A DNA stretch of 64,000 bases. It comes from Salinicola peritrichatus (GTDB lineage Bacteria > Pseudomonadota > Gammaproteobacteria > Pseudomonadales > Halomonadaceae). Position 1 is the first letter of the stretch. Every line of letters starts with the position of its first letter. The translations under genes were made by a program, and so were the position numbers. Below, piece after piece: positions 1 to 64,000 of the stretch. The DNA lies in assembly GCF_003206715.1 (NCBI RefSeq), contig NZ_PZJU01000004.1:1039-65038 (forward strand), given 5' to 3'. The notes under the pieces are model-generated. The model searched no databases, was not told where the DNA came from, and saw only the letters and a program-made list of their open reading frames with translations.

Positions 1-825
1 CTCGACCGGCGTCTCGTCGCGGTTGCCCCATTCCTTCCACGAGCCGGGGTAGGCGCGGATGTTGTCGTAACCCAGCGCCTTGGCGGCGAGCCAGGTCAGG
101 CCGCTGCGATGATGGCTCTGGCAATGGGTGACGATCTCCTTGTCCGGCGTCAGGCCGCGGGCTTCCAGCTCCGAAATGAGTTCGGCGTAGTCGCGCAGGC
201 GCAGGTCGCGATTCTTGTCCATCACGTCGAGCCAGTCGAAGTTGACCGCGCCGGGGATATGGCCGAGCTTGCGGTTCTGGCCCTTGGTGCCGCGATATTC
301 TTCCTCGGAACGGGCGTCCCATACCGCCAGGCCGGGTTCGCCGAGACGCTCGATAAGCTCCTCGCGGCGAATCTGGGCCTGCGGATTCAGGTAGGCTGCC
401 TGGTAGTCGCTCGGTGTCGGTTGGCTGGCCTCGGTGGAGATCGGCTGGCCGTCGGCACGCCAGGCATGAATGCCGCCGTTGAGGTACGAGTAACGGCGGT
501 GCCCGATCAGTTCCAGGGTCCAGAGTAGACGCCCGGCCCAGCCGCCGCCTTCGTCGTCGTAGGCGACGACATGGGTTTGCGGGGTCAGCCCGAGTTCGGA
601 GAACAGCGTGCTCAAGGCGGCTTCGGAAGGCACGTCGTTGGGCACTTCGCCGGTATTTGCCAGTAGCCGGCGATGATCGAGAAACACGGCGCCCGGCACA
701 TGGCCCTCGGTGTAGCTTTCGGCCTTGAGCGGGACATCGATGACCAGCAGATGCGGATCGTCGAGATGGGCGGCCAGCGTGGCCGGGTCCAGAATCAGGG
801 GCAGCTGCGGCGTTTCCGAGCTCAT
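1..825 (-). CDS. rhdA: Thiosulfate sulfurtransferase (rhodanese), RhdA-like, partial
   Basis: Open at the window edge, with 275 codons visible and no stop codon reached. The protein is a two-domain rhodanese: an inactive N-terminal repeat (about residues 8-130) and a catalytic repeat whose active-site loop reads HCQSHHRSG, with the persulfide Cys at residue 235. The loop resembles the CQTHHR loop of Azotobacter RhdA. Family role: transfer of sulfane sulfur from thiosulfate or similar donors to cyanide or other thiophilic acceptors in the cytoplasm. Motifs such as GHVPGAV and GHIPGAVNFDW fit the family. The start ATG is at 825, preceded by GGAGTCC. It is transcribed away from the NCS2 permease gene. 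Only the last few codons are missing if length is typical. Confidence 0.9.
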   Translation of the reverse strand, partial: MSSETPQLPLILDPATLAAHLDDPHLLVIDVPLKAESYTEGHVPGAVFLDHRRLLANTGEVPNDVPSEAALSTLFSELGLTPQTHVVAYDDEGGGWAGRLLWTLELIGHRRYSYLNGGIHAWRADGQPISTEASQPTPSDYQAAYLNPQAQIRREELIERLGEPGLAVWDARSEEEYRGTKGQNRKLGHIPGAVNFDWLDVMDKNRDLRLRDYAELISELEARGLTPDKEIVTHCQSHHRSGLTWLAAKALGYDNIRAYPGSWKEWGNRDETPVE

Positions 826-1086
826 GGCGGACTCCTGTCGCGATCGAGTGTCATGAAGCGATGATGGCACACGCCAGCCTGAGTAGGTAGATGAATGGCA
901 ACTTGGCGGCGGCGGCACGAGCCGGCCGGATTCGCTATACTGCGCGCCGCTCGAGAGAGGCCAGGCGTGATTTAGGCACGAAATCCTTCTCGGCTCTTTT
1001 CATGGGGACTTTCGTCGTATACAAAATTCACCGGTGCGACGCCGTTCGCATCATCAATAACAATCATGATTGCCAGGAGATTCTGC

Positions 1087-2415
1087 GTGCTCGAAAAATT
1101 GTTTTCCCTGCGTTCGCTTGAGACGACGCCGAAGACCGAAGTGTTGGCAGGTGTAGCCACCTTCCTGGCGGCGATGTACATCATCGTGGTCAATCCTTCC
1201 ATTCTCTCCAGTGCCGGGGTGCCGTTCGCCGGGGCGCTGACGGCAACCGTGCTGATCAGCTTCTTCGGCAGCGTGATGATGGGGCTCTACGCGCGCAACC
1301 CGATCCTGGTCGCCCCGGGCATGGGTATCAATGCGCTGTTCACCTACACCATGGTGATGGGCGCGGGGATTCCGTGGCAGACGGCGCTGGGCTGCGTGTT
1401 CTGGTCGGGCGTGCTGTTCGGCATCCTGGCGCTGTTCAACGTACGTCGTTATGTGGTCGACGCGATCCCGGCGACGCTACGCCACGCCATCGCCTGCGGT
1501 ATCGGCCTTTTCATCACGGTGATCGGTCTGGTCAACGCCGGCATGCTGGTTTCCAACCCGGCGACGGTCGTCGGGCTCGGTGATATGACGCCGACCCTCG
1601 TCACCTTTCTGGTCGGGCTGGGTATTACCGCGGTGCTGGTGGCTCGGCGCGTACAGGGTGCGCTGATTCTGGGTATCGTCATCACCACGGTTCTGGCCAT
1701 TCCCATCGGTCGCCTGTGGGGCGATGCCAGCGCGATGTCGCCCACCGGTTCGCCGACGCTGGTCAATTTTCAGGGAGTCTTCGCCTGGCCCGATTTCGGC
1801 GCCATGGGGCAAGTCGATTTCGTCGGCGCGCTGTCGGTCGCCTACTGGCCGTTCATCTTCGTGATTCTGTTCACCACCTTCTTCGATGCGATGTCGACCT
1901 TCATCGGCGTGTGTCAGGCGGGCAATCTGCTCGACGAACACGGCGAGCCGCGCAATATCCGCCGCTCGATGATGGTCGATGCCTTCTCCGCGCTGGTTTC
2001 GGCGCCGCTCGGTACCAGCCCGGCCAACGCCTATGTCGAATCCGCCGCCGGCATCAGCCAGGGTGGCCGTTCCGGACTGGTTGCGGTGGTGGCTGGGCTG
2101 CTATTCCTGCCATTCCTGTTCCTGTCGCCGCTGCTGGCTCTGGTACCGGCGATCGCTACCGCGCCGGCGCTGATCATGGTCGGGGTGTTCATGCTCTCGC
2201 CGATCCGCACCATCGACTGGCAACAGTACGACGACGCGATTCCGGCCTTCGTGGCGATGCTGCTGATTCCGCTGACCTACTCGATCACCCACGGCGTGGT
2301 GTTCGGTTTCCTGACCTACGTGGTGGTCAAAGTCGGTGTCGGTAAATCACGCGAAGTACGCCCGGCGATGTGGGTGCTGTTCTTCCTTTCCGTCCTGATG
2401 TTGTTCGAAGGCTGA
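1087..2415 (+). CDS. NCS2-family purine (guanine/hypoxanthine-type) permease
   Basis: A 442-residue polytopic inner-membrane protein of the AzgA-like branch of the NCS2 nucleobase:cation symporters (COG2252). Family hallmarks are APGMGINALF near the N-terminus, the FFDAMSTFIGVCQ segment, and GTSPANAYVESAAGI followed by GGRSGL. About twelve hydrophobic segments are visible. I chose the GTG at 1087 because AGGAGA lies six bases upstream at 1075-1080. An in-frame ATG at 1066 would add seven residues but has a poorer ribosome site. A TATACT hexamer at 936-941 could be a -10 element, though no good -35 accompanies it. Substrate specificity (adenine versus guanine/hypoxanthine) cannot be read from the sequence. 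Confidence 0.88.
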   Translation: MLEKLFSLRSLETTPKTEVLAGVATFLAAMYIIVVNPSILSSAGVPFAGALTATVLISFFGSVMMGLYARNPILVAPGMGINALFTYTMVMGAGIPWQTALGCVFWSGVLFGILALFNVRRYVVDAIPATLRHAIACGIGLFITVIGLVNAGMLVSNPATVVGLGDMTPTLVTFLVGLGITAVLVARRVQGALILGIVITTVLAIPIGRLWGDASAMSPTGSPTLVNFQGVFAWPDFGAMGQVDFVGALSVAYWPFIFVILFTTFFDAMSTFIGVCQAGNLLDEHGEPRNIRRSMMVDAFSALVSAPLGTSPANAYVESAAGISQGGRSGLVAVVAGLLFLPFLFLSPLLALVPAIATAPALIMVGVFMLSPIRTIDWQQYDDAIPAFVAMLLIPLTYSITHGVVFGFLTYVVVKVGVGKSREVRPAMWVLFFLSVLMLFEG

Positions 2416-2447
2416 TCCAGGCTGTCTACGCTCGATCACTCTTTATT

Positions 2448-2507
2448 AAAAAGCGGCTCGAAATACTCATTTACAGACACGTAAACTCCGTTTTCTCGCC
2501 GCTATTT
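2448..2507. repeat. Dispersed palindromic repeat, copy 1
   Basis: An imperfect inverted repeat with arms AAAAAGCGGC and GCCGCTATTT around a core containing CTCATTTAC and CGTAAACTCCG. A second copy with the same core lies at 9718-9777 in the same orientation. Similarity extends somewhat outward into CGCTCG-rich flanks. It sits 30 bp after the permease stop. This is probably a REP-type or MITE-like chromosomal repeat; a role in transcription termination is possible but not shown. Confidence 0.7.
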
Positions 2508-2564
2508 GCCTCGATTGATCGCTCGACGAGCCTGGCTGACGGCCGAATCTATCAACACTACCAA

Positions 2565-2598
2565 GATTGCCGCGTCCCAGAACGCGGCGATCTTTTTT
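2565..2598 (+). terminator. Rho-independent terminator
   Basis: A ten-base stem (GATTGCCGCG pairing with CGCGGCGATC, one G-U pair) with an eight-base loop is followed directly by six T residues. It lies 150 bp after the NCS2 permease stop, with no gene in between, so it probably ends that transcript. Confidence 0.8.
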
Positions 2599-2681
2599 AC
2601 CATCAAAATCATGCCTGGATGACGCGTTCCTTGTGGTGGGGCTACGACTGTCGAGTCTTGATCCAGCCTATTGCTCGACGT

Positions 2682-2875
2682 GACGAGGGGGCTTAACGCT
2701 CGCCCCCTCGTCGCTCCCCCTCTTTTCGCGCCACAAGACGACGAAACCCTGAACGACTTCCGCTTATGCTCGGGTCGGCGCGCAAGGACATCCCTGTCCA
2801 GGCGCGCCTCTTGTGGCATCCATGCCACAAGACCCGGCTCAGCGGGAGCCGTTCAGCGTCGTCTTGAAAGGCGCC
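2682..2875. other. Non-coding region with stacked perfect palindromes
   Basis: The intergenic region 2416-2905 holds no convincing gene. Its second half contains several hairpins: GACGAGGGGG at 2682-2691 with CCCCCTCGTC at 2703-2712; GGCGCGC at 2777-2783 with CGCGCC at 2803-2808, enclosing GGACA/TGTCC; and CTTGTGGCAT at 2810-2819 with its exact complement at 2822-2831. An outer pair (CACAAGACGACG near 2732 and CGTCGTCTTG near 2857) encloses the inner ones. The arrangement suggests a composite REP-like element or a structured RNA. Function unknown. Confidence 0.6.
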
Positions 2876-2905
2876 TGGGGCGGCTTCGATAAATCTTGGT
2901 GGCTC

Positions 2906-3952
2906 TCAGGAGGGCGCGGCGATATCGTCTCTGATGCGCTGAAAGCTGGCGAAGCGTTCGGGATGGATATCGCCACGTCCGACCGCCTCGATCAGGGCGC
3001 AGCCGGGTTCTTCCCGGTGACGGCAGTCGCGGAAGCGGCAGTGGCCGAAGAACGGGCGGAACTCGATGAAGCCTTCGGCGAGTTCGCGCTCGTCGAGATG
3101 CCACAGGCCGAATTCGCGGATGCCGGGGGAATCGATCAGGTCGCCCTCGCGGGGGCGGCCGGCCTCGCCGTTTTCCGGCAGCGGGTAGAGCCGGGCGGTG
3201 GTGGTGGTGTGCTTGCCCTTGCGAGTGTCCTCGGAGAGCGCGCCGATACGCAGCGTCTCGCCGGGCAGCAGGCGGCCGATCAGCGAGGATTTGCCGACCC
3301 CGCTCTGGCCGACGAACACCGAGGTACGACCGGCGAGCCGGGCATGCAGGGTATCCAGGCCATGGGCCTGACGTGCCGAGGCCTCGACCAGCGGGTAGCC
3401 GAGCGCGGCGTAGCGTGCGAGTAGTGCCCGCACCGCGCCGCCTTCGCTGGGCAGCAGGTCGCTCTTATTGAGCACCAGCACCGGTGGGATGCCGGTGTTC
3501 TCGGCGGCGACCAGATAGCGGTCGATCAGATTGGCATGAGGCGCGGGCTCGGTGGCGATGACGATTAGGATCTGGTCGATGTTGGCGGCCACCGGGCGTA
3601 GTTGGCCGTGGGCATCGGGGCGCTCGAGGACGCTGGCACGTTCGCCGCGGGCCACCACCACGCCGCTGCCGTCATTGGCCTCGCGCCAGATCACGTTGTC
3701 GCCGGTGACCAGCCCTTCGAGATTGGCGCGCAGATGGCAGCGATGGCGGGAAACCTGCTCGCCGTCCGTTGCCTCGACTTCCAGCGAGCGGCCGAAATGC
3801 GCCGCGACCCGGCCGGGGCGTTCGCCACCGTATTCGCCCGCCTCGAGACCTGCGGTGTCGCGTGCGGCCCGTCGCGAGGCCCGCTCGGCCCGTTCGGCCT
3901 GGACTTTTTCCACGCGCCAGCGCTGCTGGCGAGTCAGTTTGCGTCGGCTCAT
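2906..3952 (-). CDS. rsgA: Small ribosomal subunit biogenesis GTPase RsgA
   Basis: A 348-residue circularly permuted GTPase that acts in late maturation of the 30S subunit. An OB-fold N-domain is followed by motifs in permuted order: NKSD (G4), GQSGVGKSS (G1), the HTTTT segment (G2) and DSPG (G3). The C-terminal zinc finger shows CRFRDCRHREEPGC. The start at 3952 (MSRRKLTRQQRW) matches the family N-terminus and length; the upstream in-frame extension is rejected. The gene is divergent from orn, with 105 bp between the starts. That pairing is common in gammaproteobacteria. Confidence 0.95.
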   Translation of the reverse strand: MSRRKLTRQQRWRVEKVQAERAERASRRAARDTAGLEAGEYGGERPGRVAAHFGRSLEVEATDGEQVSRHRCHLRANLEGLVTGDNVIWREANDGSGVVVARGERASVLERPDAHGQLRPVAANIDQILIVIATEPAPHANLIDRYLVAAENTGIPPVLVLNKSDLLPSEGGAVRALLARYAALGYPLVEASARQAHGLDTLHARLAGRTSVFVGQSGVGKSSLIGRLLPGETLRIGALSEDTRKGKHTTTTARLYPLPENGEAGRPREGDLIDSPGIREFGLWHLDERELAEGFIEFRPFFGHCRFRDCRHREEPGCALIEAVGRGDIHPERFASFQRIRDDIAAPS

Positions 3953-4057
3953 TGCCCATCGATCCTGGCGGGAAGGTAGAATGGCGGCATTGTAGCCATC
4001 CCTATCCGCCGTGTCCGCCCGCATCTGTCGCGCGGCGGCATCGATCTGGAGCTTTTC

Positions 4058-4678
4058 ATGCCGGCATCTTCTGTTTCCCCAGTTCCTTCTTCCAGCGCTC
4101 CTTCCACCGTGCGCAGCGATCTCCTGGTCTGGATCGACCTGGAAATGACCGGGCTCGATCCCAACCGCGAGCGCATCATCGAGGTCGCGACGTTGATCAC
4201 CGATGACAATCTCGAACTGATCGCCGAGGGGCCGGTGCTGGCCGTGCATCAGCCGCAGGCGCTGCTCGATGGCATGGACGACTGGAACAGGAAGACGCAC
4301 GGCGACTCGGGGCTGATCGAGCGCGTGCGCGCAAGCCTGGTCGATACCGCCGAAGCCGAACGCCGCACGCTCGAGTTTCTCGCCGGCTACGTGACGCCCG
4401 GCTCATCACCGGTATGCGGCAACAGCGTGCATCAGGACCGGCGTTTTCTGGAGCGCGAGATGCCGGCGCTCAATAATTTCTTCCACTACCGCAATCTCGA
4501 TGTCTCGACGCTCAAGGAACTGGCCAAGCGCTGGAATCCGGCGGCCGCGGAGAGCTTCACCAAGCGCAACACGCATCAGGCGCTGGACGATATCCGCGAG
4601 TCGCTGGCGGAGCTTCGGCATTATCGGGAGACGTTTCTGAAGCTTCAGAATCAGGCGGGCCAAGGAAATGCTGAATAA
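4058..4678 (+). CDS. orn: Oligoribonuclease
   Basis: A 206-residue DEDDh 3'-5' exoribonuclease that degrades 2-5 nt RNA and pGpG in the cytoplasm. The latter links it to c-di-GMP turnover, relevant to the PilZ-controlled polymer genes further on. Active-site motifs are [10 protein letters not shown] (D, E), the [12 protein letters not shown] aspartate, and [11 protein letters not shown] (H, D). The first 20 residues are Ser/Pro-rich and precede the conserved [14 protein letters not shown] shorter start is conceivable, but no internal Met lies in that stretch. The last codons (G-N-A-E-stop) lie inside the MITE-like repeat at 4664-4806, so the C-terminus has been rewritten by that insertion. 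Confidence 0.95.
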
Positions 4679-4806
4679 ATCGGCGAGCAGAATGAAGTGC
4701 AAGGCGCCCGGAGCGCAGCAACCGGAGCCTATGGGGTATAGGTGAGGATTGCGAGCACCGCGTAACGCAGCGATTCGTCTGCGCAGACATTTATGCAGCG
4801 TTTTCC
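4664..4806. repeat. MITE-like element with terminal inverted repeats
   Basis: A 143-bp non-coding element bounded by imperfect inverted ends: GGAAATGCTGAATAAAT at 4664-4680 and ATTTATGCAGCGTTTTCC at 4789-4806. The interior is rich in short palindromes and contains GCGCCCGGAGCGCAGC. The left end overlaps the orn stop and the right end reaches the queG stop, so it fills the whole gap between the two convergent genes. From memory, closely similar repeats occur in many Halomonas and related genomes. No transposase is present; mobilisation in trans is inferred. Confidence 0.7.
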
Positions 4807-5897
4807 TAAACGCTGGCGATGCGCGCCTCGCGCTTGATCCGTTGCTCTTCCAGTGCCCAGCGAACGTGCTCGCGAACCAGGTCGGAAGGGTAGGCGAGGC
4901 GTGCACGCAGGGCGCTTTCGACGCGCTCGCTCCAGGGCGCGTTGCCCAGCCCCACGGCGAGATTGCGCAGCCAGCGTTCGTAGCCGATGCGTCGGATCGC
5001 GCTGCCTTCGGTGCGCTTGAGGAACTCGGCCTCGCTCCAGGCGAACAGCTCGATCAGTTCGGCGCGGTCGAGGTTGTGACGCGGAGCGAAGTCCGGCTCG
5101 GCGCTGGCGCGGGTGAAGCGGGTGAACGGGCACACCAGTTGGCAATCATCGCAACCGTAGATGCGATTGCCCATGGCGCGGCGGAACTCGAGCGGGATGC
5201 TGCCGTGCAGTTCGATGGTCAGATACGAGATGCAGCGCCGCGCGTCGATCACCTTGTCGTCGATGATCGCGCCGGTGGGGCAGGCCGTTCGGCAATTCGA
5301 GCAGGAGCCGCAGTGTTCGCGTTCGAACGCCGGGTCCAGCGGTAACGGCAGATCGGTGTAGAGTTCGCCGAGGAAGAACAGCGACCCCGCCTGGGGATTG
5401 AGCAGCATGGCGTTCTTGCCGAACCAGCCGAGCCCGGCCTTCTGGGCGAGCGCGCGCTCCATCACCGGGGCCGAATCGACGAAGGCACGGTAGCCGATCC
5501 GCCCGACTTCCTGCTCGATCCGGCGTGCCAACTGGTCCAGGCGCTTGCGAATCAGCTTGTGATAATCGCGTCCGAGGGCATAGCGTGAAACGTAAGCCTT
5601 GCTCGGTTGTCCCAATACCTTGGTGGTCTCGATCTCGGGCGGCAGGTAGTCCATGCGCGCGCTGATCACGCGCAGGGTGCCGGGAACCAACTCCTGAGGG
5701 CGTGTGCGCTTGGTGCCGTGCCTGGCCATGTAGTCCATCTCGCCGTGGTGGCCGGCCGCCAGCCAACGCTCGAGGTAGCGCTCATGGCTTGCCAGGTCGG
5801 TATCGGTGATACCGATGGCCTGGAAGCCGAGTTCGCGCCCCCACTGCTTGATGCGCGAGGCGAGATCGTCGAAGTCGATGCTCGATGGCTGTGACAT
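4806..5897 (-). CDS. queG: Epoxyqueuosine reductase QueG
   Basis: A 363-residue cobalamin-dependent iron-sulfur protein for the final step of queuosine synthesis, reducing epoxyqueuosine to queuosine on tRNA. Two [4Fe-4S] motifs are visible: CGSCSNCRTACPTGAI and CDDCQLVCP. The conserved N-terminal region carries YMARHGTKR and the VDSAPVMERALAQKAGLGWFGKN segment (split over residues about 140-160). Start ATG at 5897. The stop (TAG) touches the right end of the MITE-like repeat. It is divergent from nnr, as in many gammaproteobacteria. Confidence 0.95.
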   Translation of the reverse strand: MSQPSSIDFDDLASRIKQWGRELGFQAIGITDTDLASHERYLERWLAAGHHGEMDYMARHGTKRTRPQELVPGTLRVISARMDYLPPEIETTKVLGQPSKAYVSRYALGRDYHKLIRKRLDQLARRIEQEVGRIGYRAFVDSAPVMERALAQKAGLGWFGKNAMLLNPQAGSLFFLGELYTDLPLPLDPAFEREHCGSCSNCRTACPTGAIIDDKVIDARRCISYLTIELHGSIPLEFRRAMGNRIYGCDDCQLVCPFTRFTRASAEPDFAPRHNLDRAELIELFAWSEAEFLKRTEGSAIRRIGYERWLRNLAVGLGNAPWSERVESALRARLAYPSDLVREHVRWALEEQRIKREARIASV

Positions 5898-6001
5898 GGC
5901 GCTTCGAGAAGCAAGGATTGGGAGTCTGGGTGCGCTACCCTACACCACTATAGGTTCAGCGGCATCCTCCGTTGCCGCTACCTAATTCGACAGGAGCCAA
6001 G

Positions 6002-7540
6002 ATGTCCGTCTCTTCTCATCAACGTCCGCTCTCCTCTCATCAGCATCCGCTGTATTCGGCCGAGCAGGTTCGCGAGCTCGACCGGCGGACCATCGCTACC
6101 GAGGGTGACGGCTTCGCACTCATGCGGCGTGCCGGCGAGGCCGCTTACGACGCCTTGCGTGCGCGCTGGCCGTGGGTACGACGGCTTTGCGTGCTCTGCG
6201 GTGGCGGCAATAACGGTGGCGATGGCTATGTCGTCGCGGCCCTGGCCGCGGCCGATGGATTGGCGGTGGATCTGGTGGCGCTGAAACCCCCCGGCGAGCT
6301 CGCAGGCGATGCGCGGCGCGCCCATGCGCTGGCCGAGGAGGCCGGAGTCGAGGCGGTGAGCTGGGACGACGAACTGACCCTGGACGGCGAGATCATGGTC
6401 GACGCCATGCTCGGCACCGGCGCCAAGGGGGCGCCGCGGGAACCGTACGCCGCGGCGATCGCCCAGGTGAACGCCGCGGCGCGGCCGGTCATCGCCATCG
6501 ACGTGCCGTCCGGCGTCGACGTCGATACCGGGCACGTCGAAGCCGCGGCGGTGCAGGCGACGATGACGATCACCTTCATCGGCGACAAGTTCGGACTGCA
6601 TACCGGCGCCGCGCTGGATTACGTCGGCGACGTCGTGCATGCGGACCTGGGCGTCGATGGTCGCCGCCATGCCGATCTGACACCGGTCGCCTGGCGCCAG
6701 TCGCGGCGCGATATCGCAGCGGCGCTGCCGGCGCGCTCGCCCAACAGTCACAAGGGGGCCCACGGCCACGTGCTGGTGGTCGCCGGTGCACCCGGCATGG
6801 GGGGCGCGGCGCTGATGACCAGTGAGATGGTGGCTCGCATCGGTGCCGGCAAGGTGAGCCTGGCCACCGATCCCGCGCACGTCTCGGCCAGTCTGACCCG
6901 GTTCCCCGAAATCATGGCGCATGGCGTTCGTGGCACGCCCGACCTGGCTTCGCTGATCGCTGCCGCCGATGTCCTTGCCGCGGGGCCCGGCATCGGCACC
7001 GGCGCCTGGGGCCAGGCCGCGCTGCGTTGCGTGCTGGAAGCCGGTAAACCCTGCGTGATCGATGCCGACGGGCTCAACCTGCTGGCCGCGCGCTGGGAAG
7101 GATATCGGCGCGACGATTGGGTGCTGACACCGCACCCGGGCGAGGCGGCGCGCCTGCTGGGGTGCTCGACGGCAGAGGTCCAGCGCGATCGTCGCCAGGC
7201 CGTCGTCGAGCTGCAGCGGCGCTGGGGCGGAACCATCGTGCTCAAGGGCGCCGGCAGCCTGGTCTTCGACGGCGAACGCCTGATGCTGTGCCCATTCGGC
7301 AATCCCGGCATGGCCAGTGGCGGCATGGGAGACGCACTGACCGGCGTCGTCGCCGGTCTGCTGGGGCAGGTGGATGGCGTCGCCGAGGCGGCGCGGATCG
7401 GTGTCCTGATTCACGCCCTCGCGGCCGACGCTGCCGCGGAAGCGGGAGGAGAGCGTGGTTTGCTGGCTAGCGATCTGGCATCCTATGCGCGACGTCTGGC
7501 CAACCCTCAATCTTTACCGAATCATGCCGATCACGCTTAG
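6002..7540 (+). CDS. nnr: Bifunctional NAD(P)H-hydrate epimerase / ADP-dependent dehydratase
   Basis: A 512-residue two-domain YjeF-type repair enzyme for hydrated NADH and NADPH. The N-terminal epimerase domain (about residues 15-220) shows GGGNNGGDGYV and DAMLGTGAKG. The C-terminal ribokinase-fold dehydratase (about 230-500) shows GPGIGTG, DADGLNLL, LTPHPGEAARLL and GMASGGMGDALTG. The start ATG at 6002 has AGGAG six bases upstream; an in-frame ATG at 5972 is less likely. The 3' end overlaps tsaE by 17 bp, so the two are translationally linked. Confidence 0.95.
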   Translation: MSVSSHQRPLSSHQHPLYSAEQVRELDRRTIATEGDGFALMRRAGEAAYDALRARWPWVRRLCVLCGGGNNGGDGYVVAALAAADGLAVDLVALKPPGELAGDARRAHALAEEAGVEAVSWDDELTLDGEIMVDAMLGTGAKGAPREPYAAAIAQVNAAARPVIAIDVPSGVDVDTGHVEAAAVQATMTITFIGDKFGLHTGAALDYVGDVVHADLGVDGRRHADLTPVAWRQSRRDIAAALPARSPNSHKGAHGHVLVVAGAPGMGGAALMTSEMVARIGAGKVSLATDPAHVSASLTRFPEIMAHGVRGTPDLASLIAAADVLAAGPGIGTGAWGQAALRCVLEAGKPCVIDADGLNLLAARWEGYRRDDWVLTPHPGEAARLLGCSTAEVQRDRRQAVVELQRRWGGTIVLKGAGSLVFDGERLMLCPFGNPGMASGGMGDALTGVVAGLLGQVDGVAEAARIGVLIHALAADAAAEAGGERGLLASDLASYARRLANPQSLPNHADHA

Positions 7541-7997
7541 CAACGAAGCCGCCCAGGTGGCCTTTGGAGAATCCCTGGGCCATGCCCTGGAAGGCCATGG
7601 TCAGGTTCATCTGATCGGCGAACTGGGAGCCGGCAAGACGACCCTGGCACGGGGAATCCTGCGTGCCTATGGCCATACCGGGGCGGTAAAAAGCCCGACC
7701 TATACCCTGGTCGAACCGTATGAAATCGGCCGTTACCACATCTACCACTTCGATCTCTATCGCCTCGGCGACCCCGAGGAGCTCGAGTTCATCGGTGCCC
7801 GCGACATGCTCGGGAGCGAGTCTCTGAGTCTGATCGAGTGGCCCAGCCGGGGGGCTGGATGGTTGCCGAGAGCGGATCTCGAGCTCCATCTGGCGCTGGC
7901 CGGCGAGGGCCGTACGGCCTGGGCCGTTGCCCATGGCGAACACGGGCATGCCGTGCTGGCCGGACTGCCGGCGGATTTGAGTCACCCATGTTTTTAA
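7524..7997 (+). CDS. tsaE: tRNA threonylcarbamoyladenosine biosynthesis ATPase TsaE
   Basis: A 157-residue P-loop ATPase that works with TsaB and TsaD in making t6A37 of ANN-decoding tRNAs. It shows the Walker A motif GELGAGKTTLARG, the SPTYTLVEPY segment, HFDLYRL and the LIEWP motif. The start ATG at 7524 lies inside the end of nnr and gives the usual family length. The last residues (SHPCF) and the stop lie in the first copy of a 17-bp tandem duplication, so the C-terminus may have been altered by that event. Confidence 0.93.
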   Translation: MPITLSNEAAQVAFGESLGHALEGHGQVHLIGELGAGKTTLARGILRAYGHTGAVKSPTYTLVEPYEIGRYHIYHFDLYRLGDPEELEFIGARDMLGSESLSLIEWPSRGAGWLPRADLELHLALAGEGRTAWAVAHGEHGHAVLAGLPADLSHPCF

Positions 7998-8013
7998 GTC
8001 ACCCATGTTTTGA
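7980..8013. repeat. 17-bp tandem duplication at the tsaE stop
   Basis: Two adjacent 17-base copies, AGTCACCCATGTTTTTA and AGTCACCCATGTTTTGA, differ at one base. The tsaE stop codon spans the junction. It is probably a slippage product; no regulatory meaning is evident. Confidence 0.85.
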
Positions 8014-8029
8014 ATCTCAGGGATGCTGA

Positions 8030-9673
8030 ATGCTGACAGAAGTTCGAGAGACGCCGCTCGCCGACGACGATGAGGATGTCTCGTTTCCACCGACCGGCGC
8101 CGGACACGCCGGTTTTGCATTGATGGCCCTGACGTTGACGACGCTGTTTTTTACGTTGACGACTTTGATTGTGACGTTGACGACTCTGGCTGTGACGCCG
8201 CTTGCCGGTTGCGGCGCTCGGCGGCGCATGCTGGGTCGTCACGGGGTGACGATGTTGGTTTCCTTGGGCTGTCTCGGCGCTGCCGTCCAGGTCCAGGCCC
8301 AGACGGTGACGGTCGATAACATGCGGCTGTGGTCGGCCCCGGACCATGTACGTCTGGTATTCGACATGTCGGGGCCGGCCAACGCCAACGTCTTCACCCT
8401 CGACAACCCCGATCGCGTGGTCATCGATCTCGACAGCACCGATCTGGATTTCGACGTCGACAAGCTCGATCTGGATGACAGCGCCATCGACAAGGTTCGC
8501 ACCGGCGTGCGAGAAAGTGGCGGCCTGCGCGTCGTGCTCGACATCAATCGCGCGGTGGTGCCGAAGAGTTTCACCCTGCCGCCCAACGAGCAGTATTCCG
8601 ATCGCCTGGTGGTCGATCTCGTCTATCCGGGAGCGAGTGCGGTCGAGGACCCGATCGACCCCATCGAGGCGATGATTCGGGACCAGGAGATCGCCGCGCA
8701 GCGCGCCCAGACCGAAGCGGTCGCGCAAGGCAATGAAGAGAAGGCCGACGAGATGGCCGCCGCGGTCGAGGCGCAACCGCATCCCAAGCGCGACATCATC
8801 ATCGCCGTCGATCCGGGGCACGGCGGAGAGGACCCGGGTGCCACCGGCCCCAACGGCACCCGCGAAAAGGACGTCGTGCTCGATATCGCGCGCAAGCTGA
8901 AGCAGCGTTTCGACCAGACGCCGGGCTTCAAGGCGTTCTTGACCCGCGATGGCGATTACTATGTCGGGCTGCGCCAGCGCACGCTGATCGCGCGGCAGCA
9001 GAAGGCCGACTTCTTCGTCTCGATTCACGCCGACGCGGTGCGCAGCAGTCAGCCCTTCGGCAGTTCGGTCTATGCGCTGTCGCAGAGTGGCGCGACCTCG
9101 GAAACCGCCCGTTGGCTGGCGGCGACCGAGAACCAGTCGGATCTGATCGGCGGCGTCGACGGCAACCTGAGCCTCGACGACAAGGACGAAGTCCTGCGCG
9201 GCGTGCTGCTCGATCTGACCATGACCGCGACCATGAACGACTCGCTGGCGACCGGCGGCCAGGTTCTCGACCAGTTGGGACGGATCAACAAGCTGCACAA
9301 GTCGGGCGTCGAGCAGGCCGGGTTCGTGGTGCTGAAATCGCCCGACATTCCCTCGCTGCTGGTCGAGACCGGGTTCATCTCGAATCCGCGCGAGGAGGCG
9401 CAGCTGCGCTCGTCGGCACATCAGGCGCAACTGGCGCAGGCAATCTACGCCGGCATCGTGGCGCATTTTCGCCAGCATCCGCCGCCCTCGAGCCTGTTGG
9501 CGTGGCAACGCGACCAGGGCCGGGGTGGTGCCAGCAATGAATATCGCGTCCAGTCGGGCGATACGTTGTCCCAGGTGGCGGCGAGCCATAACATCTCGAT
9601 GAAGGCGCTGAAGCAGGCCAATGGCCTCGACAGCGATATTCTCCGGGTGGGGCAGGTGTTGACCATTCCATGA
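8030..9673 (+). CDS. amiB: N-acetylmuramoyl-L-alanine amidase, AmiB/C type with AMIN and LysM domains
   Basis: A 547-residue periplasmic cell-wall amidase that splits septal peptidoglycan. An AMIN targeting domain (about 92-200) is followed by an Amidase_3 domain (about 255-480) with zinc ligands H264 (DPGHGG), E279 and H333 (SIHADA) and catalytic E446 (LLVETGFISN). A C-terminal LysM domain covers 504-547. The N-terminus is odd: before an ordinary signal peptide beginning near residue 67 (ATG at 8228) there is a 66-residue stretch with a TLTT-rich hydrophobic segment encoded by tandem 21-bp repeats and a lipobox-like LAGC. The real start could be 8030 (AGGG upstream) or 8228. Confidence 0.9.
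   Translation: MLTEVRETPLADDDEDVSFPPTGAGHAGFALMALTLTTLFFTLTTLIVTLTTLAVTPLAGCGARRRMLGRHGVTMLVSLGCLGAAVQVQAQTVTVDNMRLWSAPDHVRLVFDMSGPANANVFTLDNPDRVVIDLDSTDLDFDVDKLDLDDSAIDKVRTGVRESGGLRVVLDINRAVVPKSFTLPPNEQYSDRLVVDLVYPGASAVEDPIDPIEAMIRDQEIAAQRAQTEAVAQGNEEKADEMAAAVEAQPHPKRDIIIAVDPGHGGEDPGATGPNGTREKDVVLDIARKLKQRFDQTPGFKAFLTRDGDYYVGLRQRTLIARQQKADFFVSIHADAVRSSQPFGSSVYALSQSGATSETARWLAATENQSDLIGGVDGNLSLDDKDEVLRGVLLDLTMTATMNDSLATGGQVLDQLGRINKLHKSGVEQAGFVVLKSPDIPSLLVETGFISNPREEAQLRSSAHQAQLAQAIYAGIVAHFRQHPPPSSLLAWQRDQGRGGASNEYRVQSGDTLSQVAASHNISMKALKQANGLDSDILRVGQVLTIP
8132..8194. repeat. Three tandem 21-bp units inside amiB
   Basis: The 11-base core ACGTTGACGAC recurs exactly at 8132, 8153 and 8174, each followed by ten more variable bases. 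In frame the units encode hydrophobic Thr/Leu segments of the unusual amidase N-terminus. A period of seven codons keeps the frame open. Confidence 0.85.
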
Positions 9674-9717
9674 CGACGCTCTGCCGGAAAAATGCCTGCG
9701 CTCGCCCATACTGCGTT

Positions 9718-9777
9718 AAAAATCGGCTTAAAATGCTCATTTACAACCTCGTAAACTCCGCTTTTGCGCCGATTTTT
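9718..9777. repeat. Dispersed palindromic repeat, copy 2
   Basis: The arms AAAAATCGGC (9718-9727) and GCCGATTTTT (9768-9777) are exact complements. The core CTCATTTAC...CGTAAACTCCG is shared with the copy at 2448-2507. It lies between the amiB stop and the mutL start. The right arm ends in a T run, so it could also act as a terminator for amiB transcripts. Confidence 0.75.
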
Positions 9778-9842
9778 GCCTTGTCTGGCCGTCGCTCGCC
9801 GATTTTTCAGTCAGAGCGCGGTGACGGTGGGGAGATGTTGCC

Positions 9843-11795
9843 ATGACTGAGCCGTCACGCATACGCATTCTCGATCCCCGGCTAGCCAACCAGATTGCCG
9901 CCGGGGAAGTGGTCGAGCGGCCGGCTTCGGTGGTCAAGGAGATCGTCGAGAACGCCATCGACGCCGGTGGCCGGCGGATCGAGATCGAGCTGGAGGCCGG
10001 CGGGTCGAGACTGATTCGGGTGCGCGACGACGGCAGCGGCATCGACGAGAGCGATCTGCCGCTGGCGCTGTCGCGTCATGCCACCAGCAAGATCGCTTCG
10101 CTGGAGGATCTCGAGGACGTCGCCAGCCTGGGCTTTCGCGGTGAAGCGCTGGCCTCGATCAGCGCGGTATCGCGCCTGGAGTTGATCTCCAATGCCGCCG
10201 ACGATCCGAGCGGTGGTTGGCGAGTCGTCGCCGAAGGGCGCCAGATGGAGCCCCGAGTGACCCCGGCGCCGCATCCGCGCGGTACCTCGGTGCTGGTGCG
10301 CGATCTATTCTTCAATACTCCGGCGCGACGCAAGTTCCTGCGTACCGAGAAGACCGAGTTCGGCCATGTCGAGGAGGCGTTCCGGCGCCTGGCGTTGTCA
10401 CGCTTCGATATCGCCTGGCTGTTGCGTCACAACCAGAAAGTGGCGCATCAGTTGCCCGCAGTGGCCGGCGATCAGGCCGGCCGCGAACGGCGTATCGGTG
10501 CGCTGCTCGGCAAGCGGTTCATCGACGAGGCGCTGCATGTCGACATGCAGGCGTCGGGGTTGCGCCTGTGGGGCTGGGTTGGCCTGCCGACCCATTCGCG
10601 TGCCCAGGCCGATCAGCAGTATTTCTTCGTCAATGGCCGTACGGTACGCGATCGTCTGGTGGCGCATGCGATTCGCCAGGCCTATCGCGACGTGCTGTTC
10701 CATGGCCGTCATCCGGTGTTCGTGCTCTATCTGGAACTCGATCCCCGGGTCGTCGACGTCAACGTGCATCCGACCAAGCACGAAGTGCGCTTCCGCGATG
10801 GCCGCCTGGTGCACGATTTTCTGTTCTCGAGCCTGCATCGTGCGCTGGCGGAGGTGCGGCCCAACGGCGCCGGCGTCGCGGAGGCCGCCGAGGAGGAAGA
10901 CCAGCGCGCGCCCGCCGTGGCCCAGGCAACACCCGACTGGCAGCAGCAACGCATGCCGCTGGCCGGACAGCGCGATGTCGATAACGGCGGGGCTAGTGAC
11001 GGCTGGCGCACGGACCGCGAGCGGCCTCCGGCCCAGCGTGTCCGCGAGTTCATGGCGGGCTACCACGCGCTGCATCCGGATCACGAGTCGACCTTGCTCA
11101 CACCGCGAGAAGGCGGCGCCGGTGCGCCCGGTGGAGAAGCCGCCGAGGTCGCGCTGCGGGAGCGGCCCGCCAGGCCGGTGGCGACGCTGGCCGAGGGCGA
11201 CGATACCCAGGCGCCGCCATTGGGCTATGCGATCGCCCAGCTGCATGGCGTCTACATTCTTTCGCAGACCGAGCGCGGCATGGTCATCGTCGACATGCAC
11301 GCTGCCCACGAACGTATCGTCTATGAGCGCATGAAGCAGCAGATTCATGCCGGCGCGCTGGATGCCCAGCCGCTGCTGGTCCCGGTCTCGATCGCGGTCA
11401 GCGCGGGCGAGATCGAGACCGCCGAGCGTGAACGGGAGGCGTTCGGCCGGCTGGGCGTCGAACTCGATGCCGCCGGCCCGGAAACACTGTTGGTGCGTCA
11501 GATACCGGCGCTGCTCGCCGATGCCGATATCGAACCATTGATCCGCGACATGCTCGGCGACCTCGAACGCTTCGGACGTTCCGACCGCCTCGAGACCCGC
11601 ATCAACGAACTGCTCAGTACCATGGCCTGCCATGGCAGCGTGCGCGCCAATCGGCTGTTGAGCGTGCCGGAGATGAATGCGCTGCTGCGCGACATGGAGC
11701 GCACCGAGCGCAGCGGCCAGTGCAACCACGGCCGCCCCACCTGGACCGAGATGTCGATGGCGCAGTTGGACAAACTGTTCCTTCGGGGGCAATGA
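9843..11795 (+). CDS. mutL: DNA mismatch repair protein MutL
   Basis: A 650-residue mismatch repair matchmaker that couples MutS recognition to strand incision. The N-terminal GHKL ATPase carries [17 protein letters not shown] and [16 protein letters not shown] and [14 protein letters not shown] follow. A long acidic/proline-rich linker (about 340-450) leads to the C-terminal dimerisation domain. That domain holds [12 protein letters not shown] starting at residue 484, a variant of the DQHA(x)2E(x)4E endonuclease motif, so this MutL is probably an endonuclease as in bacteria without MutH. GGGGAG precedes the ATG. The miaA GTG follows after a single base. Confidence 0.96.
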
Positions 11796-11796
11796 C

Positions 11797-12738
11797 GTGA
11801 CGCAGGATTCCCGTCCAGCGGCGGTGATGCTGCTGGGCCCCACCGCCGCCGGCAAGACCGATACCGCTATCGCCCTGCATGAACGATTCGACTGTGAACT
11901 GATCAGCGTCGACTCGGCGATGGTCTATCGCGGCATGGATATCGGCACCGCCAAGCCTTCGGCCGGCGAACTCGCGCGGGCGCCGCACCGGCTGATCAAT
12001 ATTCGCGACCCGGCCGACAGCTACTCCGCCGCCGACTTCCGTGACGACGCGCTGGCGGCGATGCACGAGATCACCGGCTGCGGCAAAATGCCGCTGCTGG
12101 TCGGCGGAACCATGATGTACGCCAAGCGCCTGATGGAAGGCGTGGCCAGCATGCCGCCGGCCGATCCGGAACTGCGCGAGACGCTCCGCCGGCGCGGCGA
12201 GGCCGCGGGTTTCGAGGCGTTGCATGCGGAATTGGCCAGGGTCGACCCGGCGGCGGCGGAGGCGATTCATCCGCGCAACCGGCAGCGTTTGATTCGCGCG
12301 CTGGAAGTCTACCGCTTGAGCGGTATTCCGCTGAGTGAGCACTGGCGACGCCAGCAACGGGAAAACTTTCCGTGGCGACTGTTGTCCATAGCGCTCGCAC
12401 CCCATGATCGCGCCGTTTTGCACCGACGCATCGCCGAGCGCTTCGAGGCCATGCTGGATGGTGGATTCCTGGCAGAAGTGGCTACATTGAAACAACGCGG
12501 CGACCTTCATGCGGATCTCCCCTCGATGAGGAGCGTCGGCTATCGGCAGGCCTGGGAGTATCTCGAAGGGGCGTACGGTCTCGAGACCCTGCGCGAGCGG
12601 GGAATCGCGGCGACCCGTCAGCTGGCCAAGCGTCAGTTGACCTGGCTAAGGCGCTGGCCCGATCTTCACTGGATCGACAGCAGCGCGCCGGACGTCTGGG
12701 AGCGGGTCGCGAAAATCGTGCGTGACCACGGGAGTTAG
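11797..12738 (+). CDS. miaA: tRNA dimethylallyltransferase MiaA
   Basis: A 313-residue enzyme that adds the dimethylallyl group to A37 of UNN-decoding tRNAs. It shows the P-loop [24 protein letters not shown], the [15 protein letters not shown] segment and the [12 protein letters not shown] region. The GTG start at 11797 lies one base after the mutL stop, with a G-rich ribosome site inside mutL. Length is typical. Confidence 0.95.
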
Positions 12739-12877
12739 CGTAAAATGGTGGGCTTCGTCACGACGACTGCAGACGGCGGTCGATGCCGCGCTACGATGCC
12801 GGGTCGGAATGAATCGCGAAACGAACCGTAGCCCATATTAAAACAGCACTACTCATAACAGTATTAGGGAGAGCAAC

Positions 12878-13129
12878 ATGTCCAAAGGACAGTCCCTTCA
12901 GGATCCGTACCTGAACATCTTGCGCAAGGAGCGCATTCCGGTTTCCATTTTCCTCGTCAATGGCATCAAGCTGCAGGGGCAGATCGAGTCTTTCGACCAG
13001 TTCGTCATCCTGCTGCGTAACACCGTCAGTCAGATGGTCTACAAGCACGCCATTTCGACGGTCGTGCCGTCACGCAATGTCCGGTTGCCGCCGCAGGACC
13101 CCAATGCCGCGCCCGGGCTCGATAACTGA
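12878..13129 (+). CDS. hfq: RNA chaperone Hfq
   Basis: An 83-residue Sm-like hexamer-forming RNA chaperone for sRNA-mRNA pairing. The conserved core runs from SLQDPYLN to the Sm2 motif YKHAIST. Its acidic, proline-containing C-tail is short (about 15 residues) compared with enteric Hfq. GGGAGA lies upstream of the ATG. A 139-bp gap after miaA, AT-richer near 12825-12860, probably holds its own promoter. Confidence 0.97.
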
Positions 13130-13143
13130 TCGAGAGGTTGTGA

Positions 13144-14466
13144 TTGTTTTTCGAACGTCCCGACGCCGGCGAAACGGCGATTCTGGTCCATGTGGACTTT
13201 CAGGACGAGCAGGAGCGCGAAGATTCGGGTGAACTCCTGGAACTGGTGCGCTCCGCCGGAGCGGAGCCGGCGACCCTGATTCAGGGGAGTCGGCGCCGTC
13301 CCGATCCTCGCTCCTTCATCGGCAGTGGCAAACTCGACGAGGTCAAAGACGCGCTCGAGACTCACCACGCCGAACTGGTCATCTTCAATCATGCCCTGTC
13401 TCCCTCCCAGGAGCGCAATCTCGAGCGTGCGCTCAAATGCCGCGTGCTCGATCGAACGGGCCTGATTCTCGATATTTTCGCGCAGCGCGCGCGAACTCAC
13501 GAAGGCAAGCTGCAGGTCGAGCTTGCCCAGCTCGAGTACATGTCCACGCGCCTGGTGCGTGGCTGGACTCACCTCGAGCGCCAGAAAGGCGGTATCGGTC
13601 TGCGCGGTCCGGGGGAAACCCAGCTCGAAACCGACCGCCGCCTGCTGCGGGCGCGGATCAAGTCGATTCACAAGCGTCTCGAGAAGGTGCGCCGCCAGCG
13701 CGACCAGAACCGGCGTGCCCGGGCCCGCGCGGAGGTTCCCAGCGTCTCGCTGGTCGGCTATACCAATGCCGGCAAATCGACGCTGTTCAACGCCATCACC
13801 GCTTCCGAGGTGTACGCCGCCGACCAGCTCTTCGCCACCCTCGATCCGACGCTGCGGCGTCTCGACGTGCCGGATGTCGGCGAGGTCGTGTTGGCCGATA
13901 CCGTCGGCTTCATTCGCCATCTGCCGCACAAGCTGGTCGAAGCCTTCCAGGCGACGCTGCAGGAAGCCGCCGAGGCGAGCCTGTTGGTCCATGTGATCGA
14001 TGCCGCCGACCCGGACCGGGAACTCAACGTGGCGCAGGTCGATAGCGTTCTCGCCGAGATCGGCGCCGACGAGGTGCCACGGTTGCTGGTGATGAACAAG
14101 ATCGATCTGCTGGGAACGGCGCCGCGCATCGATCGCGACGAGCAGGGGCGCCCTCAGGTGGTATGGCTCTCCGCGCGCGAAGGGCGGGGGCTCGAGCTGC
14201 TGCGTGAGGCAGTCGGCGAGTGGCTGGCCGAGGACATCCTCGATATCCGCTTGACGCTGACGCCCGAGCAGGGTCGACTACGGGCGGCACTGCACGATTT
14301 ACAGGCCGTGCGGCATGAAGACTTCGATGACAGTGGCCGCACGAATCTGGAGATTCGCTTGCCCCGGCGGGAGTTTATGCAGATGATGGCTCGCTTGGGC
14401 GAACGCGCCGACGATTATTTACCCGCTCACGAAAAAACACCGGTTGCTGACTGGGAACGGGTCTGA
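13144..14466 (+). CDS. hflX: Ribosome-associated GTPase HflX
   Basis: A 440-residue GTPase that splits or rescues stalled ribosomes under stress. The N-terminal HflX domain contains the HALSPSQERNLERA and GLRGPGETQLE segments. The G domain shows GYTNAGKST, DTVGF and NKID. The TTG start at 13144 follows GAGAGG, and the first residues MFFERPDAGE match the E. coli N-terminus, so TTG is preferred over any internal ATG. It lies 14 bp downstream of hfq. Confidence 0.95.
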   Translation: MFFERPDAGETAILVHVDFQDEQEREDSGELLELVRSAGAEPATLIQGSRRRPDPRSFIGSGKLDEVKDALETHHAELVIFNHALSPSQERNLERALKCRVLDRTGLILDIFAQRARTHEGKLQVELAQLEYMSTRLVRGWTHLERQKGGIGLRGPGETQLETDRRLLRARIKSIHKRLEKVRRQRDQNRRARARAEVPSVSLVGYTNAGKSTLFNAITASEVYAADQLFATLDPTLRRLDVPDVGEVVLADTVGFIRHLPHKLVEAFQATLQEAAEASLLVHVIDAADPDRELNVAQVDSVLAEIGADEVPRLLVMNKIDLLGTAPRIDRDEQGRPQVVWLSAREGRGLELLREAVGEWLAEDILDIRLTLTPEQGRLRAALHDLQAVRHEDFDDSGRTNLEIRLPRREFMQMMARLGERADDYLPAHEKTPVADWERV

Positions 14467-14643
14467 AGTGAAGGGACATACGCAGGGGAGCTTCGTGGTC
14501 CGATCGGATCCGAACCACGCAGGGCGACACGCATTCGACATCAGGCCGAATATGCCCGTTGTTTGCCAGCGGCGGGACGCCATGGCGGCTCGTGCTCCCG
14601 ATGCCTGACGCAACGCTTTGACTGCATTAGTGGAGACTTAGGT

Positions 14644-15867
14644 ATGGCTTGGAACGAGCCAGGTGGTGGTGGCAACAACCAGCAGGACCCTTGGAGCGGC
14701 GGAGGGGGCCGTCGTCCGGGAAGGAATGGTGGTAACAATGGCGGCAACAATCAGGGGCCGCCGGACCTCGACGAGGCGCTGAAGAAGTTTCAGGACAAGA
14801 TCAACCGCATGCTGGGTGGCCGCGGCAAGCGTCCCGGGACCGGCGGTAACGACGGCGGAAGCGGCAAGCGCAACCCCTTCGTGCTACCGGTCCTGGTGCT
14901 GGTCGTGGCAGTGGTGATCTGGGCCGGTTCCGGCTTCCATCTGATCGATCAGTCCGAACGTGGCGTGGTGTTCCGCTTCGGCAAGTACACCGCCACCCTC
15001 AATCCCGGTCTCCACTGGAATCCGCCGATCGTGGACCAGGTCGAGAACGTCAACGTCACCAGCATCCGTTCGGCCAACCAGACCGACTCGATGCTGACCA
15101 GCGACGAGAATATCGTGCGCGTGAGCGTTTCCGCCCAGTACGTGGTCAGCGACGCTCACGCCTTCCTGGTCAACGTCAACGAACCCGAAATGACGCTGCA
15201 GAACGCGATGGATTCCGCGTTGCGCCAGGAAGTGGGCAACATGCATCTGCAGGAGATTCTGACCACCGGTCGCGATCGCCTGGGGCAGCGCGTCTTCGAC
15301 CGTCTCAGCGCCTACATGGATGCCTATGGCACCGGGTTGCGGCTGCAGACCGTCAACGTCGAATCGACCTCGCCGCCGGATCGCGTGCAGGACGCCTTCG
15401 ACGACGTCATTCGCGCGCGCGAAGAGCGTCAGCGCTCGATCAACCAGGCCAACGCCTATCGCCAGGCGGTGGTGCTCGAGGCGCAGGGTCAGAAACAGCG
15501 TCTGCTCGAGGAAGCCGATGGTTACAAGGCGGCGGTGGTATCCGACGCCACGGGCCAGACCAATCGCTTCATTTCGCTGTTGACCGAATATCGCCAGGCC
15601 CCGGAAGTGACGCGCCAGCGCCTCTACCTGGAAACCATTAGCCAGGTGCTGAGCAAGACGCCCAAGGCATTGGTCGATCTCGGCGACAGCGATGCGGTAA
15701 CCGTGCTGCCGCTCAACCAGATGCAAGCCGGTAGCAGTCGCAGCGGCGATGGCTCGTCTTCGATGAGCACGCAACAGCTCGAACAGATTTCAAGACAGGT
15801 AGTCGATCACATGAACAGCAGCAGCTCGCAGCAGTCAAGTGGTTCCAGCCTGCGGGAGGGCCGCTAA
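14644..15867 (+). CDS. hflK: FtsH protease modulator HflK
   Basis: A 407-residue SPFH-family membrane protein that, with HflC, forms the cage around FtsH. A Gly/Asn-rich cytoplasmic N-terminus (residues 1-75) precedes one membrane segment (about 80-100), the SPFH domain, and a Ser-rich C-tail. The start ATG at 14644 gives the MAWNEPGGGG N-terminus seen in relatives. The stop and the hflC start overlap by one base (TAATG). A CGTGGT/ACCACG hairpin lies in the 177-bp gap after hflX. Confidence 0.93.
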   Translation: MAWNEPGGGGNNQQDPWSGGGGRRPGRNGGNNGGNNQGPPDLDEALKKFQDKINRMLGGRGKRPGTGGNDGGSGKRNPFVLPVLVLVVAVVIWAGSGFHLIDQSERGVVFRFGKYTATLNPGLHWNPPIVDQVENVNVTSIRSANQTDSMLTSDENIVRVSVSAQYVVSDAHAFLVNVNEPEMTLQNAMDSALRQEVGNMHLQEILTTGRDRLGQRVFDRLSAYMDAYGTGLRLQTVNVESTSPPDRVQDAFDDVIRAREERQRSINQANAYRQAVVLEAQGQKQRLLEEADGYKAAVVSDATGQTNRFISLLTEYRQAPEVTRQRLYLETISQVLSKTPKALVDLGDSDAVTVLPLNQMQAGSSRSGDGSSSMSTQQLEQISRQVVDHMNSSSSQQSSGSSLREGR

Positions 15868-16835
15868 TGTTTAACAATCGTGCCCTGATCGGCGTCATCG
15901 TTCTGGCGCTGCTCGCCTGGTTCGCCAGCGCCAGCTTCTATATCGTCAACGAGACCCAGCGTGCGATCAAACTGCGCTTCGGCGAGGTGATCGAGAACGA
16001 CATCGGCCCCGGGTTGCACTTCAAGCTGCCGATCTTCAACACCGTGCGAATCTTCGATGTGCGCGTGCAGACGGTCGACTCCAGCGCCACGCGCTACCTG
16101 ACCGCCGACTCGAAGGCGGTGATCGTCGACTCCTTCGTCAAGTGGAAGATCGCCGATCCGCGTCAGTTCTACGAAGCGACTCGCGGCGACATTCAGGTTG
16201 CCGAGAATCTGATCGCGCCGCGCACCGACGAGGCGCTGCGCAACAAATTCGGCCAGACCGAAATGTCCGACATCATCCAGGAGCGGATTGCCGCCGAGAG
16301 TAAGAACCGGCAGTTGGTGGGCGAGGACAAGGGCGCCGACACGGTGGAGGGCGCCCGCGAGGAGCTGATGGTCGAACCCGTGCAGCAGCTCGACCAGGCG
16401 ATGCGCCAAGAGCTCGGGGTGCATATCCTCGACATCCGCGTGAAGCGGATCGAGCTGCCCACCGAGGTGACCCAGGCGGTCTACGAGCGCATGAACTCCG
16501 AGCGTGAGCAGGCGGCGCGCACCTATCGTGCCGAAGGGTCGCAGCAGGCCGAGGCGATTCGTGCCGATGCCGACCGCCAGCGTCAGGAGATCCTGGCCAG
16601 CGGCCGCCAGGAAGCCGAGACCACCCGTGGCGAAGGGGATGCTCAGGCGGCGCAGATCTACGCCAACGCCTATCAGCAGGATCGCGATTTCTTCGCTTTC
16701 TACCGCTCCATGCAGGCCTATCGCGACAGCTTCAACGGCGAGGGCAAGGACCTGCTGGTGTTGAGCCCGGAAAACAGCGATTTCTTCCGCTACTTGAAGA
16801 ATCCGTCGCCGCAGGCGGGAGCGTCGGCGCCTTGA
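15867..16835 (+). CDS. hflC: FtsH protease modulator HflC
   Basis: A 322-residue partner of HflK with one N-terminal membrane segment (about residues 5-25) and an SPFH domain starting IVNETQRAIKLRFGE. It forms the periplasm-exposed HflKC assembly that tunes FtsH proteolysis. The ATG overlaps the hflK stop. Two hairpins downstream (16878-16944) probably end the transcript. Confidence 0.94.
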   Translation: MFNNRALIGVIVLALLAWFASASFYIVNETQRAIKLRFGEVIENDIGPGLHFKLPIFNTVRIFDVRVQTVDSSATRYLTADSKAVIVDSFVKWKIADPRQFYEATRGDIQVAENLIAPRTDEALRNKFGQTEMSDIIQERIAAESKNRQLVGEDKGADTVEGAREELMVEPVQQLDQAMRQELGVHILDIRVKRIELPTEVTQAVYERMNSEREQAARTYRAEGSQQAEAIRADADRQRQEILASGRQEAETTRGEGDAQAAQIYANAYQQDRDFFAFYRSMQAYRDSFNGEGKDLLVLSPENSDFFRYLKNPSPQAGASAP

Positions 16836-16877
16836 ACCGTTGTCTTGAACTCGGCAAGGGCTGCCGATAAAACGACG

Positions 16878-16944
16878 GCCCGCGGGATTTCTCCGCGGGC
16901 ATTTCGTGATACCATTTCATTGCCGGGTCATGCCCGGCTTTTTT
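16878..16944 (+). terminator. Tandem hairpin terminator after hflC
   Basis: The first stem is GCCCGCGG (16878-16885) with CCGCGGGC (16893-16900). The second stem is GCCGGG (16922-16927) with CCCGGC (16933-16938), followed by six T residues. The second is a canonical Rho-independent terminator; the first may reinforce it. Confidence 0.75.
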
Positions 16945-17061
16945 GTGCGGGACGTCCGAGCATCACGCGCCGCCGCGCCTTGTGGCAATGCCGTGCTCGA
17001 CATGGCGAGACAGGCCCGCACCACCAATCATTACCGACTTACCGCTTGGCAGGACAGGCTC

Positions 17062-19628
<2,567 letters not shown>

Positions 19629-19660
19629 ACGAGCGCAGTAGTTTGTCCGCATTGTCACAT

Positions 19661-19683
19661 GGCCCGCTGCCAGGCAGCGGGCC
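19661..19683. terminator. Strong hairpin between purA and the polysaccharide operon
   Basis: A perfect ten-base stem GGCCCGCTGC/GCAGCGGGCC with a three-base loop sits between the convergent ends of purA and the last lyase gene. Neither side has a real T tract, so it may act as a barrier hairpin or a Rho-aided terminator on both strands. Confidence 0.6.
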
Positions 19684-19690
19684 GTTATCG

Positions 19691-20866
19691 TCAATGGCGG
19701 GGCGGCGAGATCGCCAGCAACCGGGACGGAGAGAGGCCGTGATCGCCTTGTTTCATCCATGCATGGATCAACGCCTCGGCTTCCCGGCCGTGGTCGCCGA
19801 GCAGTCCGTGGCGCCGCGCGGCGACAAGATTGGGCAGGGCGACCTGCGGATGGAACCCCTTCAACTCGTCGAACGACCAGCGTCGAGGCCTTGCGGCATA
19901 CTTGGCGACCCAGCGAAAGCCGGCGGCGAGACGTTGGCGCTCGGCCGGCATTTCGGGCCACTTCAGGCCGAGCGCCTCGGCCTCGTCGAGCAGTACCGAC
20001 CACGCCGCCAGGTTGAAATTGACGTAGTGCCAGGGGCGGGTGCGCTCGAGCTCCAATGGCTGCGCGCCGTCGGCATCGAACTGAACCGCCAGCCGGGCGT
20101 CGGCTTCGTGCAGCTGCCGTCTGGCCAGCTCGGGACGCCCGACGAAGCGCGCGAACGCCGTCACCTGGGCGTCGTACCAGGTGCCGTGATTGTTGCGCTT
20201 CGACGCCTCGTCCCGGCCGTTGTCGCTTGCGAGCAGCCAGTCGAGATAGTCCGCATACCACTGTTTGAGCGCTTTCAGGGTCGCGTCGTCCAGCGCCGGC
20301 TCCAGGCGTCGGATGGCGTCGGCGAGTTCGATCAACAGGCGACTCTCGATGATGCCGATGCCACGACCGTCGACACGGCCGGGAATCGCCTGGGCGTAGC
20401 GCAGATTCGGGTGCATTCGCGTTTCGGGATCGATGAACCAGTGGCGTAGCTGGGCGATGGCCCGTTCGGCGTAGCGTGGATCGCCGTCGATCCGGTAGGC
20501 CCAGGCCAATCGCTTGACGGTGCCGACGAAGTCGATCAGCCGCTGCTTGTCGGTCGCCTCGCTCAGCGTGGCCTGGTTGTACTCCCCATCGCGTCGTTCG
20601 AAAGGTAGGCCGTCGGGGCGTTCCGGGTCCGGCCACCAATAGGGCGCGAAACTGAAATAGTCGTGAGGATCGCCGCTGGCGGGCATGCGGGTCTTGTCGA
20701 CCACGCTGTACAGCGGCGTTTCCAGCTCCGATGATGCCTCGGTGACGATCCGCTGGGCGGCGTCGTCGACGACCGACTGCGGAATGTCGGGATCGGCCCC
20801 GGCCGGCGTTATCTGCACCGATAACGCCAGCGCCAGCGCCGAGACCCGTACCGGCCATCGTCTCAT
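19691..20866 (-). CDS. Alginate_lyase-fold (PF05426) secreted enzyme, PL38-like
   Basis: A 391-residue protein with a signal peptide (about residues 1-24). Motifs are HDYFSFAPYWWPDPERPDGLPF (split over residues 68-89), HPNLRYAQAIPG and RNNHGTWYDAQ (NNH at 225-227), followed by TRPWHYVNFNL. These recall PF05426 proteins now placed in family PL38, in which glucuronan and alginate lyases are known. Predicted role: periplasmic or secreted trimming of the polymer made by this operon. The start overlaps the Sel1 gene stop (ATGA), so it is the last gene of the operon. The exact substrate is unknown. Confidence 0.75.
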   Translation of the reverse strand: MRRWPVRVSALALALSVQITPAGADPDIPQSVVDDAAQRIVTEASSELETPLYSVVDKTRMPASGDPHDYFSFAPYWWPDPERPDGLPFERRDGEYNQATLSEATDKQRLIDFVGTVKRLAWAYRIDGDPRYAERAIAQLRHWFIDPETRMHPNLRYAQAIPGRVDGRGIGIIESRLLIELADAIRRLEPALDDATLKALKQWYADYLDWLLASDNGRDEASKRNNHGTWYDAQVTAFARFVGRPELARRQLHEADARLAVQFDADGAQPLELERTRPWHYVNFNLAAWSVLLDEAEALGLKWPEMPAERQRLAAGFRWVAKYAARPRRWSFDELKGFHPQVALPNLVAARRHGLLGDHGREAEALIHAWMKQGDHGLSPSRLLAISPPRH

Positions 20867-23622
20867 TTCGAAGAATCACTACCGGCTGCCGCTGCGACCT
20901 GAGGATCTTCGAGCAGATCCCGCAGGGTCTCGATCGCCGTTTCACTGTCGCTGTCCATGACGCCGTCGAGCCAGATCATGGCCTGCTCCTGATTGACGAA
21001 CTCGACGCCTCGCGCCTGCAAATAGGCCTGAGCCAGCGAGAGCCGTGCGGATTGGTGTCCCTGGCGGGCGGCCTTCACCAGCAGTTCGGCACCTTTGCGG
21101 GGATCTCGCGGCAGCACTTCTCCATTCAGATAGGCGCGGCCGAGAGCGGCCTCGGCGCCGGCATGGCCGGTATCGGCGGCGGCGGTCAATAGTTGTTTGC
21201 CGCGCTCGACATCCTGGGCAACGCCACCCTGGCCTTCCAGATAAGCCGAACCGAGAGAGGTCTGCGCGGAGACGTTGCCGTTGTCGGCGGCCCTCGATAG
21301 CCATGTCACGGCTTTTTCCGGATCCTGCTCGACGCCGTTGCCTTCGAGATAGGACTGTCCCAGCAGGCGTTGTGCGTTGTCGTCTCCCCGTTCGGCCGCC
21401 TGAGTCAGGTAACGCACTCCGCGTTCGGGATCGGCGGCCACGCCGGTGCCGGTGAGATAGGCTTCGCCCAGCGTCACTCCGGCCGAGCCGTGACCGGCAT
21501 TGGCGGCTTGGGTCAGCAGCCGGATGCCGCGTTGCGGATCGGCCGGGACGCCATCGCCTTTCAGCAGCATTTCACCGAGATCGGCTTCGGCACCGACATG
21601 GCCGGCGGCGATCGCCCGCTCGAAGTAATCGGCGGCGCGCGCCTTGTCGACGTCGACACCGAGGCCTTCGGCGTACATTCGCCCCAGCGAGGCGGTGGCA
21701 CCGGGGTGTCCCTCATCGGCTGCCTGTTGCAGCCAGTGCCGAGCGCTGGCGTAGTTGGCACGCACGCCCTCGCCACGCAGGTAGGCGCGACCGAGATCGG
21801 CCATGGCCGGAACTTCCCCCATCTGCGCGGCGCGGATCAGGTCGTTGACGTCGCCGCGCTCACCGCTGGCGCGATAGGTGCGTGCCAGTGCCTGCTGGGC
21901 CGAGGGATGGCCGGCTTTGGCCGCGCGTCTGAGCCACAGCTCCGACAGCGTCAGATCCGGGGGAACCCCGACCCCGTCACGATAGGCGCGGCCGAGCACG
22001 ACCATGGCATAAGCGTCGCCCTGGTTGGCAGCGTCCTGGAGCAGCTTGACGCCCTGTTGGCTGGAGCCGGGGAGCTTGCCCTCGAGGTAGCCTTGGCCGA
22101 GCCGTGTCTTCGAGGTGGTATCGTTGGGATCCTGTTCGACGGCGCGGCTCAGCCACTGCTGGGCCTTGGCCGGATCGTGCTGCAGCCCGGCTCCGTCCAT
22201 ATAGGCGATACCCAGCGTGCGGGCGGCGCCGCTTTGGCCTTGATTGGCGGCCTCCGTCAACAGTGCCACGCCCTGTACCGGGTCGGCGGGGATGCCGTCA
22301 CCCTTGAGATAGCTCTCGCCCAGACGCGCGGTGGCATAGGGGTGGCCGAGTTCATGTGCGCGCTGGAGATAGTCGATGCCGCGACTCGCCTGGCGCTGGA
22401 CTTGTTTTCCATCGAGATAGAGATTGCCCAGTAGCGCGAGAGCGTAGGCGTCGTCTTGCTGCGCGGCACGTTCGAGCAATTGAACGCCCTGGGCGACGTT
22501 GCGCGTGAGAACGTCACCATCGAGGTAGGCGCTACCGAGCGTGCGGGCGGCATCGATATTGCCCTGCTGCGCGGCCTGAGACAGCCATTTCTCGGCCTGG
22601 GCCGGGTCGGCGGAGACTTGCCCTTGCCCCAGATAAGCCTGACCCAGCCAGTAGGCGGCATCGACGTTGCCCGTTTCGGCGGCGCGCTCCAGCATGGCCA
22701 GTCCCTTGGAGGGGTCCTGTTTCTGCACCAGCAAATGACCGGCCGCCGCCAGGGCTTGCGGGTCGCCGCTGTCGGCGGCGCGGGTCAGCCACTGCTCTTC
22801 CCGGGCCGGCTGTGGAAGCAGACCGTCCTCGGCATAGAGTCGCGATAGCGCGAGCATGGCATTCACGTCGCCGCTCTCGGCCTGGGGGGTCATGGCCTGG
22901 GCGTAACGCTCGGCGTAGGCGCGGGACTTGCCGGGGTCCGTGTCGAAGGCGCCGCCAGCGGCATAGTTTTCGGCCAGCATCTGCAGGGCACGTGGTTCGT
23001 TCTGCTCCGCGGCCTCTTCCAGTTGCTGGCGTGCGGCATCGACGTCGCGCGGCACGCCTTCGCCTGCCAGCTGCATTTCGGCAACTTCGATACGCGCGCT
23101 GGGATTGCCATCGTGATCGATTGCCTGCTGGAACAAGTTCCAGGCAAGTGCCTGATCCTGCTTCACGCCATCCCCGGCACGGTAGAGCCGACCCAGCTTC
23201 AGCGAAGCATTGTCGAGGCCGCTGAATTCATAGGGAACGGCCTGGCGGTAGTAGTGAACGGCCAGGGTGGGGTTGCGAGGCACGCCCATGCCGTCATCGT
23301 AGATCCGCGCCAGCTCGTAGCTGGCTTCGGGATGTTCCTGCGCCATTGGCTTGAGCAGTTCGATGGCTTCCAAGGTCTTGCCCTGGGCTTCCAGCTCGCG
23401 GATATAGTCCACCCGGTTCCAGTCGGTGGAGGGCATCGACTCAATATAGTGGTGAGCGAACAGTTCCTGGTCTTCCGGCGCGATGGGCTGTGCCTGGTAG
23501 GCGCCTTGGCCTGCGCAAGCCGTCAGCACCACGGCTGAAACCAGGACCGAAGCCGGGCCCAGCAAGAAGCGGCCGGGGCGTCGCGAATGGGACGGACGTG
23601 CGGTTCGACTCGGTGTTGTCAT
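20863..23622 (-). CDS. Giant Sel1-repeat lipoprotein, AlgK-like position
   Basis: A 919-residue lipoprotein: the signal sequence ends in a lipobox with Cys36 (VVLTAC), then roughly twenty or more Sel1/TPR-like repeats of about 36 residues run to the C-terminus (recurrent pattern A-x-x-LG-x-x-YL-x-G-x-GV). Pseudomonas AlgK, an outer-membrane Sel1 lipoprotein that scaffolds the alginate secretion complex, is about half this size. The location next to alg8/alg44-type genes suggests the same job: bridging the synthase complex to the outer membrane. The start at 23622 has AGGAGAG upstream. The repeats are divergent, so ancient duplication is more likely than recent expansion. Confidence 0.8.
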   Translation of the reverse strand: MTTPSRTARPSHSRRPGRFLLGPASVLVSAVVLTACAGQGAYQAQPIAPEDQELFAHHYIESMPSTDWNRVDYIRELEAQGKTLEAIELLKPMAQEHPEASYELARIYDDGMGVPRNPTLAVHYYRQAVPYEFSGLDNASLKLGRLYRAGDGVKQDQALAWNLFQQAIDHDGNPSARIEVAEMQLAGEGVPRDVDAARQQLEEAAEQNEPRALQMLAENYAAGGAFDTDPGKSRAYAERYAQAMTPQAESGDVNAMLALSRLYAEDGLLPQPAREEQWLTRAADSGDPQALAAAGHLLVQKQDPSKGLAMLERAAETGNVDAAYWLGQAYLGQGQVSADPAQAEKWLSQAAQQGNIDAARTLGSAYLDGDVLTRNVAQGVQLLERAAQQDDAYALALLGNLYLDGKQVQRQASRGIDYLQRAHELGHPYATARLGESYLKGDGIPADPVQGVALLTEAANQGQSGAARTLGIAYMDGAGLQHDPAKAQQWLSRAVEQDPNDTTSKTRLGQGYLEGKLPGSSQQGVKLLQDAANQGDAYAMVVLGRAYRDGVGVPPDLTLSELWLRRAAKAGHPSAQQALARTYRASGERGDVNDLIRAAQMGEVPAMADLGRAYLRGEGVRANYASARHWLQQAADEGHPGATASLGRMYAEGLGVDVDKARAADYFERAIAAGHVGAEADLGEMLLKGDGVPADPQRGIRLLTQAANAGHGSAGVTLGEAYLTGTGVAADPERGVRYLTQAAERGDDNAQRLLGQSYLEGNGVEQDPEKAVTWLSRAADNGNVSAQTSLGSAYLEGQGGVAQDVERGKQLLTAAADTGHAGAEAALGRAYLNGEVLPRDPRKGAELLVKAARQGHQSARLSLAQAYLQARGVEFVNQEQAMIWLDGVMDSDSETAIETLRDLLEDPQVAAAAGSDSSK

Positions 23623-23687
23623 ATAAATCTCTCCTGATCGGTAGGACCCGCCCATCCTTGGCGCGGGCCGATAATGGCTGATCATCG

Positions 23688-24926
23688 TCAGTCGGGTTCG
23701 AACGTCGTGGCGATCTGTTGGTCGTCTGGCTCGGGTATGACGTGGGACTGATCCTTCGGGTCCATGAAGTAGAAGGTCACGTAGCCACCGGCGCTGCGGT
23801 TGTCGATGGGGCGCTTCTGGCTGACGTAGTGGGAGACCCGAGGGTCGTCGCGGTGCTTGAGGTAGATCTCCATCCAGGCCAGGTACTGTTCATCGTCGAG
23901 GAAGCCGCGATATTGCGCATGGGTCGCCAGGTTACCGAGGGCTGCCGGATCGTCGAAGGTATCCAGCGCGAACTGCACGGCATCGTCGATGGTGTGACCG
24001 TGATACTCGAAATTGAACAGGTCGTAGCCCTGGCGATAGGCCACCTGCATGATGTTGACGAGATAGAGCAGGGCGTAGTTCTGGTAGTGGCTGGCACGCC
24101 GACCGCGCGCCATCTCGTGCGGCAGGGCTCCCTGCGGTGTCATGTCGCTCAGTGCTGAGTAGATCGCGCTGATGCCGAACTGGAACAGCTCGTCGTCGTC
24201 GGTGAGTACGCCGATCATGCTGGCGTAGAGCGCCCGACGATAGAAATGGTTGTTGCAACAGCTCGGATCCCCGCCGCGAATGGCGGAGTGCTTATGGGCC
24301 AAGCGATTGAGCCAGTCATTGATTCGTGCGATCTCTTCCTCGCGCCCCTCGATCGCGGGTCTGACGATGGAGTAGGCCATCGCCGCCGCGAACATCATCG
24401 ATTCGGTCGAATACCAGCCCTGGGGCTCGAGGCGGTTGTAGTAGAACTCGCTCAACGCATCGTGGCGGGCCCATTTGTCGAGGAAGCGCACCAGACAATC
24501 GGCGTAGTAGGTGTCGCTGGTGGCGACGTACGAGCCGGCCAGGTTCGATACCGTGTCCTCGAAATCGAAGAGAGGCTCGGAGGCCAGTTCCCACGCCTTG
24601 GGCTGGGGATAGTAGCCGGGGATACGAATCACGCTGTCCAGCGGCGGTTTCGCCAACTCCTGCTGGCAACTGGGGCCGTGCTTGAGCTGATCACTTGCGT
24701 ACTGCAGCAGATCGTTGTCGGTACGCGCGAGCAGTGCCATCCGTGCCTTGACGTCGAAATAAGAGGCGTCGGGATCGGTCACGGTGTACTGGGACAGGTC
24801 CAGGCGCTGACGCTCCTCGTAGCTCATCGTCGCCTGCGCCGACAGTGACAGCCCCAGCGTGGCGAAGCCGATGAAAAGGATCATGCCCCGGTGCAGGCTG
24901 GACCTAATCAGTGAAGTCCGGTTCAT
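23688..24926 (-). CDS. AlgL-like polysaccharide lyase (PL5-related)
   Basis: A 412-residue protein with an N-terminal signal peptide (cleavage near residue 31). The (alpha/alpha) toroid signature of PF05426 is visible: CCNNHFYRRALY (NNH 224-226) and SHYQNYALLYL (279-289). These align by eye with INNHSYW and LAYHNYSL of P. aeruginosa AlgL. In alginate systems AlgL clears stray polymer from the periplasm; here the polymer may be polyglucuronate. The start at 24926 has GGGAG upstream. It lies 14 bp after the PL14-like gene. Confidence 0.8.
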   Translation of the reverse strand: MNRTSLIRSSLHRGMILFIGFATLGLSLSAQATMSYEERQRLDLSQYTVTDPDASYFDVKARMALLARTDNDLLQYASDQLKHGPSCQQELAKPPLDSVIRIPGYYPQPKAWELASEPLFDFEDTVSNLAGSYVATSDTYYADCLVRFLDKWARHDALSEFYYNRLEPQGWYSTESMMFAAAMAYSIVRPAIEGREEEIARINDWLNRLAHKHSAIRGGDPSCCNNHFYRRALYASMIGVLTDDDELFQFGISAIYSALSDMTPQGALPHEMARGRRASHYQNYALLYLVNIMQVAYRQGYDLFNFEYHGHTIDDAVQFALDTFDDPAALGNLATHAQYRGFLDDEQYLAWMEIYLKHRDDPRVSHYVSQKRPIDNRSAGGYVTFYFMDPKDQSHVIPEPDDQQIATTFEPD

Positions 24927-24940
24927 AAGCGGCGACTCCC

Positions 24941-25858
24941 TCACGTTTTGGGAACCATCAGCGTGAAGTCGGCAAAATCGACGGTCTGGTCGCGGGGCGT
25001 GCGCCAATCGCTGCCGTGGCCGCCGAAGAAGGTCGAGAACATCAGGCCGTCGATGTGCACGCGGTCGGTAGTGCGGTAGACGATGCCGTGCTGCTCGAGC
25101 GTAGGCTGCCCGTCGATCCAGATCCGTGCGATGCCGTTTTCTTCATCCGGGTCGTTGAGCACGATCTCCTGTTCGACCGTGACCCACTGGCCCGGGGTGA
25201 AACGCCAGCGGCCGCGGCCCACCGATTCGCCGTAGTCGGACTCCTTGTTGGCGACATATTCGTAGAGTTCGCCTTGCCCTTGCTTGCGCCACATCAGGCG
25301 CATCGAGAAGCCGTTCTCTCCGGTGACTTCGTCACCGCCAGTCGGGCCGTCGCCGCCATAAAGCCCCGGCAACTTGCCGCCCTTGACGAAATCGAAACCG
25401 GACTGGAAGCGCACCTGGTAGCGCAGGCAGGCGCGATCTGCCTGGCGCAGTGCCGGTACCGGCATGACGAAACCGGCTCCGCCCTCCTCGGCATCGCTCG
25501 GCGACGAGGTGCCTTGCGGATAGGTGACCCGCAACGCCGGGGCGCCAAGATCGCTGTCGGCGGCACTCAACTGCTGCAGGTTCTGCTCGCCCCAGCGGCG
25601 CTGGCCGCCGAGGGTATCCTTGACCCAGTCCTCGGGATCGTCATTGGCCTTCATGGCCAGCGTCTGGACCGGGGCGTAGCGGGTAGAGCAGGCGGCGACC
25701 TGCGGCCGAGTCAGATCGCCATCGCTGGCGGCGTGGGCGGGCAACGACGCTAGCGCCAGGGCGGGGCCAAGCAGCAGCGCGGCTCCCGTGTTGCGGGACC
25801 GGCGAAAATGGCGCTTGGCACGTCGCGGACGAATGATAGGAAGTTGCGGTCGAATCAT
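24941..25858 (-). CDS. Secreted PL14-like polysaccharide lyase
   Basis: A 305-residue protein with an unusually long, Arg-rich signal sequence (cleavage near residue 43, AHA). The body looks like the beta-jelly-roll polysaccharide lyase 14 domain: CLRYQVRFQSGFDFVKGGKLPG at about 143-164, GENGFSMRLMWR, and the GRWRFTPGQWVTVEQ and DGLMFSTFFGG strands. PL14 members attack alginate or glucuronan. It lies between the alg44-type and algL-type genes, a place with no counterpart in the Pseudomonas alginate operon. AAGGAGA precedes the ATG. Export may be by Sec; the Arg run is not a clean twin-arginine motif. Confidence 0.75.
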   Translation of the reverse strand: MIRPQLPIIRPRRAKRHFRRSRNTGAALLLGPALALASLPAHAASDGDLTRPQVAACSTRYAPVQTLAMKANDDPEDWVKDTLGGQRRWGEQNLQQLSAADSDLGAPALRVTYPQGTSSPSDAEEGGAGFVMPVPALRQADRACLRYQVRFQSGFDFVKGGKLPGLYGGDGPTGGDEVTGENGFSMRLMWRKQGQGELYEYVANKESDYGESVGRGRWRFTPGQWVTVEQEIVLNDPDEENGIARIWIDGQPTLEQHGIVYRTTDRVHIDGLMFSTFFGGHGSDWRTPRDQTVDFADFTLMVPKT

Positions 25859-25923
25859 GATCTTCTCCTTGGCGAAATCGCGTCTCGCAATGACTTTTCG
25901 CGAGGGACGAGTCCATTCACGCT

Positions 25924-27387
25924 TCAGTTCATTGCACTTCTCATTTCACCCCGCAGGCCATCGGCGGCACGTCCCCACAGTGACTGCACGCCCTGGTAGA
26001 CGGCACGGCCAGCCTGGTAGGCCCACTCGGCGGCGGTGTCGAGCATCGGGGCTTCGGTGAAGCGCACGTCCACCGGTGTGCCGACGGCGCTGGCGGGCAG
26101 TGGCTCTTCCGGTACCAGCAGGACGCTGGCGACGTTCTGCTGCTGGCGGACCCAGTCGGGGAAACCGGCACGCGGCTGACGCTCCACATCCAGCGCCACG
26201 CTGCGCACGCGGGCGGGGATCGGTTCGGAAGCGTTGGGCAGTGCGATGTAAGCCTTCTGGTGGCTTTCGATGTCGCCGATATCGTCCATGTGCACCAGCG
26301 CTTCGACCATGACGTCGTTGTCGTGGGTGCTGACCAGGGTCATCACGCGATCGCCTTCATTGACGTAGGTGCCGCCGGCGGCGCTCAGGGCCCAGGCCAC
26401 CTCGCAGTCGCAGGGGCTATAGATGGTGTTGGCGGAGAGCCGTGACTTGTAGGCGTCTATGCGCGAACTCTCGTAGTCGCGGGCGGTTTCGAACTGCTCG
26501 ACCCGCGTGCGCGCGATTTCCGGCGTGAGCGTCTCGTAACCCAGCTCGCCCTCGGCGGGATTGGACGAGGTCGCCACGCTGACCTTGCCGTTGTCCGGAT
26601 CCTCGAGGCTTTCCTGCAGATTTTCGATCAGCCGCTTGTTGTAATCGAACGAGGCCTGGGCCAGCAGCAGATCGTTCTGCAGTTCGGCGTTATTGACCTG
26701 GATCAGCGGCTGGTCGCGTTTGACTTTGTCGCCGGCCTTGAGATGGAGATCCTCCAACTGTCCGGCGCCCGGTGCCAGAATGTCGGTGCGCGGGGCCGTC
26801 ACGGCGGCAAAGCTCGGCTCGATCAAGAACACATTGCGATAGACGGTGGCGGCAACTACCGCGGTCAGCACGCCGGCGGCGACCAGCAGCGCGAGGTAAC
26901 GGAACAATGGCACCCGGCGCTTGGTCCTGGTCGACGGCACGGCCGCGTTGGCGCGGCGCTTGCGCGGTGTCTGCGGATCCTGATGCTCGACCAGGCCGTC
27001 GAGGCTGACATGACGGCCGCTCATCTGGGCGCGAATGACGCGTTTCAGAATTTCGCGCTGACGCGGCTCCATGTGAGTGAATTCGAAAGCCATGCGCTGA
27101 CGGGGGCCTTCGCCGATGTCCCGCAGCGGTCTCGCCGTGGCTGGCAGACTCAGCTCGATGCCGCTGGCCATCACTATCAGGGCGACGGGAATATCGCGAT
27201 GGGGCTCGAAGTGCAGCGTGGTGAAAGCCGAGAATCCGCTCATCGACAGGTCATGACCCTTGACGACACGATCGTCGCCCAGCCGGACGTTGAATGGCAT
27301 CTCGACGCGAACGTGACGCCGTTCGTCGCGGCGCTCATGACGCAACTGGTCCGGGTCGCGCTGCGAATCCTGGAAATGATCTGACAT
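25924..27387 (-). CDS. alg44: Alg44-like c-di-GMP-binding polymerase subunit (PilZ + HlyD)
   Basis: A 487-residue inner-membrane protein. The cytoplasmic PilZ domain (about 18-120) keeps both c-di-GMP signatures, RRHVR (R23xxxR27) and D46xSxxG51. One membrane segment spans about 161-183, and a periplasmic HlyD/membrane-fusion-like region follows (about 190-487, including a helical hairpin and the lipoyl-like APGAGQLEDLHLKAGDKV at 206-223). This matches Alg44, which binds c-di-GMP and activates Alg8. It lies 26 bp downstream of the synthase gene, within one operon. Confidence 0.88.
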   Translation of the reverse strand: MSDHFQDSQRDPDQLRHERRDERRHVRVEMPFNVRLGDDRVVKGHDLSMSGFSAFTTLHFEPHRDIPVALIVMASGIELSLPATARPLRDIGEGPRQRMAFEFTHMEPRQREILKRVIRAQMSGRHVSLDGLVEHQDPQTPRKRRANAAVPSTRTKRRVPLFRYLALLVAAGVLTAVVAATVYRNVFLIEPSFAAVTAPRTDILAPGAGQLEDLHLKAGDKVKRDQPLIQVNNAELQNDLLLAQASFDYNKRLIENLQESLEDPDNGKVSVATSSNPAEGELGYETLTPEIARTRVEQFETARDYESSRIDAYKSRLSANTIYSPCDCEVAWALSAAGGTYVNEGDRVMTLVSTHDNDVMVEALVHMDDIGDIESHQKAYIALPNASEPIPARVRSVALDVERQPRAGFPDWVRQQQNVASVLLVPEEPLPASAVGTPVDVRFTEAPMLDTAAEWAYQAGRAVYQGVQSLWGRAADGLRGEMRSAMN

Positions 27388-27413
27388 GGTGAAATCTCCT
27401 TGGTGTCCCTGGC

Positions 27414-29375
27414 TTATTGGCCAGTCATGGCCAGTGCGTTCTCGTCCTTGTGACTGTCGGCAAGCGACAGCGAGAGATCGATCAGTCGAATATCGTGGCC
27501 CGCGATTCGCAGGTGGCAGGGGGTCTTCGCATCGCAGTCGAGATGTCCGGCCTCGGCGAGCGTCCTGTCGCCGACTCCGAACCGCGGGGCGAGTTGCGGA
27601 TCGACGTGCAGGACCGTCGGTGTCCGCGGATCGCCATAGCCGTGCATGCTGGCGCCCCGAAGGCGGTCCAGCGTGGCGACGCGCCGATCGAAACTGTTGT
27701 CGAGCCGAAACTCTCCTGGCGGCAGGTGCACGCTGCTCCCTTCGGGAACGTCGGCCAGCGTCAGCGCCAGCCAGTAGCTGTCGCCGCGGTTTTCCGGGGT
27801 GACGTCATCGGGTTGCTCGCCGGTCATGGCGGCGACCGACAGACGATCCGCCGGCGCCATCACGCCGCCGACCACCGCCAGCACGAAGACCAGTGCACTG
27901 AAGTAGAGCGTGTGGATCAGGTGGCCGCCGAGGCGTTGACGGCGTGCGGCACGCGGGTCGTCCGGCTCGCCGGCGGAGATACCCTGGCGGGACCAGGTCT
28001 GGCGGTTGAAGCGGAAGCTGACCCAGGTCTTGAGAATCGCGCCGCTCAACTGGTTGTAATAGAGCAGCGGCACCCACAGCAGACTCCAGCGCCCGCGCTG
28101 CCAGGCCAGTACCAGGCTGGTGATGCTCCGGGTCATGAGAATCCAGAGCAGATAGGCGAAGATGAACGAGGGGCGTATGAACAGCGTCAGCAGCACCGCG
28201 ACGGTGGGCCCGATCAAGGTGGTCCACATCGATAGCCGTTGATCGACCAGGCTCCACCAGGCGAACCAGCCCACGCGCTTCGGGCCCAGCGCGATGGCGC
28301 GGCCGTTGGTGCGCAGCATGTTGCCGAACCAGCGGCGCATCAGGTCCAGCGACGAGCGGAAGAACCGGTGGCGGTTCGGCAACTCCTCGAACCCGGTGAC
28401 ATAGACGTCGGGAATGTAGAGCATCTTCCAGCGGTGCTTGAGCAGCCAGAACCAGGTCGACTTGTCGTCGCCCGAGAGAAACTTGAAGTTGCCGAAGCGC
28501 CAATGCTCGACGTGGTCGTTCTCGACCAGTTCGATGAACTCCGGATTGGTGGCGAGGTCGGCACGGAAGGCGCTGTAGCGCCCGGTCAACACCAGCAGGC
28601 ACTCGGAGACCGAGGTCGAGCTCATGACCAGATGCCGCTGTGCGTAGCGCAGGTCATACCACTCCTTGGTCACGTCGTTGCCGATGACCACGGCGTTGTT
28701 GTTGGTGGTGATGGCGCCGAGATCCCCGCGGGAGAGGAAGAACGACAGCGAACGCTCCAACGTGCCCGGTTCGATGCGGATATCACCGTCCATGCTGACC
28801 AGCAGCGAACGCTCGGTTGGCATGCAGCGGGAGATGGCGCGCAGGACCTCGGCCATCGCCGAACGCTTGCCGTCGCCTTTCTGGAACATGTAGCGAATGC
28901 TGACGTTGCGTGGCCAGCCGTGTTCTTCCATCACCTGGTCGATGATGTCGACATCGCTGCGATCGGCGATGGCGGCGAAGATCGTGGTTGGCACGCCGTA
29001 GTCGGCGGCATCGCGAACCAGCGCGTCGTAGACGGCGAAGGTGACTTCGGTATCGATGCGAAACGACGTGCAGAGCACATACAGCGCGTCCGGTTCCTGC
29101 TCGGCGCTGGCGGCATCGGCTTCGGCCCGCAGCCGGGGGAAGATTCGGCGGTTGTACCAGACCGAACGGATTGCCTGGACGAACCACCATGAGTAGCGCC
29201 AGGCGCCAACCAGACCCACCGCGAGGATGAAGCTCTTCGATCCGGGGTGGAAGACTTCACTTGGCAGATGCGCGACCAACAGCACGATCGTTGATGCCAA
29301 CAGCAGCAGTACGGTCAGCTCCGTCGCGATCGACGCCTTGCTGGGTCTGGCGCGGGTGTAGTTGAAATGGTTCAT
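27414..29375 (-). CDS. alg8: Alg8-like GT2 polymer synthase with C-terminal extension
   Basis: A 653-residue processive family 2 glycosyltransferase in the inner membrane. It has two N-terminal membrane segments, a GT2 domain (about 95-340) with DGD at 196-198, SGDDKS at 301-306 and RRWFGN at 347-352, then several C-terminal membrane segments ending at about 506. By eye it aligns with P. aeruginosa Alg8 over this whole length (TSFRID, LTGR, LLYYNQ). Residues 507-653 have no counterpart in Alg8 and read like the start of a beta-helix domain (VHLPPGEFRL; GDPRTPTVLHV). The start at 29375 follows AAGGA. The donor may be UDP-glucuronate, judging from the neighbouring ugd. Confidence 0.85.
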   Translation of the reverse strand: MNHFNYTRARPSKASIATELTVLLLLASTIVLLVAHLPSEVFHPGSKSFILAVGLVGAWRYSWWFVQAIRSVWYNRRIFPRLRAEADAASAEQEPDALYVLCTSFRIDTEVTFAVYDALVRDAADYGVPTTIFAAIADRSDVDIIDQVMEEHGWPRNVSIRYMFQKGDGKRSAMAEVLRAISRCMPTERSLLVSMDGDIRIEPGTLERSLSFFLSRGDLGAITTNNNAVVIGNDVTKEWYDLRYAQRHLVMSSTSVSECLLVLTGRYSAFRADLATNPEFIELVENDHVEHWRFGNFKFLSGDDKSTWFWLLKHRWKMLYIPDVYVTGFEELPNRHRFFRSSLDLMRRWFGNMLRTNGRAIALGPKRVGWFAWWSLVDQRLSMWTTLIGPTVAVLLTLFIRPSFIFAYLLWILMTRSITSLVLAWQRGRWSLLWVPLLYYNQLSGAILKTWVSFRFNRQTWSRQGISAGEPDDPRAARRQRLGGHLIHTLYFSALVFVLAVVGGVMAPADRLSVAAMTGEQPDDVTPENRGDSYWLALTLADVPEGSSVHLPPGEFRLDNSFDRRVATLDRLRGASMHGYGDPRTPTVLHVDPQLAPRFGVGDRTLAEAGHLDCDAKTPCHLRIAGHDIRLIDLSLSLADSHKDENALAMTGQ

Positions 29376-29415
29376 CGGGATGTCCTTGGAATCGTACCTC
29401 GACGGCATTCCTTGC

Positions 29416-29440
29416 GCGTCGGCGTCGACGTCGCCGACGC
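29416..29440. other. Hairpin in the ugd-alg8 spacer
   Basis: Perfect nine-base arms GCGTCGGCG (29416-29424) and CGCCGACGC (29432-29440) lie in the 160-bp gap between the dehydrogenase and the synthase gene. There is no T tract, so it is not a standard terminator. It may stabilise or partly attenuate the downstream transcript. Confidence 0.5.
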
Positions 29441-29535
29441 GGATCCCTCCGATCGACACGCAGGCGCCAATCGGAACGGGGGCATGGCATTCGGAGCCGA
29501 CGCTGGCCCAGGCCAACGCCGGCGGGGACGTAACG

Positions 29536-30948
29536 TCAGAGCGTGTAGGCCACGCTCGGGCCGTTGCGCCCGGTCTGGGTTGCCATGGGCGACGTGGTGG
29601 CATCCGCCTGCGGTATCCGCAGCGAATCGGCGCGTCCGACGGCAAAGTAGAGCAGGCCGGCGGCACGCACGCTGTCCGGGTTGAACAGGTTGCGTCCGTC
29701 GATGATCGCCGGTGTGGTCAACTGCTCGCGCAGACGGCGAAAATCGACCGTGCGGAACGCTTTCCACTCGGTGCAGATGACCAGCGCGTCGGCGCCCTCC
29801 AGGGTGTCGTCGCGGCGCCGGGTCAGTACGAGATCGTCGCGCTCGCCATAGATGCGGCGACACTCTTTCATCGCTTCCGGATCGTAGGCGCGGACCTTGC
29901 CGCCGGCGGCCCAGATGGACTCCATCAAGGCCCGGGCGGGCGCTTCGCGCATGTCGTCGGTGTTGGGCTTGAAAGCCAGCCCCCAAACCGCAATGGTCTT
30001 GTCGCGAATGTCGCCATCGAGCGCCTGGGAGAGCTTGGTGAACAGACTGGCCTTCTGGCGCCGATTGACTGCCTCCACCGCATTGAGCAATTCGGCTTCG
30101 TAAGCCACGTCCTGGGCGGTACGAGCCAGAGCCTGGACGTCCTTGGGGAAGCAGGAGCCGCCGTAGCCGCAGCCGGGATAGATGAAGCTGTAACCGATGC
30201 GCGGATCGCTGCCGATGCCACGGCGAACGTTCTCGACGTCGGCGCCGAGCCGTTCGGCGAGATTCGAGATCTCGTTCATGAAGCTGATCTTGGTCGCCAG
30301 CATGGCGTTGGCGGCGTACTTGGTCAGCTCGGCGCTACGGATGTCCATGAACATCAGCTTTTCCTGGCGCCGGTTGTAGGGTGCATAGCATTCGCGCATC
30401 AGCGGTTCGACACGGGGTGAGTCGCAGCCGATGATGATCCGCGCGCCCTGGGAAAAGTCCTCGACGGCCGAGCCTTCCTTGAGGAACTCCGGATTCGAGC
30501 AGACGTCGAAATCGATATCGACATCGCGTCGTGCCAGGCGGTGACGGATCGTCTTGGAGACGTGATCGGCCGTGCCCACCGGCACCGTCGACTTGTCGAT
30601 GACCAGCTTGTACTCCTGCATGTGCTCGGCAATGGCATCGGCCACGCTGAGCACGTATTTGAGGTCGGCGCTGCCATCTTCGTCGGGCGGGGTGCCTACG
30701 GCGATGAACTGCAACGCGCCGAAGTTGACGGCTTGCGCCGGATCGGTGGTGAACAGTAGCCGTTCTTCGGCCACGTTCTGCTTGACCAGCGCTTCCAGGC
30801 CCGGTTCGTAGATCGGAATGATGCCATTCTTGAGGCCTTCGATCTTGTGACTGTCCACGTCCATGCACATGACTTCATGACCGGCGTCGGCAAGGCAGGC
30901 GCCGGTGACCAAGCCAACATAGCCAGTACCAAAGATAGTGATCCGCAT
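29536..30948 (-). CDS. ugd: UDP-glucose 6-dehydrogenase
   Basis: A 470-residue NAD-dependent dehydrogenase that oxidises UDP-glucose twice to UDP-glucuronate. It has the Rossmann motif [40 protein letters not shown] and the catalytic Cys266 in [12 protein letters not shown]. These read as Ugd rather than AlgD: GDP-mannose dehydrogenase has a different motif, FGGSCLPKD, and a different N-terminal half. It is the first gene of the minus-strand operon; AAGGAGAG precedes the ATG. This identity is the main reason to doubt that the operon makes alginate. Confidence 0.9.
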
Positions 30949-31661
30949 TACTGCTCTCCTTGCTTATGTAGCGTTACATTTCTGTCTCATCGTGACGCTC
31001 TTTAACACGACAGCGGTGATTCGAGAGGCAATCGACAGCGACGTAAGAAAGACAGGGAAGCGATTCTCACGTCTCTTCTAACGCCATTCGATTCCCAGTG
31101 AGCGGGCGCGCTTCATAAAAGACCCGGAATCAATGGGTTAAAAAATTTACCTTATATAAGTAACTGATTTTATTTATATAATTTTGTGTTCGAATATTTA
31201 CAGCCACTAACGAACGCCGTTTCCGAACTGCTGAAAACGTTAGGGCTAAAGTCGATTGCGGTCCAATACGCGATCTGCCTTGCTGGTTCCGGTACACAAT
31301 TCATGTCGAAGTATTGCGCTGGTTGTTCCCTGAGGCCGACATGGGTTGTCGGTAAATAGAGACGTGATTTTTTGTAAAAACCGCCATTATGAAACAATGT
31401 GTTAAATAAGTTGTTTTCATGTTTCATGGATATCGAAGAGAGGCTTTTTGTTTATTTTTGATGCAGGGATTGAAGATCGGTGAATTGGCCGCAGTTGTCG
31501 TTCGTCTCCGGCTCTCGGACGCTGTTTGCTCAGTCTCTACTAACGGCCCCTCCCGCATGGATGTGCCAGGGGACCGAAGAGAGCTGCCAGGGTTCACAGC
31601 GGGAGCAAAGGGGACTAAAATGGTCCTATATGAATGATGTCGATAACCAGGGACATCGGGC
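30949..31661. promoter_or_regulatory. AT-rich divergent regulatory region (polymer operon / suf operon)
   Basis: These 713 bp without a convincing gene are visibly AT-richer than the surroundings. They contain CTTATATAAG at 31151-31160 (a perfect palindrome flanked by TTAC and TAAC), a nested inverted repeat CTAACG/CGTTAG at 31207-31243 with inner CGTTT/AAACG, and ATGAAACA/TGTTTCAT at 31389-31427. Promoters for ugd (leftward) and for the suf regulator (rightward) must lie here. I could not assign a clear -35/-10 pair. An 85-codon minus ORF at 31170-31427 has no recognisable product. Confidence 0.6.
31612..31626. promoter_or_regulatory. Candidate operator of the Rrf2 SUF regulator
   Basis: The interrupted palindrome GGACTAAAATGGTCC (GGAC, seven bases, GTCC) ends 35 bp before the regulator start. 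Its centre GACTAAAA resembles the left half of the IscR type 1 consensus. It is a plausible autoregulatory site for the iron-sulfur regulator; binding is not demonstrated. Confidence 0.5.
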
Positions 31662-32138
31662 ATGCTGAAACTGTCGAAGTTGACTGACTACGCCGCGGTC
31701 ATCATGGCGCATATCGCACGTGACCCCGCGAAAGCGCAGACGGCATCCGAATTGGCGCAATGCGTGAATCTTCCCCATCCCACGGTGGGCAAGATTCTCA
31801 AGATGCTGGCCAAGAAAGGCTTGCTGGAATCGCGACGCGGCTCGCAGGGTGGCTATGTACTGGCGCGGCCGGCATCGAGGATATCGGCCAGTGACATCAT
31901 TGCGGCTATCGAGGGCCCCATTGGCATGACCGAGTGCAGTCATGCCGATGGCGATTGTGAATTGCTGGACATCTGCGGCGTGGCGGACAACTGGCAACGC
32001 GTTTCGCAGGCGGTTCGCACCCTGCTGGATGGCGTCACGCTGGCGCACCTGGCACAGACCGCGCCGATCAAGCTGCCGGTGCAGATGCCCATACAGAGCG
32101 TGACCCTGGCGAGTGGAGCCGAGTACGGCAAGGGCTGA
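31662..32138 (+). CDS. Rrf2-family SUF system regulator (SufR-like)
   Basis: A 158-residue winged-helix repressor of the Rrf2/IscR family, of the type named SUF system Fe-S assembly regulator (first described in Xanthomonas-type operons). The HTH lies within residues 25-65 (ASELAQ to GSQGGYVLARP). Three cysteines, C92, C99 and C105, in ECSHADGDCELLDIC, are positioned to hold an Fe-S cluster. Being first in the suf operon, it probably senses cluster supply and controls sufBCDST. A 157-bp spacer precedes sufB. Confidence 0.9.
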   Translation: MLKLSKLTDYAAVIMAHIARDPAKAQTASELAQCVNLPHPTVGKILKMLAKKGLLESRRGSQGGYVLARPASRISASDIIAAIEGPIGMTECSHADGDCELLDICGVADNWQRVSQAVRTLLDGVTLAHLAQTAPIKLPVQMPIQSVTLASGAEYGKG

Positions 32139-32295
32139 AAGACGGCCGGCCCGGGTCAAACCGGCTGGGTCAAAAACGATAGCACGACGAAATGGGTCAG
32201 CATCGCCAACGACCGTCGATGGCAAGAGAGGGAAGCCGCCGATGTGGGTAAGCGAGCTGCCACGATAAGACTCTCGAACGAGAGGAGAGGAGACC

Positions 32296-33738
<1,443 letters not shown>

Positions 33739-33844
33739 CGCGATCGTCGGCTTCCGACGCGCTTCGTCGATGGTATATCCGCTTTTTCCGGGGGCCGTTT
33801 CGGTGGCCCCTGTCGTCTCAAGATCACCGTCTTAAGGTAATTAC

Positions 33845-34597
33845 ATGCTCGAAGTCAAAGATCTTCACGTCACGGTCGAGGACAAGGCGATCCTCAAGGG
33901 TCTCGATCTGACCGTCAATGCCGGTGAAGTCCACGCCATCATGGGCCCGAACGGGGCCGGCAAGTCGACTCTGTCCGCGGTGATCGCGGGCAAGGAAGGC
34001 TACGAGGTCACTCAGGGTACGATTCTGTTCGAGGGACAGGACGTGCTCGAGATGGAAATCGAGGAGCGTGCCCGCGCCGGCCTGCTGCTGGGGTTCCAAT
34101 ATCCGATCGAGATCCCCGGGGTCAAGAATATCTATCTGCTCAAGGCGGCCCTCAACGCCCAACGCGAAGCCCGCGGTGAAGGCGAGATCCCGGCGCCGGA
34201 GTTCATGAAGCTGGTGCGCGAGAAGAGCGCCCAGATGCAGATGGATCCTAGCTTCCTGCAGCGCGCGGTCAATGAAGGTTTCTCCGGCGGCGAGAAGAAG
34301 CGCAACGAAATCCTGCAGATGCTGGTGCTCGAGCCGAAACTGGCAATGCTCGACGAGATCGATTCCGGGCTCGACATCGATGCCATGAAAATCGTCGCGC
34401 AGGGCGTCAATTCGCTGCGCAGTGCCGGCCGCGCGATTCTGCTGGTGACCCACTATCAGCGTCTGCTCAATCACATCGAGCCGGACCGGGTCCATGTGCT
34501 GGTCGACGGCCGCATCGTCAAGAGCGGCGACAAGGAGCTGGCGCTGGAACTCGAAGCTCGCGGTTACGAGTGGGTGCTGGAGGAGTCTGTCGCATGA
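33845..34597 (+). CDS. sufC: Fe-S cluster assembly ATPase SufC
   Basis: A 250-residue ABC-type ATPase of the SufBC2D complex. Walker A GPNGAGKST, signature FSGGEKKRNE, Walker B LAMLDEIDSGLD and the switch His in VTHYQRLL are all present. Its 3' end overlaps sufD by four bases (ATGA), giving translational coupling. Confidence 0.96.
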   Translation: MLEVKDLHVTVEDKAILKGLDLTVNAGEVHAIMGPNGAGKSTLSAVIAGKEGYEVTQGTILFEGQDVLEMEIEERARAGLLLGFQYPIEIPGVKNIYLLKAALNAQREARGEGEIPAPEFMKLVREKSAQMQMDPSFLQRAVNEGFSGGEKKRNEILQMLVLEPKLAMLDEIDSGLDIDAMKIVAQGVNSLRSAGRAILLVTHYQRLLNHIEPDRVHVLVDGRIVKSGDKELALELEARGYEWVLEESVA

Positions 34598-35931
34598 GTG
34601 CACCGGAACGCTTTCTCAAGCGTCTGAACGCACGCCGTGGCGAGGATCCGAGCTGGGTGGCGGCCCGCCGCCAGGCCGGCGCGGCGCGCTTCGAGGCGCT
34701 CGGTTTCCCGACCCGTCGCGACGAGGAGTGGAAGTACACCGACGTGCGACGCATCGCCGAGGGCGACTTCGCCCTGGCAACGGATGCCGAATTCGACGCG
34801 ACCCGTTTCGACGCGCAGCGTCTGGATATCGACGCCTATCGGCTGGTGCTGGTCGACGGCCGTTTCAATCCCGGGCTGTCCGAGCTCGATGGGCTGCCGG
34901 CGGGCGTCTCCATCGAACCGCTGTCACAGGCGATCGAGGCCAATCACGAAGCGGTCGGCGGTGCCCTTGGGCGGCTCGCGGGAGTCGATTTCTCACCCTT
35001 CACCGCGCTCAATACCGCCTTTGCCGACGAGGGTGCCATCGTGCGCTTGGCCGCCGGCACCGTGGTCGACAAGCCGATCTACCTGCTGATGCTCTCGCGA
35101 GCCAACGATCAGCCGGTGATGAGCCACCCGAGGGTACTGGTGGAAGCCGGTGCGCGCTGCGAGGCGACGATCATCGAACATTACGTCGGGGAGCCGGAAG
35201 CCGCCAACTTCACCAACGTGGTCAGCGAGATTCTGCTCGATCGCGGCGCCATGATCGATCATTACAAGCTGCAGGAAGCGTCGCTGGCGGACCTGCACGT
35301 GGCCAGCATTCATATCGAGCAGGGTCGCGACAGCCGCTTCAATTCGTTCAATCTCAATCTCGGTGGCGCGCTGGTACGCAACGATCTGGTCACCGAACTC
35401 AACGCCGAGGGTGCCGAGACACACTACAACGGCCTGTTCTTCGTCCAGGGGCGCCAGCACGTCGACAACCATACGCTGGTCAATCACAACGCGCCGCGTA
35501 CGTTCTCCAACGAGAACTACAAGGGCATCCTCGACGACCGCGCTCATGGCGTGTTCAACGGCAAGGTGATGGTCAAGCGGGATAGCCAGCAGATCGAGGC
35601 GTATCAGAACAACGCCAATCTGCTGCTCTCCGATCGCGCCGAGATCGACACCAAGCCCGAGCTGGTGATTTACGCCGACGACGTCAAGTGTTCCCACGGC
35701 GCGACCACCGGCCAGCTCGATGAAAACGCGGTGTATGCGCTGCGCACCCGCGGCATCGACGAGCCGATGGCGCGGGCATTGCTGACGCTGGCCTTCGCCG
35801 GCGAGGTGATGGAGCAGGTGCGCTTGAGTGCCGTGGCCGAGCGGGTCGAGCGCGCCGTGGCGGGTCGTTTGCCGGAGCGTTTCAATCTCAGCGATCTGGT
35901 CGAAACCGCCGAGGCGGTGCAGGAGGCTTGA
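34594..35931 (+). CDS. sufD: Fe-S cluster assembly protein SufD
   Basis: A 445-residue SufB paralogue of the SufBC2D scaffold, needed for iron entry. It shows the N-terminal RRDEEWKYTDVR motif typical of SufD and the C-terminal VKCSHGATTGQLDENAVYAL region (residues about 365-384) with the conserved Cys and His. The start ATG at 34594 overlaps the sufC stop; an upstream GTG is rejected. The sufS gene follows after one base. Confidence 0.95.
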   Translation: MSAPERFLKRLNARRGEDPSWVAARRQAGAARFEALGFPTRRDEEWKYTDVRRIAEGDFALATDAEFDATRFDAQRLDIDAYRLVLVDGRFNPGLSELDGLPAGVSIEPLSQAIEANHEAVGGALGRLAGVDFSPFTALNTAFADEGAIVRLAAGTVVDKPIYLLMLSRANDQPVMSHPRVLVEAGARCEATIIEHYVGEPEAANFTNVVSEILLDRGAMIDHYKLQEASLADLHVASIHIEQGRDSRFNSFNLNLGGALVRNDLVTELNAEGAETHYNGLFFVQGRQHVDNHTLVNHNAPRTFSNENYKGILDDRAHGVFNGKVMVKRDSQQIEAYQNNANLLLSDRAEIDTKPELVIYADDVKCSHGATTGQLDENAVYALRTRGIDEPMARALLTLAFAGEVMEQVRLSAVAERVERAVAGRLPERFNLSDLVETAEAVQEA

Positions 35932-35932
35932 A

Positions 35933-37174
35933 ATGACTTCGATCACCGATCTGACGCTGGACCTGGCAGCGGTGCGCCGGGACTTTCCGATCCTGGAGCG
36001 CGAGGTTCATGGCAAGCCTCTGATCTATCTCGACAACGCGGCGACCAGCCAGACGCCGTCAGCGGTGATCGATTGTCTGAGCGACTACTACCGCCGCTAC
36101 AACGCCAACATCCACCGTGGCCTGCATACCCTGGCCGACGAGGCCACCGCGGCCTACGAGGGGGTACGGGCCAAGGTGCAGGCGCACCTCAACGCCTTCG
36201 AGCCACGCGAGATCGTGTTCACCCGGGGCACCACCGAGGCGATCAACCTGGTGGCCAACAGTTGGGGGCGCGCCAATCTCAAGCCCGGCGACGAGGTGGT
36301 GATATCGCTGATGGAGCATCACTCCAACATCGTGCCCTGGCAACTGCTGGAGCGTGAGTTGGGGATCGTGATTCGGGTCATCCCGGTCGATGACCGCGGC
36401 GTGCTCGATCTCGAGTCCTACCGTGAAATGCTCGGCGAGCGCACCCGGCTCGTCTGCGTCAATCACGTTTCCAACGCCCTGGGCACGGTCAATCCGGTCG
36501 CCGAGATCGCCAAGGCGGCACACGCCCATGGCGCGCTGATCCTGGTGGATGGCGCCCAGGCGGTGCCGCACCAGGCGATCGACGTACAGGCGCTGGATGC
36601 CGACTTCTATGCCTTTTCCGGCCACAAGGTCTACGGCCCGCTGGGCGCCGGGGCGCTTTACGCCAAGGCGTCGATTCTCGAATCGATGCCGCCGTGGCAG
36701 GGCGGTGGCGAGATGATCTCGCGGGTCTCGTTCGATCGCGGCACCGAGTTCGCCGCCATTCCGCACCGCTTCGAGGCGGGCACCCCGGCGGTGGCCGAGG
36801 TGGTCGCCATGGGCGCGGCGCTGGATTGGGTCAACGCGCTCGGCATCGAGCGTCTGGCGGCCTGGGAGCAGTGGCTGCTCGACCATGCCACCCAGCGACT
36901 CGAGCGGATCGATGGCCTGCGCATCTTCGGTACCGCGCCCGAGAAAGCGGGTGTGATCTCCTTCGTCGTCGATGGCGCCCACGCACAGGATATCGGTCTG
37001 CTGATCGACCAGTTGGGCGTCGCCATTCGCACCGGTCACCACTGCGCCCAGCCGGTACTGGCCCGCTTCGGGATCGAGGCCACCTGTCGCGCTTCGCTGG
37101 CGGTCTACAACACGCCGGAAGAGGTCGACGCCTTCGTCGAGGCCTTGCAGCGCGTACTCGGTATGCTGCGTTGA
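35933..37174 (+). CDS. sufS: Cysteine desulfurase SufS
   Basis: A 413-residue PLP-dependent group II cysteine desulfurase that supplies sulfur to SufBCD. PLP lysine K232 lies in SGHKVYGPLG, the persulfide Cys371 in RTGHHCAQPV, and the DNAATSQTP and HRGLHTLADEA segments are typical. No sufE or sufU gene lies in this operon, so the sulfur acceptor must be encoded elsewhere or replaced. Confidence 0.95.
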   Translation: MTSITDLTLDLAAVRRDFPILEREVHGKPLIYLDNAATSQTPSAVIDCLSDYYRRYNANIHRGLHTLADEATAAYEGVRAKVQAHLNAFEPREIVFTRGTTEAINLVANSWGRANLKPGDEVVISLMEHHSNIVPWQLLERELGIVIRVIPVDDRGVLDLESYREMLGERTRLVCVNHVSNALGTVNPVAEIAKAAHAHGALILVDGAQAVPHQAIDVQALDADFYAFSGHKVYGPLGAGALYAKASILESMPPWQGGGEMISRVSFDRGTEFAAIPHRFEAGTPAVAEVVAMGAALDWVNALGIERLAAWEQWLLDHATQRLERIDGLRIFGTAPEKAGVISFVVDGAHAQDIGLLIDQLGVAIRTGHHCAQPVLARFGIEATCRASLAVYNTPEEVDAFVEALQRVLGMLR

Positions 37175-37226
37175 GCCAGTTCTGGTTCCCGGCGTGTTTG
37201 GGCCGGTAATTCTGTCAGGAGAGACG

Positions 37227-37790
37227 ATGGATTCCTTGCGCGAAGTCTACAAGGGACAGGAGATGCCGTTGCAGCGGGACGTGGAGGCCATCTCCATCCC
37301 GTTCGGCAAGACCGTCACGCTGCCCGAGGACAGTACCGTCGTAGTCATGCAGGCCAAGGGCAGCTCGGTCAGCGTTAGCCACGAAGGACGGCTCTACCTG
37401 ATCGAGGGGCACGATCTCGATGCCCTGGGGCTGGAAGCGCTGGAGCGGCCGACGCTCGACCCGGACGCGACCGAAGAGGAGATGGAAGCGTTCGTGTGGG
37501 AGCAACTGCGTACCTGCTACGATCCCGAGATTCCGGTCAATATCGTCGATCTCGGCCTGGTCTACGGCTGTCGTATCGAACGCCTGCTGAGCGGCGAGCG
37601 CATGGTGACCATTCGCATGACCCTGACGGCGCCGGGTTGCGGCATGGGTGACGTGATCGCCGAGGATGCCCGGCGCAAGATTCTTGGCGCGCCGCAGTTT
37701 GCCAAGGTCCATGTGGAAATCGTTTTCGATCCGCCCTGGAGCCGTGAGATGATGAGCGAAGAGGCGCGACTGGAGCTGGGGATGTTCTAG
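37227..37790 (+). CDS. sufT: SufT-type Fe-S cluster maturation factor (DUF59)
   Basis: A 187-residue protein. After an N-terminal extension of about 80 residues comes the MIP18/DUF59 domain with the conserved YDPEIPVNIVDLGLVYG and TLTAPGCGMGDVIAEDA stretches (about residues 92-160). Family role: accessory factor in Fe-S protein maturation, often the last gene of suf operons. AGGAGA precedes the ATG at 37227; an in-frame start at 37194 is rejected. Confidence 0.9.
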   Translation: MDSLREVYKGQEMPLQRDVEAISIPFGKTVTLPEDSTVVVMQAKGSSVSVSHEGRLYLIEGHDLDALGLEALERPTLDPDATEEEMEAFVWEQLRTCYDPEIPVNIVDLGLVYGCRIERLLSGERMVTIRMTLTAPGCGMGDVIAEDARRKILGAPQFAKVHVEIVFDPPWSREMMSEEARLELGMF

Positions 37791-37916
37791 GAAGCTGGCT
37801 GCGCTCGCCAACTTTTCGCGCATGACCTGGGTAGTATGCTGGAAATCCTTGTGGGTTATCGAACGCGACATGCTGATTGACACTCTAACGCGCCATCCCA
37901 CCGGAGGCGGCCCTCA

Positions 37917-38612
37917 GTGGCCGCCTCTCGCCGTTCGTCGCTGCCTGCGTTCATGTTTCGGCTGCTGAAGGGATTGCTGACGATTCTGGCGGTCGGTTTG
38001 CTGCTGCTGACCGTCGGCATCGTCGTGATCAATTTATGGATCTTCGACAAGACGCAAGCGCGAATCGAGCATGAGGTACCGCTCTGCACGGTACAGCCGG
38101 TTGGCCTGGTCTTCGGCACCGCCCAATGGCTGCGCAAGGGCGGTCCCAATCCCTATTATCAAGCGCGCATGGAAACGGCCGCCGAGCTGCTGCGCCTTGG
38201 GCGAGTTCAGCACCTGCTGCTTTCGGGCGACAACCGCACCCGCTACTACAACGAACCGATCAGCATGTGGCGCTCGTTGCGCTACCGCAACGTAGACGAT
38301 TCTCACATGACGCTGGACTACGCCGGCTTCAGCACCTTCGACAGCGTCGTTCGCGCCAAGGAGATATTCGGTGCCGAGCGGCTGATGCTGATTTCGCAGG
38401 ACTGGCACCTGTCGCGGGCGTTGTTCATTGCCGATGCGCTGGGGATCGAGGCCACCGGTTGCGCGGTGCCGGACGATGGCGCCAAGGGCGAGTGGCGTTT
38501 GCGTCTGCGGGAATGGCTGGCGCGCGCGGCGACTTTCGGCGATCTCTACCTTTGGGGGCGCGAGCCTTACTTTCTCGGCCCGTTCGAGCCGATCAAGGTG
38601 TCGCCGCCGTGA
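37917..38612 (+). CDS. SanA-like DUF218 membrane protein
   Basis: A 231-residue protein with one N-terminal membrane helix (about residues 15-43) and a periplasmic DUF218 domain: VFGTAQWLRKGGPNPYYQARMETAAELL (split at 66-93), LLLSGDN, DDSHMTLDYAGFSTFDS and ISQDWHLSRALFIA. It resembles E. coli SanA, associated with envelope barrier function against vancomycin. The GTG at 37917 has GGAGG nine bases upstream; an ATG at 37953 is the alternative start. It converges on the gene at 38646. Confidence 0.82.
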   Translation: MAASRRSSLPAFMFRLLKGLLTILAVGLLLLTVGIVVINLWIFDKTQARIEHEVPLCTVQPVGLVFGTAQWLRKGGPNPYYQARMETAAELLRLGRVQHLLLSGDNRTRYYNEPISMWRSLRYRNVDDSHMTLDYAGFSTFDSVVRAKEIFGAERLMLISQDWHLSRALFIADALGIEATGCAVPDDGAKGEWRLRLREWLARAATFGDLYLWGREPYFLGPFEPIKVSPP

Positions 38613-38645
38613 GTGACGATTCTCGTAGAGAAGCTGGCAAAACCT

Positions 38646-39086
38646 TCAGCGCTGACGCTGCTGCAGCTTGTTGATCTCGCGGATCAGCGCGCGGCAGTTC
38701 TTCCAGCAGCGCTCGAGCGCCGGCTCCAGCGGTTCCGGCAGCGGATGGGTGAAGGCCGTGCCCAGCGCCTGCATCAATACGCGTTCCTGCTCGAGCAATT
38801 CACCCAGCAGCACGGCGCTGTCGTTACCCACGAAGCTCTTGATTCGGCTCCACAGCCAGAGATAGTCATCGCGTTCCACGTCGGCGTCGCGCGGCAACAT
38901 GTCGAGATGTTCGCGAACCAGGTCCTGCAGTTCGCGCATGGCCGCTCCACGTTCCTCGTAATGGGGTTTCAGGGCATTACGCAACGCCGGACGCAGGCGA
39001 TCGAGATTGTCCTGAAAATAATCGAGACTGTCGGCCAGCGCTTCGAGCACGCTGTCCATCGCCACTTGGCGATTGTCGAGAAACAT
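38646..39086 (-). CDS. Small all-helical protein, four-helix-bundle type (DUF2383-like)
   Basis: A 146-residue protein made of predicted amphipathic helices, with no signal peptide. The layout (helix; EERGAAMRELQDLVREH; WSRIKSFVGNDSAVLLGELLEQERVLMQAL split at 88-117; long final helix ending NKLQQRQR) recalls the DUF2383/PA2169 family of ferritin-like four-helix bundles, whose function is unknown. The start at 39086 is preceded by a perfect AGGAGGT. A palindromic AAACACTGTTT motif lies about 40 bp upstream. Confidence 0.65.
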   Translation of the reverse strand: MFLDNRQVAMDSVLEALADSLDYFQDNLDRLRPALRNALKPHYEERGAAMRELQDLVREHLDMLPRDADVERDDYLWLWSRIKSFVGNDSAVLLGELLEQERVLMQALGTAFTHPLPEPLEPALERCWKNCRALIREINKLQQRQR

Positions 39087-39124
39087 GTGCGGCCACCTCC
39101 TGAGGTGACACAAATTGTGCGACC

Positions 39125-39139
39125 GGAAACACTGTTTTG
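39125..39139. promoter_or_regulatory. Candidate operator GGAAACACTGTTTTG
   Basis: A near-palindrome, AAAC-ACT-GTTT, upstream of the helical-bundle gene and downstream of rimK. The same half-sites recur in the ompW-gtrB spacer. The pattern resembles PsrA-type TetR operators (GAAAC, short spacer, GTTTC). Confidence 0.4.
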
Positions 39140-39196
39140 CTACCCCTGAAAGCAGAAAAATTTAGCATTTCCGGCTATTTGTTTACTCCCTCCACC

Positions 39197-40105
39197 TTAC
39201 CCCTTGGGTTTCGGCGGCGCCTTGCGTGGCGCGACGGCGTTCTTCTCCAGATGCTCGACGATCAGGCCAGCGATATCCTTGCCCGTTGCCGCTTCGATGC
39301 CCTGCAGCCCCGGAGACGAATTGACTTCCATGATCACCGGGCCGTGATTGGAACGCAGCAGATCGACCCCGGCGACGCGCAGCCCCATGGCCTTGGCCGC
39401 GCGAATCGCGGTGGAGCGCTCTTCGGGGGTAATGCGAATGACGCTGGCGGTACCGCCGCGGTGCAGATTGGAGCGAAACTCGCCCTCGGCCGCCTGGCGT
39501 TTCATTGCCGCCACCACCTTGTCACCGATCACCAGACAGCGAATGTCGGCCCCTTTGGCTTCCTTGATGTACTCCTGGACCATGATGTTCGCTTTCATGC
39601 CCATGAAGGCCTGGATGACCGATTCGGCGGCTTGATTGGTTTCGGCCAGCACCACGCCGATACCCTGTGTGCCCTCCAGCAGTTTGATCACCAGTGGCGC
39701 GCCCTTGACCATGGTGATCAGGTCGGGGATGTCGTCCGGCGAATGGGCAAACCCAGTGACCGGCAGGCCTAGGCCCTTGCGCGACAGCAGTTGCAGCGAG
39801 CGCAACTTGTCACGCGAGCGGGTGATCGCAACCGAGTCGTTGAGCACATAGGTGTTCATCATTTCGAACTGGCGCAACACGGCGCAGCCATAGAAAGTCA
39901 CCGAAGCCCCGATGCGCGGCACGATGGCATCGAAGGGCTCGAGCTCCTGGCCTTTGTAGTGAATCGACGGACGATGCGAAGTGATGTTCATGTAGCAGCG
40001 CAGGGTGTCCACGACTCTGATGCTATGGCCGCGCTGTTCGGCGGCCTCGATCAGTCGGCGCGTCGAGTAGAGGTTGCGATTGCGCGACATGATGCCAATG
40101 TGCAT
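39197..40105 (-). CDS. rimK: Ribosomal protein S6 glutamate ligase RimK
   Basis: A 302-residue ATP-grasp ligase that adds glutamates to the C-terminus of ribosomal protein S6. Characteristic stretches are the N-terminal [45 protein letters not shown] and [15 protein letters not shown]. The Lys/Pro-rich tail ([11 protein letters not shown]) is a small local addition. It lies 41 bp after the RimB-like protease gene. Confidence 0.93.
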
Positions 40106-40146
40106 GAACCAAGGCTCCAGAAAGTGGGTAAGCGGCCGGGGCCCGC

Positions 40147-40584
40147 TCAGGGTTCGCCATGCAGGAAAGCGGCGCCCGGGGCGACCAGCAGCCGGCGCAT
40201 GGCGCGTCGACCGAGCAGCATGGGATGGCGCATGTTGCTGCGATCGGTCAGCGTCAGCTCGATCGGAAAGTCCAGACTGCCCAGCAATAGACGGGTGCGA
40301 ATCACGTAGCGCCACGCCTCCTGGCCGTTGGAACTTCTCACCTTGCGTCGATCATGAAGCGGCAACTGGCACTCGTGGGGCGGCGTTTGCCCGCCACTGG
40401 TACGCGTGACGAACCGCACCCAGGGATGGCCGTTCTCCTCGAACGGTTCGATGGCCTCGGCATGTAGCGCCGAGGTGCGTGCGCCGGTGTCCGCCTTGCA
40501 GCAAAGCGTGAGATGCAGATCGGGCAGCGAGACCATCTCGCGGCGACCGATGACGGCCTTGGCCTGATAGGGCATTGCTTTCAT
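40147..40584 (-). CDS. RimK-associated retropepsin-like zinc protease (RimB-like)
   Basis: A 145-residue protein of the PF05618 family (ATP-dependent zinc protease by old name, retropepsin fold). It shows the signature [14 protein letters not shown] with the catalytic Asp, followed by [18 protein letters not shown]. Such proteins sit beside rimK and are implicated in S6 modification. The start at 40584 lies four bases after the preceding stop, which suggests coupling. Confidence 0.85.
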
Positions 40585-40588
40585 CAAT

Positions 40589-41599
40589 TCAGACGTTCCA
40601 CCCTGAGACGCGCTGGCCCACGGCACAATCGCGTGGCGCCTGGCGCAACATCATCAATATTGGCAACCTCAGCCGCGGGATCAATGCCAAATCACGAACC
40701 ACCCGGCGAAAATTGATCTGCGTGCAGCGCGCCAGGCGCTCGAGAAAGCAGCATAATCTCACTTCGTGCTCCAGGTGATGCCAGCCGCGCGCGGCGATGG
40801 CGACGAGACAATCGGCGGCCATCAGATCGTCGTCTTCGAGCCAGCGATCCAGCCACTCGCCGACTTGCTGCGTGTCGCTGCCGAGAAGGGCCCGCAGCAC
40901 GGCGCAGTAGCGCTCGAGATCCTGGGCCTCGCGGGCCGGTTCCAACAGTTGCCATAGCGGTAACAGCAACTCTTGAGGGGTATCACCATGCTCGAGCAGG
41001 TAACACAGCGGTATCAGGACTTCCCGCGGCAGTCTCGGCAGCCGCTGACCCAGTGCGGCGGTAAGCTCGGGGTCCTGTGTCACGACCAGGTCCGCCAGGC
41101 CCTGCAAGCCGATCATCTGCCAGTTGAGCGAGCTATCGCCGAGCAGGTATCGTCGCGCCATCTCGGTATGTGGCGATGTGGGCTGGTCGAACTGCCGTGA
41201 GAGGCGAGCATGCAGCAGCGCGCGCTGGTGGAGCTCCGGCTCGAATGCCAGCGGGTTGTCCTGCATCAGATTCTCGACCGGCTGTGCAGAGGCGTCGTCG
41301 CCTTGGGCGCCCAATGTCTGCAACAGACGCTCGAGAAAGGCGTCGCGCGGTGCCGGTGACAGTAGACCCTGCTCATCGAGTGGCAGCGACAGAAACCAGA
41401 TTACCGGATCCGGTCCGGCAGCCGGCCAGCGTAAGGCGCACGCTAGCTGGGCGTGGCCATTCCACGGCAATGGCCAGGCTTGCTGCTCGCGCTCGAAAGC
41501 CTCGAAGATGCGAGAAGATAGCGGAGCTACGCGTCGTCCCAGCGTAGAAAGTGCTATCTGGGCGCCGCTATGCGTAAAGAAATCGCTTAGCGTTTGCAT
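40589..41599 (-). CDS. DUF3549 family protein
   Basis: A 336-residue cytoplasmic protein of unknown function. The N-terminus TLSDFFTHSGAQ followed by LGRRV and the all-helical C-terminal two thirds match the gammaproteobacterial DUF3549 family as I remember it. It heads a three-gene minus-strand unit with the RimB-like protease and rimK, so a link to ribosome modification is possible but unproven. Confidence 0.8.
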   Translation of the reverse strand: MQTLSDFFTHSGAQIALSTLGRRVAPLSSRIFEAFEREQQAWPLPWNGHAQLACALRWPAAGPDPVIWFLSLPLDEQGLLSPAPRDAFLERLLQTLGAQGDDASAQPVENLMQDNPLAFEPELHQRALLHARLSRQFDQPTSPHTEMARRYLLGDSSLNWQMIGLQGLADLVVTQDPELTAALGQRLPRLPREVLIPLCYLLEHGDTPQELLLPLWQLLEPAREAQDLERYCAVLRALLGSDTQQVGEWLDRWLEDDDLMAADCLVAIAARGWHHLEHEVRLCCFLERLARCTQINFRRVVRDLALIPRLRLPILMMLRQAPRDCAVGQRVSGWNV

Positions 41600-41733
41600 G
41601 ATGGGCGGTCGTCATGTTCATTCGTGGCGCGCACTGTAACTTGCGCGACCCACGACTGGATAGAGCTTGATCAAAAATTGAGCGGCCGCTCGAAAATCAT
41701 GGCGCATGCCGCTCAGCGGAATATGTCCCAAGT

Positions 41734-41742
41734 TTATCCACA
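41734..41742 (+). promoter_or_regulatory. DnaA-box consensus TTATCCACA
   Basis: An exact match to the high-affinity DnaA box in the 231-bp spacer between the divergent DUF3549 and yqcC genes. It stands alone, with no cluster of boxes or AT-rich unwinding element, so it is not an origin. It could be chance or a DnaA-responsive promoter site. Confidence 0.4.
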
Positions 41743-41830
41743 ATCTCTTTCAGCTATTCTGTGAGCAACCGGACCCGAGAGCCACAAAAATGCGAGACCA
41801 CGCGAGACCACGATAGGAGAAGGAGAGGTA

Positions 41831-42157
41831 ATGACATCGCATGACGATCTGGCCCAGGCCCTGCGCCAACTGGCAACGACGCTCGAGCAGGCCGGCCTGT
41901 GGGACGAGCCATGCCCCGAACCTGCGGCTTTCGAAAGCCGGCAGCCGTTCTGTGTCGATACGATGACCTTGCCGCAGTGGCTGCGCTATGTGTTCATTGC
42001 GCGGTTGCAGGCCCTGGCCGATGCCCAGGCCCAGTTGCCGGCCAATTGTGCGGTGGCGCCGGCGATGGAAGTCTGGCTCAAGGATTCGACGATGACGGAG
42101 AAGGGGAGCGTGATTCGAGACATCGCGGTGGTTGACCGAATCGTCACCGAAGCTTGA
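41831..42157 (+). CDS. yqcC: YqcC family protein (DUF446)
   Basis: A 108-residue small helical protein of the YqcC family; function unknown. Conserved pattern: PFCVDTMTLPQWLRYVFIARLQAL (residues 38-61). GGAGAGG precedes the ATG. In many genomes yqcC neighbours truC; it does not here. A bidirectional terminator follows. Confidence 0.85.
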   Translation: MTSHDDLAQALRQLATTLEQAGLWDEPCPEPAAFESRQPFCVDTMTLPQWLRYVFIARLQALADAQAQLPANCAVAPAMEVWLKDSTMTEKGSVIRDIAVVDRIVTEA

Positions 42158-42178
42158 TCTGCGTTGCGGCAGGCGATA

Positions 42179-42205
42179 AAAAACCGGGCGCAGGGCCCGG
42201 TTTTT
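42179..42205. terminator. Bidirectional Rho-independent terminator (yqcC / ompW)
   Basis: The perfect eleven-base inverted repeat AAAAACCGGGC/GCCCGGTTTTT with a five-base loop gives T tracts in both directions between two convergent genes. Confidence 0.9.
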
Positions 42206-42229
42206 GGGAATGTGGCGAGGAGTATGGCC

Positions 42230-42781
42230 TTAGAAGCGCAGCATCGCGCCGGCACCCACGGTAAGCGGGTTCACGTCGACATCGCGACCGCCGTCGATAT
42301 CGGCGCTGACGTCGGCATATTGCGCAAAGGCGTTGAAGCCGAAGTTGTCGGTCACGTTCAAATCGACCCCGAGCTCGCCCACGGCGCCCCAGGAATCGTC
42401 GACGCTACCGACACCGCTTTCATCGGAGAACGTGGTGTAGTTGACACCGACACCCGCGTAAGGCTGAACACGCGAATCCATGCCGCCGAGCGGATAATAC
42501 TGCGCCATCAGGTTGACCGGAATCTGCTTGAAGCTGCCGCCTTCGGCATGCACTTCGGTCTTGGTCATGGAGCTCAGCTGGACGCCCAGCTTGTCGTGGA
42601 ACATATAGCCAAGCCCGAGGTAGCCACCGGTGTCGTCATCGGCATAGCCGTCATCGGTCTCGACCTTGGCCACGCCTGCGCGGGCAAAGAAATCACCAGC
42701 ATCGTAAGCGAAGGCTGCCTGGGTTCCGAATGCGCAAGCGCCGGCAACTACCATGGCGGGAAACAGTTTGGTCTTAGTCAT
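42230..42781 (-). CDS. ompW: OmpW-family outer membrane protein
   Basis: A 183-residue small beta-barrel precursor: signal peptide of about 25 residues (cleavage after FAFGTQAAFA-like AFA), a body with alternating hydrophobic strands and GLGYMF, YYPL and PYAGVGVNY motifs, and a C-terminal Phe (GAGAMLRF), as needed for outer membrane assembly. The family forms hydrophobic channels. The start at 42781 has AAGGGAG upstream; a longer start at 42808 is rejected. The upstream region carries repeated CAGTGTT motifs. Confidence 0.85.
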   Translation of the reverse strand: MTKTKLFPAMVVAGACAFGTQAAFAYDAGDFFARAGVAKVETDDGYADDDTGGYLGLGYMFHDKLGVQLSSMTKTEVHAEGGSFKQIPVNLMAQYYPLGGMDSRVQPYAGVGVNYTTFSDESGVGSVDDSWGAVGELGVDLNVTDNFGFNAFAQYADVSADIDGGRDVDVNPLTVGAGAMLRF

Positions 42782-42858
42782 GATCAAGTACTCCCTTCTT
42801 TGCATCATGTAGCCGTGTTACCGGCTTTCACATTCTGTGAAACAACACGGATAGGATA

Positions 42859-42926
42859 GAAAACAGTGTTCTTTAAGTCTAGTAAAATTTTGAAACAGTG
42901 TTTTTTTACCTGTATGCAGTGTTTTC
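42859..42926. promoter_or_regulatory. Three CAGTGTT-type motifs between ompW and gtrB
   Basis: GAAAACAGTGTTCTTT at 42859-42874, GAAACAGTGTTTTTTT at 42892-42907 and GCAGTGTTTTC at 42916-42926 lie in the 255-bp divergent spacer. The first two read as AAAC-AGT-GTTT near-palindromes, related to the site at 39125. A dimeric repressor could control one or both genes. Confidence 0.45.
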
Positions 42927-43036
42927 CCAGCGTCATGCAGAGGCGGCGTCCAGCCACTACGCTAAACGTAGTTGCTTGGCTGTCGGGTTTCCAACTTCCT
43001 CAACGATAGCGAGATTGCGATCTATAAGGAGCGCTC

Positions 43037-44005
43037 GTGGGAGAACATCAAGTGCGCTGGATGCTGTCGATCGTCGTACCGGTCATGAACGAGGAGCATG
43101 CCATCGCAGACTTCCTGTCGGCCGTCGATGCCGCCTTGGGCGGCGCCGTACCCGAACTGGAGATTCTGTTCATCGATGACGGTTCCACCGACGCGACGCT
43201 AGCCAGCTTGCGCCAGGCTGCGGCCAGGGATCCGCGGGTTCGCGTGCTCGCGTTGACGCGCAACTTCGGCAAGGAGGCGGCCATGACCGCCGGGCTCGAT
43301 CACGCGCGCGGCGACGCGGTGGTGCCGATGGACGTCGACCTGCAGGATCCGCCCGAGGTGATACTCGAGTTCATTCGCTACTGGCGCGACGAGGGCTACG
43401 ACATGGTCTACGGCGTACGTGGCTCGCGTGCCGAAGACACGCAAACCAAGCGCGCCACGGCCGGGCTCTTCTACCGTTTCTTCAATCGCCTGGCCGAAAC
43501 GCACATTCCCAGCAATGCCGGCGACTTCCGGCTGATGGATCGCCGGGTGGTGGAGGCGATCAAACGCCTGCCGGAACGCAACCGCTTCATGAAGGGGCTG
43601 TTCAGCTGGCCGGGCTATCGCTCCATCGGCGTCTATTATTCGCGCCCGGCCCGCGAGAGCGGAGTCAGCAAGTTCAACTACTGGAAGCTGTGGAACTTCG
43701 CGATCGACGGCTTCGTCAGTTTCTCCACCTGGCCGCTACGGGTCTGGATGTACTTCGGTGCCATCGTGGCGGCGATCGCCTTCTTGTACATCCTGCTGCT
43801 TGTCGGGCGGGTAATCGTCGTCGGCAACGACGTTCCCGGTTACGCTTCGCTGATGACCGCGGTTCTGTTTTTCGGTGGCATGCAGCTGTTGTCGATCGGC
43901 ATTCTCGGGGAGTACATCGGCAGGCTGTTCATCGAGACCAAGCAGCGCCCGCTCTATCTGATCGCCGAGGACAGTCTCACAGCAGAATCCTCCGACTCGC
44001 CATGA
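43037..44005 (+). CDS. GtrB-like polyprenyl-phosphate glycosyltransferase
   Basis: A 322-residue family 2 glycosyltransferase with a cytoplasmic catalytic domain (IVVPVMNEE; DDGSTD; MDVDLQDPPE with the metal-binding DxD-like DLQD) and two C-terminal membrane helices (about 238-260 and 275-297). It probably moves a sugar onto undecaprenyl phosphate for later envelope glycan decoration. The GTG start at 43037 follows AAGGAG. The next gene overlaps by four bases and encodes the flippase partner. Confidence 0.85.
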   Translation: MGEHQVRWMLSIVVPVMNEEHAIADFLSAVDAALGGAVPELEILFIDDGSTDATLASLRQAAARDPRVRVLALTRNFGKEAAMTAGLDHARGDAVVPMDVDLQDPPEVILEFIRYWRDEGYDMVYGVRGSRAEDTQTKRATAGLFYRFFNRLAETHIPSNAGDFRLMDRRVVEAIKRLPERNRFMKGLFSWPGYRSIGVYYSRPARESGVSKFNYWKLWNFAIDGFVSFSTWPLRVWMYFGAIVAAIAFLYILLLVGRVIVVGNDVPGYASLMTAVLFFGGMQLLSIGILGEYIGRLFIETKQRPLYLIAEDSLTAESSDSP

Positions 44006-44391
44006 GGCGCCTGAAACGCGAGGCCGGCACCGCGACCCGGTTCGGACTGGTTGGCGGCGTGGCGACGATGGCGCATCTTGGCGTGGCGGCGGCACTGAGT
44101 GCGTTGTGGCCGGCGTTGTCGGAGTTCATCGTCAATCTTTTCGCCTTTGCGGTGGCGTTCCAGATCTCGCTGGTCGGGCATCGCCGCCTGACCTTTCGCC
44201 GTCGGGGCAGCGCACGACGCTTCTTCGTGTTGGCGCTGTTCGGCTTTGCGCTCAACAACGGCATATTGGGAACGCTGCTGGCATCGACGGCGATACGTGG
44301 ATTCTGGGCCATCGGTATCGCCACCTTGACGGTGCCGATAGTGACTTATGTTGGCTCTCGCCTGTGGGCATTTCGCGAACGTCGGATATGA
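44002..44391 (+). CDS. GtrA-family membrane protein
   Basis: A 129-residue protein with four predicted membrane helices: FGLVGGVATMAHLGVAAAL, the next helix to LVGHRRLTF, FVLALFGFALNNGILG and a final helix ending GSRLWAFRERRI. This is the GtrA/DPMS flippase pattern that moves polyprenyl-phosphate sugars across the membrane. It is coupled to gtrB by an ATGA overlap. Confidence 0.85.
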   Translation: MRRLKREAGTATRFGLVGGVATMAHLGVAAALSALWPALSEFIVNLFAFAVAFQISLVGHRRLTFRRRGSARRFFVLALFGFALNNGILGTLLASTAIRGFWAIGIATLTVPIVTYVGSRLWAFRERRI

Positions 44392-44402
44392 CAGAAAGCA
44401 TC

Positions 44403-44434
44403 GGAAAGGCCGCAGCGAGAACTGCGTCCTTTCC
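44403..44434. terminator. Hairpin between gtrA and putP
   Basis: A two-part stem, GGAAAGG with CCTTTCC (44403-44409, 44428-44434) and inner CGCAG/CTGCG, between convergent genes. There is no clear T tract, so termination efficiency is uncertain. Confidence 0.5.
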
Positions 44435-44530
44435 GCCACTCAAGCGGGTCTCAGGCAATGCCGTCGCAGGTACGACAAAGGGCCCCCCGCAGGAGCCTTC
44501 GGTGACCACGAGCGCGTGACGCGCATGCCG

Positions 44531-46021
44531 TTAGCGTGAGATTTGTTTGTATTCACCCGCATCGCTGGTCGCGCCGCTCACTACCAGGATGGCTATGAAG
44601 GAGGCGATGAAACCAGGGATGATTTCGTAGACACCCGGGCCACCGAGGAACGACGCATTCCAGCCCAGCGAGATCCACAGCATGACGGTGACGGCACCCA
44701 CCACCATGCCCGCGATGGCGCCAGCGCCGTTCGTGCGCGACCACATCAGCGACAGGATGATCAACGGGCCGAAGGCAGCACCGAAGCCTGCCCAGGCATT
44801 ACTGACCAACCCCAGCACCTGAGAGTTCGGGTCGGACGCAATGATGGCCGCTACCACACCCACCAGCACGACGCTGAACCTGCCCACGCGAACGGTTTCC
44901 TTCTCGGTCGCCTCTTTACGCAGAAACAGGCGGTAGAAATCCTCGGTCAGCGAGGAAGAGGCCACCAGAAGCTGGCTGGAGATGGTGCTCATGATCGCGG
45001 CGAGCAGTGCTGCATAGAGGAAGCCGGTAATCAACGGGTGGAAAAGCAGATCCGCCAGGATGATGAAGATCGTTTCCGGATCCTGGACGTCCAGGCCATT
45101 GCGCACTGCATAGGCGCGGCCGAATATCCCCACCGAGATCGCGCCGACCAGCGAGACGAGCATCCAGCTCATGCCGATGTTGCGGGCGACGGGGACATCC
45201 TTCAGCGATCGGATGGCCATGAAGCGCACGATGATGTGCGGTTGCCCGAAGTAACCGAGTCCCCAGGTGACCGCGGAGAGCCAGCCGATGAAGGTCAGGC
45301 CGTTCGTCCACGACAGCAGGGTGGGATCGACTGCGTTCAGGGTCTGCGATGCCTGGGCGAAACCCCCGCCACCTTCGCCGAAGAGCACCACTGCCGGCAT
45401 GATCACCAGGGCCAGCATCATGATGCAGCCCTGCACGAAGTCGGTCATGCTCACTGCCAGGAAACCGCCGACGACGGTGTAGATGAGCACCACGCCGAGC
45501 GTGATGATCACGCCCGTCGCATAGTCGCTCAACCCGCCGATGTCGATCACGCCGGCGAAGGCACTGTCGAACAACTTGCCGCCCGCCACCAGGCCCGACG
45601 CCGTATAGATCGAGAAAAAGACGACGATGACGATGGCGGATATCGTCCTCAGCGACATGGCTCGGGTCGGAAACCGATTGGCCAGGAATTCGGGAATGGT
45701 GATCGCATTGCCATAGTGAACCGTCTGTTCACGCAGGCGCGGTGCGACGAGAAGCCAGTTGAAGAAGGCACCCACGAACAGACCGATACCGATCCAGGCC
45801 GAGCCCAGGCCGGAGACGAACAGCGCCCCGGGCAAGCCCAGCAGCAACCAGCCGCTCATGTCCGAAGCGCCGGCCGACAGGGCCGCCACCTGCGGACTCA
45901 GGGTGCGGCCACCCAGCATGTAATCTTCAGAGGTGGCGGTGGACGTGCGCATGGCATACAGACCGATGGCGATCATGAGCACGAAATAAGCAATCAGGCT
46001 GATCCAAACTCCGATAGCCAT
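44531..46021 (-). CDS. putP: Sodium/proline symporter PutP
   Basis: A 496-residue SSS-family transporter with about thirteen membrane segments that imports proline with Na+. It shows the family motifs SEDYMLGGRTLSP, SAGASDMSGWLLLGLPGAL (residues 54-72) and GLGYFGQPHIIVRFMA. Next to putA it serves proline catabolism and, in a halophile, possibly osmoprotectant uptake. The start at 46021 has GGGAGA upstream; the longer in-frame ORF is rejected. Confidence 0.93.
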   Translation of the reverse strand: MAIGVWISLIAYFVLMIAIGLYAMRTSTATSEDYMLGGRTLSPQVAALSAGASDMSGWLLLGLPGALFVSGLGSAWIGIGLFVGAFFNWLLVAPRLREQTVHYGNAITIPEFLANRFPTRAMSLRTISAIVIVVFFSIYTASGLVAGGKLFDSAFAGVIDIGGLSDYATGVIITLGVVLIYTVVGGFLAVSMTDFVQGCIMMLALVIMPAVVLFGEGGGGFAQASQTLNAVDPTLLSWTNGLTFIGWLSAVTWGLGYFGQPHIIVRFMAIRSLKDVPVARNIGMSWMLVSLVGAISVGIFGRAYAVRNGLDVQDPETIFIILADLLFHPLITGFLYAALLAAIMSTISSQLLVASSSLTEDFYRLFLRKEATEKETVRVGRFSVVLVGVVAAIIASDPNSQVLGLVSNAWAGFGAAFGPLIILSLMWSRTNGAGAIAGMVVGAVTVMLWISLGWNASFLGGPGVYEIIPGFIASFIAILVVSGATSDAGEYKQISR

Positions 46022-46206
46022 AGGGCGTCTCCCTTTCTTAGTTATTGGACCGGAAATAGCTCCGGCGGGCGATTGATTCGTAGTCGAGTTTCCCTGTCGA
46101 AGAAGAGCCTTGCGATCAAGGAGAATGCGAAGGTAACACCCGTATTTGACGTTGTTTTCGATCACCGGGAACGTCCTTGCTCATCGTTCCCGGCGGTGCG
46201 TGAGTC

Positions 46207-49200
46207 TCAGTCGCCCATGGCGAGCAGTGAGGCGTTGCCGCCGAGGGCGGCGGTGTTGATGGTACAGGTCTTTTCTGTGGCGAAGCGTAACAGATAATGG
46301 GGCCCGCCCGCCTTGGGCCCGGTGCCGGAAAATCCTTGGCCGCCGAACGGCTGCACGCCGACCACCGCACCGATGATGTTGCGGTTGACGTAGACGTTGC
46401 CGACGCGGATGCGGTTGGCGACATGCTGGGTGAAGCTCTCGTTGCGGCTGTGGACGCCGAAGGTCAGGCCGTAACCCTTGGCGTTGATGGCATCGATCAC
46501 CGCTTCGAGCTGGTCGGCGCGGTAACGCGCGATATGCAACAGCGGGCCGAACTGCTCGCGTTGCATCGACTCGATGCCGTCGATGGAGAAGGCCATTGGC
46601 GCGACGAAGGTCCCGTGCCCGGTATGAGCGGGATCGAGCCGCGACTCGGCGATCAGCCGGCCTTCCGCTTTCATCTTCTCGACATGGGCGAGCAGGCCGT
46701 CGCGGGCTTCCTCGTCGATCACCGGGCCGACGTCGGTGCCGAGATCGCGCGGGTCGCCGATATGCAGTTCTTCCATGGCACCGCGCAGGATCTCGATCAC
46801 GCGATCGGCGATATCTTCCTGGAGATAGAGTACGCGCAGGGCCGAACAGCGCTGCCCGGCGCTCTGGAACGCCGAGTGAACCACGTCGGCGACCACCTGT
46901 TCGGGCAGCGCGGTGGAGTCGACGATCATCGCGTTCATGCCGCCGGTTTCGGCGATCAGGGTCGGCAGCGCGGCATTCTCCCGTGCGGCGAGGGCGCGAT
47001 TGATGATCTGGGCGGTGTCGGTGGAACCGGTGAAGACCACGCCGCTGATGCGTGGATCGCTGCTCAGCACGCTGCCCACGGTCGGGCCGTCGCCCGGCAG
47101 TAGCTGGACCACGTCGCGGGGCATGCCGGCTTCATGTAACAGCTCGATCACGCGATTGGCGATCAGCGAGGTCTGTTCCGCCGGCTTCGCCAGCACGGTA
47201 TTGCCGGCGACGGCGGCGGCGACGATCTGGCCGGTGAAGATCGCCACCGGGAAGTTCCACGGGCTGATTGCGGCGAACACGCCCTTGCCACCCATCATCA
47301 GCTCGTTGGATTCACCCGTCGGCCCCGGCAGTGGAGTCGGTTCGGCGAACAGCTCACGGGCGCGGGCAGCGTAGTAGCGGCAGAAATCCACCGCCTCGCG
47401 GATCTCGTCGACACCGTCGGTGAGCAGCTTGCCACCCTCGCGGGAGCAGAGCGTCATCAACTCGGCCATATGCGCTTCCATCAGCGTGGCGTGGCGCTCG
47501 ATAATCGCGGCGCGCTCCTCGACCGGCGTTTCGCTCCAGCGCGGAAATGCCTGCCAGGCGTTCTCCACCGCCTGCTCGGCCTGCTCGCGGCGGGTCCACT
47601 GCACGCTACCGACGAGCTGGCGGCGATCGTAGGGGCTGGTGACTGGGTAGCGTTGACTCTCGTCGTCGGCGACCTCCACCGCCAGCAGCGGCTTGGCGTG
47701 GTACTCGCGCTCCATGAACTCCGCCATGCAGTCGATCAGTGGCTGATATTGGCTATTGATGTTCAAGTTGACGCCCTGTGAGTTCTGACGGGCCGGGCCG
47801 TAGATGTGGCGTGGCAGTGGAATCTTGGGATTGGCGAAGGTCGGATATTGCTTGAGCGTGGCGACGGGATGGACACACAGCGATTCCACCGGCACGCGGG
47901 GATCCACCAACTGATGCACGAACGATGAGTTGGCGCCGTTTTCCAAAAGCCGGCGGACCAGATACGGCAGCAGGTCCTTGTGCGCGCCGACCGGGGCATA
48001 GATGCGGCAGTAGGTGCCCTTCGGCGCCAGCGGCAGGGCGGCGTCGTAGAGCGCCTCGCCCATGCCGTGCAGGCGCTGGAACTCGAAGCGGCGATTGGCC
48101 TGGTTGGCGAACTCGAGAATGTGGGTGATGGTATGGGCGTTGTGGGTCGCGAACTGCGGGAAGATGCGCCCGCGGGTGTTACCTGAGAGCAGAAAACGCG
48201 CGCAGGCAAGGTAGGCGACATCGGTACAGGCCTTGCGCGTGAAGACGGGATAACCGTCGACTCCCAACTGCTGCGACTCCTTGATTTCGGTATCCCAGTA
48301 GGCGCCCTTGACCAGCCGTAGCGGGATCTCGTCGCCTTGCTGCTCGGCCAGCCGGTTGAGGTAGTGGAGCACCGGCATGGCACGCTTCGAATAGGCCTGT
48401 ACCACCAGCCCGAAGTGGCCCCAGCCGCGGCAGGCGTCGCTTTCGAATACGGCGCGGAAGACCTCCAACGACAGTTCCAGGCGATCGACTTCCTCGGCGT
48501 CGACGGTGATCGCCACCTGACGCTCGCGGGCCAGCTCGACCAGTGCCGTGACCGTGGCGACCAGTTCCTCGAGCACCTGGCTACGGCGACCGAATTCATA
48601 GCGCGGATGCAGCGCCGACAGCTTGATCGATACCGAGGGCGCCGGGGTCGAGTCAGCGAGCTTGCGACTGGTCTCGCCGACCTGGCGGATCGCCGCGGCG
48701 TAGTCGTCGAAATAGCGCTTGGCGTCGGCGCGGGTGCGGGCGGCTTCGCCCAGCATGTCGTAGGAGTAGGTATAGCCCTTGTCGAACAGCGGCTTCGAGC
48801 GCTTCAGTGCCTCGACGATGGTACGTCCGAGCACGAACTGCTGGCCCATGATCTTCATTGCCTGATACATGGCACTGCGGATCACCGGTTCGCCCATGCG
48901 GTTGACCAATCGGTTGATGAAGCTGGCCGGCTTGCCGTCGCGCGGCTTGTCCAGCTGGATCACGTTACCGGTCATCAGCAAACCCCAGGTGGAGGCGTTG
49001 ACGAACCAGGACTCGCTCTGGCCGAGATAGCGCTTCCAGTCGGCCACGCCCAGCTTGTCTTCGATCAGCGCATCGGCGGTGGCCTTGTCGGGGATACGCA
49101 GCAGGGCCTCGGCCAGGCACATCAGCAGTACACCCTCCTGAGTGTCGAGACTGTACTGCTGGAGCAGTTCATCGATCGAATCGACGGCGGTATCCATGGC

Positions 49201-49395
49201 ACGAACGTCGCGTACGAGTTGCGCGGTACTGTCACTGATACGCGCGAAGTCCGCCTCGTCGCTGCCGAGCAGTGAGATCAGTTCGCCAACGTAGGCGTCT
49301 TCTTCGACGATGTAGTGCTCACTGACTCTCTCGAACAGTGAGGCCAATGACGTCTGCCACGTGGTGGGTTCCAGCATTTGGTCGGCTTTTAGCAT
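46207..49395 (-). CDS. putA: Bifunctional proline dehydrogenase / glutamate-semialdehyde dehydrogenase PutA
   Basis: A 1062-residue enzyme oxidising proline to glutamate: an FAD proline dehydrogenase domain (about 150-470; VSIKLSALHPRYE, RLVKGAYWDTEIK, RRFEFQRLHGMGEALYD) and an NAD aldehyde dehydrogenase domain (about 540-1020; SPWNFPVAIFTGQ, ETGGMNAMIVDS, catalytic Cys in SAGQRCSALR). It lacks the N-terminal ribbon-helix-helix of E. coli PutA, so it cannot repress its own operon that way; the AraC gene just upstream is the likely regulator. Start 49395; Met7 is an alternative. Confidence 0.95.
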   Translation of the reverse strand: MLKADQMLEPTTWQTSLASLFERVSEHYIVEEDAYVGELISLLGSDEADFARISDSTAQLVRDVRAMDTAVDSIDELLQQYSLDTQEGVLLMCLAEALLRIPDKATADALIEDKLGVADWKRYLGQSESWFVNASTWGLLMTGNVIQLDKPRDGKPASFINRLVNRMGEPVIRSAMYQAMKIMGQQFVLGRTIVEALKRSKPLFDKGYTYSYDMLGEAARTRADAKRYFDDYAAAIRQVGETSRKLADSTPAPSVSIKLSALHPRYEFGRRSQVLEELVATVTALVELARERQVAITVDAEEVDRLELSLEVFRAVFESDACRGWGHFGLVVQAYSKRAMPVLHYLNRLAEQQGDEIPLRLVKGAYWDTEIKESQQLGVDGYPVFTRKACTDVAYLACARFLLSGNTRGRIFPQFATHNAHTITHILEFANQANRRFEFQRLHGMGEALYDAALPLAPKGTYCRIYAPVGAHKDLLPYLVRRLLENGANSSFVHQLVDPRVPVESLCVHPVATLKQYPTFANPKIPLPRHIYGPARQNSQGVNLNINSQYQPLIDCMAEFMEREYHAKPLLAVEVADDESQRYPVTSPYDRRQLVGSVQWTRREQAEQAVENAWQAFPRWSETPVEERAAIIERHATLMEAHMAELMTLCSREGGKLLTDGVDEIREAVDFCRYYAARARELFAEPTPLPGPTGESNELMMGGKGVFAAISPWNFPVAIFTGQIVAAAVAGNTVLAKPAEQTSLIANRVIELLHEAGMPRDVVQLLPGDGPTVGSVLSSDPRISGVVFTGSTDTAQIINRALAARENAALPTLIAETGGMNAMIVDSTALPEQVVADVVHSAFQSAGQRCSALRVLYLQEDIADRVIEILRGAMEELHIGDPRDLGTDVGPVIDEEARDGLLAHVEKMKAEGRLIAESRLDPAHTGHGTFVAPMAFSIDGIESMQREQFGPLLHIARYRADQLEAVIDAINAKGYGLTFGVHSRNESFTQHVANRIRVGNVYVNRNIIGAVVGVQPFGGQGFSGTGPKAGGPHYLLRFATEKTCTINTAALGGNASLLAMGD

Positions 49396-49561
49396 TGTTC
49401 AACCCCAGAATGTGGGCGTTGGCACGGGCGGTCGCAGCGAAGATGGGCGCTCGTGTCCAGCGCGGACGGGAAGAAATGGTGAGTGACTCTAGCGTGAAAC
49501 AGTGACGCGCTTCTTGTCATTTTTCCCGGTGTGGTTTGTCAAAAACCCTTGTTCGGGTGAG

Positions 49562-50332
49562 TCAGCGCGCGATCCGGCGCAGTTGGATCGGCGGGTGACC
49601 ATAGTGGCGTCGGAAGGCGTGGCTCAACGCGCTCTGGTTGGCGAAGCCGGTGCGCTCGGCGATCTCAGCCAGCGGCAGTTGTGTGGAGGTGGTCAGTTGG
49701 CGTGCCGTGTCCAGGCGCAGGCGCATCACGAACTGATAGGGCGTCAGCCCGGTCTGGTCGCGGAAGCGCTCGGCGAAATGCGCTTCGCTGAGGCACGCGA
49801 CCCGGGCCAGATCGGCCACACTGATGCGCCGGTTCAAGCGCTCGTGCACGTAGCGTTCCAGGCGGGCGATGTCCAGCAGACGGGCGAGGCGACGGGCAGC
49901 GGGCGGGGACAGCAGGGTTGCTCCGAGCCGGGCATGCAGAGAACTGAGCAGCGTGGTGACAAGCAGATCGCCCGGCGCATGCTGGGCTCTCGCCATTTCC
50001 TGCACCAGGAAGTTGAGATAATGCTGTAGCGACTCGTCCAGCGAAAAGTAGCCGGGGCGATCGAACAGACGGCGCAATTCGCGCTGGCCGCCGGTCAGCG
50101 AAACGGCATCGTCGGGAAGATCGATGATCAACTGGCGGTTGTCGCCGATCCCCTCGTAGTAGTGCTCGACATTGGCCGGTACCAGACAGCCGGAGAGTGG
50201 CGCGACCACACCACCATGGCCTGCGATCTCGAACTCGGCGTAACCGGACAGTCCGATCACGATCTGGTGATAATCGTGATGATGGTGTTGAACGGCATTG
50301 TCGAGTGGCGTCAGGCGGATCGTATTGGTCAT
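49562..50332 (-). CDS. AraC-family transcriptional regulator, probable put regulator
   Basis: A 256-residue protein with an N-terminal cupin sensing domain (HHHHDYHQIVIGLSG) and a C-terminal double HTH (about 155-256; RISVADLARVACLSEAHFAERFRDQTGLTPYQF split at 171-203, and LAEIAERTGFANQSALSHAFRRHYG). Divided from putA by 166 bp and in the same direction, it is a good candidate activator of putA/putP. That role is inferred from location only. The start at 50332 is preferred over an in-frame start at 50398. Confidence 0.82.
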   Translation of the reverse strand: MTNTIRLTPLDNAVQHHHHDYHQIVIGLSGYAEFEIAGHGGVVAPLSGCLVPANVEHYYEGIGDNRQLIIDLPDDAVSLTGGQRELRRLFDRPGYFSLDESLQHYLNFLVQEMARAQHAPGDLLVTTLLSSLHARLGATLLSPPAARRLARLLDIARLERYVHERLNRRISVADLARVACLSEAHFAERFRDQTGLTPYQFVMRLRLDTARQLTTSTQLPLAEIAERTGFANQSALSHAFRRHYGHPPIQLRRIAR

Positions 50333-50354
50333 GGCAATGGGCAAACGCGTCGAT

Positions 50355-50726
50355 TCAGGCCTGATACTCGCCCTGGCGCAGGGCCAGGCGGGCGGCAAGG
50401 TGATCGCGCAGCGCGGCCAGCTCTTCGCGGCCGCTGCGTGAGAACAGCGAGCCGCCCTGTGCTGCCTGCCACGGTCGTCCGTGAACCTCCATCAGATGCT
50501 GACAGCGACGGCGCAGATTCTCCAGATAGGCATCGTGGCGGATCGGATAGCCGATCACGGTATGCCAGCGCGCCTCGCTGGCGCGATTGTCGAGCACCTC
50601 GTCGAACAACTGGATCAGATCCTCGGCCTGGGTGCGATACCGTGGCGTGCGCGAGAGCATCAGCGCGGCGACGGTGGCCAGGCTGATCAGCAGACAGATG
50701 GCAAAGACGAGCAAATAGAGCTGCAT
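50355..50726 (-). CDS. Small membrane-anchored hypothetical protein
   Basis: A 123-residue protein with one N-terminal membrane helix (MQLYLLVFAICLLISLATV) and a charged, helical cytoplasmic or periplasmic tail. I do not recognise a family. GGGAG precedes the ATG at 50726. It ends 22 bp before the AraC regulator start, so the two are probably co-transcribed. Confidence 0.6.
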   Translation of the reverse strand: MQLYLLVFAICLLISLATVAALMLSRTPRYRTQAEDLIQLFDEVLDNRASEARWHTVIGYPIRHDAYLENLRRRCQHLMEVHGRPWQAAQGGSLFSRSGREELAALRDHLAARLALRQGEYQA

Positions 50727-50864
50727 GCGCGCACTCCCGAGCGAGTGACTGACGAGGGGGTAGTCTAGCACGGCGGTCGGCGTGCCTACCAAGGCTCAAC
50801 CACGCTCCTGGAGCGCATGGTGGGCAGGGGAGGGCAGCGACGACCTGCTGGAGGCCAACAAAAA

Positions 50865-50888
50865 ATCGCCGCGCATGGGCGCGGCGAT
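50865..50888 (-). terminator. Minus-strand Rho-independent terminator
   Basis: The perfect ten-base stem ATCGCCGCGC/GCGCGGCGAT with a four-base loop is followed on the minus strand by a T run (50860-50864). It lies 70 bp beyond the frameshifted minus-strand gene and probably terminates its transcript. Confidence 0.8.
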
Positions 50889-50958
50889 AATGATCGCTAA
50901 CAGTAAGCTAGAGAAACCAGCGCGACTGCACAGGGATCTCATGCTGATTAAGAACGGA

Positions 50959-51412
50959 TCATGGGCGAAAAGTTCCTTGGCGATGCTTTTTTTGGCGACT
51001 TTGCAGCCGTTGTCCGTAATGTCGTCGGCACCCGTTGGCGCCTACCCAGAAAATTTTGATGCGCTGTCGCAGGCAAAATTCCTTCATGCCGGCCATGCGG
51101 CGGCGGAACTCGGTAGGTCCGGTAGCGCCATCGACACCTGTCCGGTCATCGGAATTCTCGCTGTCCCGGATCAGATAAGAAGAAGGCTTGGGTGACTTCG
51201 ACCCAGGTGTCTTGCCCGGTCCGCGATCCGGTTTCTCCCCGACAGTCCACGAGGAGTCGCTCGTGCCCAAAGGGGCGCGTCGCTTCGCGGTCTATCTGGT
51301 AACGTGTGCCGAGTCGTTTGCTGCCGCACTGGTAGCCGTTGGCCGACAGCCAGGTGACCATGGCACTGACGACATCGTCTTGGGAGATAACCATTGCTGC
51401 TGAATCGGTCAT
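50959..51412 (-). pseudogene. Frameshifted remnant of a small nuclease-like gene
   Basis: Two overlapping minus-strand frames make one sensible protein. The first frame starts at 51412 (ISQDDVVSAMVTWLSANGYQ; GHERLLVDCRGETGS) and reads to about TQAFF near 51172. A one-base shift moves into the second frame (YLIRDSENSDD; EFRRRMAGMKEF; RIKIFWVGANG), ending at 50959. The pattern (LLV-E/D-C-K/R-G, then an F-R-x-R-M and I-x-x-FWV ending) recalls small restriction-endonuclease-fold proteins of unknown role. A second compensating shift near 51130 is possible, since ALPD appears in the third frame. Confidence 0.55.
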
Positions 51413-52002
51413 GGGAAATAGTTGATGTTATGAAATGATATCGAGAGACTAATAACATGCTTTTATTTTTGGAGAGATGCCTAAGTTGTATGAGGAGGGC
51501 AAGGTATGCATAACTTGGCATTGAAAAGATTTTCTTACTGAGAAAGGGTAAATATTAGACGTAATGCTAGAACGGGCCTGGTAAGTTGATAATTTTTATG
51601 CGTTTGCCCGACTCTCGGTCTGCGATCACCGAACGTCCTCGATGCGGACGAACCGATGCGGCTGCCAGATACCGCATGTCACTATTGGAGAGTGATAATA
51701 GGCACGGCACGATAGCCCAAGCGTCGATATCATTGACTAACATTAGTAAGTATTAATTGAGATGTTTTGTTTGAATTTAAAAGTTGTGATTTAATACAAG
51801 CGTTTGTTTGGTTTATAGTGAGAGGGCGTTTGCGGTCATGCTGTGTAGGCGAGGTAGTGCAGTTAACGTTTGAAGTTGGATATAAGACGATCCAGACTCG
51901 GAAATAGCGCACAGAAAATTCCCAGCGGCTGTGGTTCCCAAGCCGGTCTCGGGCGTGAATAATGGCGTCTCTTTTGGCCATTAGACTAAAGTCGGAGGAG
52001 CT
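51413..52002. other. AT-rich spacer with no recognised gene
   Basis: These 590 bp are clearly AT-richer than the flanks, particularly 51420-51600 and 51730-51830. Short ORFs here have no ribosome sites or recognisable products. The composition suggests imported or decayed DNA. It must hold the promoters of the frameshifted gene (leftward) and the MFS exporter (rightward). A GACTAACATTAGTAAG segment near 51735 contains a small inverted repeat. Confidence 0.55.
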
Positions 52003-53193
52003 GTGGCGGAAGCATTGGGAGCCGGCAATCGTCCATCTGCGCGCGTGGTTCTGCTGATCGAGCTGGCCCTGGCCGTCGGCGGATTCGCGATCGGGACTGG
52101 CGAGTTCGCCATCATGGGGCTGATGCCCGATGTCGCTCGGGCGCTCAGCGTCGGAGAAACTCAGGTCGGGCACCTGATCAGTGCCTATGCCTTGGGTGTC
52201 GTCGTCGGGGCGCCATTGATAGCGGTCTTCGGCTCCTATCTTTATCGCCGCCATCTGCTCTTGCTGCTGATGGCCTTCTTCGCGCTGGGCAACTTTGCCA
52301 GTGCGTTGGCCCCTGGCTACGCTTCCTTGATGACGTTCCGATTTGTTTCCGGTCTGCCGCATGGCGCCTACTTTGGCGTTGCTGCCTTGGTCGCGGCTTC
52401 GATGGTGCCACCGCACAAACGTGCCAAGGCGGTGAGCCGGGTCATGCTGGGTATTACCACCGCGATGTTGATCGGCAATCCTTTGGCTACCTGGCTGGGG
52501 CAGTTGTTGAACTGGCGTTATGCCTTTGGGCTCGTGGGAACGATCGGTGTCATTACGGTCATTCTGGTTTTCGTCTATCTGCCTTTCAATCGAGAAGAAG
52601 CCCGCAACAGTCCTCTCCAGGAGCTGACGGCACTCAGGCGTCGCCAAGTGTGGCTGACCCTCGGTATCGGCTCGATCGGTTTTGCCGGCATGTTCTGCGT
52701 GTTCAGCTATCTGGCGCCGACACTGATTCAGGTGACGGGCCTGGCGGAACACTGGGTGCCGGTCGTGCTGGCGGCGTTCGGTGTGGGTGCGATTCTCGGC
52801 AACATGATCGGTGGCTGGCTTTTCGACAAGCTGCAATTTCGCTCGGTATTTTGGATCCTGGGTTTCAGCGCGCTCATTCTGCTGCTGTTTCCGCTCGCGG
52901 CGCATTCGGTCTGGAGCGTCACGCTTTCCGTGCTGACCGTCGGCAGCATGGTGGCCCTGTCGCCGGCGCTGCAGATTCGCTTGATGGACGTCGCGAAAGA
53001 CGCTCAGACGTTGGCTGCCGCTTCCAATCATGCAGCGTTCAATATCGCCAATGCGCTGGGACCCTGGCTAGGGGGAATGGCGATCACCGCGGGATTCGGC
53101 TGGACCTCGACGGGGTATGTCGGGGCGGCAATGGCGATTGGCGGGCTCTTGGTCTATGGGTGGGCTAGTTGGCTGGAACCGACCGATGCATGA
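52003..53193 (+). CDS. MFS transporter, DHA1 drug/sugar-efflux type
   Basis: A 396-residue major facilitator with twelve predicted membrane helices. TGEFAIMGLMPDVARAL in the first helix pair and GLPHGAYFGVAALVAASMVP (residues 117-136) are typical of the AraJ/YdhP-like exporters. The GTG start at 52003 has GGAGGA upstream. Substrate unknown. It stands alone with its own terminator in an AT-richer neighbourhood, consistent with acquisition. Confidence 0.82.
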   Translation: MAEALGAGNRPSARVVLLIELALAVGGFAIGTGEFAIMGLMPDVARALSVGETQVGHLISAYALGVVVGAPLIAVFGSYLYRRHLLLLLMAFFALGNFASALAPGYASLMTFRFVSGLPHGAYFGVAALVAASMVPPHKRAKAVSRVMLGITTAMLIGNPLATWLGQLLNWRYAFGLVGTIGVITVILVFVYLPFNREEARNSPLQELTALRRRQVWLTLGIGSIGFAGMFCVFSYLAPTLIQVTGLAEHWVPVVLAAFGVGAILGNMIGGWLFDKLQFRSVFWILGFSALILLLFPLAAHSVWSVTLSVLTVGSMVALSPALQIRLMDVAKDAQTLAAASNHAAFNIANALGPWLGGMAITAGFGWTSTGYVGAAMAIGGLLVYGWASWLEPTDA

Positions 53194-53281
53194 CATGAGC
53201 CGATGAGCCGAAAGCGATGGCTTCATGGATGATGGATTGACAGCGGGGTATATCCACCATACGCGTTGCGCGGTGGTGGCG

Positions 53282-53314
53282 AAAGCCAGGCCGTTGCCTC
53301 CGCGACCTGGCTTT
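53282..53314. terminator. Hairpin terminator after the MFS gene
   Basis: Nine-base arms AAAGCCAGG and CCTGGCTTT with a fifteen-base loop lie between the convergent MFS and Cys-rich protein genes. The arms begin and end in short A/T runs, giving weak bidirectional character. Confidence 0.6.
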
Positions 53315-53339
53315 CCTGCATTTGCCGTAGCGTTGAAAT

Positions 53340-53552
53340 TCAGCCAGCCATGGCGTCCGAAGTCGAGGCCGCGGCAACGGTCGCAGTAAAGTGAAACTGA
53401 GGTTCTTCGCTTGGACAGCGCTCGCACTTGACGGTCAATCTGTCAGCCAGTTCGCTCTCCGTTATCGACGGAGGAAGCGCCTGTTCGTGGCCACAGGCAC
53501 GGCAACAGACCATCCAGGCAGTGCCCCTCTGCTTCAGTGTGAACATCTCCAT
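53340..53552 (-). CDS. Small zinc-ribbon-like protein
   Basis: A 70-residue protein with four cysteines arranged CRAC...CERC (preceded by a further Cys), a likely zinc ribbon. No family is recognised. The start at 53552 is supported by GGGAGG six bases upstream; a second ATG two codons later is possible. Codon use is ordinary, so it is probably a real gene. Confidence 0.6.
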   Translation of the reverse strand: MEMFTLKQRGTAWMVCCRACGHEQALPPSITESELADRLTVKCERCPSEEPQFHFTATVAAASTSDAMAG

Positions 53553-53703
53553 CTTTTTCCTCCCTGATCGAGTCGTTTTCTCTGCATTCTGCAGGGACAA
53601 CCCATCCCTTCAGAAAAAACGCTTTTTCATGACTTTTCGCCACGAATCGTACTGTAACGTCCGACATCGGGTTTGCAACCGTTCGTGCTTGTCATGGGCA
53701 TGG

Positions 53704-54321
53704 CTACTGGCGACTCCAGCGGGCACGCAGGTAACCAACGATGCGAAAAGACGGGTGGCGCACGCTTTCGACACTCGCCCCCTGGGGTTGCTCGCCGCTG
53801 ACACGCATCCGTCCCGAGGCTAGCCGCTCGAGGTGCCGGATCTGTAATCGGCCTTCGCGCTCGATCAGATATAGCCCATCTTGCTGAAAGCCTTCACAGG
53901 GACTGATGGCGGCCAGGTCCCCCTCGAACAGAAAGTCAAAGGACTCCCCCTCGGATGGGGTCACGAGGTAGCAGTCTTGTGTCAACAGCTGAACCGTCGA
54001 CAAGCTCTGTGAGGCGTCGAGGGCAGTGGAGTGGGCTTCCCAAGGGGCGGTCGAATGCGCCTGGAGACTCAGGATGACACTGGCGTTCGGCGTGGATGTC
54101 GCCGCCATGGCAGTGAGCGAGTCATCGTCCAGTAACTGTCTGATGGAGCAGTCCAGCGCCGATGTCAGCGACATCAGCCGCTCATGGCCTATCTGCTTGA
54201 TCGTGCCGGATTCCCAGTAGGAAATCGTGACGTCGGACACGCCGACACGACGTGCCAGTGCAGCTTTGCTCAGTCCGGCCTGGAGTCGGAGTTGTTTGAT
54301 TCGTGATCCTAGCTCGTCCAT
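53704..54321 (-). CDS. XRE-family regulator with S24/LexA-like C-terminal domain
   Basis: A 205-residue protein resembling phage-type repressors. The N-terminal HTH (LGSRIKQLRLQAGLSKAALARRVGVSDVTISYWESG, residues 4-39 in overlapping segments) is followed by a Ser/Thr-rich linker and a C-terminal beta domain like the S24 peptidase fold (GESFDFLFEGDLAAI; GLYLIEREGRLQIRHLERL). I see no convincing Ser-Lys dyad, so self-cleavage is uncertain. No other phage gene lies nearby. The start at 54321 (MDELGSR) is preferred over an in-frame TTG at 54393. Confidence 0.72.
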   Translation of the reverse strand: MDELGSRIKQLRLQAGLSKAALARRVGVSDVTISYWESGTIKQIGHERLMSLTSALDCSIRQLLDDDSLTAMAATSTPNASVILSLQAHSTAPWEAHSTALDASQSLSTVQLLTQDCYLVTPSEGESFDFLFEGDLAAISPCEGFQQDGLYLIEREGRLQIRHLERLASGRMRVSGEQPQGASVESVRHPSFRIVGYLRARWSRQ

Positions 54322-54614
54322 CCATGAATCTCGCCCGAATATTGATGCGATAGAATATCCACTCGTTGCCGAAGTATGTTTCGGGTTGCTCAAGTCGGTC
54401 TCGGTATCTTCTATCCAATCAGGGGGTTATATGAGGCTGCATCCTCCCGCAAGGTTTGCGTTCCTGTGCCAAACATGACGGGAGACGGCGCGACAGGCCG
54501 GCAGGTGGTGATAAAGGGTAATTCGTTTAACGAAGTTTGGACAATTTGTTCTCCCTCCGCAGAAACGCCGTGCCAGACTGAGCATGGGCCCTGCAGTAAA
54601 GAGGCCATGGCGCG

Positions 54615-54620
54615 TATAAT
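54615..54620 (+). promoter_or_regulatory. -10 element of the gltX promoter
   Basis: A perfect TATAAT lies 33 bp before the gltX start in the 331-bp divergent spacer (54322-54652). The -35 region is weak (CTGCAG about 17 bp upstream). The rest of the spacer holds no gene that I can support. Confidence 0.55.
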
Positions 54621-54652
54621 GTCGCCTGCTCGTTCATCAACGGATTGAATTC

Positions 54653-56131
54653 ATGACAGTACGCACGCGTATTGCGCCTTCTCCCACCGGCGATCCCCAC
54701 GTCGGCACGGCCTACATTGCGCTTTTCAACCTCTGCTACGCACGCCAGCATGGTGGTCAGTTCATTCTGCGCATCGAGGATACCGATCGTCAGCGTTCTA
54801 CCACCGAGTCAGAGCGGATGATCCTCGATTCACTGCGCTGGCTGGGGCTGGATTGGGACGAAGGACCCGACGTCGGCGGCCCGCATGGCCCTTATCGGCA
54901 AAGTGAGCGGGGGGATATCTATGTCGAGCATGCCAATCGTCTGCTCGAGTCCGGGCACGCCTTCAAGTGCTACCGCACCAGTGAGGAGCTGGATGCGCTG
55001 CGCCAGGCGCGCAGGGATGCCGGTCTGCAACTGGCGCTCAAGCCCCAGGATCTGGCGCTGGACCCCGAGGAGCAGCGCCGTCGCGAACGCGAGGGCTACC
55101 CCTACGTCGTTCGCATGAACGTTCCCGCCGAGGGTATCTGCGAGATCGACGACATGCTGCGGGGTCGTATCGAAGTCGACTGGGCTCAGGTCGATGCGCA
55201 GATCCTGCTCAAGTCGGATGGCATGCCGACCTACCATCTGGCCAATGTCGTCGATGACCATCTCATGGGAATCACGCATGTGCTGCGGGGCGAAGAGTGG
55301 ATCAACTCCGCTCCCAAGCACAAGCTGCTCTACGAGTATTTCGGCTGGACCATGCCGCAGTTGTGCCATATGCCGCTGCTGCGCAACCCGGACAAGTCGA
55401 AGCTGTCCAAACGCAAGAACCCGACATCGATCAACTACTACCGCCGCATGGGCTATCTGCCCCAGGCGCTGACCAATTATCTCGGGCGCATGGGATGGTC
55501 GATGCCGGACGATCGAGAGAAGTTCAGCCTCGACGAGATGATGGCGCACTTCGATATCCAGCGCGTCTCCCTGGGAGGACCGGTTTTCGATCTCGACAAG
55601 CTGACCTGGCTCAATGGGGTCTATATCCGTGAGGATCTCGACGATGCCGCCTTGCTTCGGGCATTGCGCGAGTGGGCCTTCAACGAAGCGTATGTGGGCC
55701 AGATCCTGCCCCAGGTTCAGCCAAGGATCGCGACCCTGTCCGATGTCATTCCGCTGGCCGGCCACTTCTTCTCGGGCTTGCCGTCCATCAGTGAAGAGAG
55801 CTTCGCCGGAGTCGACCTCGAGCGCGAGACACTGCTGGAATTGCTGCAGTTCCTGACCTGGCGCCTGGAAACGATTACCCGCTGGGACAAGGAGGCGCTG
55901 CTCGAGCAGGCCAAGGCGCTTTCCATGCACTTCGAGCTCAAGATGAAGGCTTTCCTGGCACCGGTATTCATCGCCGTTACCGGTAGCTCGCACTCGACCT
56001 CGGTACTCGATGCCATGGCCATTATCGGCTCCGACATGACCCGGGCCCGTTTGCGCCATGCCATCGAAGTGCTGGGCGGCATCTCCAAGAAGCAGGCCAA
56101 GCGTTTCGAGAAGCGCTACCGAGAGCTTTGA
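54653..56131 (+). CDS. gltX: Glutamyl-tRNA synthetase
   Basis: A 492-residue class I synthetase charging tRNA-Glu. The HIGH motif appears as HVGT (16-19) in [14 protein letters not shown], and the KMSKS loop as KLSKR (250-254). The C-terminal anticodon-binding helical domain is complete. A tRNA-Glu gene lies 195 bp downstream, a pleasing but probably incidental neighbour. Confidence 0.96.
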
Positions 56132-56227
56132 GAAGCGGGTGCAATCCGAGCCGTGACAGGTCTCGGATTGCGATAAAGCGTTGACGTATCAGCTAGATAT
56201 CCGTATAGTTCGCCCCGTTCCGCAGTC

Positions 56228-56303
56228 GGGGCCTTAGCTCAGCTGGGAGAGCGCGACGCTGGCAGCGTCGAGGTCACCGGTTCGATCCCGGTAGGCTCCA
56301 CCA
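56228..56303 (+). tRNA. tRNA-Ala (GGC anticodon)
   Basis: A 76-nt cloverleaf with acceptor stem GGGGCCT/AGGCTCC and encoded CCA, D-arm TAGCTCAGCTGGGAGAGC, anticodon stem GACGC/GCGTC with loop TGGCA (anticodon GGC), and T-arm ACCGG-TTCGATC-CCGGT. It reads GCC codons, suiting a GC-rich genome. Confidence 0.97.
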
Positions 56304-56325
56304 AGCGGACACCTGCATTATCAGC

Positions 56326-56401
56326 GTCCCATTCGTCTAGTGGTCCAGGACACCGCCCTTTCACGGCGGTAACAGGGGTTCGAACCCCCTATGGGACGCC
56401 A
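56326..56401 (+). tRNA. tRNA-Glu (TTC anticodon)
   Basis: A 76-nt cloverleaf with acceptor GTCCCAT/ATGGGAC and encoded GCCA, anticodon stem CCGCC/GGCGG with loop CTTTCAC (anticodon TTC), and T-arm AGGGG-TTCGAAC-CCCCT. It lies 22 bp after tRNA-Ala, so the two are co-transcribed. Confidence 0.97.
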
Positions 56402-56761
56402 CTTCTCTCCTTTGTGCTTTCCTTCCGATGCGTGCATCGCTCGCGATTGCAGCTGTTGATAACTGGCCATTTGCCCGCGCAAAAAAGCTTGACATCGCTT
56501 CGCGTTTTCCACTGATGGCGGGCTGAGATCCTGAAGCGTGGCTAACTTGCTGAAATTTCATGAATCGCCGTTTTATTTTATATAAATCAGTAAGTTATGA
56601 GTGGTCAAAAAATAAGCAATCTGTTGCCAGGGCGCTTCTGAAGGCGTCTGGATGACATTGTCGAGGGGTTGTGAACAGGGTTATCCACAGAATATGTGGA
56701 AATCTCTCGGCCATAAAAAACCGCCGACGATATCGGCGGCTTGTGTTGGCGATGCGTCGTG
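56402..56761. other. Spacer after the tRNA genes, with a DnaA box
   Basis: 360 bp without a supported gene. The middle (56560-56620) is AT-rich. A consensus DnaA box TTATCCACA lies at 56681-56689, followed by a TATGTGGA inverted half. Its right end contains the gltA terminator. Short ORFs antisense to the tRNAs are artefacts. Confidence 0.5.
56715..56740 (-). terminator. gltA Rho-independent terminator
   Basis: On the minus strand, a stem CCGCCGA/TCGGCGG (56733-56739 with 56721-56727) is followed by six T residues (56715-56720), 22 bp after the gltA stop. Confidence 0.88.
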
Positions 56762-58048
<1,287 letters not shown>

Positions 58049-58604
58049 TGTGTGGCCTCCTTATAGTGACATAACCCTTTGTCTTTCCTGCCATGGGGGC
58101 GAAAAATAGTTCGCCCACTATAGATTTCCGCAGAGCTTTGTCAATTCGCCTAATCGCCTTGACAGCGGCGTTCGCGGCCGGTCCGGCGGGTTCGTTGCGG
58201 TGTGATGGCGCGCCGATCATGACCAGGCACGGCTCTGACGCATCGTGATGCTGCGCGAAACGCGACTTGAGGATAAGAAGCGGGAATCCACGGCCGAGCC
58301 TGGCCGGCAACTCCAGCTGTCTCCCTTCCGAGCCAGGGGCATGGAACGGACCTTGCCAGGCCCTGATTCTTCAGTCACGGAACTTTGCTTGGGGGCTCGA
58401 CAGAGCATCCAGGAATAGTGTGACCAAAGTTGTAGCAGTTTGTCATGCCGGTCCTCAAACCCTATAATCATGTCCCGCGCGATATGGCATCGTCAGCTCG
58501 GCCTGGGCCGCATTGGAACCTGTTTTTGCGACCGAGATCCTGCTTCTAAAAACCACCGCCCCAACGGGCTCGGCCCGTCTGGGTCAAGAGAGTGTTGAAG
58601 AGCC
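58049..58604. promoter_or_regulatory. Divergent gltA / sdhC control region
   Basis: A 556-bp spacer between divergent TCA-cycle genes. No gene in it has a ribosome site or a recognisable product. It holds a strong rightward promoter at 58440-58468 and a 5' leader of about 130 bases before sdhC. The leftward gltA promoter is not obvious. The length leaves room for regulator sites or an unrecognised small RNA. Confidence 0.6.
58440..58468 (+). promoter_or_regulatory. Sigma-70 promoter of the sdhCDAB operon
   Basis: TTGTCA (58440-58445), a 17-base spacer and a perfect TATAAT (58463-58468). Transcription would start near 58475. This is the best consensus promoter in the window. Confidence 0.8.
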
Positions 58605-58982
58605 GTGAATAGCAAACGTCCAGTAAACCTTGACCTATCCACCATCCACTTTCCACTCCCCGCTCTGACGTCTATTACACACCGCATTACCGGCGTCATA
58701 CTCTTCGTCGGCTTGATCTTCGGCTTCTGGGCGCTGGATGCTTCGCTCTCCTCGCCGCAGGGTTTCGAGGCGGTTCGTGATGCGTTGGCGCACAATGTGT
58801 TGGCCAAACTGATCGCCTGGGGACTTCTTTCGGCGCTTGGCTTCCACTTCGTGGCGGGTATCCAGCACATGGTGATGGATGCCGGTTACGGTGTCGATCT
58901 CGAGAGCGGTAATCGCAAGGCGCAGATCACCGTCGTGGTCAGTGTCGTTCTGGTGGTCCTGGCGGGAGTCTGGGTATGGTAA
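58605..58982 (+). CDS. sdhC: Succinate dehydrogenase cytochrome b556 subunit SdhC
   Basis: A 125-residue membrane anchor with three helices. The motif SITHRITGVILF carries the conserved Ser/Arg of the quinone site, and GFHFVAGIQHMVMD the heme-ligand His region. The GTG start at 58605 matches the family N-terminus (NSKRPVNLDL). It overlaps sdhD by seven bases. Confidence 0.94.
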   Translation: MNSKRPVNLDLSTIHFPLPALTSITHRITGVILFVGLIFGFWALDASLSSPQGFEAVRDALAHNVLAKLIAWGLLSALGFHFVAGIQHMVMDAGYGVDLESGNRKAQITVVVSVVLVVLAGVWVW

Positions 58983-59323
58983 CCAATATTACAAATCTCG
59001 GTCGCAGTGGCCTGTCCGACTGGCTCATCCAGCGGGTGTCCGCCGTGGTGCTGGCGGTGTACACGCTCTTCCTGGTGGCTTATCTGCTGTTTCACCCCAA
59101 TCTGGACTATGCCACCTGGAGTGGATTGTTCGCCCACACCTGGGTGCGGATCTTCTCCTTGCTGGCCTTTATTTCGATGGCAGCCCATGCCTGGGTCGGT
59201 CTGTGGACGGTCTCTACCGACTATCTCAAACACACCGCTGTCCGCTTCGGTTTTCAGGTCGTCGTGATTTTCGCCATCTTCGTTTTTCTGGTGTGGGGCG
59301 TACAAGTCCTCTGGGGAGCCTGA
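58976..59323 (+). CDS. sdhD: Succinate dehydrogenase hydrophobic anchor SdhD
   Basis: A 115-residue second membrane anchor of complex II with three helices. It shows GLSDWLIQRVSAVVLAVY, the heme-side His in SMAAHAWVGLWTVSTDYLK, and the Asp-Tyr of the quinone site (DY). It starts within sdhC and ends three bases before sdhA. Confidence 0.94.
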   Translation: MVTNITNLGRSGLSDWLIQRVSAVVLAVYTLFLVAYLLFHPNLDYATWSGLFAHTWVRIFSLLAFISMAAHAWVGLWTVSTDYLKHTAVRFGFQVVVIFAIFVFLVWGVQVLWGA

Positions 59324-59326
59324 TTC

Positions 59327-61099
59327 ATGTCTACTATGCGAAACCTGACATTCGACGCCATCATCATTGGTGGTGGCGGTTCCGGCCTGCGAGCGGCGCT
59401 CGAGTTGGCCAAGTCCGGCAAGAAGACCGCGGTGTTGTCCAAGGTCTTCCCGACCCGTTCCCACACCGTCTCCGCTCAGGGCGGCATCACCTGTGCGATC
59501 GCCTCCGCCGATCCCAACGACGACTGGCGCTGGCACATGTACGACACCGTCAAGGGGTCGGACTATATCGGCGATCAGGATGCCATCGAATACATGTGCA
59601 ACGAAGGCCCCAAAGCCGTGTTCGAACTCGAGCACATGGGCCTGCCGTTCTCGCGTTTCGACAATGGCCGTATCTATCAGCGTCCCTTCGGTGGCCAGTC
59701 CAAGGACTTCGGCAAGGGCGGCCAGGCCGCGCGTACCTGCGCCGCTGCCGACCGTACCGGTCATGCGCTGCTGCATACCTTGTATCAGAACAACCTGAAG
59801 AACAACACGGTGTTCCTCGATGAGTGGTACGCCGTCGACCTGGTGACCAACGCCAGCGGTGACGTGGTCGGCTGTATCGCGCTGTGCATCGAGACCGGCG
59901 AAGTCGTCCACATCAAGTCCAAGGCCACCGTGCTGGCCACCGGTGGTGCCGGGCGGATCTATGCGTCCACCACCAATGCCCTGATCAATACCGGCGACGG
60001 TATCGGCATGGCGCTGCGTGCCGGTTTTCCGGTGCAGGACATCGAGATGTGGCAGTTCCACCCGACCGGTATCCATGGCGCCGGCGTGCTGGTGACCGAG
60101 GGCTGTCGCGGCGAAGGTGGCTACCTGATCAACAAGGACGGCGAGCGCTTCATGGAGCGCTATGCGCCCAACGCCAAGGACCTCGCCGGCCGTGACGTGG
60201 TCGCTCGCTCGATGGTCATGGAAGTGCTCGAAGGCCGTGGTTGCGGTGAAAATGCCGATCACGTCATGTTGAAGCTCGATCACCTGGGCGAAGAGGTGTT
60301 GATGAAGCGCCTGCCGGGTATCGTCGAACTGTCCAAGACCTTCGCGCATGCCGACCCGGTCAAGGAGCCGATTCCGGTCACCCCGACCTGTCACTACATG
60401 ATGGGCGGCATTCCGACCAACGTTCACGGCCAGGCGCTGACCCAGGACGCCGACGGCAACGATCGCATCATCAACGGCCTGTTCGCCTGCGGCGAAGTGG
60501 CCTGCGTTTCCGTTCACGGCGCCAATCGTCTGGGTGGCAATTCGCTGCTCGACCTGGTGGTGTTCGGGCGTGCCGCCGGCATCCATATCGAGCAGGCGCT
60601 CAACGAAGGCATCGATTATCTGGATGCCTCCGAGTCGGACATCGATCGTGCGATGAAGCGCATGTCGCGCTGGAACGAGTCCAGCGGCGGCGAGTCGGTG
60701 CCGGAGCTCAAGGCCGAACTCCAGAACATCATGCAGAACGCCTTCGGTGTCTTCCGTCAGGAGGACCATATGCAGGAGGGCGTCAAGAAGCTGGCCGAAC
60801 TGCGTGGCCGTATCGCCGAAGCGCATCTCGGCGACAAGTCCAATGCCTTCAACACCGCGCGTGTCGAGGCACTGGAGCTCGACAACCTGCTCGAAGTGGC
60901 CGAGGCGACGGCAGTCGCCGCGCTGGAGCGCAAGGAGAGCCGTGGCGCGCATTCCCGCTATGACTATCCGGATCGCGACGACGTCAATTGGCTGAAGCAT
61001 TCGCTCTACCATCCGGAAGCCAAGACGGTGACCAAGCGCGAGGTCAACTTCACGCCCAAGACGGTCGATACCTTCGAGCCGAAAATCCGTACCTACTAA
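59327..61099 (+). CDS. sdhA: Succinate dehydrogenase flavoprotein subunit SdhA
   Basis: A 590-residue FAD protein oxidising succinate to fumarate. [10 protein letters not shown] is the dinucleotide motif, His46 in SHTVSAQGG the FAD-linked residue, and [21 protein letters not shown] (residues 245-265, overlapping halves) and [12 protein letters not shown] belong to the active site. Confidence 0.97.
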
Positions 61100-61112
61100 G
61101 GGGGTTGTCAAG

Positions 61113-61823
61113 ATGTCCGATCTTCAGGTTTCCATTTATCGCTACAACCCCGAGACCGATTCTGCGCCCTACATGCAGGAGTTCCAGATCGATACCCAGG
61201 GGCGCGATCTGATGGTTCTCAATATTCTGGCCATGGTGAAAGAGCAGGACAGCTCGCTGGCCTATCGTCGCAGCTGCCGCGAAGGGGTTTGCGGCTCCGA
61301 CGGCATGAACATGAACGGCAAGAACGGTCTGGCTTGCATCACCTCGCTGTCGGAGGTGGTCAAGGACAACAAGCTGGTGCTGCGACCCTTGCCCGGGCTG
61401 CCCGTGATGCGTGACCTGGTGGTCGATATGGGGCTGTTCTACAAGCAGTACGAGCGCATGCAGCCGTATCTGCAGAACGACACCACCGCGCCGGCGATCG
61501 AACGGCTGCAGTCGCCGGAAGAGCGCGACAAGCTCGATGGGCTCTACGAGTGCATCCTGTGCGCCTGCTGTTCGACCTCTTGCCCGTCATTCTGGTGGAA
61601 TCCGGACAAGTTCGTCGGTCCCGCCGGGCTTTTGCAGGCTTACCGTTTCCTGGCCGATTCCCGCGATACCGCTACCCAGGCGCGTCTGGCTGAACTGGAA
61701 GATCCGTTCAGTCTGTTCCGCTGTCGCGGCATCATGAACTGTGTCGCGGTGTGTCCCAAAGGGCTCAATCCGACGCGGGCGATCGGCAAGATTCGTGAAA
61801 TGTTGCTGTCGAACGCCACCTGA
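61113..61823 (+). CDS. sdhB: Succinate dehydrogenase iron-sulfur subunit SdhB
   Basis: A 236-residue electron-transfer subunit. The [2Fe-2S] ligands lie in SCREGVCGSDGM and the following GLAC; the [4Fe-4S] in CILCACCSTSCPSF; the [3Fe-4S] in CRGIMNCVAVCPKGLNP. It is the last sdh gene; a terminator-like hairpin follows before sucA. Confidence 0.97.
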   Translation: MSDLQVSIYRYNPETDSAPYMQEFQIDTQGRDLMVLNILAMVKEQDSSLAYRRSCREGVCGSDGMNMNGKNGLACITSLSEVVKDNKLVLRPLPGLPVMRDLVVDMGLFYKQYERMQPYLQNDTTAPAIERLQSPEERDKLDGLYECILCACCSTSCPSFWWNPDKFVGPAGLLQAYRFLADSRDTATQARLAELEDPFSLFRCRGIMNCVAVCPKGLNPTRAIGKIREMLLSNAT

Positions 61824-61932
61824 TCGTCAGGCAAGGCATCTACGACTTAAATCGTAACGCCTGACTTGTTATCATGGGCAGATGTTCCCGGCTGCGACAT
61901 CGCGTCGCAGTCGAACCGAACCCCAGGATGTG

Positions 61933-61957
61933 GCCGGTGCCTTGTGCACCGGCTTTT
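61933..61957 (+). terminator. Terminator between sdhB and sucA
   Basis: The eight-base stem GCCGGTGC/GCACCGGC with a five-base loop is followed by TTTT. The 260-bp spacer also has an imperfect inverted repeat (TACGA...TCGTA inside CAGGC...GCCTG, 61831-61866). Transcription into sucA may be reduced or restarted here. Confidence 0.7.
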
Positions 61958-62083
61958 AACGATCATGATGACGCCTCGAATTGCATGGTCGTTACACCGT
62001 CTCGCGACGGTTCCGGAGTGACGCCGAGACGCGCAACCGCGACCGGCGCCGACAACACCCCATCAGTGTAGGGTGAACGAGAG

Positions 62084-64000
62084 ATGCAAGAAGGCATAAT
62101 GGAGTTGATGTGGCGCACTTCCCATATGAGCGGCGGTAACGCCCATTATGTGGAAGCGCTCTACGAGCAGTATCTGAACGATCCCGCAACTGTCCCCGAT
62201 GAATGGCGCCAAACCTTTGATCAGTTGCCGCGCCTGGAAGGCACTCCCTCCCACGACGTCCCCCTCAGTCCCATTCGGGAACAGTTTTACCAGCTGGCGC
62301 GCGAGCGCCGCACCGCCGCCACGGCAGGCACTGCCGGCAGCAGCGAGAACCGCAAGCAGGTCAAGGTTCTTCAGCTGATCAACGCCTACCGTTTCCGTGG
62401 CCATCAGCGGGCCGATATCGACCCCCTCGGGCTACGCCAGTCCGAGACGGTGCCCGATCTGGATCTTTCCTTCCATGACCTGACCCAGGCTGACATGAAC
62501 ACCGCGTTCCAGACCGGTTCGTTCTTCCTGGGCAAGGACGAGGCACCGTTGAAGGAGATCGTCGAAGCCCTCGAGCAGACCTACTGTCGCTCGATCGGCT
62601 GCGAGTTCATGCACATCGTCAACACCGAGGAGAAGCGCTGGTTGCAGCAGCGTTTCGAATCGGTGCGCTCGAAGCCGAAGTACAGTCAGAGCGAACGCGA
62701 GCACCTGCTCGAGCGCCTGACGGCGGCCGAAGGGCTCGAAAACTACCTGGCGTCCAAGTATCCCGGTACCAAGCGTTTCGGACTGGAGGGCGGTGAGTCC
62801 TTCATTCCGATGATGGACGAAGTGATCCAGCGCAGCGGTAGCTATGGCGTCAAGGAAGTGGTGATCGGCATGGCTCACCGCGGCCGCCTCAACCTGCTGG
62901 TCAACATTCTCGGCAAGAGCCCGTCGGAGCTGATCGACGAATTCGATGGCAAGAAGCAGATCGAGCGCGGTTCCGGCGACGTCAAGTACCACCAGGGTTT
63001 CAGTTCCAACGTCATGACCCCGGGCGGCGAAGTCCATCTGGCCTTGGCCTTCAACCCATCGCATCTCGAGATCGTCTCTCCCGTGGTCGAAGGTTCGGTG
63101 CGGGCCCGCCAGGACCGTCGCGACGACAGCGAGGGCAAGCAGGTACTGCCCGTGGTCGTCCACGGCGATGCCGCTTTTGCCGGCCAGGGCGTGGTGATGG
63201 AAACCTTCCAGATGTCGCAGACCCGCGGTTACAAGACCGGCGGCACGCTGCACGTGGTGATCAACAACCAGGTCGGTTTCACCACCTCCCGCGCCGACGA
63301 CGCCCGCTCCACCGAGTACTGCACCGACATCGCCAAGATGGTTCAGGCGCCGATCTTCCACGTCAACGGTGACGATCCCGAGGCGGTGCTGCACGCGACT
63401 CGCGTGGCCGTCGACTACCGTAAGGAATTCCAGCGCGACGTGGTCATCGATCTGGTCTGCTATCGTCGCCGCGGCCACAACGAGGCCGATGAGCCCTCCG
63501 GTACCCAGCCGCTGATGTACGCCAAGATCAAGTCGCACAAGTCGACGCGTACGCTCTACGTCGAGCAACTGATCAAGGAGGGCGTGCTGACCGAGGATCA
63601 GGCCAAGCAGATGAGCGAGCAGTACCGTGACGATCTGATGGCCGGCAACCATGTCGCCAACGCCCTGGTCAAGGAGCCCAATACCGCGCTGTTCGTCGAC
63701 TGGACACCGTACCTGGGCCATGAGTGGAGTGGCGACACCGATACCAGCTGCGATCTCGAGCACCTGACGCAGCTGGCTCAGAAGATGAGCGAGATCCCCA
63801 ACGGGATCGACGTGCAGCGTCAGGTCGCGCGTGTCTACGAGGAGCGTCGCAAAATGCTCGCCGGCAACCAGCCGCTCAACTGGGGGTTTGCCGAAACGCT
63901 GGCCTACGCCACGCTGGTGGACGCCGGGCATCCGGTACGCCTGACCGGCCAGGACTCCGGCCGCGGTACTTTCTCGCATCGTCATGCCGTGGTTCACAAT
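62084..64000 (+). CDS. sucA: 2-oxoglutarate dehydrogenase E1 component SucA, partial
   Basis: 639 codons are visible and the gene runs off the window; family members are about 940 residues. It is the thiamine diphosphate-dependent decarboxylase of the 2-oxoglutarate dehydrogenase complex. Recognisable segments are SGGNAHYVEALYEQYLNDP near the N-terminus, INAYRFRGHQ, KRFGLEGGESFIPMMD, GMAHRGRLNLL, GDAAFAGQGVV, INNQVGFTTS and the YRRRGHNEADEPS cofactor-binding region. The ATG at 62084 is preceded by a modest GAGAG site. Confidence 0.95.
   Translation, partial: MQEGIMELMWRTSHMSGGNAHYVEALYEQYLNDPATVPDEWRQTFDQLPRLEGTPSHDVPLSPIREQFYQLARERRTAATAGTAGSSENRKQVKVLQLINAYRFRGHQRADIDPLGLRQSETVPDLDLSFHDLTQADMNTAFQTGSFFLGKDEAPLKEIVEALEQTYCRSIGCEFMHIVNTEEKRWLQQRFESVRSKPKYSQSEREHLLERLTAAEGLENYLASKYPGTKRFGLEGGESFIPMMDEVIQRSGSYGVKEVVIGMAHRGRLNLLVNILGKSPSELIDEFDGKKQIERGSGDVKYHQGFSSNVMTPGGEVHLALAFNPSHLEIVSPVVEGSVRARQDRRDDSEGKQVLPVVVHGDAAFAGQGVVMETFQMSQTRGYKTGGTLHVVINNQVGFTTSRADDARSTEYCTDIAKMVQAPIFHVNGDDPEAVLHATRVAVDYRKEFQRDVVIDLVCYRRRGHNEADEPSGTQPLMYAKIKSHKSTRTLYVEQLIKEGVLTEDQAKQMSEQYRDDLMAGNHVANALVKEPNTALFVDWTPYLGHEWSGDTDTSCDLEHLTQLAQKMSEIPNGIDVQRQVARVYEERRKMLAGNQPLNWGFAETLAYATLVDAGHPVRLTGQDSGRGTFSHRHAVVHN

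Follow-up and report, generated by a model that had tools for sequence, protein, structure and literature searches.

The closest described system to the operon examined here is the alginate operon (algD-8-44-K-E-G-X-L-I-J-F-A), which is led by a dehydrogenase gene and encodes an Alg8-family GT2 synthase, an Alg44-type PilZ-HlyD protein, a Sel1/TPR lipoprotein and a PL5 lyase, all of which have counterparts at our locus. Hyaluronan and bacterial cellulose synthases are also processive GT2 enzymes; they use UDP-sugar donors, and the cellulose synthase BcsA is under c-di-GMP control. Glucuronan (poly-beta-1,4-glucuronic acid), which resembles the product that we propose for this operon, is made by bacteria such as Sinorhizobium meliloti M5N1CS, and we know of no synthase gene cluster that has been assigned to it. 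Searches of the open-licence PMC literature turned up no Halomonadaceae operon of the Alg8/Alg44 kind and no glucuronan synthase cluster. Among Halomonas polymers, P39a is reported to have only traces of glucuronic acid, and the same paper cites 27.9% glucuronic acid, as the major uronic acid, for TG39 (PMC6962145).

The window, a 64,000-nucleotide stretch of a Salinicola peritrichatus contig, carries seven minus-strand ORFs that occupy the whole of positions 19691-30948 and form one gene train in the ORF list, flanked by purA (ORF 18219-19628, plus strand) and by an iscR-sufB block (from 31662, plus strand). In order of transcription these are ugd, an alg8-like gene, an alg44-like gene, PL14, PL5, a Sel1 lipoprotein gene and a PL38-like gene (Table 1). 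Their Pfam matches (UDPG_MGDP_dh; Glyco_tranf_2_3; PilZ with HlyD_3; Polysacc_lyase_14; two Alginate_lyase PF05426; Sel1) support each of the assignments made in an earlier sequence-only reading, which had placed all seven genes on one strand and in this span. That reading also described short gaps or overlaps, as is the case for all junctions after alg8 (26, 65, 14 and 2 bp, then a 4-bp overlap), but not for the 160 bp between ugd and alg8. A Shine-Dalgarno-like AAGGAG precedes ugd, and no convincing AlgU-, sigma-54- or sigma-70-like site was found in the 713-bp region upstream of it.

Table 1. Features of the operon and its upstream region, with positions in the window.
Feature	Position	Strand	Basis
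ugd, UDP-glucose 6-dehydrogenase type, 470 aa	29536..30948	-	motif [12 protein letters not shown]; Pfam, PDB match, tree
alg8-like processive GT2 synthase, 653 aa, ATG at 29375-29373	27414..29375	-	DGD, TTNN, GDDKS, RRW
synthase C-terminal extra domain, about 140-150 aa	27414..27866	-	alignment of relatives
alg44-like PilZ-HlyD protein, 487 aa	25924..27387	-	Pfam; c-di-GMP motif RxxxR...DxSxxG
PL14 polysaccharide lyase	24941..25858	-	Pfam; signal peptide predicted by eye
PL5 lyase, 412 aa	23688..24926	-	Pfam; SCCNNH, MAR...HYQNY; signal peptide predicted by eye
Sel1-repeat lipoprotein, 940 aa, AlgK-like in kind	20863..23685	-	Pfam Sel1; lipobox LTAC
optional PL38-like lyase (PF05426)	19691..20866	-	Pfam; signal peptide predicted by eye
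intergenic region, 713 bp, presumed promoter	30949..31661		46% GC, operon 64.5%

Compared with the alginate operon, a dehydrogenase of the UDP-glucose type replaces GDP-mannose dehydrogenase, the lipoprotein is 940 aa long, and additional lyases of the PL14 and PL38-like kinds are present. The synthases form a clade of their own, and most of them carry an additional C-terminal domain; the PL5 lyases stand mostly apart from AlgL, and AlgE, AlgG and AlgX/AlgJ were not found in the window's genome. Since AlgD, AlgE and AlgG, which define alginate systems, were all sought in that genome and not found, we class the operon as one of the Alg8/Alg44 kind that is not an alginate operon. Alginate-like machinery with a different sugar supply suggests that the product is probably a polymer of glucuronic acid.

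When named genomes were scanned with a synthase alignment of 11 rows, 53 loci were found, making 54 with the window. Of the loci found, 52 were in Halomonadaceae (Salinicola, Modicisalibacter, Halomonas, Billgrantia, Litchfieldella, Franzmannia, Onishia and one unclassified member) and one was in the alphaproteobacterium Caenispirillum salinarum. All six core genes were present in 52/54 loci, the other two stopping at contig ends. With tandem copies collapsed, the order ugd-alg8-alg44-PL14-PL5-Sel1 was kept in 48/54, so the gene train is not a product of chance. Exceptions to this order were three Billgrantia loci with a second PL14-PL5 pair, the Caenispirillum locus, in which ugd has moved, and the two contig-end loci; several operon genes were in broken frames in one MAG locus (L063). 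PL14 was found at every locus, PL5 at 53 (the lone exception is cut short), and ugd lay inside the operon at 53, with only a locus on a 5.5-kb contig lacking it. Eight of the 54 loci have the PL38-like gene, an optional accessory outside the six-gene core; at two of the eight it is not part of the operon but lies past the suf genes, at a distance of several kb. Among the 10 Salinicola loci, six have it. Lyase copies have multiplied in some genera.

The synthase occurred in 69 of 201 Halomonadaceae genomes and in 11 of 24 genera. Any Alg8-family match was found in 10/369 genomes of the class and 24/398 of the phylum, the window's own genome being counted; the sequences of three matches from the phylum sample (G624, G672, G729) were left out of further comparison. 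Within Salinicola the operon behaves as a clean present/absent block, carried by 10 of 18 same-genus genomes, and purA directly adjoins iscR in all eight of the operon-free ones.

The identity of the sugar donor was approached through the dehydrogenase. The best PDB match of the operon Ugd was the UDP-glucose dehydrogenase 2y0e, with 530 bits against 206 bits for GDP-mannose dehydrogenase, whereas a classical AlgD used as control (G031) scored 557 bits with GDP-mannose dehydrogenase and 239 bits with its best UDP-glucose dehydrogenase. Both motifs on which the sequence-only reading had based its choice of the UDP-glucose type ([10 protein letters not shown] and [12 protein letters not shown]) were found in the operon Ugd, which also has the SCFPKD catalytic motif and groups with UGD. 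Among NCBIfam models it exceeded the subfamily cut-off of TIGR03026 and fell under every equivalog cut-off (e.g., TuaD, 489 vs. 700 bits). A phylogeny of the dehydrogenases had been named beforehand as a check, and in it the 23 sampled operon proteins fell with UGD paralogues, apart from 19 AlgD-type proteins, which are encoded beside other alg8 genes and form the GDP-mannose group. For this tree the operon rows were thinned to 23 of 54, and six motif-less loci were compared by BLAST instead; like the Alg8 and PL5 trees described below, it was a short search with SH-aLRT support only. By match scores and tree placement, the operon dehydrogenase is classified as the UDP-glucose type, as the earlier reading had it.

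A GDP-mannose route encoded elsewhere in the genome was also looked for. The window's genome (G000; 4.62 Mb in 109 contigs, 100% complete) contains five NDP-sugar dehydrogenases at E <= 1e-30, and none of them groups with AlgD by tree and BLAST, so the canonical GDP-mannuronate route was not found there. Three, namely C41, C2 and the operon's C45, are of UGD type; with the two Ugd paralogues besides the operon's own, the supply of UDP-glucuronate is not exclusive to the operon. C67 is 34.5% identical to Ugd and 22.6% to AlgD. The least certain of the five is the shorter C46, which is at about equal distance from Ugd (29.6%) and AlgD (27.1%) and is put outside the AlgD group by the tree alone, with support of 81. 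The genome does have a PMI/GMP gene of the AlgA type outside the operon, and this gene alone cannot yield GDP-mannuronate. The Caenispirillum operon keeps alg8, alg44, PL14, PL5 and Sel1, but its ugd has another position and encodes a distinct Ugd (43% identical), as would be expected if the system needs UDP-glucuronate.

The synthase is 33-38% identical to 11 AlgD-linked Alg8 rows and keeps the DGD, GDDK and RW motifs. In the Alg8 tree, also named in advance as a check and built with Halomonadaceae rows thinned to 22, the operon synthases formed their own clade on a long branch, apart from AlgD-linked Alg8 (support 100). The closest outside rows were G698 and G469/G607 (support 91, without a settled order among them); long branches meet at this join, as a tool warning for L152 and the operon clade indicated, so the join may be false. 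The G698 locus consists of a galU-like gene, alg8, alg44 and PL5, and the sole NDP-sugar dehydrogenase detected in each of the G698 and G469 genomes is of UGD type.

One residue followed the same division. Position 226 is Asn (TTN-N) in 54/54 operon rows and in L140, L152, L157 and L158, and Glu (TTN/D-E) in 19/19 AlgD-linked rows. It is also Glu in seven rows that had no dehydrogenase in the fetched stretch. One of these, G355, may be an exception to the split, because it has Glu226, yet only a partial Ugd-like gene was found in its genome, which is 79% complete. Since most operon rows come from a single lineage, the Asn226 cases are not independent events, and we regard the residue at this position only as a correlate of the apparent donor split.

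An AlphaFold model of the synthase (mean pLDDT 87.6) had hyaluronan and cellulose synthases as its nearest folds, at 11-16% identity, a level at which the structural match shows the fold and not the donor. The operon differs from the hyaluronan and cellulose systems in that its PilZ domain is on a separate partner and no BcsC-like porin was recognised adjoining it. The extra C-terminal domain of the synthase is shared by the window and 44 of 53 relatives, has two Cys that are invariant in 33 aligned rows, and is for the most part confidently modelled, with no Pfam match and no significant fold match. It is absent from nine relatives (in Litchfieldella, Franzmannia, Onishia and some Halomonas) and is thus not essential to the system.

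The Alg44-like protein of the window combines PilZ and HlyD domains by Pfam, as in the Alg44 co-polymerase, and a PilZ motif, scored with a loose pattern, was found in 54/54 Alg44-like rows, which makes the c-di-GMP control suggested by the earlier reading plausible. A lipobox was present in 44 of 51 Sel1 protein rows, the other seven ORFs appearing to start too early. Against the AlgK model NF038194 the Sel1 lipoprotein scored 146 bits (cut-off 700), and Sel1 repeats are common to many proteins.

PF05426 matched two of the lyases with 138.8 and 258.3 bits (cut-off 22.2). This family does not split PL5 from PL38, and the best structures for the PL38-like lyase were 3nfv and 8bdq, the latter a PL38 structure. 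The PL14 protein matched PF21294 with 225.9 bits (cut-off 27) and aligned to 5gmt at E 3.2e-32; the PL14 family includes a viral enzyme that is active on glucuronate. In the PL5 lyase the NNH, Arg and Tyr motifs known from A1-III and Smlt1473 are conserved, with the catalytic N, H, R and Y of Smlt1473 retained and R312 aligning uncleanly, and NNH was found in 16/16 operon PL5 rows, sampled from 13 of 54 loci. The operon PL5s stood apart from five of six AlgL rows; the sixth (L149, on a very long branch) fell inside the operon group, which makes the PL5 tree weak evidence. Both PL5 and PL38 have members reported to be active on polyglucuronate: the PL5 enzyme Smlt1473 is described as active on poly-glucuronate over pH 5-9 (PMC11784403) and as also cleaving hyaluronate (PMC11784403, PMC8511899), and two PL38 enzymes are described as endo-beta-1,4-glucuronan lyases, one of which, CUL-I, is inactive on alginate, while another PL38 enzyme degrades alginate (PMC9029943). 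Because PL5, PL14 and PL38 all have alginate-active members, the lyases fit glucuronan but do not discriminate.

The AlgE porin (PF13372) had no match in the window's genome. A classical AlgG query found nothing there and was positive in 0/11 operon-carrying genomes, with 3/3 classical genomes positive as control, one of them being the query's own. AlgX/AlgJ (PF16822) was not found in the window's genome; 8/12 operon carriers had partial matches over the cut-off (31-49 bits, in ORFs of ~600-640 aa). AlgI and AlgF were not found within the operon. Of the genes that the sequence-only reading listed as missing from the window, AlgE, AlgG and AlgX/AlgJ were thus not found anywhere in the genome, and an AlgA-type gene lies elsewhere in it.

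Taken together, these results are consistent with the idea that the operon encodes a c-di-GMP-responsive synthase whose product is a beta-1,4-linked polyglucuronate, or glucuronan-like, polymer, and we consider this the likely explanation. The proposal that an Alg8/Alg44-type core makes such a polymer from UDP-glucuronate is supported by the UGD-type enzyme, the failure to find an AlgD-type one in the genome, the separate synthase clade and its outside relatives in genomes where only a UGD-type enzyme was found. We infer the product, its substrate and linkage, the regulation and each periplasmic role from these comparisons. Ugd would convert UDP-glucose to UDP-glucuronate, which the Alg8-like GT2 would polymerise while moving the chain across the inner membrane. 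In the Alg44-like protein, the PilZ domain would sense c-di-GMP and the HlyD-like part would take over the chain on the periplasmic side. The Sel1 lipoprotein may act as scaffold of a periplasmic complex, as AlgK does. PL14 and PL5, together with the PL38-like lyase where present, may shorten the chain or remove chains that have stalled, which is the role of AlgL in alginate synthesis.

A variant or degenerate alginate system, in which polymannuronate is still made with GDP-mannuronate from elsewhere and Ugd serves another pathway, would account for the Alg8/Alg44 kind of the synthase and PilZ-HlyD protein, the AlgA-type gene, the intermediate distance of C46, the partial ALGX matches that exceed the family's cut-off in eight other carriers, and the activity of some PL5 and PL14 members on alginate. 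We regard it as very improbable, in view of the grouping of 0/5 dehydrogenases with AlgD, the failure to find AlgE, AlgG and AlgX/AlgJ in the window's genome, the split of the synthases from AlgD-linked Alg8 by clade and at position 226, and the retention of Ugd within the operon at all loci except the 5.5-kb contig. Somewhat less remote, though still unlikely, is a heteropolymer of glucuronic acid and another sugar, as in hyaluronan, or a product built from a UDP-glucuronate derivative such as UDP-GalA. The nearest solved folds of the modelled synthase may point in this direction, being hyaluronan synthases, as does the report that Smlt1473 also cuts hyaluronate (PMC11784403, PMC8511899); however, the hyaluronan synthase match is at 12-16% identity and silent on the donor, we recognised among the recurring operon genes none for a second transferase, an epimerase or an amino-sugar enzyme, and PL38 enzymes are reported to act on homo-glucuronan (PMC9029943).

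The earlier reading had called the operon a secretion system. This part of its claim was not supported: no AlgE-type porin was found in the window's genome, and across the 54 loci the recurrent neighbours of the operon included no recognisable porin-like or other outer-membrane gene (judged by eye from sequence starts). The recurrent neighbours look, by eye, like flanking housekeeping genes. Either the polymer is exported through an unlinked, unrecognised channel or it is not exported. A product that stays periplasmic, with lyases yielding anionic oligo-uronates as periplasmic osmolytes of a halophile, would fit the missing porin, the near-universal PL14 and PL5 (with lyase copies multiplied in some genera) and the signal peptides predicted by eye for the window's lyases. 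We give this specific version a low probability, because an unlinked or unrecognised channel is quite possible, the genome-wide porin search having covered the AlgE family only, and because the size of the Sel1 lipoprotein points to an assembly that spans the envelope and a lyase next to the synthase is also normal for alginate export systems. PF13372 matches were in fact found in 4/11 carriers, one strong (G008), one just over the cut-off (G011) and two below it (G001 and G006), but none was tied to the operon, and no alg gene lies in the 15 kb around the strong match in the Salinicola genome G008. A broader speculation, which we consider equally doubtful, is that the Alg8 family has one branch that uses GDP-mannuronate and another, mainly in Halomonadaceae and in some distant Proteobacteria, that uses UDP-glucuronate, that the Asn/Glu difference at position 226 contributes to this switch, and that this halophile polymer is made and lyase-cut without an alginate-type porin, possibly as a periplasmic pool of oligo-uronates rather than a secreted slime.

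If the glucuronan-like product that we favor is correct, the operon would open glucuronan synthesis in bacteria to genetic study, and the alginate synthase family would have switched its sugar donor. An alginate label on such operons would then mislead, and the halophile family Halomonadaceae would possess a widespread and apparently unnoticed polymer system that includes its own lyases.

In G698, a genome search detected one NDP-sugar dehydrogenase, which was of the UDP-glucose dehydrogenase type. This genome carries L152, a synthase cluster outside the operon clade, in which the galU-like, alg8, alg44 and PL5 genes are followed by genes for an RTX/beta-helix protein and a 323-aa protein. Two other Alg8-family synthases outside that clade, at L157 (G469) and L158 (G607), had no recognised Alg44 partner, and the one at L157 adjoins genes for an apparent outer-membrane factor and RND pump, as judged from sequence starts. 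At L134, another Alg8-family locus, the PL14 protein was 48% identical to that of the window, and at the Alg8-family locus L130, a PF05426 lyase gene sits between the alg44-like and alg8-like genes.

Coordinates of features at loci of the Alg8 family
Locus	Genome	Position	Feature
L130	G216	9678-12068	ORF with an AlgD-like start (by eye) that runs on into an AlgG-like beta-helix protein with CBM96
L134	G355	9616-13958	Cluster of Alg8-like, HlyD-like and PL14 genes; no dehydrogenase gene is linked to it
L152	G698	7469-16600	galU-like (NTP_transferase)-alg8-alg44-PL5 cluster, with the RTX/beta-helix and 323-aa protein genes after it
L058		102-1136	PL38-like gene, separated from the operon by several kb on its upstream side, past the suf genes
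L059		144-1178	PL38-like gene, separated from the operon by several kb on its upstream side, past the suf genes

Two genomes, G843 and G850, each contained two synthase copies, one with the extra C-terminal domain and the other without it. This domain was also present in one, and missing from the other, of the synthases at L080 and L083, which come from two strains both filed as Halomonas litopenaei. Among the operon loci of Billgrantia, L067, L071 and L077 contained an extra PL14-PL5 pair 3' of the Sel1 gene; the two lyase genes are duplicated jointly at these loci.
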